A stretch of DNA of 64,000 bases, from the NCBI RefSeq assembly GCF_024713975.1, contig NC_091110.1:3111001-3175000 (forward strand), read 5' to 3'. Every line of letters starts with the position of its first letter. Positions within the stretch are counted from its first letter, which is position 1. The notes under the pieces were generated by a model. That model searched no databases. It had not been told where the DNA came from and was given only the letters and a program-made list of their open reading frames with translations. A program made the position numbers and the translations under genes. This document shows, in pieces, positions 1-64,000 of this stretch. The stretch is from Paralichthys olivaceus (Eukaryota; Chordata; Actinopteri; Pleuronectiformes; Paralichthyidae).

Positions 1-464
1 TCTCCTGAAGTAAAGAAAATCATTGGAATTTGACCTTGAACTGCTAAATAGTGGTGAGTGATGAAAGGCGACGCTGCTGCTCATAAACCATCAGCTTAAG
101 TTCAAATGTTAAGACAGTCAAAGTAAAACAGCAGCCTCCTAAATAACGATAAAAATGTAGGCTGGTTTCATCCAGGACAGGATGGAGACTTGTCTCATTC
201 AATTCTCTTAATGGCCGAAACTCCAGCATAAACCAGTCACATTCAAGTTTTAAGCAAAGTCATTTGTGGATGCTGTGGAAGCTCTTAACGGCCGAGTTCC
301 CCTGCAGGTGGCCTGGACACATTCACCCTCTTGTGGTGAGTGGGTGGTGGTAGACTCCAGCAGGGCCCTCATGTCATAAACTGGTGATTTGACAGAATGA
401 ACGGCATTAAATGTGTGAAATTATCTTAGTTACATGTACTTTGCTCCCAAAACACAGGCTGACT
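1..464. other. Intergenic DNA, no gene seen
   Basis: No reading frame here has splice context or a recognisable protein. The sequence is ordinary AT-rich fish intergenic DNA, downstream of the 3' end of zfyve16, which reads leftward toward it. Confidence 0.6.
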
Positions 465-1127
465 TGTGCCTTCTAGAGTCTGCAAGATTAGAACAGGAGG
501 TAGAGCCTTCAGCTACCAGGCTCCTCTCCTGAGGAACCAGCTCCCACTCTGGCTTCAGGAGGCAGACACCATCTCTACATTGAAGGTTAAACTAAAAACG
601 TTCCTTTCTGATAAAGCCTATAGTTAGTTCTGGATCAGGTGAGTCCTGAACCATCCCTTAGTTATGCTGCTATAGATCTAGACTTCTGGGGGAACTCCCA
701 TCATGCACTGAGTACTTCTCTCTCTCCCTCTCTCTGTCTCGCTACCCCCACCATTCGATTTTAATACGTCACTAACTTTATTGCTGCTATCATTAATAAC
801 ATCTTTACATCTATAACTATCACTTATTGTTTTCATAACAACTAGTCTGTCAGAGCTGATGACATGATGGTTACACAACTGTTCCTGGTCTATCTCTCCT
901 CTCTTGCCCATATTTCTGCTCACCCTTACTGGTGGAGGCAGATGGCTGCCCAGATAGTGTCTGGAGGTTTCTTCCAGTTAATGAAGAGTTTTTCTCTCCA
1001 CAGTCTCCAAAGTGCTTGCTCATTGAGGGAACTGTTGGGTAATTTTCAAAGGTCTTCGACCATACTTTGTAAAGTGCCTTGAGATAATGTATATTATGAT
1101 TTGGCGCTATACAAATACAATTGAAAT
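465..1127 (+). mobile_element. LINE 3'-end relic (L2-like clade)
   Basis: One frame reads like the C-terminal end of a non-LTR retrotransposon reverse transcriptase (VPSRVCKIRTGGRAF, then LLRNQLPLWLQEAD, then LKVKLKTFLSDKAYS and a stop at about 627). A 3' UTR follows and ends in a tail of the type GCTATACAAATACAATTGAAA, a familiar 3' end of fish LINEs. Only the last few tens of codons and the UTR remain, so this is a 5'-truncated dead copy. A second, more decayed copy of the same family lies at about 20370. The clade assignment is from memory of the tail and is tentative. Confidence 0.6.
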
Positions 1128-2209
1128 ACAGTTTGTCTTAAAAATTAAGACACCTTTATATATAATTTGGAGTAAGTTACTGATATCCACCAAAATAAAC
1201 TTCATGCCTGTATCGATATATTTTCTTATTGTTCTCGTTCCCCTGTAAATATGGCTGCTGATGCTGCTGTGTTTGTTATGCTCATTTCTGACAACACAAC
1301 TTAAAAGTATGAAATATTTCTATTTTGATTTTTGGGTGACATGTTTGTTAAAGAAACTTGCCCACAGCACTACCCAAAAAGGAAGGCTACGGCAAAAACA
1401 AACAAACAAACAAACAATCAAACAAACAAACAGGGTCGTTCCACAAGAAAGTTCAATTTGGAGATTTGGTATCTAATAACCCTTCAAACTGATTGATTTC
1501 CTACTTAATCTGGACTTTGTGGGTCGAATTTCATGTTGAGCTGGCACGTGAGACACCTCAAGGTAAAAAGTCAGAAGTTTGGAAAAGAACATAAAAAGCT
1601 CTGTGCAATATCATTATAAACCAGCATATGAAATGACAGTAGTTTCAGAGGACATGAGGTTGCATTTCTTTTCATCCCTGTGCAGCACTTTCTTATTTTA
1701 GAACGGCTACAGCTACAAATGTGAAGTGGCTATAGAGTAGCACCTGATCACATGGAGTAGTGAATACTGCAGTCAGTAACATCCCTCACTTTAATATCAC
1801 CATTTCATTCAATATGCCCATATTAAAAAATAATAAATGAGACATTTCGATAGAGTGTCTGTGGGAAACATTCACTGAGGTGCTCCGAGCTGACGGAGGC
1901 CAGCGGGGAGCCTGAAAGGCAGATCCGAGGAAAGCAGTTGGAATTGTTTGGTTGTATTTGGTCGTGTTGTCGCATCTCTTGTTTAGTGTTTGGCTTCTTG
2001 AATTAAAGCAGCTTCGGTGAGCACGAAATTCACAAATATACAGTTTACATCCCTCCAAAACACATTCCCAACCTCAGAGCGGGAATGTTGTGCCAGCGGC
2101 TTCATGTCCTCTGTGATTGGCTGCAAGTCGCAGTTAGCTGTTGCATTAGCACGTTGTGTTGCAGTCAACAGCTTCTCTTTCTTTACTCAACCATCTTCTG
2201 TTCGGTGGA
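1128..2209. other. Intergenic DNA downstream of zfyve16
   Basis: No coding feature is supported. A short impure AAAC-type simple repeat lies near 1397-1432. The part next to 2209 may be 3' flank or an alternative 3' UTR of zfyve16. Confidence 0.5.
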
Positions 2210-2215
2210 TTTATT
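2210..2215 (-). terminator. Polyadenylation signal of zfyve16
   Basis: On the minus strand this reads AATAAA, 35 bases beyond the zfyve16 stop codon. It is the nearest canonical signal and would give a very short 3' UTR. Use of further downstream signals cannot be excluded. Confidence 0.55.
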
Positions 2216-2249
2216 TGATACTTAGTGTGGGACACTGTCTGCGTGTGCC

Positions 2250-18805
<16,556 letters not shown>

Positions 18806-18844
18806 GCTGCGCTAAAACAAAGGGCCCTTACTCCCCTTCAACTC
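18806..18844 (-). other. zfyve16 5' UTR part of exon 2
   Basis: The exon with the start codon begins after a minus-strand acceptor (TTTCCTTTCCAG) at 18847-18845, leaving 39 untranslated bases before ATG at 18805-18803. A non-coding first exon must therefore lie upstream. Confidence 0.7.
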
Positions 18845-18847
18845 CTG

Positions 18848-20369
18848 GAAAGGAAAAAGAGTAATTGTCATATCCAAAAAAAGAATTTCAAACACCATGT
18901 GCTGTCTTTGTTCTTTAGGCAGTAACTGCAAACATTTCCTCAAGCAGGAATCAGGCCACTGCTTGACACATTAAACCACCGTGACTTTTGTGTTAAGTCT
19001 TTTGTAACAAAGCAGAAAAGCCTAACAAGTTAATGCAAACCATAACAATCAAGCAACACATGACAAGTAACAGTGATCACAAAACAAGAAAGATATGATT
19101 TTATAAGTCTGATTAATTCGATTTTTCAGGATTTATGCCATTATATGCAGAATTCATATTTAGAAACTACAAGGTCCCAACCACACCATCAAACTGTCTA
19201 AATATTTGTTATGCAACACTGCCCTAACAAATGTTTTCTCCTTCTCAGGTAAATAACAATGACAGAAGTGTTTTCATGTTTAAGGGAATGTTAGGAGAAT
19301 GTTCAGAGGATATTCATGCTGGAAATGAAATGATTTCTTAATCAACTGTCAAATATAAGACACTGGTGTGGACATATTTTCCATTCTCTGTGAGTTGTGT
19401 CAATGACATCAACAAATTAAATGACAATGTTGCTGTCTGATGGGAAGTGCACACTGCAGTTAAAAGAAAACTCATTAGATGTTAAGAAGGTGCCCTCTGT
19501 AACTTGTTTGTGTTTCTGTGTTTACACGCCCAGGGGACTGTGAACCAAGTTATTGTTTTAAATGGGACTGCCTTAGTGTGACCTTAAAATCTAAAATCAA
19601 TGGATTTTGAAAACAATGACACTCAAGAAAACTGATTTATTGTGTCAACCAATGGTTAAAAGAAAAAAATGATAAGATGTTTCTGAATGTCATCTTTGGC
19701 TCTGCAAAGCTATGATTAGCATATTTCTAAATGATTTTTGACATTTCCTTGACTAAATAAAAAATGAACATGCTTTAATGACACCCTCCAGCTCTTTCTG
19801 ACATATGGCTAAATGAAAATCTAATCATATTTCCCCTAAGCCCTCTTCTGTCAGACCATTTTTAATCACACTGAAATCACACAAAAAGAACAACACTTTA
19901 TTCCATCACTGTCGGTGTCTATCTGATAATGCTGTGACCAGATCTAAGGAAATAATTCTATCTTCACTTCCAATACAATGGAGTATGTCAATACAGTGGA
20001 GGGTAGCCATCATCTTTATTCCCAGACAAGTTCATAATCTTGTTGTTAGTGCTGCAGCCTCATTGCATACACAACTCAACACTGTTATTCTCTTCTTTTT
20101 CTCTCTTTTTCATCCTGACATATTTGTTGCCTTTTTATCAGTCTTGCATCTTTCATGTTAGAAATGTCATCAACACGCCCACTTGAATTTTCTACACATT
20201 TTACTGGCAGGAGAATTTCAGGAAGATGTTCGGAGTTCAGCGCATGTCTGAAAGCATGCGGTCAGAGAGTCACAGATCTGCTGAACTGTCTCAGCAGGAA
20301 CAATTCCTTGAGCTTTTTCAAAAATAAAATTATAATCATCTGAGAAACATTACCAATATCCTGTGTTCA
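18848..20369. other. zfyve16 first intron, no gene seen
   Basis: AT-rich intron DNA without supported exons. Small open frames on either strand lack splice or homology support. Confidence 0.6.
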
Positions 20370-20980
20370 CTTCTCTGCATTGGCTCCCTGGAAAATCCAG
20401 ATTAAAAATCATTCTCCTTGTGTAAAAAGTTCTCAATGTTCAACCTGCATTTTATCTTAAAGAGCACATATTTTATTTTCCCAACACACCACATCTGTCT
20501 CTAAATGTTGTCTTACTTGTGGCTCCTAGAGTCTGTAAGAGTAGAATGGAAGGTAGAGCCTAGGTGTGCACCTTCATTAGCCTCATGATTAGATTACGAT
20601 TCAGCAGTCAACGATTCCTGCTGAATTCAAATTTATGAATGAATTGCTTTTATATAACAATGAACGCAGCAGAAAACATAAATCAATTATGTTCTGTCTC
20701 TGCAGCGATGCAGAGTCGTCCACATCCTTCAGAATTGAGAATTTTCTACTTTCTCTAATTTTCTCCCTGGTTCAAGAGGCAGACAACTAAAGATAAAAGA
20801 TTATAAAGATTTTATAGTTCTAGCTGAAGAGAGCCCTGAACCAACCCTAAGTTACACTGCTATAGGCCTAGACTGTACTGTAACCTTCAAATTCATCATA
20901 TCGCATAATGCTCATTGCTGCTATATGTATACTAATATCTAGTGTCATAATAATGACTAGACTAATATAGCTTATCAGGA
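20370..20980 (+). mobile_element. Second L2-like LINE relic
   Basis: About 20375 onward reads LHWLPGKSRLKIILL, then VAPRVCKSRMEGRA, the usual end of a LINE reverse transcriptase (compare LHWLPV..RI..KILL). It then follows the copy at 465-1127 (AGAGTCTGTAAGAGTAGAA; GCCCTGAACCAACCCTAAGTTA). It carries more substitutions and an interrupting stretch at about 20580-20760, so it is older or more rearranged. Confidence 0.55.
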
Positions 20981-22009
20981 AAATAATGTAGTTTTTAATC
21001 TTTATACTGTAAATATAAATATATGTTATACTAGTATAATTTGTAGAAATTAGCTGTGTATTCTGAATTCTAAAATCTGCCAAATACATTTCAAATAAAG
21101 GGTATAACCTTGATTGAGAAGGGATTGTCACAGTTGTCTTCAGCAGAGTTTCACAGCAAACACGTCATCCTGCATCATGTGATTCCCCCCATCAACAGTC
21201 AACACATGAATATCATCTCGGAAAAATAGTTTGACTTTGTTTGACTGTTAATGACAAACTTGTTAATTTTTTAATCATCTAGAACACAATTTATTGATTA
21301 TATATATTTTTGGGGGTTTTTTTTTATCTGCTGAGGGTTGAAAACAACCACCTGAGGGAATGACTCATGACTTTCCTTTACCATGTTGCACAGAAGTCAC
21401 ACTGTGTTATTTCAGATGGCCTGCAGCTCTTCAGCAGAGCAAGTTTGCAAGATCTGCTCAAGAACCTCAGAGTAAGAGAGAAATGTGTTATGACTGTGTG
21501 GCAGTGGCAGCTAATCTCCTAAAACAACATGCAGTGCTAACACGAAAACACCAACGTTGCTTCAGGTTAGATCCGTATTCTACATCATTTGAGTGTAGCC
21601 CAAAAAGTTTTTAGAGGTTGAATTAAGTTCTAGATGATCCTGCCATTAGGAACCAAAACTGGCATGAAGTAGAATGACTGAGGAACAAGTGTCCATTGTT
21701 TTAATCATGGCTTTTTGATATGGCTTTTTGTTTTCCTGCAAATCTTGTGACTGGCAGAACCTGATGTGTCACAGGGATCAGTGTCACACAATACCAATGC
21801 AGAGCTGGATATTAATAAGAGGATTTTTTACTCCTGCTTACTGTTAACTTCAAATCCATCATACCTCATAACAATCCACACACCATGAACAACTGTTCGC
21901 TGTTACACTAGTTAGAAAAAACGTGTATTCCTTTTGTGATAATAAGGTGAATGTGAGCCTGTGTTTAAAAGGGTGCTAGATACAGATTGTTATTATAATT
22001 ATGATTTTG

Positions 22010-22066
<57 letters not shown>

Positions 22067-22068
22067 GT
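22010..22068. repeat. GATA microsatellite
   Basis: About 14 uninterrupted ATAG/GATA units inside zfyve16 intron 1, a likely length-polymorphic locus. Confidence 0.95.
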
Positions 22069-22671
22069 AGAAGTATTTCTCCAACGTAAATACAACTGCT
22101 GCACTACTATCCCCTGTGTTTGGTGACAGGTAGGACTCAACATTGTTCTTCTAGGGTGTGATCTAAACATGTGATCAGGTCTAAATACTATTGGTAACCA
22201 TAAGCAGGATAACGTGACGGGTCATTGATGACACTGTGGCAGAGATACAAACTTAATAATACAATATCATGTCATCCAACAGACTCTGCTGTCGTTTAAA
22301 CAGCGTTCACACGGAACACCAAGCACCACACTACAGCAAAAAAAAGGGCAGCCAGGTCGATATTTTCACCATGAACGCGTCCACTGTTGTTTTTCTTTAC
22401 AAATGTAGCAAACAAGCTAACTAACCTGGGTAGCCGAGCAGGGAGCTAATGGACGCTGGCTAACGCTGCTGACAGCAGGCACAGTTAGCAACCATCGCTT
22501 CGCCACAGCAGACACGCCGAGCACGAGTTTGATTTGAGCAGCTATCGATAAACCACCGTGGTTTACCTGCCGCAGGTGGAGCTAAGGTTAGCCTGCTAGC
22601 TGCTAGTGGACGCTGGCTAACGGAGGCTAGCCCGCAGTGGGTTAACCCGGGGTTGTGTCTGCATTCCTTAC

Positions 22672-22852
22672 CCAGCGGCTTCTTACTCCATGGCGTCTGC
22701 AAAGCTCGTCTTCCTTTTTCAAAATGGGAACAAACGTGGCCGGTGTCGACGTCTCATCCTCGGAGCGGACAGCTGGAGTCGCCGGTGGAGCAAGCACTGT
22801 TGTGATAGTTGTGTTGGAGACGGGTAATTCCTCCACTCAGGCGGCCATCTTG
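22672..22852 (-). promoter_or_regulatory. Putative zfyve16 promoter and 5' UTR exon
   Basis: A CpG-rich block carries a minus-strand donor (CCGCTGG|GTAAGG, boundary at 22672/22671) that could splice to the acceptor at 18847-18845. The minus strand at 22852-22841 reads CAAGATGGCCGC, a YY1-type motif common at the start of TATA-less promoters; it would also create a three-codon upstream ORF. Another possible donor (CGGCAG|GTAAAC) lies at 22567/22566. The start site itself is inferred. Confidence 0.5.
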
Positions 22853-22859
22853 AGCAGGC

Positions 22860-23285
22860 TGCTGTTGGGGGGGAGGTCATCGGCTGAGCCCTGAGCTCAC
22901 ACCGCCTGCCATGGAAGTGTCACCGCACACAGAACGTCCAGGTCGTCGGGGTTATGATGGGTTCACTCTTACATGATGCACAGCGCTTAGCTTTCCTGTG
23001 AAACGGTGCGATCGCATAGTGAGACACGACGTTTACGCTCCAGATGTTTTTCTGCTCAACAGGTCGAGTTACACATTGTTTCCTGTTGGAGAGAAACAAT
23101 TCAGCAGCCGCTGCAGTTAACTTTACAGTTAACTAACTTTAAAAAACCTTCCCTGAACTTGACAAACCAACAGTAATATGGCCTGTGTAAAAAACTGTTA
23201 TTATCATTGCTTTTGCAGCAGTTTAGAGTCATTCAATCATTGACTATTTCAGCTGATCATCTCAGAGGACACCTCAGGTTCTGAT
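22860..23285. other. Gap between divergent promoters
   Basis: Upstream flank of zfyve16. CpG-rich at the left, otherwise without a supported gene. Confidence 0.5.
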
Positions 23286-23612
23286 GTGGCTTTGGTTGTC
23301 CTGCACATACACACACAGTATGTGTCCGTGGTCCTGCACATACACAAACAGTATGTGTCTGTGATCCTGCACATACACACACAGTATGTGTCCATGGTCC
23401 TGCACATACACACACAGTATGCGCCCGTGGTCCTGCACATACACACACAGTATGCGCCCGTGGTCCTGCACATACACACTCAGTATGCGTCTGTGGTCCT
23501 GCGTGTCTGTGGTCCTGCAAATACACAAACAGTATGTGTCTGTGGTCCTGCACATACACACAGCATGTGTCTGTGGTCCTGCACATACACACAATATGTG
23601 TCTGTGGTCCTT
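23286..23612. repeat. ~31-bp minisatellite with CA core
   Basis: About ten imperfect units of the form GTGGTCCTGCACATACACAC followed by ACAGTATGTGTCT, some shortened. The unit has open frames on both strands, which explains the repetitive Cys/His/Thr-rich pseudo-ORFs over it. It lies between the zfyve16 and ube2l3 promoters. Confidence 0.9.
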
Positions 23613-24880
23613 CACACATTACTGTCTATAATATAGTCAATAGTTGTCAATATATAGTCAATAGTCAATAACACCAGACTGAGACATTGAAAGGAAGGAA
23701 AAGAAAGTCAGCGAGAGCAAAGACAGTCAATTTATTAGATCGAAGACGATAAACAGGTAAACAGTATGCTGACAATAGCAGTAATCACCTCATTCAGTGA
23801 ATGAATAATACTGAGACTGTATATCAACACTGATCATTAAAAGGCCTGACTGCTGCAGGTACAAAATACGTCTGAACCTTTCAATGGTGCATTTTGGAAA
23901 CAGGAGCCTGTGGCTTCTGTGACTTTTGTGAAATGAAGTTCCTGCTCTGTGCTTCCTCCTGGTTCTCTGCACTGTAGTGATCTCCAGAGTCTGAGGTCAG
24001 GCGAATAACAGATCTCGCCTTTCTTGATCAGCTTATTGATCTCGTTCCTATAGCATCAGCTGTAATAATGCAGCTCAAAATTAAAATTAATAATTTTCCA
24101 CCAGAAAACAGCATAAAAAAATAACACTTGCTAAAATACTTTGATTTAAAAAACCTGTAAAAGAGGCCTGCTGACTTCAAATGATAACGAATCATAATAA
24201 ATAGACACATAAATAAAATGTCAACAGGAACGGACTCGTTTATTTATTCAAACTTATTAATGTTCTATACTGATCTGCTCTTCTTGGACACGTGATGCCA
24301 AAAGGTCAATCTTTGAATTTCACAGTGAGTTACAACTTTCAGTTTTTGTTGCGGCTGTTCAAAAGAGGTGTCAATAGAATGCATGGTCAATTTAAAGGCT
24401 GAGGTTGGCGGTTTGTGTTATACTGGCAGTTATAACACAAGCACACCTCTCTGTTCTTAGCAAAACAATTTGACAGTGCCACACAGTGCATTCTGCATGC
24501 CAATCACCAGCTGCTTCAAAATAAGGCTTTGTCCAAAATGTCATGTCCATACACAAAAACAACTCACTGTATGAACCATTCAATTCAAATAAAGCTTATT
24601 TTGAAACTATTATTCTTAAATACTATGACATTATCTTATGACAGGCATACGCTGTATTTGTGCCATTAAGAGTTTATGCTCAGAAGTTTATCATATTTTT
24701 GAAATCCTCGGATATATCTGTTCATTTCACACTGTAGAAATTGTACAAATGTAATACTGTATATAGAGCATGCAGTTATATGGTAACAGGGTCTCTGCTT
24801 GTCAGAGAGGGGGCCAGTATTTGGGGGAGTGGAGGTTATTTCAAGTCTGATTTAGTCTGACATACATACTCCATGTCGAT
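23613..24880. other. Upstream flank of ube2l3
   Basis: AT-rich, with no supported gene. A small ATG-led frame (about 18 codons, from about 24873) precedes the ube2l3 start and could be an upstream ORF if transcription starts that far upstream. Confidence 0.4.
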
Positions 24881-25016
24881 GGGTGGCGGTAGTGTGCCGG
24901 GACGCCGGCTGACAGCCTCTTACGACAATCTCTAAAGTAGTCGATGAAGGAACGGAAAGAAACAGGAAGAAGAAGACGAAGAAGACGACGACAACGACGG
25001 CGAGGAGATCAGCGTT

Positions 25017-28000
25017 ATGATGTCTGCGACCAAGAGACTAGAGAGGGTAAAAACAAATACTAATGTACATTTATTCAATTGATTCTACTCTGGAAGGGTT
25101 CAAACTACTTGGCTCCGCTGTTTGTGTGTCGCTAAAGAACCGTCAGCCGAGAGTAAATGTTCTTTCGTTCATGTGTCCGACAAAATGAAAGGATCATGAC
25201 GCCCGACAGACGGTGACTAAGGTGAATAGTTAGTTGGAGTGAGTCAGCACCGAAACTGTCTTCGCAGCAGCGGGGAGAGCGACGCGTCCGCGTTCGAAGG
25301 GGCGAGCCGATGAGTCGGCGTGTTAGTGGGAAGTGAAGCCGCAGGTTTCGCTGGCTGTCACCGTGTGGAGGGACGCGGCTGAGCCGAAAACATGGAGACT
25401 TTGGGGTTGGGGCGTGACTTAAGACCTCAGACCCAGGAGATTATTCTCTTAAAACACAAGTTAAACCAAGCAACTACGATCAGTCTGTGAAGCCAGAAGT
25501 CAAACCACAGAAAACAAATCGGTGCTTTCCAAGTAAAAGATAAGTTTTCTCCAGTCTCTCCAATCTGAGGAAGTGTTGCTTTCCTCAGTTTTGATTTAAT
25601 TTCAACAAAATATCAGTCTCAAAATGAATAATTATGTTATTTAATCAGTTACTAACGGGCCCATTTATTTAACTGACCAGTACATTTAAAATGAAAAATG
25701 TCCACAGTTTAGTTGTTGGCAAATTGCATATCATTGTTTTAAAAAAAATGATAACAACAAGTGAAAATGTAAACCCTACAGTCATTCAAATTGTCTTCAA
25801 ATGTTAATGCAGTGTTCACAAAATATAGAAAAGTACTTTAGTAAGTTTGGGCTGAATGCACCAGTATGTAGTTGTCACAGCTTGTAAATGGCAGTTTATA
25901 TGAATTTTATTACATAAAACTGTTATTAACTGAATATTAAATGATGTGTCATAGAGAAAAATGCCTACAATTACATTCAAAAGTGTGAATTAATTAATTA
26001 ACTAATGTATTGGAGTAAAATGTAGGAGCATTAAATGGAAATACTTGAAAATGATACTCAGTTACTCTCCAGCTGCTGTGTAAATGTTTAAATCTGTTTA
26101 ATATCGTGTTTGACTTGAGTGTAATGGAAAGTGAATGACTTTCTCCAGCACTTGAGTCTGATGCTTTCGGTTTCAATGTACCAGCATTTGGTTTTGATTT
26201 GTCTCATGTCTGTTACAACAAAGTCCCTGTGTTAGGGATTATTCAAGTGAGAACATCAGTCAAGTGTTCTGTTACCGCCTCTGAATTCCACACACAAATA
26301 CTGATGGGAAGTAGAGGAGTTAGTAGAGATATACTTCTGCCTGTCAGTGTAAAGTATGTAGTTAATGACACAGCAGTAAAAGGATCTGAGCTGCAACTGG
26401 AGCTACAATCGGTTTATTGATTAAAAGAGAAGAATTCGTAAAAGATTTCGATAGATGAATAGTTGATTTAGTCATTTTCCAGTAAAAATCCTAAACATGT
26501 ATTTTCTCCAGTTTCACAAATATGAGGACTTTCTGCTTTTGTGTATCACAAAGTAATTGAAAAATGACCATCTCAGAGTCCCTCATTGTCCCAAACCTTC
26601 AAATATTTTGAATTGCTCCAAGAGTACAACTACCTAACTAGTATAACTGGAGCATTGCAGCTGTTTTAATGTTTTTTTTTTTTATCAACTTATGGGCTTC
26701 AATTTTTGATGTACTACAAAAACACTAAATAAGGTTTCCTGGGTAGAAACTACAACCTGTAAATATGAGTTAATGATCTTTTCTGTCCTGCAGCAGATTT
26801 TGTTGTGTTTCATTTTTTCCATTCAGTTTGGGGGATCTAGAAATGTCTTTGGAAACAGCACAGAGTGTTGTATTCGATTTGGTTGTCTTTGTGACTCAAC
26901 TGTAATAATACACGAGAGGTACTACTGAGGTGAGGATAAGTTGCTCATCATCCATTTAAATCAACTTGTTTCTTTCAGGAGCTCAGTGACATCATTAAAA
27001 CTGGGATCAAGCATTTCCGCAACATTCAAGTCGACGAATCAAATATCTTGATCTGGAATGGGCTCATTGTTCCTGTAAGTATTCAGCTATTACTAAAGTC
27101 ACCTGCATAACTTCCAGCTTAAATTGAATATTTTGTGTCCTGCGGCAGCATTTAATATATGGCCTGTGCTCTCTCCTGACAAGCATTCAAAAATCTTGTT
27201 TTCATGATGGAACAATCACATTTTAAGAGCCTTTTTACAGGGTTTTCATTTTAAAATTAGATAGCTTGAAATATTGAGCCGGAGACGGTCATTTCAACCG
27301 ACTTCTGGATCTAACTTCAGAGCTGCTGTCATCCTAACACTGACACACACCTCCAGCCGCTGGGAGCCAAAGAATAAATGCTTATTTTCCCTCTGACATT
27401 TTACTTTCTTTTCAATATTACTAAGAACGGGAGAAAAAACATTAATTTTGAGTTTGAAAAGGTTGACTAAATGTGATTTTTTTTTTTTTCCCCTCCCCAA
27501 TCTACAAATTCTTGTTTTTGTCCAAGGATTGTCCTCCATATGACAAAGGAGCGTTTCGCATTGAGATCATCTTCCCTGCCGAGTACCCCTTCAAGCCACC
27601 CAAGATCACCTTCAAGACAAAAATCTACCATCCCAATATTGACGAGAAGGGTCAGGTCTGCCTGCCTGTCATCAGTGTAGAGAACTGGAAACCAGCAACA
27701 AAAGCCACCCATGGTGAGAGAGTAGGAGGTGTACTGTTCAAAGCTTGTATCTACTGCCTCCAAGTGGCCAATAATCTTCTAAACTGCAGGTTTAGAAGGT
27801 GGAAAGGCTTACACAGAAATTCCTCACTGCCGTTTGTGATATCTGCAGTTCCTTTCAAAAAGTGTGTAAAACCCCTCAAATAAGAAAACGGGGACCTTTG
27901 TTCATTAATCACCTGTGTTCCCATTCCTTCTCTCCTCCAGTGATTGAGTGTCTCATTACTCTGGTGCTCACCCCCCAGCCCGAGCACCCGCTGAGGGCAG

Positions 28001-28095
28001 ACCTGGCGGAGGAATACACTAAAGACCACGGTAAATTCATGAAGAATGCTGAGGAGTTCACAAAGAAACACAGTGAAAAGCGACCTGTGGACTAA
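25017..28095 (+). CDS. ube2l3: Ubiquitin-conjugating enzyme E2 L3-type (UbcH7 family)
   Basis: Exons 25017-25046, 26979-27074, 27527-27713 and 27941-28095 join in phase to 468 nt, 155 aa. Human UBE2L3 is 154 aa; the extra residue comes from the tandem start MM. The E2 fold shows [10 protein letters not shown], the HPN motif (77-79) and the active-site Cys87 in GQVCLPVIS. Pro89 and His120 (in PEHPLRADL) correspond to human Pro88 and His119, which restrict this enzyme to cysteine transfer with HECT and RBR ligases rather than direct lysine transfer. Phe64 in YPFKPP is the usual E3-contact residue. The C-terminus KRPVD is identical to human. The N-terminus and the stretch after the active site ([16 protein letters not shown]) differ more than I expect for the main ube2l3 gene, so this may be a teleost paralogue such as ube2l3b. 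Acts in cytosol and nucleus. Confidence 0.93.
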
Positions 28096-29262
28096 CGTCA
28101 CAACACTGACACAGCTCTTGGCCTCCTTTCTGTTTCCTGTTGAAAGAGCTCACCCTGACTCTCTGTTCTTATCTCAAAAACCACACAGAGTTGCCCTGAT
28201 CTTGCGTACCTGCATTGTTTTAGCACTCTGCAACCACAAATAGAGGATTGTTTCTGTTTCACTTTGCCAAAAAAAGAATGAGTAAGCAGGACTTTTGGTG
28301 AATAGGCAGGCTCTGGCCTCTAGGTGTCACCTTTTGATTTGTTGATGACTTCTTTCTAGAAAAACAAGAAAATTGTCTGAGGTGGCATCCTGCGAAGTAA
28401 AATATCTGGAATAATAAAAATGCTGTTCTTCTTACTTAAATGTTGAATGTGTTCTCAGATTGATAATTAGTTTATGCAGACCTGTTTACAGATTTTAAAG
28501 CTTTGTTTTCAGAAGTTAAAATTGTGCAGCATCTAATGCTTGTTTATATCTTTTCTCCCTATTTGCCTTTTGGTTCTGTCTGTACCCTTTAAAATCACCT
28601 GTTGCAGTACATGGAAAAGTTTGTTACTGATTCAGAACTTGTAAAAACGGTTTACCAAATGCAACGACATCCATTTGTCCTTTTTGAAATGTCTTTGTAT
28701 TTTGAAACATTTGGAGACAGAAATCCCTTATAACTATTATCCCCCCCCCTCCTCTGTTGGCCACCTAGGAAATTACACACAGTCAGTGAGCATTACATTA
28801 CTTTTGATGCAGGTGGGGAATCGGATGTTTTTGTTTTGATGATATAACTACTGGATGTCTGGATACCAGACATAGTTCTTAGGGCAAGTCACAGTTACTC
28901 TTGTCTCTTAAGGTATCTTTCGTGACAGAAGTAAGACAAACCCTTTGTATTAAAACTATTATTAACACAGGGTTGATCTTTTGCACTGTTCAATGTCAAT
29001 TATTCACACTCACTGACAACATTGTCATACCAGGAGCATTATATACAAAGCACTGATTGGTTGTTGGAATTGCAATTGGTTTTCTGTCTGCTGTTAATGT
29101 TTCTGTGATCAGCAGGTGAACAGCTCTAATTTAAAAGCTTTCCTCATCAATAATCACAAGTGTCTGACGAATCCTAGCACAGCACCAGCCCGCTCTCTGC
29201 TGTCAACACATCAACCTGCAGGTGGTTAACGGCGGTCTTCATTGAATAAAGATCTGTGATGG
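28096..29262 (+). other. ube2l3 3' UTR and flank
   Basis: Untranslated sequence with candidate polyadenylation signals (AATAATAAAAATG near 28411-28424; GAATAAAGATC near 29243-29253). A C10 run lies at 28741-28750. Which signal is used cannot be told from sequence. Confidence 0.5.
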
Positions 29263-29879
29263 ATGCTTACTCAAACTTGTATTTCTTTAGTTTATCAACT
29301 TAGGTTATTATGGCCACCGGAGTGTTGCAACAAATGAGAGCAGCAGAGAAACATCAATGCAGATTCTTTCATACAGAGCACGGAGTGGTTGGGTGAGCCT
29401 GAAAAGAATTTGAAGTATAATGTTAAATTACGGAGCCCTAGCAATTGCAAAATATAGTAAAGGTTATGAAAAGACTCTTAAGTTTGAATAGGAAACACAA
29501 AAAATTTTGAACATTAAACATCAGCAATGGTTAATGAAGTAACATCTACATTCTGTCTATTTTACATGACTTCTCCACTATTGTACCAAGAGACGGTTAT
29601 TTTATGACCTTAAACACACAAATGTTCATTAAACCACCTTAGTCTACTTATGGAAACCTGATGACATGACTTACAACACCAGCTGCCATTGCATCACCTC
29701 TCTCAGGCCTACATGTCAGTTTCCAGCAGGCAGATGTCAACAGCATCAGTGTCTGTGAATGTGTATGTACACGTGTGTGCATGCACGTTACCAGTTGTCC
29801 TGTGATGTTGTATCACATTTGTTACTTTCCATTTCTAGTCTGGTCAAATGCCGCATCACTCACTGAAGTAATCATTTCT
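29263..29879. other. Intergenic DNA before the kinase array
   Basis: No supported gene or recognised element. Confidence 0.5.
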
Positions 29880-30013
29880 CACGGACACTTCGGATGAACA
29901 CCGCACTTTATGGAGACTCCTCAACACTGACTTGAAGACTCATTACCTGCGGCAAACCACTGCTGGACTTGTTTCCAAAGAGAAATCCAGAGAGAATGCT
30001 TTGTTCACTGTAG
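29880..30013 (+). pseudogene. Scrap of a further kinase unit (promoter side)
   Basis: The segment CAACACTGACTTGAAGACTC, then TTACCTGCGGCAAACCACTG, then AAAGAGAAATCCAG parallels the sequence between the hairpin and exon 1 in every intact unit (ACAACTGACTTTGAGAACGT, CACTACCTGCTGCAAACCAC, AGAAGAGAAACGTC). It has several substitutions and small indels, and no exon follows. It joins directly to the start of unit 1. I read it as the remains of an older, internally deleted unit. Confidence 0.5.
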
Positions 30014-30324
30014 CTTAGAATTTATTGCAAAATAAATGTAATAGGAAAATAAGATGCAGTTGCTTCAGTTTTTCACCGGGCTGAGGCTGAAGTCAAAGGC
30101 GGTATCTGCTGTAACCCGCTTTCTCCTCCCAAACATGCACCATGCCCACCAACCTATAGAGGTGCCCTCCTCACCATTTCACTAACGATAATGATAATTA
30201 TTATTATTTCAATTAGAGAGATGACTATGACAGCAAATCCTAATGTAGACTTCACAAATGGTTCACTTGTATGTATAGTGGTCAAGTTTAAGAATTGACA
30301 GAGTAGTACATTAAACATCAAATA

Positions 30325-30466
30325 GAGTGCTTCTATAGCTAGCACTTTTTGTTGTTCTATTGGGCAGTTTGGGGTTCAGTATCTTGCCCAAGGACACTTT
30401 GGCATTCAGATGGGAAGACTGGGGATCGAACTTCCGACCTTTTGGTTGGAGGACGACCGCTCTATG
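30325..30466 (-). mobile_element. tRNA-derived SINE fragment
   Basis: On the minus strand it reads TAGAGCGGTCGTCCTCCAAC then GGTCGGAAGTTCGATCCCC, i.e. tRNA-like A-box remnant and B box, then AGTGTCCTTGGGCAAGATAC. The same family occurs at 59457-59722. The head is truncated at the right edge. Confidence 0.7.
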
Positions 30467-31100
30467 GTAGGTCTGTCACAATAACAAATGTTGTTGTATA
30501 TTGCATTGACCCAGAAAATATTGTGATAAAAGATATCATTGTCATCACTTTGGAACCATTTCATACCACTGATATCATGAAAATATTATAGCACAATAAT
30601 AATAACCCTTACAAAGTTATCTTCTGCGTGATGCAGCCTCAGCTTCATGATCAGTATTGATCAGTATTTGATTATTATGCAGTTGAATGGCAGAGATGAG
30701 CTGATGTTTCTGATTATATAAATTATATTATGTACCTTATTTTTTTAAAACTAATTCTTGGCATATTTGTGCTCATATTATCTGATTTCTTTGGCTTGAA
30801 TGGAAACCTGTTCCTACAGTGGTTTATTGTCGACTTTGTTTCATGTTCACGGATGTAATGACACACAAAAAGATAAATCTCAATTAAAATGAATTAATTG
30901 TGTTTATTTATTTATTTATACCATATGTATTAATTTGATTTCACTTTACACAATGTTGCTGTGAAAAATAATTCAGGTTGCATGTATACGTAGGTCATTT
31001 TGTGATGATATGTGATATGATACACAGACAACAACATTATTGGTGTAAGTTTCAGTGAGAGTCCATCACTGTCCATCAGAGGATCAGTGGAAAGTGAAAA

Positions 31101-31182
31101 TTTGATATATCAAAGGACTAGAGGCACAGGTTGCCTCTAGTCCAAAAGGGACAGGTTGCCTCTAGTCCTTTGATGTATCAAA
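31101..31182. promoter_or_regulatory. Conserved hairpin upstream of kinase 1
   Basis: Arms 31101-31126 (TTTGATATATCAAAGGACTA then GAGGCA) and 31157-31182 are inverted repeats of 26 bp with one mismatch. A second short copy of the inner arm (TGCCTCTAGTCC) lies in the loop, so two alternative stems are possible. The hairpin ends 115 bases before the start codon, in the promoter or 5' UTR. Confidence 0.75.
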
Positions 31183-31297
31183 ACTGCACTTTGGGTATAG
31201 ACTCCTTTACAACTGACATGAGAACGTCACTACCTGCTGCAAACCACCGCTGGTGTAAGAAGAGAAACGTCAATTTCCACAGTACTCGAGATACGAA

Positions 31298-34088
31298 ATG
31301 GCAGAAAATCTAGTTTCACACAGCTGTTTGACAGCAAATAAAGCAGGTATGTATATTTCAACACACAGTAACCGGGAATGATTAAGTACATTTACTCAAA
31401 TGCACTACTATGAATGCTTTAACTATACGTATCTAAGATTTCTTCTGCTTTATATCTCCAGGTAAATATGTCAGAGCAGACTTTTGTTGAACAAAGTCAA
31501 AAAGTTGAATAATCCACAATGTGAAGAGATTTGTTTAGTAGGAAAGAGATGAAGAAGCAAAATGTGTTGTTTAAAGTTCAGGGAACAACAGGGTTGATGA
31601 TTTGTGTGTTCAGGGTTGATGAAGCTGGGTGAGGAAGGGGAATATGAAGCATTGAATGTTGGGCTAATGGCACCAGCTTTCACTCTGGCCTTGCTGACTC
31701 CATATTGTAACCTTCTTATGTTCTTCTTCTTGGTCACAGATGAACAGATGCAGTCAGGGGATTCTGAGGTGCCACAGAGCAACATACTGTGCAGTGGCAC
31801 CAACAGCTACCTCATCACTGAAGTGTGCGGAGAGGGGGCCTTTGGCAAAGTTGTCAAGGCCGTAAACATGGCCACATCTCAAGAAGTGGCCCTCAAAATC
31901 CTCAAACGTGAGGATGCTGCTCCAAGAGAGGTATGTAATCTTGTTCATTTTGAGGTTTTGTTTCACACTGTCTTACTCCTAACTTGTTTCTTAGAATAAC
32001 TGTTGAGATCATGCTGTGTCACCTACACCTCCTATATCCTGTTTCCTCTTTCCTCCACAGATGTGGATGCTTAAGGCAGTGAGCGCTCTTGACCCCACCA
32101 AAAGCAACGTGGTCGAATTCATGGAGCGGTTTCAGGACGGCGGACAGACCTGTCTGGTGTTTGAGCGGCTGGACATGAACCTGTACCAGCTGCTGCAACA
32201 ACGACGTGGACATCCGCTGACTCTGAGTGAGATTCGGCCCATTGCTCACCAGGTAAAGATGATGTGACTCCTTCATCAATCTATCATCGAGTGGTAACAT
32301 ACCTGTATATCTTCTAGATCTGTAAATAACATTTGACATTGTTTCTGCAGTTGCTGACAACTTTTGCCGCACTGGAGAGCATTGGGGTGATCCACACAGA
32401 CCTCAAACCAGACAATGTGATGCTGGTGAACCACGAGAGGGAGCCCTTCAGGGTGAAACTCATCGATTTTGGTGTGTCCTTCATGAGGTCAGAGAACACA
32501 CGTGGCATGAAAACCCAGCCCATAGGCTTCAGGTAGGATCGATGTGCCAACCTGTGCACTTGTGTGTTTGTGTTGTAAATGATCCAGCAGAAATTGTCTT
32601 CAGCAAACATGATGAATTTGACTTTGTATTTATGTTGGTTCTTGTTTTCACTCACAGGTCACCTGAAGTCACCCTGGGCCTCCCTGTCTCAGAGGCCATT
32701 GATATGTGGGGTCTTGGCTGCATCCTCCTTTTCCTCTACCTCGCCAACCACCCGTTTTCAGTGGACTGCGAGTACCAGGGAGTAAGTATTCAAAGATTTA
32801 AATGCAACGACTGTTACATTCGGCCACAAAAACATGTTCAGACCAACAGGAGACTTGATTTTGGCTGATGTGATTTTCGTTATCCTCTGTCCAGATGAAG
32901 GGAATTGTAGACATGCTGGGTCAGCCAGATGATGACTTCCTCAAGGCTGGAATATACAGCCACCAATTTTTCATGGAGGACAAGCACTGGTGCAACCCAG
33001 GGTGGTCGATAAAGGTATTTTAACCAGTTTTAGAATATTTTTCTCCCACTCAGACAATAGCTCTTTCCAATGTTGAACACATTATAAAGTAACTGACCAA
33101 CATGTTTTCTTCCTGTAGACCCCAAGTGAGTTTGAAAGTGGGACTGGCATCAAGGTCAAGGAGTGGGCCGGTGACATTGGAAGCCTGAATGACCTGATCA
33201 CAGTAAGTCGTCCATTTCGTTACTAAAGAAAGAATAAGTACCAAGTTTCTCTGCTGTTGAGAGACATGAAGTAGTTCAACTGTCACCTACTTTGTTTTAA
33301 ATCCAGCTTCACCCAGTGCTTAATGGATCCATTGAGCTCCAGGACAGGAGAGCATTTGTCAGTCTGCTCAAAGGCCTCCTTCAGATTGACCCCAGGAGGA
33401 GGCTAACGCCACAGAGGGGTCTCTCACACCCCTTTCTTACCATGGTCCACCTGATGGATAACATGGAAAGCCCATAGTAAGTAACTGGTTTCAGTCGTAG
33501 ATGTATTAATTGAATGAGTTGTTGATTGATTGTTCACTGACTAATCTGCTGATTTGTGTTTGTTTCAGTGTAATGCATTGTCTGGACAGCATGGGGGTCT
33601 TAGACTTGGACGACTACGATGATGAGGAAGACTTTTGCTCAGATGTTGTGGCTGAGGAAGACCCCTGGGTGGAGGAGGCTTCAGTCGTCCCACAGTCAGA
33701 GGACACAGGCTCAGCTCCTCCTCACTCCAGTGTCAGGGTTGAAGAGCTGGACCCCCCATGTGATGAGACTGCAGCTACTGGCTCATCAGATGTTGTGGCT
33801 GAGGAAGACCCCTGGGTGGAGGAGGCTTCAGTTGTACCACACTCAGAGGACACAGGCTCAGCTCCTCCTCACTCCAGTGTCAGGGTTGAAGAGCTGGACC
33901 TCCCATGTGATGACACTGCAGCTGCTGGCTCAGATGCAGAGAAATCTACTGAGAGCCAACAATTACCTGATGCAGCTCAAGAGACACAGCTCTGTGAAAA
34001 CACTCGTCCTGCCAGAGTCAGCAGACTGAAGAGGATGAGGAAGTTTTTGGGCAGAATTGTTAAGAGAGTGAAGAGATTGTTCAGATGA
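31298..34088 (+). CDS. HIPK-like protein kinase, array copy 1
   Basis: Exons 31298-31346, 31740-31930, 32061-32252, 32351-32532, 32658-32781, 32895-33014, 33119-33202, 33307-33476, 33569-34088 join in phase to 1632 nt, 543 aa. Kinase domain at about 41-362: G-loop GEGAFGKV (47-54), Lys69 in VALK, catalytic loop HTDLKPDN (159-166), DFG 183-185, SPE 206-208 and EAIDMWGLGC. The HTDLKPDN loop, the LPVSEAIDMW segment and the insert ending ETGIK-like SGTGIKVKE place it in the HIPK branch of CMGC kinases. The usual HIPK activation-loop tyrosine before the APE-like motif is replaced (QPIGFRSPE). Residues 371-394 are acidic. Two 49-residue repeats (SDVVAEEDPWVEEASVVP...) fill 395-443 and 444-492. The last 24 residues (520-543) hold 12 Lys/Arg in an amphipathic pattern ending KRVKRLFR. 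There is no signal peptide or membrane segment. Function is unknown; it is likely an active or signalling kinase. AATAAA signals follow within 100 bases. Confidence 0.9.
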
Positions 34089-35852
34089 ACGTGGATGAAG
34101 GACATGTGGAAATTTATTTTTATTTTTCTAAATTGAAAAAAAGTGAATAAAAAGTGTTAATAAATAAATAAAAGTGTTAACTAACATTTTCTTGTTTTGT
34201 TGTTTAACCAGTTACTTTAAAAACTAAAAATGCACATGTAATAATATTGAAAAGAAGAAGCAAAATTAAAAATCCTTATACAGTTACCATCAGATGTGTT
34301 TATTTCTAAACTGCCCCACATCATCAAGATGACCCTGAAACTTTGTGCATTGCCATCTAGTGGTTGTTACATTCGGCCACAAAAACATGTTCAGAGTTAG
34401 AATTTATTGCAAAATAAATGTAAAAGGAAAATAAGATGCAGTTGCTTCAGTTTTTCACCGGGCTGAGGCTGAAGTCAAAGACGGTATCTGCTGTAACCCG
34501 CTTTCTCCTCCCAACCATGCACCATGCCCACCAACTTATAGAGGTGCCCTCCTCACCATTTCACAAACGATAATTATTATTATTTCAATTAGAGAGATGA
34601 CTATGACTCTGACAGCAAATCCTAATGTAGACTTCACAAATGGTTCACTTGTGTGTATAGTGGTCAAGTTTAAGAATTGACAGAGTAGTACATTAAACAT
34701 CAATTAACTGTGTATGACTACTTTAAGTGTAGCACTACCTAACCAGGTACATTCACTTTATTAATACTGAGTGAGCTTTGATAAACATTAGCAAACTGTC
34801 AGATGTGAAATATTATAGGTAGCTGTGCTTGCTAGCTACCAGCAACAATACCTATTTAACACAACACTACCACAAACAATACAAACATTTTAATAACAAC
34901 AAGCTTTCCTGAGAAGAAGAATACTAATAAGAATACTAACAGGCTTCCCCTGTCACATATGATTAGTCTCCAAGTGCTCTGCATGCAGCATGACAACAGG
35001 GAACAGTGTCTTTCGTATTCATATTGTCCAACTAAGGCTGGGTATCGCCACTGATTTCCCACATCAGATATATTCACAAGGTCTCGATTCAGTGAAATTT
35101 CAGATTGGATTCAATATCAATTTATTTCAGGATGTTTCATTGTACAATACCAATTTAGCTTAGATATGAAAGAAGAACTAAAGTTGTAAATAGTGCAAGG
35201 AAACCTCTAACTTGGTGCAAAATTAAAATAATATGATAGGTCTGTCACAATAGCAAATGTTGTTGTATATTGTATTGACCCAGAAAATATTGTGATAAAA
35301 GATATCATTGTCATCACTTTGGAACCATTTCATACCACTGATATCATGAAAATATTATAGCACAATAATAATAACCCTTACAAAGTTGCAGCCTCAGCTT
35401 CATGATCAGTCTTGATCAGTATTTGATTATTATGCAGTTGAATGACAGAGATGAGCTGATATTTCTGATTATATAAATTATATTATGTACCTTTTTTTTT
35501 AACTAATTCTTGGCATATTTGTGCTCATATTATCTGTTTTCTTTGGCTTGAATGGAAACCTGTTCCTACAGTGGGTTATTGTCGACTTTGTTTCACGTTC
35601 ACGGTTGTGATGACACACAAAAAGATAAATCTGAAGTAAAATGAATTAATTGTGTTTATTTATTTATTTATACCATATGTATTAATTTGATTTCACTTTA
35701 CACAATGTTGCTGTGAAAAATAATTCAGGTTGCATGTATACGTAGGTCATTTTGTGATTATATGTGATATGATACACAGACAACAACATTATTGGTGTAA
35801 GTTTCAGTGAGAGTCCATCACAGTCCATCAGAGGATCAGTGGAAAGTGACAA

Positions 35853-35934
35853 TTTGATACATCAAAGGACTAGAGGCACAGGTTGCCTCTAGTCCAAAAG
35901 GGACAGGTTGCCTCTAGTCCTTTGATGTATCAAA
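35853..35934. promoter_or_regulatory. Conserved hairpin upstream of kinase 2
   Basis: Same structure as in unit 1, here with perfectly matching 26-base arms. It ends 116 bases before the start codon at 36051. Confidence 0.8.
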
Positions 35935-36050
35935 ACTGCACTTTGGGTATAGACTCCTTTACAACTGACTTTGAGAACGTCACTACCTGCTGCAAACCAC
36001 CGCTGGTGTAAGAAGAGAAACGTCAATATCCACAGTACTCACAATACGAA

Positions 36051-38843
36051 ATGGCAGAAAATCTAGTTTCACACAGCTGTTTGACAGCAAATAAAGCTGG
36101 TATGTATATTTCAATAAACAGTAACTGGGAATTATTGAGTACATTTACTCAAATACACTACTATGAATGCTTTAACTATACGTATCTAAGATTTCTTCTG
36201 CTTTATATCCATGTAAATATGTCAAAGGAGCAGACTTTTGTTGAACAAAGTCAAAAAGTTTCATAATCCACAATGTGAAGAAAAAGATTTGTTTAGTAGG
36301 AAAGAGATGAAGCAGAATGTGTTGTTTAAAGTTCAGGGAACAACAGGGTTGATGATTTGTGTGTTCAGGGTTGATGAAGCTGGGTGAGGAAGGGGAATAT
36401 GAAGCATTGAATGTTGGGCTAATGGCACCAGCTTTCACTCTGCCCCTGCTGACTCCATATTGTAACCTTCTTATGTTCTTCTTCTTGGTCACAGATGAAC
36501 AGATGCAGTCAGGGGATTCTGAGGCGCCACAGAGCAACATACTGTGCAGTGGCACCAACAGCTACCTCATAACTGAAGTGTGCGGAGAGGGGGCCTTTGG
36601 CAAAGTTGTCAAGGCCGTAAACATGGCCACATCTCAAGAAGTGGCCCTCAAAATCCTCAAACGTGAGGATGCTGCTCCAAGAGAGGTATGTAATCTTGTT
36701 CATTTTGAGGTTTTGTTTCACATTGTCTTACTCCTAACTTGTTTCTTAGAATAACTGTTGAGACCATGCTGTGTCATCTACACCTCCTATATCCTGTTTC
36801 CTCTTTCCTCTACAGATGTGGATGCTTAAGGCAGTGAGCGCTCTTGACCCCACCAAAAGCAACGTGGTCGACTTCATTGAGCGGTTTCAGGACGGCGGAC
36901 AGACCTGTCTGGTGTTTGAGCGGCTGGACATGAACCTGTACCAGCTGCTGCAACAACGACGTGGACATCCGCTGACTCTGAGTGAGATTCGGCCCATTGC
37001 TCACCAGGTAAAGATGATGTGACTCCTTCATCAATCTATCATCGAGTGGTAACATACCTGTTTGTCTTCTAGATCTGTAAATAACATTTGACATTGTTTC
37101 TGCAGTTGCTGACAACTTTTGCCGCACTGGAGAGCATTGGGGTGATCCACACAGACCTCAAACCAGACAATGTGATGCTGGTGAACCACGAGAGGGAGCC
37201 CTTCAGGGTGAAACTCATCGATTTTGGTGTGTCCTTCATGAGGTCAGAGAATACGCGTGGCATGAAAACCCAGCCCATAGGCTTCAGGTAGGATCGATGT
37301 GCCAACCTGTGCACTTGTGTGTTTGTATTGTAAATGATCCAGCAGAAATTGTCTTCAGCAAACATGATGAATTTGACTTTGTATTTATGTTGGTTCTTGT
37401 TTTCATTCACAGGTCACCTGAAGTCACCCTGGGCCTCCCTGTGTCAGAGGCCATTGATATGTGGGGTCTGGGCTGCATCCTCCTTTTCCTTTACCTCGCC
37501 AACCACCCTTTTTCAGTGGACTGCGAGTACCAGGGAGTAAGTATTCAAAGATTTAAATGCACCGACTGTTACATTCGGCCACAAAAACATGTTCAGCCCA
37601 ACAGGAGACTTGATTTTGGCTGATGTGATTTTCGTTATTCTCTGTCCAGATGAAGGGAATTGTAGACATGCTGGGTCAGCCAGATGATGACTTCCTCAAG
37701 GCTGGAATATACAGCCACCAATTCTTCATGGAGGACAAGCACTGGTGCAACCCAGGGTGGTCGATAAAGGTATTTTAACCAGTTTTAGAATATTTTTCTC
37801 CCACTCAGACAATAGCTCTTTCCAATGTTGAACACATTATAAAGTAACTGACCAACATGTTTTCTTCCTGTAGACCCCAAGTGAGTTTGAAAGTGGGACT
37901 GGCATCCAGGTCAAGGAGTGGGCCAGTGACATTGGAAGCCTGAATGACCTGATCACAGTAAGTCATCCATTTCATTACTAAAGAAAGAATTAGTACCAAG
38001 TGTCTCTGCTGTTGAGAGACATGAAGTAGTTAAACTGTCACCTACTTTGTTTTAAATCCAGCTTCACCCAGTGCTGAATGGATCCATTGAGCTCCAGGAC
38101 AGGAGAGCGTTCGTTAGTCTGCTCAAAGGCCTCCTTCAGATTGACCCCAGGAGGAGGCTAACGCCACAGAGGGGTCTCTCACACCCCTTTCTTACCATGG
38201 TCCACCTGATGGATAACATGGAAAGCCCATAGTAAGTAACTGGTTTCAGTCGTAGATGTATTAAGGGAATGAGTTGTTGATTGATTCTTCACTGACTAAT
38301 CTGCTGATATGTGTTTTTTTCAGTGTAATGCATTGTCTGGACAGCATGGGGGTCTTAGACTTGGACGACTACGATGATGAGGAAGACTTTTGCTCAGATG
38401 TTGTGGCTGAGGAAGACCCCTGGGTGGAGGAGGCTTCAGTCGTCCCACAGTCAGAGGACACAGGCTCAGCTCCTCCTCACTCCAGTGTCAGGGTTGAAGA
38501 GCTGGTTCCCCCATGTAATGAGACTGCAGCTGCTGGCTCATCAGATGTTGTGGCTGAGGAAGACCCCTGGGTGGAGGAGGCTTCAGTTGTACCACAGTCA
38601 GAGGACACAGGCTCAGCTCCTCCTCACTCCAGTGTCAGGGTTGAAGAGCTGGACCTCCCATGTGATGACACTGCAGCTGCTGGCTCAGATGCAGAGAAAT
38701 CAGTTGAGAGCCAACAATTACCTGATGCAGCTCAAGAGACACAGCTCTGTGAAGACACTCGTCCTGCCAGAGTCAGCAGACTGAAGAGGATGAGGAAGTT
38801 TTTTGGCAGAATTGTTAAGAGAGTAAAGAGATTGTTCAGATGA
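36051..38843 (+). CDS. HIPK-like protein kinase, array copy 2
   Basis: Exons 36051-36099, 36495-36685, 36816-37007, 37106-37287, 37413-37536, 37650-37769, 37874-37957, 38062-38231, 38324-38843, giving 1632 nt and 543 aa. Every exon has exactly the length found in copy 1. All catalytic motifs are kept (GEGAFGKV, VALK, HTDLKPDN, DFG). Differences from copy 1 are scattered substitutions, for example DFIERFQ for EFMERFQ, VKEWASD for VKEWAGD and EELVPPCNE in the first acidic repeat. The two acidic repeats and the basic tail (KFFGRIVKRVKRLFR) are intact. No disabling change is visible, so the gene looks functional. Close similarity in introns and spacer as well as exons points to recent duplication or gene conversion. 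Confidence 0.9.
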
Positions 38844-40491
38844 ACGTGGATGAAGGACATGTGGAAATTTATTTTTATTTTTATAAATTGAAAAAAAGTG
38901 AATAAAAAGTGTTAATAAATAAATAAAAGTGTTAACTAACATTTTCTTGTTTTGTTGTTTAACCAGTTACTTTAAAAACTTAAAATACACATGTAATAAT
39001 ATTGAAAAAAAGAAGCAAAATTAAAAATCCTTATACAGTTACCATCAGATGTGTTTATTTCTAAACTGCCCCACATCATCAAGATGACCCTGAAACTTTG
39101 TGCAGCATTGCCATCTAGTGGCTGTTACATTCGGCCACAAAAACATGTTCAGACTTAGAATTTATTGCAAAATAAATGTAAAAGGAAAATAAGATGCAGT
39201 TGCTTCAGTTTTTCACCGGGCTGAGGCTGAAGTCAAAGACGGTATCTGCTGTAACCCGCTTTCTCCTCCCAACCATGCACCATGCCCACCAACTTATAGA
39301 GGTGCCCTCCTCACCATTTCACAAACGATAATGATAATTATTATTATTTCAATTAGAGAGATGACCATGACTCTGACAGCAGATCCTAATGTAGACTTCA
39401 CAAATGGTTCACTTGTATGTATAGTGGTCAAGTTTAAGAATTGACAGAGTAGTACATTAAACATCCATTAACTGTGTATGACTACTTTAAGTGTAGCACT
39501 ACCTAACCAGGTACATTCAATTTATTTATACTGAGTGAGCTTTGATAAACATTAGCAAACTGTCAAATATGAAATATTATAGGTAGCTGTGTTTGCTAGC
39601 TACCAGCAACAATACCTATTTAACACAACACTACCACAAACAATACAAACATTTTAATAACAACAAGCTTTCCTGAGAAGAAGAATACTAATAAGAATAC
39701 TAACAGGCTTCCTCTGTCACATATGATTATTCTCCAAGTGCTCTGCATGCAGCATGACAACAGGGAACAGTGTCTTTCGTATTCATATTGTCCAACTAGG
39801 GCTGGGTATCGCCACTGATTTCCCACATCAGATATATTCACAAGGTCTCGATTCAGTGAAATTTCAGATTGGATTCAATATCGATTTATTTCAGGATGTT
39901 TCATTGTACAATACCAATTTAGCTTGGATATGAAAGAAGAACTAAAGTTGTAAACGGTGCAAGGAAACCTCTAACTTGGTGCAAAATTAAAATAATATGA
40001 TAGGTCTGTCACAATAACAAATGTTGTTGTATATTGTATTGACCCAGAAAATATTGTGATAAAAGATATCATTGTCATCACTTTGGAACCATTTCATACC
40101 ACTGATATCATGAAAATATTATAGCACAATAATAATAACCCTTACAAAGTTGCAGCCTCAGCTTCATGATCAGTCTTGATCAGTATTTGATTATTATGCA
40201 GTTGAATGGCAGAGATGAGCTGATATTTCTGATTATATAAATTATATTATGTACCTTTTTTTTTTAACTAATTCTTGGCATATTTGTGCTCATATTATCT
40301 GTTTTCTTTGGCTTGAATGGAAACCTGTTCCTACAGTGGGTTATTGTCGACTTTGTTTCACGTTCACGGTTGTGATGACACACAAAAAGATAAATCTGAA
40401 GTAAAATGAATTAAATGTGTTTATTTATTTATTTATACCATATGTATTAATTTGATTTGACTTTACACAATGTTGCTGTGAAAAATAACAA

Positions 40492-40573
40492 TTTGATACA
40501 TCAAAGGACAAGAGGCACAGGTTGCCTCTAGTCCAAAAGGGACAGGTTGCCTCTAGTCCTTTGATGTATCAAA
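40492..40573. promoter_or_regulatory. Conserved hairpin upstream of kinase 3
   Basis: Same structure, with one arm mismatch (GGACAAGAGGCA). It is retained although the flanking ~115 bases are deleted in this unit. Confidence 0.75.
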
Positions 40574-40689
40574 ACTGCACTTTTGGTATAGACTCCTTTA
40601 CAACTGACTTTGAGAACGTCACTACCTGCTGCAAACCACCGCTGGTGTAAGAAGAGAAACGTCAATTTCCACAGTACTCGAGATACGAA

Positions 40690-43481
40690 ATGGCAGAAAA
40701 TCTAGTTTCACACAGCTGTTTGACAGCAAATAAAGCTGGTATGTATATTTCAACACACAGTAACCGGGAATGATTAAGTACATTTACTCAAATGCACTAC
40801 TATGAATGCTTTAACTATACGTATCTAAGATTTCTTCTGCTTTATATCTCCAGGTAAATATGTCAAAGGAGCAGACTTTTGTTGAACAAAGTCAAAAAGT
40901 TGTATAATCCACAATGTGAAGAGATTTGTTTAGTAGGAAAGAGATGAAGAAGCAAAATGTGTTGTTTAAAGTTCAGGGAACAACAGGGTTGATGATTTGT
41001 GTGTTCAGGGTTGATGAAGCTGGGTGAGGAAGGGGAATATGAAGCATTGAATGTTGGGCTAATGGCACCAGCTTTCACTCTGGCCTTGCTGACTCCATAT
41101 TGTAACCTTCTTATGTTCTTCTTCTTGGTCACAGATGAACAGATGCAGTCAGGGGATTCTGAGGCGCCACAGAGCAACATACTGTGCAGTGGCACCAACA
41201 GCTACCTCATAACTGAAGTGTGCGGAGAGGGGGCCTTTGGCAAAGTTGTCAAGGCCGTAAACATGGCCACATCTCAAGAAGTGGCCCTCAAAATCCTCAA
41301 ACGTGAGGATGCTGCTCCAAGAGAGGTATGTAATCTTGTTCATTTTGAGGTTTTGTTTCACATTGTCTTACTCCTAACTTGTTTCTTAGAATAACTGTTG
41401 AGACCATGCTGTGTCATCTACACCTCCTATATCCTGTTTCCTCTTTCCTCCACAGATGTGGATGCTTAAGGCAGTGAGCGCTCTTGACCCCACCAAAAGC
41501 AACGTGGTCGACTTCATTGAGCGGTTTCAGGACGGCGGACAGACCTGTCTGGTGTTTGAGCGGCTGGACATGAACCTGTACCAGCTGCTGCAACAACGAC
41601 GTGGACATCCGCTGACTCTGAGTGAGATTCGGCCCATTGCTCACCAGGTAAAGATGATGTGACTCCTTAATCAATCTATCATCGAGTAGTAACATACCTG
41701 TATATCTTATAGATCTGTAAATAACATTTGACATTGTTTCTGCAGTTGCTGACAACTTTTGGCGCACTGGAGAGCATCGGGGTGATCCACACAGACCTCA
41801 AACCAGACAATGTGATGCTGGTGAACCACGAGAGGGAGCCCTTCAGGGTGAAACTCATCGATTTTGGTGTGTCCTTCATGAGGTCAGAGAATACGCGTGG
41901 CATGAAAACCCAGCCCATAGGCTTCAGGTAGGATCGATGTGCCAACCTGTGCACTCGTGTTTGTGTTGTAAATGATCCAGCAGTAATTCTCTTCAGCATA
42001 CATGATGAATTTGACTTTGTATTTATGTTGGTTCTTGTTTTCACTCACAGGTCACCTGAAGTCACCCTGGGCCTCCCTGTATCAGAGGCCATTGATATGT
42101 GGGGTCTGGGCTGCATCCTCCTTTTCCTCTACCTCGCCAACCACCCGTTTTCAGTGGACTGCGAGTACCAGGGAGTAAGTATTCAAAGATTTCAATGCAA
42201 CAACTGTTACATTCGGCCACAAAAACATGTTCAGACCAACAGGAGACTTGATTTTGGCTGATGTGATTTTCGTTATTCTCTGTCCAGATGAAGGGAATTG
42301 TAGACATGCTGGGTCAGCCAGATGATGACTTCCTCAAGGCTGGAATATACAGCCACCAATTTTTCATGGAGGACAAGCACTGGTGCAACCCAGGGTGGTC
42401 GATAAAGGTATTTTAACCAGTTTTAGAATATTTTTCTCCCACTCAGACAATAGCTCTTTCCAATGTTGAACACATTATAAAGTAACTGACCAACATGTTT
42501 TCTTCCTGTAGACCCCAAGTGAGTTTGAAAGTGGGACTGGCATCCAGGTCAAGGAGTGGGCCGGTGACATTGGAAGCCTGAATGACCTGATCACAGTAAG
42601 TCGTCCATTTCGTTACTAAAGAAAGAATTAGTACCAAGTTTCTCTGCTGTTGAGAGACATGAAGTAGTTCAACTGTCACCTACTTTGTTTTAAATCCAGC
42701 TTCACCCAGTGCTGAATGGATCCATTGAGCTCCAGGACAGGAGAGCATTCGTCAGTCTGCTCAAAGGCCTCCTTCAGATTGACCCCAGGAGGAGGCTAAC
42801 GCCACAGAGGGGTCTCTCACACCCCTTTCTTACCATGGTCCACCTGATGGATAACATGGAAAGCCCATAGTAAGTAACTGGTTTCAGTCGTAGATGTATT
42901 AATTGAATGAGTTGTTGATTGATTGTTCACTGACTAATCTGCTGATTTGTGTTTTTTTCAGTGTAATGCATTGTCTGGACAGCATGGGGGTCTTAGACTT
43001 GGACGACTACGATGATGAGGAAGACTTTTGCTCAGATGTTGTGGCTGAGGAAGACCCCTGGGTGGAGGAGGCTTCAGTCGTCCCACAGTCAGAGGACACA
43101 GGCTCAGCTCCTCCTCACTCCAGTGTCAGGGTTGAAGAGCTGGACCCCCCATGTGATGAGGATGCAGCTGCTGGCTCATCAGATGTTGTGGCTGAGGAAG
43201 ACCCCTGGGTGGAGGAAGCATCAGTTGTACAACAGTCAGAGGACACAGGCTCAGCTCCTCCTCACTCCAGTGTCAGGGTTGAAGAGCTGGACCTCCCATG
43301 TGATGACACTGCAGCTGCTGGCTCAGATGCAGAGAAATCAGCTGAGAGCCAACAATTACCTGATGCAGCTCAAGAGACACAGCTCTGTGAAGACACTCGT
43401 CCTGCCAGAGTCAGCAGACTGAAGAGGATGAGGAAGTTTTTTGGCAGAATTGTTAAGAGAGTGAAGAGATTGTTCAGATGA
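40690..43481 (+). CDS. HIPK-like protein kinase, array copy 3
   Basis: Exons 40690-40738, 41135-41325, 41456-41647, 41746-41927, 42051-42174, 42288-42407, 42512-42595, 42700-42869, 42962-43481, giving 1632 nt and 543 aa, with exon lengths equal to copies 1 and 2. Kinase motifs, the altered activation loop (QPIGFRSPE), the acidic 49-residue repeats and the basic C-terminal helix are all present. Individual changes include LLTTFGALESIG for LLTTFAALESIG before the catalytic loop, and VVQQSEDTG in the second acidic repeat. It looks intact. Function is unknown; see copy 1 for the domain description. Confidence 0.9.
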
Positions 43482-45245
43482 ACGTGGATGAAGGACATGT
43501 GGAAATTTATTTTTATAAATTGAAAAAAAGTGAATAAAAAGTGTTAATAAATAAATAAAAGTGTTAAGTAACATTTTCTTGTTTTGTTGTTTAACCAGTT
43601 ACTTTAAAAACTTAAAATACACATGTAATAATATTGAAAAAAAGAAGCAAAATTAAAAATCCTTATACAGTTACCATCAGATGTGTTTATTTCTAAACTG
43701 CCCCACATCATCAAGATGACCCTGAAACTTTGTGCATTGCCATCTAGTGGCTGTTACATTCGGCGCAAAAACATGTTCAGACTTAGAATTTATTGCAAAA
43801 TAAATGTAATAGGAAAATAAGATGCAGTTGCTTCAGTTTTTCACCGGGCTGAGGCTGAAGTCAAAGACGGTATCTGCTGTAACCCGCTTTCTCCTCCCAA
43901 CCATGCACCATGCCCACCAACTTATAGAGGTGCCCTCCTGACCTTTTCACAAACGATAATGATAATTATTATTATTTCAATTAGAGAGATGACCATGACT
44001 CTGACAGCAGATCCTAATGTAGACTTCACAAATGGTTCACTTGTATGTATAGTGGTCAAGTTTAAGAATTGACAGAGTAGTACATTAAACATCCATTAAC
44101 TGTGTATGACTACTTTAAGTGTAGCACTACCTAACCAGGTACATTCAATTTATTTATACTGAGTGAGCGTTGATAAACATTAGCAAACTGTCAAATATGA
44201 AATATTATAGGTAGCTGTGTTTGCTAGCTACCAGCAACAATACCTATTTAACACAACACTACCACAAACAATACAAACATTTTAATAACAACAAGCTTTC
44301 CTGAGAAGAAGAATACTAATAAGAATACTAACAGGCTTCCTCTGTCACATATGATTATTCTCCAAGTGCTCTGCATGCAGCATGACAACAGGGAACAGTG
44401 TCTTTCGTATTCATATTGTCCAACTAGGGCTGGGTATCGCCACTGATTTCCCACATCAGATATATTCACAAGGTCTCGATTCAGTGAAGTTTCAGATTGG
44501 ATTCAATATCGATTTATTTCAGGATGTTTCATTGTACAATACCAATTTAGCTTGGATATGAAAGAAGAACTAAAGTTGTAAACGGTGCAAGGAAACCTCG
44601 AACTTGGTGCAAAATTAAAATAATATGGTAGGTCTGTCACAATAGCAAATGTTGTTGTATATTATATTGACCCAGAAAATATTGTGATAAAAGATATCAT
44701 TGTCATCACTTTGGAACCATTTCATACCACTGATATCATGAAAATATTATACCGCAATAATAATAACCCTTACAAAGTTGCAGCCTCAGCTTCATGATCA
44801 GTATTGATCAGTATTTGATTATTATGCAGTTGAATGACAGAGATGAGCTGATATTTCTGATTATATAAATTATATTATGTACCTTTTTTTTTTAACTAAT
44901 TCTTGGCATATTTGTGCTCATATTATCTGTTTTCTTTGGCTTGAATGGAAACCTGTTCCTACAGTGGGTTATTGTCGACTTTGTTTCACGTTCACGGTTG
45001 TGATGACACACAAAAAGATAAATCTGAAGTAAAATGAATTATTTGTGTTTATTTATTTATTTATACCATATGTATTAATTTGATTTCACTTTACACAATG
45101 TTGCTGTGAAAAATAATTCAGGTTGCATGTATACGTAGGTCATTTTGTGATGATATGTGATATGATACACAGACAACAACATTATTGGTGTAAGTTTCAG
45201 TGAGAGTCCATCACTGTCCATCAGAGGATCAGTGGAAAGTGACAA

Positions 45246-45327
45246 TTTGATACATCAAAGGACTAGAGGCACAGGTTGCCTCTTGTCCAAAAGGGACAGG
45301 TTGCCTCTAGTCCTTTGATGTATCAAA
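45246..45327. promoter_or_regulatory. Conserved hairpin upstream of kinase 4
   Basis: Same structure with perfect 26-base outer arms. The loop copy of the inner arm has one change (CTCTTGTCC). It ends 116 bases before the start codon at 45444. Confidence 0.8.
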
Positions 45328-45443
45328 ACTGCACTTTGGGTATAGACTCCTTTACAACTGACTTTGAGAACGTCACTACCTGCTGCAAACCACCGCTGGT
45401 GTAAGAAGAGAAACGTCAATATCCACAGTACTCACAATACGAA

Positions 45444-48213
45444 ATGGCAGAAAATCTAGTTTCACACAGCTGTTTGACAGCAAATAAAGCAGGTATGTAT
45501 ATTTCAATAAACAGTAACTGGGAATTATTGAGTACATTTACTCAAATACACTACTATGAATGCTTTAACTATACGTATCTAAGATTTCTTCTGCTTTATA
45601 TCCATGTAAATATGTCAAAGGAGCAGACTTTTGTTGAACAAAGTCAAAAAGTTTCATAATCCACAATGTGAAGAAAAAGATTTGTTTAGTAGGAAAGAGA
45701 TGAAGCAGAATGTGCTGTTTAAAGTTCAGGGAACAACAGGGTTGATGATTTGTGTGTTCAGGGTTGATGAAGCTGGGTGAGGAAGGGGAATATGAAGCAT
45801 TGAATGTTGGGCTAATGGCACCAGCTTTCACTCTGGCCTTGCTGACTCCATATTGTAACCTTCTTATGTTCTTCTTCTTGGTCACAGATGAACAGATGCA
45901 GTCAGGGGATTCTGAGGTGCCACAGAGCAACATACTGTGCAGTGGCACCAACAGCTACCTCATAACTGAAGTGTGCGGAGAGGGGGCCTTTGGCAAAGTT
46001 GTCAAGGCCGTAAACATGGCCACATCTCAAGAAGTGGCCCTCAAAATCCTCAAACGTGAGGATGCTGCTCCAAGAGAGGTATGTAATCTTGTTCATTTTG
46101 AGGTTTTGTTTCACATTGTCTTACTCCTAACTTGTTTCTTAGAATAACTGTTGAGACCATGCTGTGTCATCTACACCTCCTATATCCTGTTTCCTCTTTC
46201 CTCTACAGATGTGGATGCTTAAGGCAGTGAGCGCTCTTGACCCCACCAAAAGCAACGTGGTCGACTTCATTGAGCGGTTTCAGGACGGCGGACAGACCTG
46301 TCTGGTGTTTGAGCGGCTGGACATGAACCTGTACCAGCTGCTGCAACAACGACGTGGACATCCGCTGACTCTGAGTGAGATTCGGCCCATTGCTCACCAG
46401 GTAAAGATGATGTGACTCCTTCATCAATCTATCATCGAGTGGTAACATACCTGTATATCTTCTAGATCTGTAAATAACATTTGACATTGTTTCTGCAGTT
46501 GCTGACAACTTTTGCCGCACTGGAGAGCATTGGGGTGATCCACACAGACCTCAAACCAGACAATGTGATGCTGGTGAACCACGAGAGGGAGCCCTTCAGG
46601 GTGAAACTCATCGATTTTGGTGTGTCCTTCATGAGGTCAGAGAACACGCGTGGCATGAAAACCCAGCCCATAGGCTTCAGGTAGGATCGATGTGCCAACC
46701 TCATTGTGTGCACTCGTGTTTGTGTTGTAAATGATCTAGCAGAAATTGTCTTCAGCAAACATGATGAATTTGACTTTGTATTTATGTTGGTTCTTGTTTT
46801 CACTCACAGGTCACCTGAAGTCACCCTGGGCCTCCCTGTGTCAGAGGCCATTGATATGTGGGGTCTTGGCTGCATCCTCCTTTTCCTCTACCTCGCCAAC
46901 CACCCGTTTTCAGTGGACTGCGAGTACCAGGGAGTAAGTATTCAAAGATTTAAATGCAACAACTGTTACATTCGGCCACAAAAACATGTTCAGACCAACA
47001 GGAGACTTGATTTTGGCTGATGTGATTTTCGTTATTCTCTGTCCAGATGAAGGGAATTGTAGACATGCTGGGTCAGCCAGATGATGACTTCCTCAACGCT
47101 GGAATATACAGCCACCAATTCTTCATGGAGGACAAGCACTGGTGCAACCCAGGGTGGTCGATAAAGGTATTTTAACCAGTTTTAGAATATTTTTCTCCCA
47201 CTCAGACAATAGCTCTTTCCAATGTTGAACACATTATAAAGTAACTGACCAACATGTTTTCTTCCTGTAGACCCCAAGTGAGTTTGAAAGTGGGACTGGC
47301 ATCCAGGTCAAGGAGTGGGCCGGTGACATTGGAAGCCTGAATGACCTGATCACAGTAAGTCGTCCATTTCATTACTAAAGAAAGAATTAGTACCAAGTGT
47401 CTCTGCTGTTGAGAGACATGAAGTAGTTAAACTGTCACCTACTTTGTTTTAAATCCAGCTTCATCCAGTGCTGAATGGATCCATTGAGCTCCAGGACAGG
47501 AGAGCATTCGTCAGTCTGCTCAAAGGCCTCCTTCAGATTGACCCCAGGAGGAGGCTAACGCCACAGAGGGGTCTCTCACACCCCTTTCTTACCATGGTCC
47601 ACCTGATGGATAACATGGAAAGCCCATAGTAAGTAACTGGTTTCAGTCGTAGATGTATTAATTGAATGAGTTGTTGATTGATTGTTCACTGACTAATCTG
47701 CTGATTTGTGTTTTTTTCAGTGTAATGCATTGTCTGGACAGCATGGGGGTCTTAGACTTGGACGACTACGATGATGAGGAAGACTTTTGCTCAGATGTTG
47801 TGGCTGAGGAAGACCCCTGGGTGGAGGAGGCTTCAGTCGTCCCACAGTCAGAGGACACAGGCTCAGCTCCTCCTCACTCCAGTGTCAGGGTTGAAGAGCT
47901 GGTTCCCCCATGTGATGAGACTGCAGCTGCTGGCTCATCAGATGTTGTGGCTGAGGAAGACCCCTGGGTGGAGGAGGCTTCAGTTGTACCACAGTCAGAG
48001 GACACAGGCTCAGCTCCTCCTCACTCCAGTGTCAGGGTTGAAGAGCTGGACCTCCCATGTGATGACACTGCAGCTGAGAGCCAACAATTACCTGATGCAG
48101 CTCAAGAGACACAGCTCTGTGAAGACACTCGTCCTGCCAGAGTCAGCAGACTGAAGAGGATGAGGAAGTTTTTGGGCAGAATTGTTAAGAGAGTGAAGAG
48201 ATTGTTCAGATGA
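45444..48213 (+). CDS. HIPK-like protein kinase, array copy 4
   Basis: Exons 45444-45492, 45888-46078, 46209-46400, 46499-46680, 46810-46933, 47047-47166, 47271-47354, 47459-47628, 47721-48213, giving 1605 nt and 534 aa. The first eight exons match the other copies in length. The last exon is 27 bases shorter, an in-frame loss of nine residues (AGSDAEKS region) between the second acidic repeat and the tail. The kinase core is intact, and LNAGIYSHQFF replaces LKAGIYSHQFF. The C-terminus keeps the basic amphipathic helix. The 3' flank after the stop is more divergent than between copies 1-3 for about 100 bases. It looks functional. Confidence 0.9.
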
Positions 48214-48505
48214 ACTTGGATGAAGGACAAGTGGAAATTAATTTTAATTAAAGTATAAATGTAAAAAAAATTTTTTAAAGTAAATAAAAAGTGTTAATAA
48301 ATAAATAAAAGTGTTAAGTAACATTTTCTTGTTTTGTGTTTTAACCAGTAACTTTAAAAACTTAAAATACACATGTAATAATATTGAAAAAAAGAAGCAA
48401 AATTAAAAAACCTTATACAGTTACCATCAGATGTGTTTATTTCTAAACTGCCCCACATCATCAAGATGACCCTGAAACTTTGTGCAGCATTGCCATCTAG
48501 TGGCT

Positions 48506-48959
48506 TTGGTGAGGTACTCAAGGTACCTTTCTTTCTGCCTTTAACTGAATTTAATCAAATGTCTCTTTGAAGAAGGATACATTTAAATATTTTATATGAT
48601 GATTCCAGTCACCCCAACATTGAATCTGTCTGATAACCACAGCTACAGCAACAGTTAAACAAAACAAGTTCATACAGTCAAAGAAAACCATTGAAATATC
48701 CAAGACTCTCTGTTAAGTTTCTGAACAATCCATTAATTCCATACCACTGATAAATAGAATAATGAGGGGTAGACAGGGGCATCTTTACAAAAGAGGAAAC
48801 ATCCTTAAAGCAAAATGGCTTGAAAGCAGCAGGAAAGAAACAGCCGAGGTCCTAAAGGTCAAAATGGAATACAACCTAATAAATACAGACTAAAACTCAG
48901 TTCTACTCGCTAAATATTTTAATCTAATGTTGAGAGAGTAAAAAGCCCAAGAACACACC
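48506..48959. other. Spacer between kinase array and MHC block
   Basis: Unique AT-rich sequence, with no supported gene. Confidence 0.5.
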
Positions 48960-49115
48960 CTCTCCCCTTTCAAATGTGGCCACATGAAAAAGAATCCATG
49001 TGGTCATCATAATGAAGAACCTGGTGGGATGGCTGGCCGTAATCCTTGATGCACCCCCAACCTGTCTGTGGACGATCCACTCTACCTCCTGAGCCACAGC
49101 CGCCAACATATGCAA
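48960..49115 (-). mobile_element. tRNA-derived SINE relic
   Basis: The minus strand begins TTGGCGGCTGTGGCTCAGGA GGTAGAGTGG, a tRNA A-box head shared by many fish SINEs. The B box is poorly preserved. Confidence 0.5.
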
Positions 49116-49319
49116 CTGCAGATCCAGAATCTCTGTCCTGTATCCAACCTGAACACTCACCTTCATGACGCGAGGCCACGTTTCCCCTGATGAGACGTGA
49201 GAGGTGTCACATCACAAACTTACTATTTTGTGTTTTGCCACCATAAATTCAGCAACTTTACAAATTTAACAAAGTAAAGTTAGTTGAAGAAAATACTTTT
49301 ACTACGTTTACAAATCCTT

Positions 49320-49460
49320 TAAATTTTGTACTTCTGTTTTTAATAAAGTCCCTGATACTCTCTTGGATTTCTGTCTCTTTGCGATTCAATGTGTAGAAAA
49401 GTTGAACACATCTGTGAAAGTTGAAATGTTCATTATTGTCCCAGAGAATAAACAAATGTG
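49320..49460 (+). pseudogene. 3' end scrap of a further MHC class I unit
   Basis: The sequence TTTGTACTTCTGTTTTTAAT AAAGTCCCTG and what follows matches the 3' flank of MHC gene 1 at about 57011-57150, including the polyadenylation-type AATAAA. It marks the left edge of the duplicated block and implies that another class I gene once ended here, to the left. No exon remains. Confidence 0.5.
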
Positions 49461-50204
49461 GATTTGACCTGTAAGAGCAGCAAGGAAAAACCTATTTGGT
49501 CAAACCTGTGACTCTTTTCAGGAAAAAGACAAAGACATTTTACACATGACGACAAAATGGTTGTGGTGGTTTGATTGTGAAGTAATTTGGTCTTTTCTCA
49601 CGTTTGATTTGCTGCTGACTTTAACAACCTCGTTATTTTAGGAGGATCATTGTTGTTTTGTTGTCAAGTGTAAAACCACTTTGTGATTGAGTGTTTTCAT
49701 TATCAGACATGAGCAGATCCACTGATCTCTCGCTCACACTTAGTTTTAAGGCTGCCTCCACTCAACTAGCTGTAACGTGCTGTGGGACACCCCGACAGAG
49801 ACACACTCACCTGGACAGGTCCATCATATATATACAGTCAGACCAGACAACATGCAGATGTGAACCACTTCAGGCAATGATGTGACACTTCTGGTCTCCT
49901 TCTTGTGGCCCAAACAAAATGGATGTGATTATAAAGTTGCCCACTTGTAAAATAATATCACAAAACTAATTCAGGGTTGACTTGTGACCCAGATCTGGCA
50001 AAAGGGAGCAGACCACCCAAGTGCCATCATTCCCCACCACATGTGGGCCCGATGTGGGATGTGAGGGATGAGGGATGTAGGTCAAATCTGGACCAAAACA
50101 GTTTTCCTGTGTAGGATTGTTCAAACAGCTGAAAACCACAAGTCATGACCATGAATGATCCTGTGGTTGTGGACCTCTGCTCTTCTTTCAACACAAACAC
50201 ATCC

Positions 50205-50434
50205 TCATGACCAGAGCTTTGCTTTCACTTCCGTTAATAACCTCAGTCTGTTCACCCGGATTTAAGTGACTAGAGGCTGATCCTGAATTCTCATTGGCTC
50301 AGGTGATGTCACCTCCTCTCTGTGTGTCCTCTTATCTCGTTGTTTTTTGTCTCTGCAGCCACAGTCCGTCTCTCTGTGGACAAAAGACCTCATCTACCTT
50401 CAGTCCAGCAAAGAGAAATATACCACCGCTCACA
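50205..50434 (+). promoter_or_regulatory. Promoter of MHC class I gene 1
   Basis: Contains GCTTTCACTTCC (50221-50232), an imperfect interferon-response element, then CTCATTGGCTCAGG (50291-50304, inverted CCAAT/Y-box type) and TGATGTCACC (50304-50313, CRE/X2-like). Similar elements precede gene 2, where the interferon motif is cleaner. Confidence 0.55.
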
Positions 50435-52910
50435 ATGCACACTTTACTTTTCCTGCTTCTACTGGCAGGAACACACAGCGCGACGGCAAGTGAGTTCTAG
50501 TTTCTACTTGACTTGATTTGATTTGGTGGATTTTAAATGAAAGACAAATGCTCCGTGTATTTGAAAGACACTTAAATGATTTGAAGGTCTATTGTAATGT
50601 TTGATGTTTGGTTCCTTCAGATTTTAGAAGTTGAATAAAGTTTCAAAGAGCTGATTTAAAAGTTCATGTGAGTAAATGTCATTGATCTCATGTAAGAAGG
50701 AAAGCTTCTGTTCTCTTTCTGAAAAGGTCAACTGAAAAGTGACTTTTCTTTTTCTTTCTTCTGATCCTGACCATTAGTTTATTTCGTCCTTTGATCACAA
50801 CCATTAAGATCGACACGGTCCGAGCTGGTTCTAGACAAAATTTCGCAACGATTCTGCAGCGAAAAAGTCCAACAGACTCCGATAAATCAAGAAACAGTGA
50901 AAAACGAAGCAACAGTTCAACTCCGCGATAAAACACAGAGTTTCTTGTCTGTTCTAAACATTATGAACTTGATTATTTCACACTCGGTTTTTCATGACGT
51001 GTCTCGTGTTTCATGTTGGTTTTTAAAAAGTTGTGAAGAAATAACAGGTTCAGTCTGTTGATGTGAATCAAGACTGTTATTGATGTAAATACATATATTT
51101 GAACATCTTTTAAATGATTGATGATTCATTTCCCATCGCCTCAAACACCTCAATTATTCATCTAAACTGGGTCAGCTGACAAATAAGGCGACGACTCAGT
51201 TTTGGTTTTTATTGTAGTCGGTTGGTGGCGCTGTTTCCATAGATACAGAAAGTGCTGAGGACAAACAGCTTCCTGCTTTGCTGGTTCAATATTCAACATC
51301 CTTAAAGAAGATGTGCATTTATCTTTACATTTTAAAACATGGATAAAAACATACATGTTTATTTTCTTCATTCAAGTTCTGTTTGGTCATATTTGTGTTT
51401 TCTTTGTATTATTATTACAGTTCTAGTTATTTATAATGAATCTTATGGTTTAACATTTAAATATAAAGTCTAAATTACATGTCTTTGTAAGTGTTTGACA
51501 TTGACATCTTTGGAATCAGTGCCAAACATACATATTAAAAAATCTACATTCTATACATTTAAAACACAGTCAAGCCCTTCCTGTAAAAACGTCTCACTTT
51601 GTTTTGTTAGCTGGGTCGAGTGTAAATGTATATGTGTATATATGGAGGAATATATATATATTTATATATAGACTGAGAGAAACCACTAACAGCTCTTATG
51701 CTGTAATTTGAATTTTGAATATGATAATGAGGACTTTGAGATAAATGTCAAAATAAATGTCTCATGTAGTACCTGGAAATTGAAGTAGTTTTCACTTCAC
51801 ATGAAATAATCTGCAGTAGAAAATATTATTTTCTAATATTAAATATTTGAGTCGTTAGATTGAATCCATGTTTAAGGCGTAGAATTCAAAGTAAAGAGTG
51901 TCTGGACTCTGGAGCAGACGTTTTATCTATCAATGTATTTTTGTGTTTGTTTACCACACAACAGAGATTCTGAAGTTGTCTTGAATGTACTTCATGTCTT
52001 CTTGACTCTGAGTGCAGTGATTTATTAAACATTCTGAAACTAAAGTCAGGACTTTAACTTTTTCTTGCAGGGACTCACTCTCTGAAGTTTTTGTTCACTG
52101 CGTCCTCTCAAGTCCCAAACTTTCCAGAGTTTGTGGTTGTTGGTTTGGTTGATGAAGTTCAGATTTTTCACTATGACAGCAACACAAAGAAAGCAGAACC
52201 CAAACAGGACTGGATGTTGAAGGCAACAGATACACAGTACTGGGAGAGGGAGACTGGGAACCTTTTGGGTCACCAGCAGTGGCTCAAATTCGCCATTGAA
52301 ATCGTAAAGGGACGCTTCAACCAGACTGGAGGTTTGTTTACGTTTACCTTTAAAAGGTGGTATATTTTAGACAATCTTCAAAATTAAAGTTACCTTTTTA
52401 ACATCTTACTTTTCACAACTGTATGAATTCCATCATTGCTGAAATTATGACAGAAAATATAAAATAAAAATTACAATGAAATCTCAATAAATAATGTCTC
52501 AGACAGTTTCAGATATTTATGAGTTTGTGCAATTTGGTCATAAAAATGTGTCTGTAGTGAATTTAAATGTGTTTTCATGAGGTGACTGTTGGGCCTTGGT
52601 GGAGGTTTGTGCTGGACTGAGTGATGTTCTAGTTTGATGCTACTAAAACCTGGGGGTGGGGTTTATTATTGACAGACTGACTCACGATTGGTCGAGCGTG
52701 TGTACCAGCGAGACCTCGGTACCTTTGCTCCATAACCGATCGCTCTGGGTGACAGCGTTCATATCTGTTGTATTTTGGCTTCGTTCCTGGACAGTGGGAG
52801 GAAGTGGAGACGTGTCGTCCATCTTTATAAACAGTCATGGTCTGTTCCTGCTGCTGACATGATGTCACCACCTTCAACAGAGTAGATGAACTGTGTGTGT
52901 GTGTGTGTGT

Positions 52911-52969
<59 letters not shown>

Positions 52970-55900
52970 CGTGCGTGCATAGTGAAGATGTTATAATAAC
53001 AGCTCAGATCTCTGTCTCTCTCTCAGGTGTCCACATTATCCAGGTCATGTCTTGCTGTGAATGGGACGATGAGACTGGAGAAGTTAAAGGTTATAATCAG
53101 GGTGGTTATGATGGAGAAGACTTCATATCATTGGACCTGCAGACAGAGACGTGGATCGCTCATAGACCACAGGCTGTTTTCTTCAAACTGCAGTTGGATA
53201 ATGATAAAACTATGCTTGCATATCTTAAGAACTACCACCTCCAGGAGTGTCCTTCCTGGCTGAAGAAGTTCCTGGAGTATGGGAAGAGCTCTCTGCAGAG
53301 AACAGGTGAAATCATAACCTCCATGAACGTGATGTTCCTCTTTCATTTCTTACTCTGTGGCATCACAGTGAACGTGTGCAAATACACAGACACCTGCTGT
53401 GACTCAGTTTGTTCACTTTCTATCATCATCATCGCTCTGTCTCCCTCTCCCTCTTCTTCCCTCCTTCTCCCTCTCTCTCTCTCACATACATTCACTTTGA
53501 GTCAAAGATGAACTGATTAGAGTTTGGTGGTCAAAGGTCAAAGGTCAAAGGTCAAGGTCACGGTGGCCTCACAAACTATGTTTATGTTTTTCTTGAACAT
53601 GATGTCATCAGATCAGCTTCAGATTTGGTACAAACTTTCACTTGGACTCAGAGATCGATTAGTTATTGATTAGATTTTGGAGCCTGGAGGTCAAAGGTCA
53701 AGGTCACAGTGACCTCATGTTACTGTGAATGTGTTAGACTGAGACACAGCGGGAGTCTCCTCCCACCTCACCCTCCGACTGACCTGCGCTCACTTTGCAC
53801 TTTAACAAAAAATACCAACATGAACCAGAAGTTATCAGGACCTGTTCAGTACATGATGTTTACTTTGTGTTTGTATAAAGAAAATAATTATCGTGATATA
53901 AAACCGTCACCTTTCAATAAATACTGTGATATTACTCTGATGTCTTATCGTCCACCCCAGTGTCTTTGCATCACTTCAGCCTCTGTCTCGTTCACATCTC
54001 ACAGTTCTTCACTTGTCTCGTATATTAACAGACATGACTAATGCTAAATCAATGGAATCAAACATGAATGGTATTATTAGTATACAATACATTAGAATAA
54101 CCCATAAACTGTCTTTCTTCTTTCTCCACAGAGCTTCCCTTGATGTCTCTCCTCCAGAAGTCTCCCTCCTCTCCAGTCAGCTGCCACGCTACAGGTTTCT
54201 ACCCCGACACAGCCATGTTGTTCTGGAGGAAAGACGGAGAGGAGCTTCATGAGGACGTGTACGTCGGAGAGGTCCTCCCCAACCATGACGGGACCTTCCA
54301 GATGAGCACTGACCTGCAGGTTTCATCAATCCCACCTGAAGACTGGAGGAGGTACGACTGTGTGTTCCAGATCTCTGGTGTGAAGGAGGACATCGTCAAA
54401 AGACTGGACAAAGACTCAGTGGAGTTCAACAGAGGTGAGACTTGAATCAGTGATGACGGTGGGAAACACACGTTTCATTTCCAATAACAGTCCTGCAGGT
54501 CATGTATGCTGACGTGTAGCAGGAGAAGTTTTCTCTCTGTTGGTTTTGGGTCATTTTCTTTCATCACTTTTTATCAATAAATTTAGATCAGTGTTAGAAA
54601 CAACAGCCGGACAAAGAAACTGGTTGATTGTCTGTGTGTGTTTGTTGTGTCTATTGTACAGGATTGTGGTTCAGGGAGATTATTGTCGTCTAACCTGCTT
54701 CATCTGTTCAGGTTGTGATGCTTTGTTTTTTTATTCCACTCAACAGAGCAGCCCACTGACATGACCACCATCATCATCATCGCTGCAGTGGTCGGTGTCG
54801 TCCTCGCTGTCGTCCTCGCTGTCATTGGATTCATTCTCAAGAAGAGAAATGGTGAGAGACCAACACAGAAGCTTTGTCCAATATTTTGCTGGTGTCTTTT
54901 AATGAATGCTTTGTCTGGATAATTCCTCATGAAACAAACTTCAGTTCCTCACACACAAAATCTGTTTCAAGAGCTGCAGGGTTCACACAAAGTTTTCTAA
55001 CTTCACTCTGCACCACAGACTGTTAATAAAAAGCTCTGCACACAACGTCCAGCACACAAATAAATAAAAGTAACAATATATTGTGGATCGTTTGAGGAGG
55101 ATCGCCACTAGAAAAAACAAAGACAAAATTCTGGTTGTTTTTTTAACTGTAATAACTGAAATTATTTGTATTTTCTTTTTATTTCAGTCAAATGTCTCCT
55201 GTGTCGTAAGTAAAACTTTTATTTCTACTCTGTTTTCTTTTTATATTAGTATAAATCGCCACTAGAAAAAACAAAGACAAAATTCTGGTTGTTTTTTTAA
55301 CTGTAATAACTGAAATTATTTGTATTTTCTTTTTATTTCAGTCAAATGTCTCCTGTGTCGTAAGTAAAACTTCTATTTCTACTCTGTTTTCTTTTAATAT
55401 TAGTATAAATCGCCACTAGAAAAAACAAAGGCAAAATTCTGGTTGTTTTTTTTTACTGTAATAACTGAAATTATTTGTATTTTCTTTTTATTTCAGTCAA
55501 ATGTCTTCCATCTCGTAAGTAAAACTTCTATTTCTACTCTGTTTTCTTTTTATACTAATATGCTTTATTAGGACGTCACATCACGTTGACACAGCAGCTG
55601 AAAGTACTAACATTTCCAGTTTTATAAAACACCCTCAACTCCTATTTGGTCCACTTTTTATTGGTCCACACCGGCACCAGTCAGGGAGGCGTTATGTTTT
55701 CAGGCTGTTCATCTGTTCGTGCCCATCTTGTGAACACGATATCTCAAGAATGCTTTGAGTGAATCTCTTCAAATTTGCCACAAATGTTCACTTAGGCCTT
55801 GTCCACACTACTGCCAATATTTATTTCAATGGATTTGAGGCTCCCCACAGGAACCTGACCCAGTGCAGGACTCTAGAAAACCCTCCGGAGATTAAATAGG

Positions 55901-56094
55901 CTTCATTTTGTGCTGAAGAGAGTTTTCAGGACTGTTCCCTGCAGTGTTGGTTGTTTGTAATAAAAGTGTCTGTTCAGAGGAGGATAGTCTCATGATGTGT
56001 TTCTGACCTCACAGCTGGAAATGATCCAAATGTCTTAAACACTCTGAACCCAGATGGACAAGTTTCTAATCCTCCAAGTGAGACGTCCTCCTGA
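50435..56094 (+). CDS. MHC class I heavy chain, U-lineage type, gene 1 (possibly non-classical)
   Basis: Exons 50435-50489 (leader), 52071-52331 (alpha1), 53027-53305 (alpha2), 54132-54434 (alpha3), 54747-54851 (membrane), 55188-55205, 55342-55359, 55497-55514 (three 18-bp tail micro-exons), 56015-56094, giving 1137 nt and 378 aa. Signal peptide MHTLLFLLLLAG. Alpha1 has PNFPEFVVVG and the NQT glycosylation site at its end. Alpha2 has the CEWDDETGEVKGYN loop. Alpha3 is an Ig domain (SCHATGFYPD ... YDCVF), and the membrane helix is IIIIAAVVGVVLAVVLAVIG. It should present ligands at the cell surface with beta2-microglobulin. By HLA numbering, peptide-anchor positions read F7, Y59, R84, F143, Q146, L147, Y159, F171, so several canonical anchors are lost. 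An extra Cys precedes Cys101. The splice model is complete, with no stop. Confidence 0.9.
52893..52980. repeat. TG microsatellite, MHC gene 1 intron 2
   Basis: A long (TG)n tract ending in GTGCGTGCGTGCGTGC, about 45 bases before the alpha2 exon acceptor. A matching tract sits at the same place in gene 2. It creates a spurious Cys/Val open frame running into the exon. Confidence 0.9.
53520..53725. repeat. Dispersed fish repeat rich in AGGTCA
   Basis: Contains four closely spaced GGTCAAA/AGGTCA units at 53529-53560 and another cluster at 53690-53720, around TTCTTGAACATGATGTCATC and TTTGGTACAAACTTTCACTT. The same family occurs at about 55690-55800 and 63240-63350 (ATCTTGTGAACACGATATCT). It is a common non-coding fish repeat, missing from the same intron of gene 2. 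Confidence 0.6.
55100..55560 (+). repeat. Triplicated ~155-bp micro-exon unit
   Basis: Three direct repeats, period 154-155 bp, each with intron, acceptor, an 18-bp exon (VKCLLC, LKCLLC, LKCLPS) and a GTAAGT donor. Each adds six in-frame residues to the cytoplasmic tail of MHC gene 1. Confidence 0.85.
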
Positions 56095-57010
56095 ACACAG
56101 TGAGTTGCTCCATATGTTCAACAAAACTTAAACTAAGTGCAAAGTAACACGTGTGTGATCATGTGTAAAACCTTTAATTAGAAAGAAAACAATCACTTGA
56201 GATGTTTAAGAGCAAGGCACAGATCAGAAACCTTCACGTTAACAGATTCAATGTTGAAATTAAAACTCAAATATCAGCAGTGACACAACAATTCAAATGT
56301 TGATAAACCAATTTGTTTTCCTGAGTAAAATTTGGTTTCACTGTTAAATGAAGGAATCGTGGAAATATTAGGTGTCAATACTGCAAATACATAAAACACG
56401 TGGCTTTGTGGAACTGAACATTTAATCTTTCATTTTCTTTTTTTCACTTTAGGTGTATGGACGTTTGGAACAAGAAGCAGTGTCACCACATTCTCCCCCT
56501 TACACTGGGAGTTCACTGATTATTCATCACTCACATCCCAAACTGATGTCAGTGTTACAATTTATTAGGAGATTGGTTTATTTATTTATTCTTGGGTTGA
56601 GGTGGAGTGTCAGGTGTAGATCGAGGCAATAGGGAGAGACTAATGTCCCACACAGGGGGGCGGGGTAATCTCTCTTTTAGTGGACAACCCGACGCACCTG
56701 GGGGGAACAAAAGGAGGAAAACCCAGAGGAGGAGGATTGAGGCAGAGACACCACGGAGCGTGACTCCAAGAAGATACTCTTCCTAATCAGAGCAAGACCT
56801 TTTCTCAGACACTTTTCACTTTTCACTTTGCACGGTACAGCAGCGTCTGAGCTGCCGGAGCTCGGAGCCTGGCGTGGCATCAGGGGACGCCCAGCAGAAG
56901 ACCACAGTAACGCAATTCCAAGTTTTATTTTTCACAGTGTAGAAACTGAATGTTGACATGTTGGGTTTTTATACATGAATGTTAAATAAAGCTGCTTTTC
57001 TGTTTCATTC
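56095..57010 (+). other. MHC gene 1 3' UTR
   Basis: A probable UTR intron runs from ACACA|GTGAGT (about 56100) to CACTTTAG (56452). The final non-coding exon starts at 56453, with AATAAA near 56985 and again at 57030. A GC- and purine-rich stretch at about 56600-56920 (GGGGGGCGGGG, GAGGAGGAGG) stands out from the AT-rich surroundings, and its origin is unclear. Confidence 0.55.
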
Positions 57011-57689
57011 CTTTTGTACTTCTGTTTTGAATAAAGTCCCTGATACTCTCTTGGATTTCTGTCTCTTTGTGATTCAATGTGTAGAAAAGTTGAACACATC
57101 TGTGAAAGTTCAAATGTTCATTATTGTCCCAGAGAATAAACAAATGTGGATATGACCTGTAAGAGCAGCAAGGAAAAACCTATTTGGTCAAACCTGTGAC
57201 TCTTTACAGGAAAAAGACAAAGACATTTTACACATGACGACAAAATGGTTGTGGTGGTTTTATTGTGAAGTAATTTGGTCTTTTCTCACGTTTGATTTGC
57301 TGCTGTCTTTAACAACCTCGTTATTTTAGGAGGATCATTGTTGTTTTGTTGTCAAGTGTAAAACCACTTTGTGATTGAGTGTTTTCATTATCAGACATGA
57401 GCAGATCCACTGATCTCTCGCTCACACTTAGTTTTAAGGCTGCTTCCACTCAACTAGCAGTAACGTGCTGTGGGACACCCCGACAGAGACACACTCACCT
57501 GGACAGGTCCATCATATATATATACAGTCAGACCAGACATCATGCAGATGTGAACCACTTCAGGCAATGATGTGACACTTCTGCTCTCCTTCTTGTGGCC
57601 CAAACAAAATGGATGTGATTCTAAGTTGCCCACTTGTAAAATAATATCACAAAACTAATTCAGGGTTGACTTGTGACCCAAATCTGGCG

Positions 57690-57916
57690 ACCAGAGCTTT
57701 ACTTTCACTTTCATTAATTACCTCAGTTGGTGAGTTTCACCCGGATTTAAGTGACTAGAGGCTGATCCTGAGTTCTCATTGGCTCAGGTTGTCACCTCCT
57801 CATTTGGGTTCCCTTATCTCGTTGTTTTATGTCTCTGCAGCCACAGTCCGTCTCTCTGTGGACAAAAGACCTCATCTACCTTCAGTCCAGCAAAGAGAAA
57901 TATACCACCGCTCACA
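57690..57916 (+). promoter_or_regulatory. Promoter of MHC class I gene 2 with ISRE
   Basis: TTTACTTTCACTTTCATT at 57699-57716 is, on the other strand, GAAAGTGAAAGT, a strong interferon-response/IRF motif. CTCATTGGCTCAGG (inverted CCAAT) follows at about 57775-57788. Compared with gene 1, the CRE-like TGATGTCAC is reduced to TTGTCACC, and the ~220-bp upstream insert is absent. Confidence 0.65.
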
Positions 57917-60896
57917 ATGCACACTTTACTTTTCCTGCTTCTACTGGCAGGAACACACAGCGCGACGGCAAGTGAGTTCTAGTTTCTACTTGATTATTTC
58001 ACACTTGGTTCCTCATCACGTGTCTCGTGTTTCATGTTGTTTATAAAAAGTTGTGAAGAAATAACAGGTTCAGTCTGTTGATGTGAATCAAGACTGTTAT
58101 TGATGTAAATATATATATTTGAACATCTTTTTAATGGTTGATGATTCATTTCCCATCGCCTCAAACACCTCAATTATTCATCTAAACTGGGTCAGCTGAC
58201 AAATAAGGCGACGACTCAGTTTTGTTTTTTATTGGAGTCAGTTGGTGGCGCTGTTTCCACAGATACAGAAAGTGCTGAGGACAAACAGCTTCCTGCTTTG
58301 TTGGTTCAATATTCCACATTATTTAGGCTGAGAAAGACCGTGAGTAACATGACTGACAGGACTTATTACTAATGAATGATCTGTTATCAATGTGACCTCC
58401 TACTCCAATACAATCAACACAATAATTACTAACACACAACACAAATTCATCTAGAATGTAAATGATAGAAGTGAAAAGAAGCAGGCAGACAAAGAGTCAT
58501 GATGAGGCTGCCTCCATAATGAAGAAATGACAGATGTCTGTTACAGTTTTTTTCAGTCGCTAACAAGCGTTTGTCCAACCAGTGGTCACATTTTCAAAAC
58601 TCTAAACACAATTAGCACAGCATCTGTCTTTTGTGGCCATACCATTCACACATTTCATGTCGTTTTCACACAATATGCAGTCAGTGAACACATTTACACA
58701 ATGCTTACATTTTCTTAACAGACAAGCTATACCTCCCAACAAAATTATGGACTGTTTTTGTAACATCCCACAATGGCAAAAACAATTTTTCAAACCTTAT
58801 ATACAGTCTAAAAACCTCTTCTGCAATGATATCAGTTCTAAAACAATATATCTCAGCTGATGATAAACAAACAATTGAATAATTGACACACAGCTGATTT
58901 AAGTTGGGTAAATTGGGCAAACCACAGCTGATTCCAGGCTTAGACTCTGTGGCATTACTTATACAGTAAAAGGAGGACTTTGAGGAGTGATGTTTTTGGA
59001 AACAGAAAAAGACAAAGACTGTAATGTCTGGACGAGGAAGAGTTAGAGCAAGGGGCCCAGGGAGAAGAGCAGGCCCAGTGAGAGATGCAGTGAGAGGTGC
59101 AGTAAGAAGTGCAGGTGCAGCACAGTTGATGATTGCCAAGGGTGGATCCGACATTCCAAGCGGTTTTATCCCCGGTGCATCGCCTTAGATAATATCAGAT
59201 GCGATGTTCATGAAAACATGTGGCCTAACCGTGAAGATTGCAGAGATTACATGCAGGAATTTTGTGCTTTTTTTAGTCCCCCCCCCCTTTTTATCTGGGC
59301 TTTTTGCCGTTGTTTATTTGTTCAGAATGCTCTTGTGTGATTCATCGATATTTTTTTTCATTGTAAGCAATACTGTAAAACGTTTTTACAGTATTGATAC
59401 AGTAAAGGGAAAAAAACTGATTTGCTTTTTACTGGAATGCTTTTGAATGTGAACACTACATGTAAATGGTTGTATTTATATTGTGCTTTTCTAGTCTTGA
59501 AGACCACTCAACACTCTTTACACTACAGTTTGCCATTCACCCATTCACACACACAGTCATACATACAGTGCTTCTATAACTAGCACTTTTTTGTTGTTCT
59601 ATTGGGCAGTTCGGGGTTCAGTATCTTGCCCAAGGACACTTTGGCATGCAGATGGGAAGACTGGGGATTGAACTTCCGACCTTCTGGTTGAGGACGACTG
59701 CTCTACGCCACAGCCACCCCGTGGCATGTGGACATGACATGTGGACATACAGTTTCCAACCAAGACATTTAGTGTAAAAACAGTGGATTGTATGTTTTGC
59801 ATGCAAATACCTGTAAAACTGAAACATAAAAGTCTATGCAGCTTTTGTAATGTCAGCAATAGCCAGTATTTTGAAACCTGGTGTACCTTCCAGTGTTTTG
59901 GTAAAGTTAGTGTGTTCAGAGAAAGATGTGTTCTATTTTGAAATGAAGAGTTAGTATATATTTAACATAATGTGTTTTTGAGAAGAAAATTATCAATTTG
60001 GCCAATTGTGGTTTGTAGATGTGAGTCTATGTTAAGAGTTTAGAGAAAGTATCTGAAGTATGGGTAAGCACCTGTTAGCGATTGAAAAAAACTGTAAGAC
60101 GTAGAATTCAAAGTAAAGAGTGTCTGGACTCTGGAGCAGACGTTTTATCTATCAATGTATTTCTGTGTTTGTTTACCACACAACAGAGATTCTGAAGTTG
60201 TCTTGAATGTACTTCATGTCTTCTTCACTCTGAGTGCAGTGATTTATTAAACATTCTGAAACTAAAGTCAGGACTTTAACTTTTTCTTGCAGGGACTCAC
60301 TCTCTGAACTATATGTACACCGCATCCTCTCAAGTCCCAAACTTTCCAGAGTTTGTGGTTGTTGGTTATGTTGATGAAGTTCAGATTTTTTACTATGATA
60401 GCAACACAAAGACAGTAGAACCCAAACAGGACTGGATGTTGAAGACAACAGATTCACAGTACTGGGAGAGTCTGACTCAGAAGTATTTCGGTCACCAGCA
60501 GATCTACAAAGACAACATTGAAATTGCAAAGGAACGCTTCAACCAGACTGAAGGTTTGTTTACATTTCACTCTCTAATAATAACAACACACACACACACA
60601 CACTGTGTTATGGGTCAGAGAAGAACTTTAAATTCAGGTGCAGATCAGAGGCTGATCCAGGAATATTTTCTATCTCTTTTGGTTTTTCAACATTTTCCTT
60701 GATTTCCCAGAGTAACTCATGGTTCTTGTTAAAAAATAAGAGATGTTCAGTGACTGATATTTATGAGTTTGTGCAATTTGGTCATAAAAATGTCTCTAGT
60801 GAATTTAAATGTGTTTTCATGAGGTGACTGTTGGGCCTTGGTGGAGGTTTGTGCTGGACTGAGTGATGTTCTAGTTTGATGCTACTAAAATGGTGT

Positions 60897-60943
<47 letters not shown>

Positions 60944-63632
60944 TGTGTGATTGTGTGTGTGTGTGTGTGTGGTGAAGGTGTGATAATAACAGCTCAGATC
61001 TCTGTCTCTCTCTCAGGTGTCCACATTGTCCAGTGGATGTACGGCTGTGAATGGGACGATGAGACTGGAGAAGTTAAAGGTTATAATCAACATGGTTATG
61101 ATGGAAAAGACTTCATATCATTGGACCTGCAGACAGAGACGTGGAACGCTCATAGACCACAGGCTGTTATCACCAAACTGAAGTGGGATAATGATAAAGC
61201 GATACTTGCATATCTTAAGAACTACTACCTCCAGTTGTGTCCTTCCTGGCTGAAGAAGTTCCTGGAGCATGAGAAGAGCTCTCTGCTGAGAACAGGTGAA
61301 ATCATAACCTCCATGAACGTGATGTTCCTCTTTCATTTCTTACTCTGTGGCATCACAGTGAACGTGAGCAAATACACAGACACCTGCTGTGAATTATTGT
61401 TAGACCACCCCTGAATTGAGACACAGCGGGAGTCTCCTCCCTCCTCACCCTCCGACTGACCTGCTCTCTTTGCACTTTAACAAAAAATACCAACATGAAC
61501 CAGAAGTTATCAGGACCTGTTCAGTACATGAGGTTTACTTTGTGTTTGTATAAAGAAAATAAATATCGTGATATAAAACCGTCACCTTTCAATAAATACT
61601 GTGATATTACTCTGATGTCATATCGTCCACCCCAGTGTCTTTGCATCACTTCAGCCTCTGTCTCGTTCACATCTCACAGTTCTTCACTTGTCTCGTATAT
61701 TAACAGACATGACTAATGCTAAATCAATGGAATCAAACATGAATGGTATTATTAGTATACAACACATTAGAATAACCCATAAACTCTCTTTATCTTTCTC
61801 CACAGAGCTTCCCTTGATGTCTCTCCTCCAGAAGTCTCCCTCCTCTCCAGTCAGCTGCCACGCTACTGGTTTCTACCCCGACATAGCCATGTTGTTCTGG
61901 AGGAAAGACGGAGAGGAGCTTCATGAGGACGTATACGTCGGAGAGATCCTCCCCAACCATGACGGGACCTTCCAGATGAGCACTGACCTGCAGGTTTCAT
62001 CAATCCCACCTGAAGACTGGAGGAGGTACGACTGTGTGTTCCAGATCTCGGGTGTGAAGGAGGACATCGTCAAAAGACTGGACAAAGACTCAGTGGAGTC
62101 CAACAGAGGTGAGACTTGAATCAGTGATGACGGTGGGAAACACACAATTCATTTCCAATAACAGTCCTGCAGGTCATGTATGCTGACGTGTAGCAGGAGA
62201 CGTTTTCTCTCTGTTGGTTTTGGGTCATTTTCTTTCATCACTTTTTATCAATAAATTTAGATCAGTGTTAGAAACAACAGCCGGACAAAGAAACAGGTTG
62301 ATTGTCTGTGTGTGTTTGTTGTGTCTATTGTACAGGATTGTGGTTCAGGAAGATTATTGTCGTCTAACCTGCTTCATCTGTTCAGGTTGTGATGCTTTGT
62401 TTTTTTATTCCACTCAACAGAGAAGCCCACTGACATGACCACCATCATCATCATCATCGCTGCAGTGGTCGGTGTCGTCCTCGCTGTCGTCCTCGCTGTC
62501 ATTGGATTCATCAAGTACAGGAAGAGGATTGGTGAGAGACCAACACAGAAGCTTTGTCCAATATTTTGCTGGTGTTTTTATTTCAGACTCTTTTAATGAA
62601 TGCTTTGTCTGGATAATTCCTCACGAAACAAACTTCAGTTCCTCACACACAACATCTGTTTCAAGAGCTGCAGGGTTCACACAAAGTTTTCTAACTTCAC
62701 TCTGCACCATAGATTGTTAATAAAAAGCTCTGCACACAACGTCCAGCACACAAATAAATAAAAGTGACAGTATATTGTGGATCGTTTGAGGAGGATCGCC
62801 ACTAGAAAAAACAAAGACAAAATTCTGGTTGTTTTTTTAACTGTAATAACTGAAATTATTTGTATTTTCTTTTTATTTCAGTCAAATGTCTCCTGTGTTG
62901 TAAGTAAAACTTCTATTTCTACTCTGTTTTCTTTTAATATTAGTATAAATCGCCACTAGAAAAAACAAAGGCAAAATTCTGGTCGTTTTTTTTTACTGTA
63001 ATAACTGAAATTATTTGTATTTTCTTTTTATTTCAGTCAAATGTCTTCCATCTCGTAAGTAAAACTTCTATTTCTACTCTGTTTTCTTTTTATACTAATA
63101 TGCTTTATTAGGACGTCACGTCACGTTGACACAGCAGCTGAAAGTACTAATGTCCAGTTTTATAAAACACCCTCAACTCCTATTTGGTCCACTTTTTATT
63201 GGTCCACACTGGCACCAGTCAGGGAGGCGTTATGTTTTCAGGCTGTTCATCTGTTCGTGCCCATCTTGTGAACACGATATCTCAAGAATGCTTTGAGGGA
63301 ATTTCTTCAAATTTGCCACAAATGTTCACTTAGGCCTTGTCCACACTACTGCCAATATTTATTTCAATGGATTTGAGGCTCCCCACAGGAACCTGACCCA
63401 GTGCAGGACTCTAGAAAACCCTCCTTAGATTAAATAGGCTTCATTTTGTGCTGAAGAGAGTTTTCAGGACTGTTCCCTGCAGTGTTGGTTGTTTGTAATA
63501 AAAGTGTCTGTTCAGAGGAGGATGGTCTCATGATGTGTTTCTGACCTCACAGCTGAAAATGATCCAAATGTCTTAAACACTCTGAATCCAGATGGACAAG
63601 TTTCTAATCCTCCAAGTGAGACGTCCTCCTGA
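57917..63632 (+). CDS. MHC class I heavy chain, U-lineage type, gene 2 (classical-like)
   Basis: Exons 57917-57971, 60293-60553, 61017-61295, 61806-62108, 62421-62531, 62882-62899, 63037-63054, 63553-63632 join in phase to 1125 nt, 374 aa. The domain order is as in gene 1: leader, alpha1, alpha2, Ig-like alpha3, membrane helix and short tail. Peptide-anchor positions (HLA numbering) read Y7, Y59, R84, T143, K146, W147, Y159, F171, the pattern expected of a classical fish class I molecule apart from F171. The NQT glycosylation site and the alpha2 and alpha3 cysteine pairs are present. The membrane exon is six bases longer than in gene 1 and ends FIKYRKRI. The tail uses two micro-exons (VKCLLC, FKCLPS) instead of three. 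The leader exon is identical to gene 1. It is expected to be surface-expressed and interferon-inducible. Confidence 0.92.
58544..60094 (+). mobile_element. Internally deleted IS630/Tc1-mariner-type transposon
   Basis: Terminal inverted repeats CAGTTTTTTTCAGTCGCTAA (left) and, on the other strand, CAGTTTTTTTCAATCGCTAA (right) are flanked by TA on both sides (58542-58543 and 60095-60096), the target-site duplication of this superfamily. From about 59025 a frame reads MSGRGRVRARGPGRRAG, the usual basic start of a common fish transposase. It jumps at about 59160 to its C-terminal end (RCDVHENMWPNREDC in another frame). The catalytic middle is missing, so the copy is non-autonomous. A SINE sits inside it. 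Confidence 0.85.
59457..59722 (-). mobile_element. tRNA-derived SINE nested in the transposon
   Basis: The minus strand reads GGGGTGGCTGTGGCGTAGAG (A-box head), GGTCGGAAGTTCAATCCCC (B box), AGTGTCCTTGGGCAAGATAC, and the tail GTGGTCTTCAAGACTAGAAA followed by AGCACAATATAAATACAACC. The complete head and tail make this the best SINE copy in the window; it is the same family as 30325-30466. Confidence 0.8.
60893..60971. repeat. TG microsatellite, MHC gene 2 intron 2
   Basis: A (TG)n tract with two interruptions, in the same position as in gene 1, 46 bases before the alpha2 exon. Confidence 0.9.
62800..63090 (+). repeat. Duplicated ~155-bp micro-exon unit, MHC gene 2
   Basis: Two direct repeats, exons starting at 62882 and 63037 (155-bp period), matching the first and last of the three units in gene 1. 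Confidence 0.85.
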
Positions 63633-64000
63633 ACACAGTGAGTTGCTCCATATGTTCAACAAAACTTAAACTAAGTGCAAAGTAACACGTTTGTGATCAT
63701 GTGTAAAACCTTTAATTAGAAAGAAAACAATCACTTGAGATGTTTAAGCGCAAGGCACAGATCAGAAACCTTCACGTTAACAGATTCAATGTTGAAATTA
63801 AAACTCAAATATCAGCAGTGACACAACAATTCAAATGTTGATAAACCAATTTGTTTTCCTGAGTAAAATTTGGTTTCACTGTTAAATGAAGGAATCATGG
63901 AAATATTAGGTGTCAATACTGCAAATACATAAAACACGTGGCTTTGTGGAACTGAACATTTAATCTTTCATTTTCTTTTTTTCACTTTAGGTGTATGGAC
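63633..64000 (+). other. MHC gene 2 3' UTR, cut by window edge
   Basis: Matches 56095-56462 of gene 1: a UTR intron donor just after the stop, and an acceptor at 63989-63990 (CACTTTAG), with the final exon continuing beyond the window. Confidence 0.7.

Follow-up and report, generated by a model that had tools for sequence, protein, structure and literature searches.

The window, by which is meant the whole 64-kb stretch of Paralichthys olivaceus DNA that was analysed, contained four intact, near-identical tandem genes of nine exons each (HK1 to HK4) between 31298 and 48213 on the + strand (Table 1). Splice modelling gave proteins of 543, 543, 543 and 534 residues, respectively, with GT-AG at all exon borders and an unbroken frame, in agreement with an earlier note on this DNA in which four intact genes were joined in phase. 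The array that this note had placed at 30014..48505 was likewise recovered, although its first gene began at 31298 rather than 30014. The copies were spaced approximately 4.64–4.76 kb apart and had the same plan, i.e., a HIPK-type kinase followed by two 49-residue acidic repeats and a cationic segment formed by the last 24 residues, with HK4 lacking nine residues (a 27-nt deletion) between the repeats and this tail. Unspliced reading across the intron 8 donor met an immediate TAG in all four genes, and retention of intron 8 would give a predicted kinase that ends after ESP and has neither repeats nor tail.

Table 1. Features of the HK1–HK4 array, in window positions.
Feature	Position	Strand	Detail or basis
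HK1	31298..34088	+	543 aa; spliced model, open, all GT-AG
HK1 exons 1-5	31298-31346, 31740-31930, 32061-32252, 32351-32532, 32658-32781	+	
HK1 exons 6-9	32895-33014, 33119-33202, 33307-33476, 33569-34088	+	
HK1 intron 8	33477..33568	+	
HK1 acidic repeat pair, 2 x 147 nt	33639..33932	+	repeat family D1
HK1 codons of 24-residue cationic amphipathic tail	34014..34085	+	helix prediction, hydrophobic moment
HK2, nine exons, 543 aa	36051..38843	+	spliced model
HK3, nine exons, 543 aa	40690..43481	+	spliced model
HK4, nine exons, 534 aa	45444..48213	+	spliced model
Homologous acidic repeat pairs	38394-38687 (HK2), 43032-43325 (HK3), 47791-48084 (HK4)	+	
HK2 tail	38769..38840	+	
HK3 tail	43407..43478	+	
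HK4 tail	48139..48210	+	

The best matches by far for the HK kinase part in a search of the PDB were HIPK2 (6p5s) and HIPK3 (7o7i), with E values of about 1e-76 to 1e-75 and nearly the whole domain covered, as opposed to 2e-37 for DYRK1B. Bit scores were 260 for HIPK2, 132 for DYRK1B, 110 for CLK1 and 102 for PRP4, which places the domain closer to HIPK and bears out the HIPK/CMGC core described in the earlier note. HK1 matched Pkinase of Pfam at 1.8e-40, and its comparison with NCBIfam gave 14 kinase models, every one under its cut-off. GEGAFGKV, VALK, HTDLKPDN and DFG were present in all four models (glycine loop, VAIK lysine, catalytic Asp and DFG, respectively) and, by these sequence criteria, HK1–HK4 would be active protein kinases. 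The activation-loop tyrosine, which serves cis-autophosphorylation in DYRKs and HIPKs according to a passage of PMC12738607, was replaced by Lys in HK1, and the loop was identical in HK2–HK4. Because of this lysine, HK1–HK4 are classed from their sequences as HIPK-like and not as canonical HIPKs, so that the earlier HIPK-like call stands for the kinase domain but does not extend to the loop tyrosine. In a column-by-column alignment, this tyrosine was kept in 3 of 18 rows from the same genome (both C11 rows and C3) and missing from 15. Lacking it, the kinases of the window must either work without tyrosine autophosphorylation of the HIPK/DYRK type or have another kind of switch. For the six pairs of HK genes, dN/dS of the kinase exons was 0.08–0.16, which indicates constraint on the kinases; for the linker, it was 0.38–1.17 in five pairs, the sixth pair having no synonymous change.

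The acidic repeat was exactly 147 nt (49 residues) and occurred twice in each gene, the seven other copies being 93–98% identical to the reference copy, so that the two near-identical 49-residue repeats of the earlier note were confirmed in eight copies. The net charge of the HK1 linker was -33. Linkers varied between family members yet were mostly acidic.

The last 24 residues of the HK proteins included 12 K/R. All nine hydrophobic residues in a 22-residue stretch of the tail lay no more than 90 degrees from the moment axis, and the hydrophobic moment of the best 18 residues was matched in 0.28% of 5000 shuffles. AlphaFold2, run on the last exon alone with a four-row alignment, gave a mean pLDDT of 51.5 and a mostly disordered exon that contained a short helix (138–143) and a long helix (146–171), where block means were 67, 76 and 63. 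Thus, the moment and the structure prediction that had been proposed as checks both agreed with the 24-residue, 12-basic amphipathic helix that had been claimed, and the tail is helical by prediction, with moderate confidence in the helix and a shallow alignment. Mean hydrophobicity of the tail was low (0.04) and, for this reason, a purely electrostatic partner is possible. The refuting case named in the earlier note, a tail that is a known domain, was not borne out, in that the 172-residue last exon had no Pfam match at cut-off (two matches, with E of 0.046 and 0.061, were far below it) and only chance-level matches in the PDB (E 0.19). No description of the tail was found in the literature searched. 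The PP1-docking motif RVxF, present in one of ten tails scanned, was rejected as an explanation.

Although first described for the four window genes, the tail was not peculiar to them. By hand count, the genome held at least 48 HIPK-like places, some of them damaged, and of the 16 further multi-exon loci that were read, 13 carried the same kind of tail (the exceptions were L054, L057 and L064). A tail-like segment also followed the kinase in all ten single-exon loci, stopping 2–60 residues short of the C-terminus in nine and 121 residues short in L006. One tail type alone gave 32 matches across the genome, and the tail was kept in all 11 last exons of the array. In a table of author-chosen rows, one per group (20 with a tail and one without), a discriminant of the lipid-binding type (0.944 muH + 0.33 z) was at least 2.3 in 19 of the 20 tail rows, 1.67 in the C8 row and 0.54 in the tail-less row. 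The moment exceeded that of 95% of shuffles in 15 of the 20 rows, which are not independent, and amphipathicity was not significant against shuffles in C8, C19, C4, C9:7.22M and C20:15.0M. The C11-type tail was constrained (pN/pS 0.44, bootstrap 0.27–0.69, seven paralogues). Likeness to the window tail was no better than that of shuffles for C19, C14 and C9:20M, so the tail may have been gained repeatedly. Tail-bearing rows fell on one side of the trees and HIPK2/3 with one tail-less relative on the other; L054, L057 and L061 were excluded and C5 was included in shortened form. C20:15.0M and C9:7.23M were absent from a later tree set, the second tree of which was also without HIPK2/3 and has no bearing on this split. 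No relative was confirmed in viral_contigs as a viral source of the family. Since the same kind of tail is carried by many distant relatives, it looks like a functional part of a HIPK-like family and not like an oddity of one locus. As read from the loci, the family plan is a HIPK-type catalytic domain, then a long linker of low complexity that usually consists of acidic tandem repeats, and finally a cationic amphipathic segment that forms the C-terminus or lies close to it.

We infer membrane binding by the tail, and consider the chances about even that the amphipathic helix anchors the HIPK-like kinase, by way of a flexible spacer, to anionic membranes. The helix would rest on such a membrane and hold the kinase there; host endomembranes, the plasma membrane and the surface of a microbe, or of the vacuole that contains it, are all candidates. 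The spacer would provide reach and would prevent the basic tail from adhering to the kinase or to nucleic acid. Tail engagement may be the other kind of switch of the window kinases. GRK5 shows that a kinase may have a basic helix at its C-terminus without this helix being the main determinant of membrane binding (PMC3838385).

Binding of calmodulin or another acidic partner, which would make the tail a regulatory helix switched by Ca2+ like those of several kinases, is unlikely. A basic amphipathic helix of approximately 20 residues with bulky hydrophobics is consistent with such a role, as is the loose 1-10 or 1-16 spacing of all ten tails scanned, but the stricter 1-5-10 and 1-8-14 spacings were present in only three and four tails, respectively, neither of them in the window tail, and the tail is distant from the kinase. 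We regard as similarly improbable a nuclear or nucleolar localisation or nucleic-acid-binding element. HIPKs are nuclear kinases, half of the tail residues are basic and K[KR]x[KR] patterns occur in the window tail, but these patterns were found in only 5 of the 10 tails, and the hydrophobic face, which an NLS does not need, recurs in most tail rows. An intramolecular lock, in which the cationic tail would fold onto the acidic repeats or the kinase and inhibit until displaced, is quite unlikely. Among 13 last exons measured (L061 and the single-exon loci were left out), net charge was -7 to -76 for the linker in 10 and +5 to +13 for the tail in all 13, as a lock would have it, but C22 (-3) and two C12 genes (+5 and -3) kept the tail with a nearly neutral linker, so the lock is not universal, and the acidic repeats of the window are nearly free of constraint in their evolution. 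That the tail is an antimicrobial peptide, either released or displayed to microbes, is highly improbable in spite of the charge and amphipathicity that it shares with such peptides, as the start of the protein (MAENLVSHSC) looks cytosolic by eye; bacterial killing in vitro is common among basic amphipathic helices, and a positive result in such an assay would therefore be of little weight. Equally remote is the reading of the genes as relaxed tandem copies on their way to pseudogenes with an inherited tail, to which the damaged relatives (L047, L048, L057, probably L054 and L061, and a 5'-truncated 11th array copy) could point but which is already opposed by the four intact copies, the low dN/dS of their kinase exons, the retention of the tail throughout the array and the constraint on the C11-type tail.

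MHC class I domains were located in the window at 52.06–54.44 kb and 60.28–61.41 kb. On at least one occasion, the array was duplicated jointly with the MHC class I block, in keeping with a cell-autonomous defence role but without proving it. In consensus scans of upstream sequence, an ISRE-like site, GAAANNGAAA, was found at -208 of HK1 only, the corresponding sequences being one base off in HK2 and HK4 and more in HK3, and an interferon promoter shared by HK1–HK4 was therefore rejected. A word search of a review of teleost MHC class I (PMC4364491) did not find HIPK, kinase or UBE2L3. Thus, of the expanding immune repertoire beside MHC class I that had been suggested, the expansion and the adjacency were upheld, while an immune role is only hinted at, by neighbourhood and copy turnover. 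It is possible, but improbable, that these rapidly multiplying, membrane-seeking HIPK-like kinases and pseudokinases form a layer of cell-autonomous defence. In such a layer, anionic membranes of microbes or vacuoles would be the docking site of the helix, the array of acidic repeats would be a tether able to evolve, and the kinase would mark that surface or signal from it.

The likeness of the HK genes to HIPK1–4 is in the catalytic domain. They differ in the activation-loop lysine, the acidic repeats, the cationic tail and a compact length of 543 residues. In the HIPK family, homeobox-interacting, SUMO-interacting and YH segments make up part of an extended C-terminal region. GRK4/5/6 belong to a different kinase group, defined by an RGS-homology domain and an AGC kinase domain, whereas Pfam gave only kinase families for HK1 and its best PDB matches were HIPK/DYRK; HK1 is thus not a GRK, and any resemblance is at most in the way of working. 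ROP2/ROP18 of Toxoplasma are multicopy kinases and pseudokinases targeted to the vacuole membrane by arginine-rich amphipathic helices, but these helices are N-terminal, the proteins are secreted by the parasite and the lineage is unrelated; two titles among the references of PMC6442604 bear on these kinases. If the defence reading were correct, the fish kinases would be a host counterpart in design to such amphipathic-helix kinases of intracellular parasites.

In most loci read, a kinase lineage that occupies at least 48 places of a single fish genome thus carries a C-terminal module unmatched in Pfam. Should the helix target membranes, a lineage of nuclear kinases would have been redirected and expanded in fish, in part together with MHC class I. 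A passage of PMC7729161 names HIPK as one of the expanded families of the anglerfish Lophius litulon and connects it with eye size, and its members there may belong to the tail-bearing lineage. What fish genome papers count as HIPK expansion may accordingly be members of this lineage rather than the developmental HIPK1–4.

HK1 to HK4 are direct tandem HIPK-like kinase genes that extend from 31298 to 48213 of the window (C18:3111001-3175000 of a 588 Mb assembly in 25 contigs). Each spliced model comprised nine coding exons with GT-AG borders, giving open frames of 543, 543, 543 and 534 codons, respectively. The kinase half matched HIPK2, HIPK3 and DYRK1B in the PDB with E values of 4e-76, 2e-75 and 2e-37, and the glycine loop, VALK lysine, HTD aspartate and DFG were kept in all four models. 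The last exon encodes a pair of acidic repeats, each of 49 residues (147 nt), and then the C-terminal 24 residues, 12 of them basic, referred to here as the tail. Values of dN/dS for the six gene pairs were 0.08-0.16 for the kinase exons whereas those for the repeat linker were 0.38-1.17 in five pairs, the sixth being without synonymous change. Thus, the kinase is under selective constraint and the acidic repeats are under loose constraint or none. DYRKs and HIPKs autophosphorylate an activation-loop tyrosine (PMC12738607), whereas lysine occupies this position in HK1-HK4; the tyrosine was retained in only 3 of 18 rows from the same genome. The window kinases are non-canonical HIPKs.

A whole-genome search reported 154 matches to exons or genes, and the matches listed included at least 48 HIPK-like places (a hand count in which each HRD-region exon or single-exon frame stood for one place), some damaged and one without a tail. 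Contig C18 carried 11 close copies of the window last exon, of which four lie in the window and the other seven at C18:3191388-3220072, and all 11 retained two repeats and the tail, although the eleventh, at C18:3191388, was 5'-truncated. Three diverged partial relatives were noted on contigs C14, C18 and C3, the first surrounded by broken kinase frames. Beyond these, a cationic, aromatic-rich segment ended the last exon in 13 of 16 multi-exon loci, with cores such as LFKRIRSFF, LLRRIGKFF, RVKRILEFFGRVKRLF and FGRIVKKAFVKIFKKI; one of the 13 (L061) was without one kinase exon and its frame overran the usual end. The loci without a tail were L054 and L057, in which the kinase reads as damaged (HTN replacing the catalytic aspartate motif and DFS replacing DFG), and L064, for which the stretch read contained no tail and another exon farther on is possible. 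A tail-like segment also lay 3' of the kinase in 10/10 single-exon loci, its end being 2-60 residues short of the C-terminus in nine and 121 residues short in L006. These findings indicate that the tail marks a HIPK-like kinase family that extends beyond the four window genes.

A search with one tail type gave 32 matches, several of which were internal tandem copies in last exons of C11 whose frames reach 781 codons. Others, in 37-codon frames, may be remnants. The last exon of L055, on C11, carried three tail modules spaced by VDDAAVDDVAVDD-like acidic repeats, and nearby C11 genes, with last-exon frames of 530-781 codons and several tails each, were multivalent versions. The C9:7.2M subfamily, having lost DFG, is probably a pseudokinase. 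Its single-exon genes L006 and L008-L010 (C9:7.21-7.23M), probable pseudokinases with NFR or NFG in the DFG position, still contained RHFLGLRK-type segments; L008, L009 and L010 were identical across a 442-residue frame.

Linkers were unlike in sequence letters and mostly alike in kind. Of the 13 last exons measured, 10 had acidic linkers (net charge -7 to -76), but C22 and the two C12 genes had values of -3, +5 and -3. Thus, what stays constant is the tail, often accompanied by an acidic array. In the seven-member C11-type group, pN/pS of the 24 tail codons, pooled over 21 non-independent pairs, was 0.44 (bootstrap 0.27-0.69). Trees of 20 and 18 rows placed 17 and 15 tail-bearing rows together, opposite HIPK2, HIPK3 and tail-less L064, with support of 99/98 and 100/98; this is a split rather than a proven clade, the roots being midpoint and L064 and the HIPKs long branches that, as the tool warned, may be joined falsely. 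Likeness to the window tail was uneven between subfamilies (seven uncorrected comparisons of 2000 shuffles each), being reached by 0 shuffles for C22, by 25, 39 and 49 for C9:7.2M, C11 and C12, and by 110, 192 and 213 for C14, C9:20M and C19. Shared descent is likely for the window, C22 and C12 tails; for the others, tails of this kind may have arisen repeatedly.

Features of the window and of related stretches
Feature	Position	Strand	Gene
FYVE-domain protein gene (neighbour)	window 16176-18323	-	
Ubiquitin-conjugating enzyme exon (neighbour)	window 27467-27880	+	
ISRE-like site	window 31090-31099		upstream of HK1
TAG across intron-8 donor	window 33475-33477		HK1
TAG across intron-8 donor	window 38230-38232		HK2
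TAG across intron-8 donor	window 42868-42870		HK3
TAG across intron-8 donor	window 47627-47629		HK4
Copied MHC-side stretch	window 49100-57434 and C18:3191388 (L033 1-1510)		
tRNA-Leu (taa) call	window 51502-51593	-	
Three tail modules	L055 1601-3181 (C11:7.55M)		

MHC class I exons lie 3' of the kinase array. DNA immediately upstream of the truncated eleventh copy was 93-98% identical, piecewise, to window 49.1-50.4 kb and 56.0-57.4 kb, beside the MHC genes. Because this MHC-side DNA runs straight into kinase intron 8, MHC and kinase DNA were duplicated jointly as a block at least once. Neighbourhood and copy turnover form the basis on which an immune role of the array kinases is suggested. 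An upstream consensus scan found no interferon element common to the window gene copies; an ISRE-like GAAAGTGAAA was noted upstream of HK1, and HK2 and HK4 had GACA in place of its last GAAA. The tRNA-Leu called by ARAGORN in its bacterial setting lies in an apparent intron 1 of one MHC class I gene and is probably spurious.

Among the literature matches listed, no paper on the tail or on a tail-bearing HIPK-like family was found, nor did those on analogous kinases include one naming such a family, a weak absence with subscription journals mostly uncovered. Three fish studies report a HIPK expansion in an anglerfish genome, read as eye size (PMC7729161), Hipk1 as one of the genes in families found only in marine medaka (PMC7493909), and mild up-regulation after VHSV infection of a trout gene called hipk1 (PMC10821180), a name that fits either canonical hipk1 or the tail-bearing family.

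AlphaFold2 modeled the last exon as a low-confidence chain (mean pLDDT 51.5) with a short helix at residues 138-143 and a single long helix spanning residues 146-171 (block means of 67, 76 and 63). The alignment, consisting of the four HK1-HK4 last exons, was shallow, and the prediction that the window tail is helical therefore carries moderate weight. All nine hydrophobic residues in a 22-residue stretch of the tail lay no more than 90 degrees from the moment axis, and the helical moment of the best 18 residues was 0.68, a value reached by 0.28% of 5000 shuffles, as compared with 0.26 for the shuffles.

The best reading is that the tail would act as a reversible membrane tether, a predicted basic helix, cleanly hydrophobic on one face, that a long flexible spacer joins to the kinase. 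Calmodulin binding, an improbable but live alternative because loose 1-10 or 1-16 spacing occurred in 10/10 tails scanned, would have to accommodate the inconstancy of specific calmodulin spacings among the same tails. Nuclear localisation, unlikely even when taken together with a nucleolar or nucleic-acid-binding role, is opposed by the inconstancy of a simple NLS pattern among these 10 tails. GRK5 provides a caution, since several determinants, of which its basic C-terminal helix is just one, contribute to its membrane binding (PMC3838385). In all four window genes, the intron-8 donor read unspliced gives an immediate TAG ahead of the repeats and tail, and retention of intron 8 would result in a tail-less kinase. 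As a membrane tether, the tail would carry the kinase to an anionic surface.
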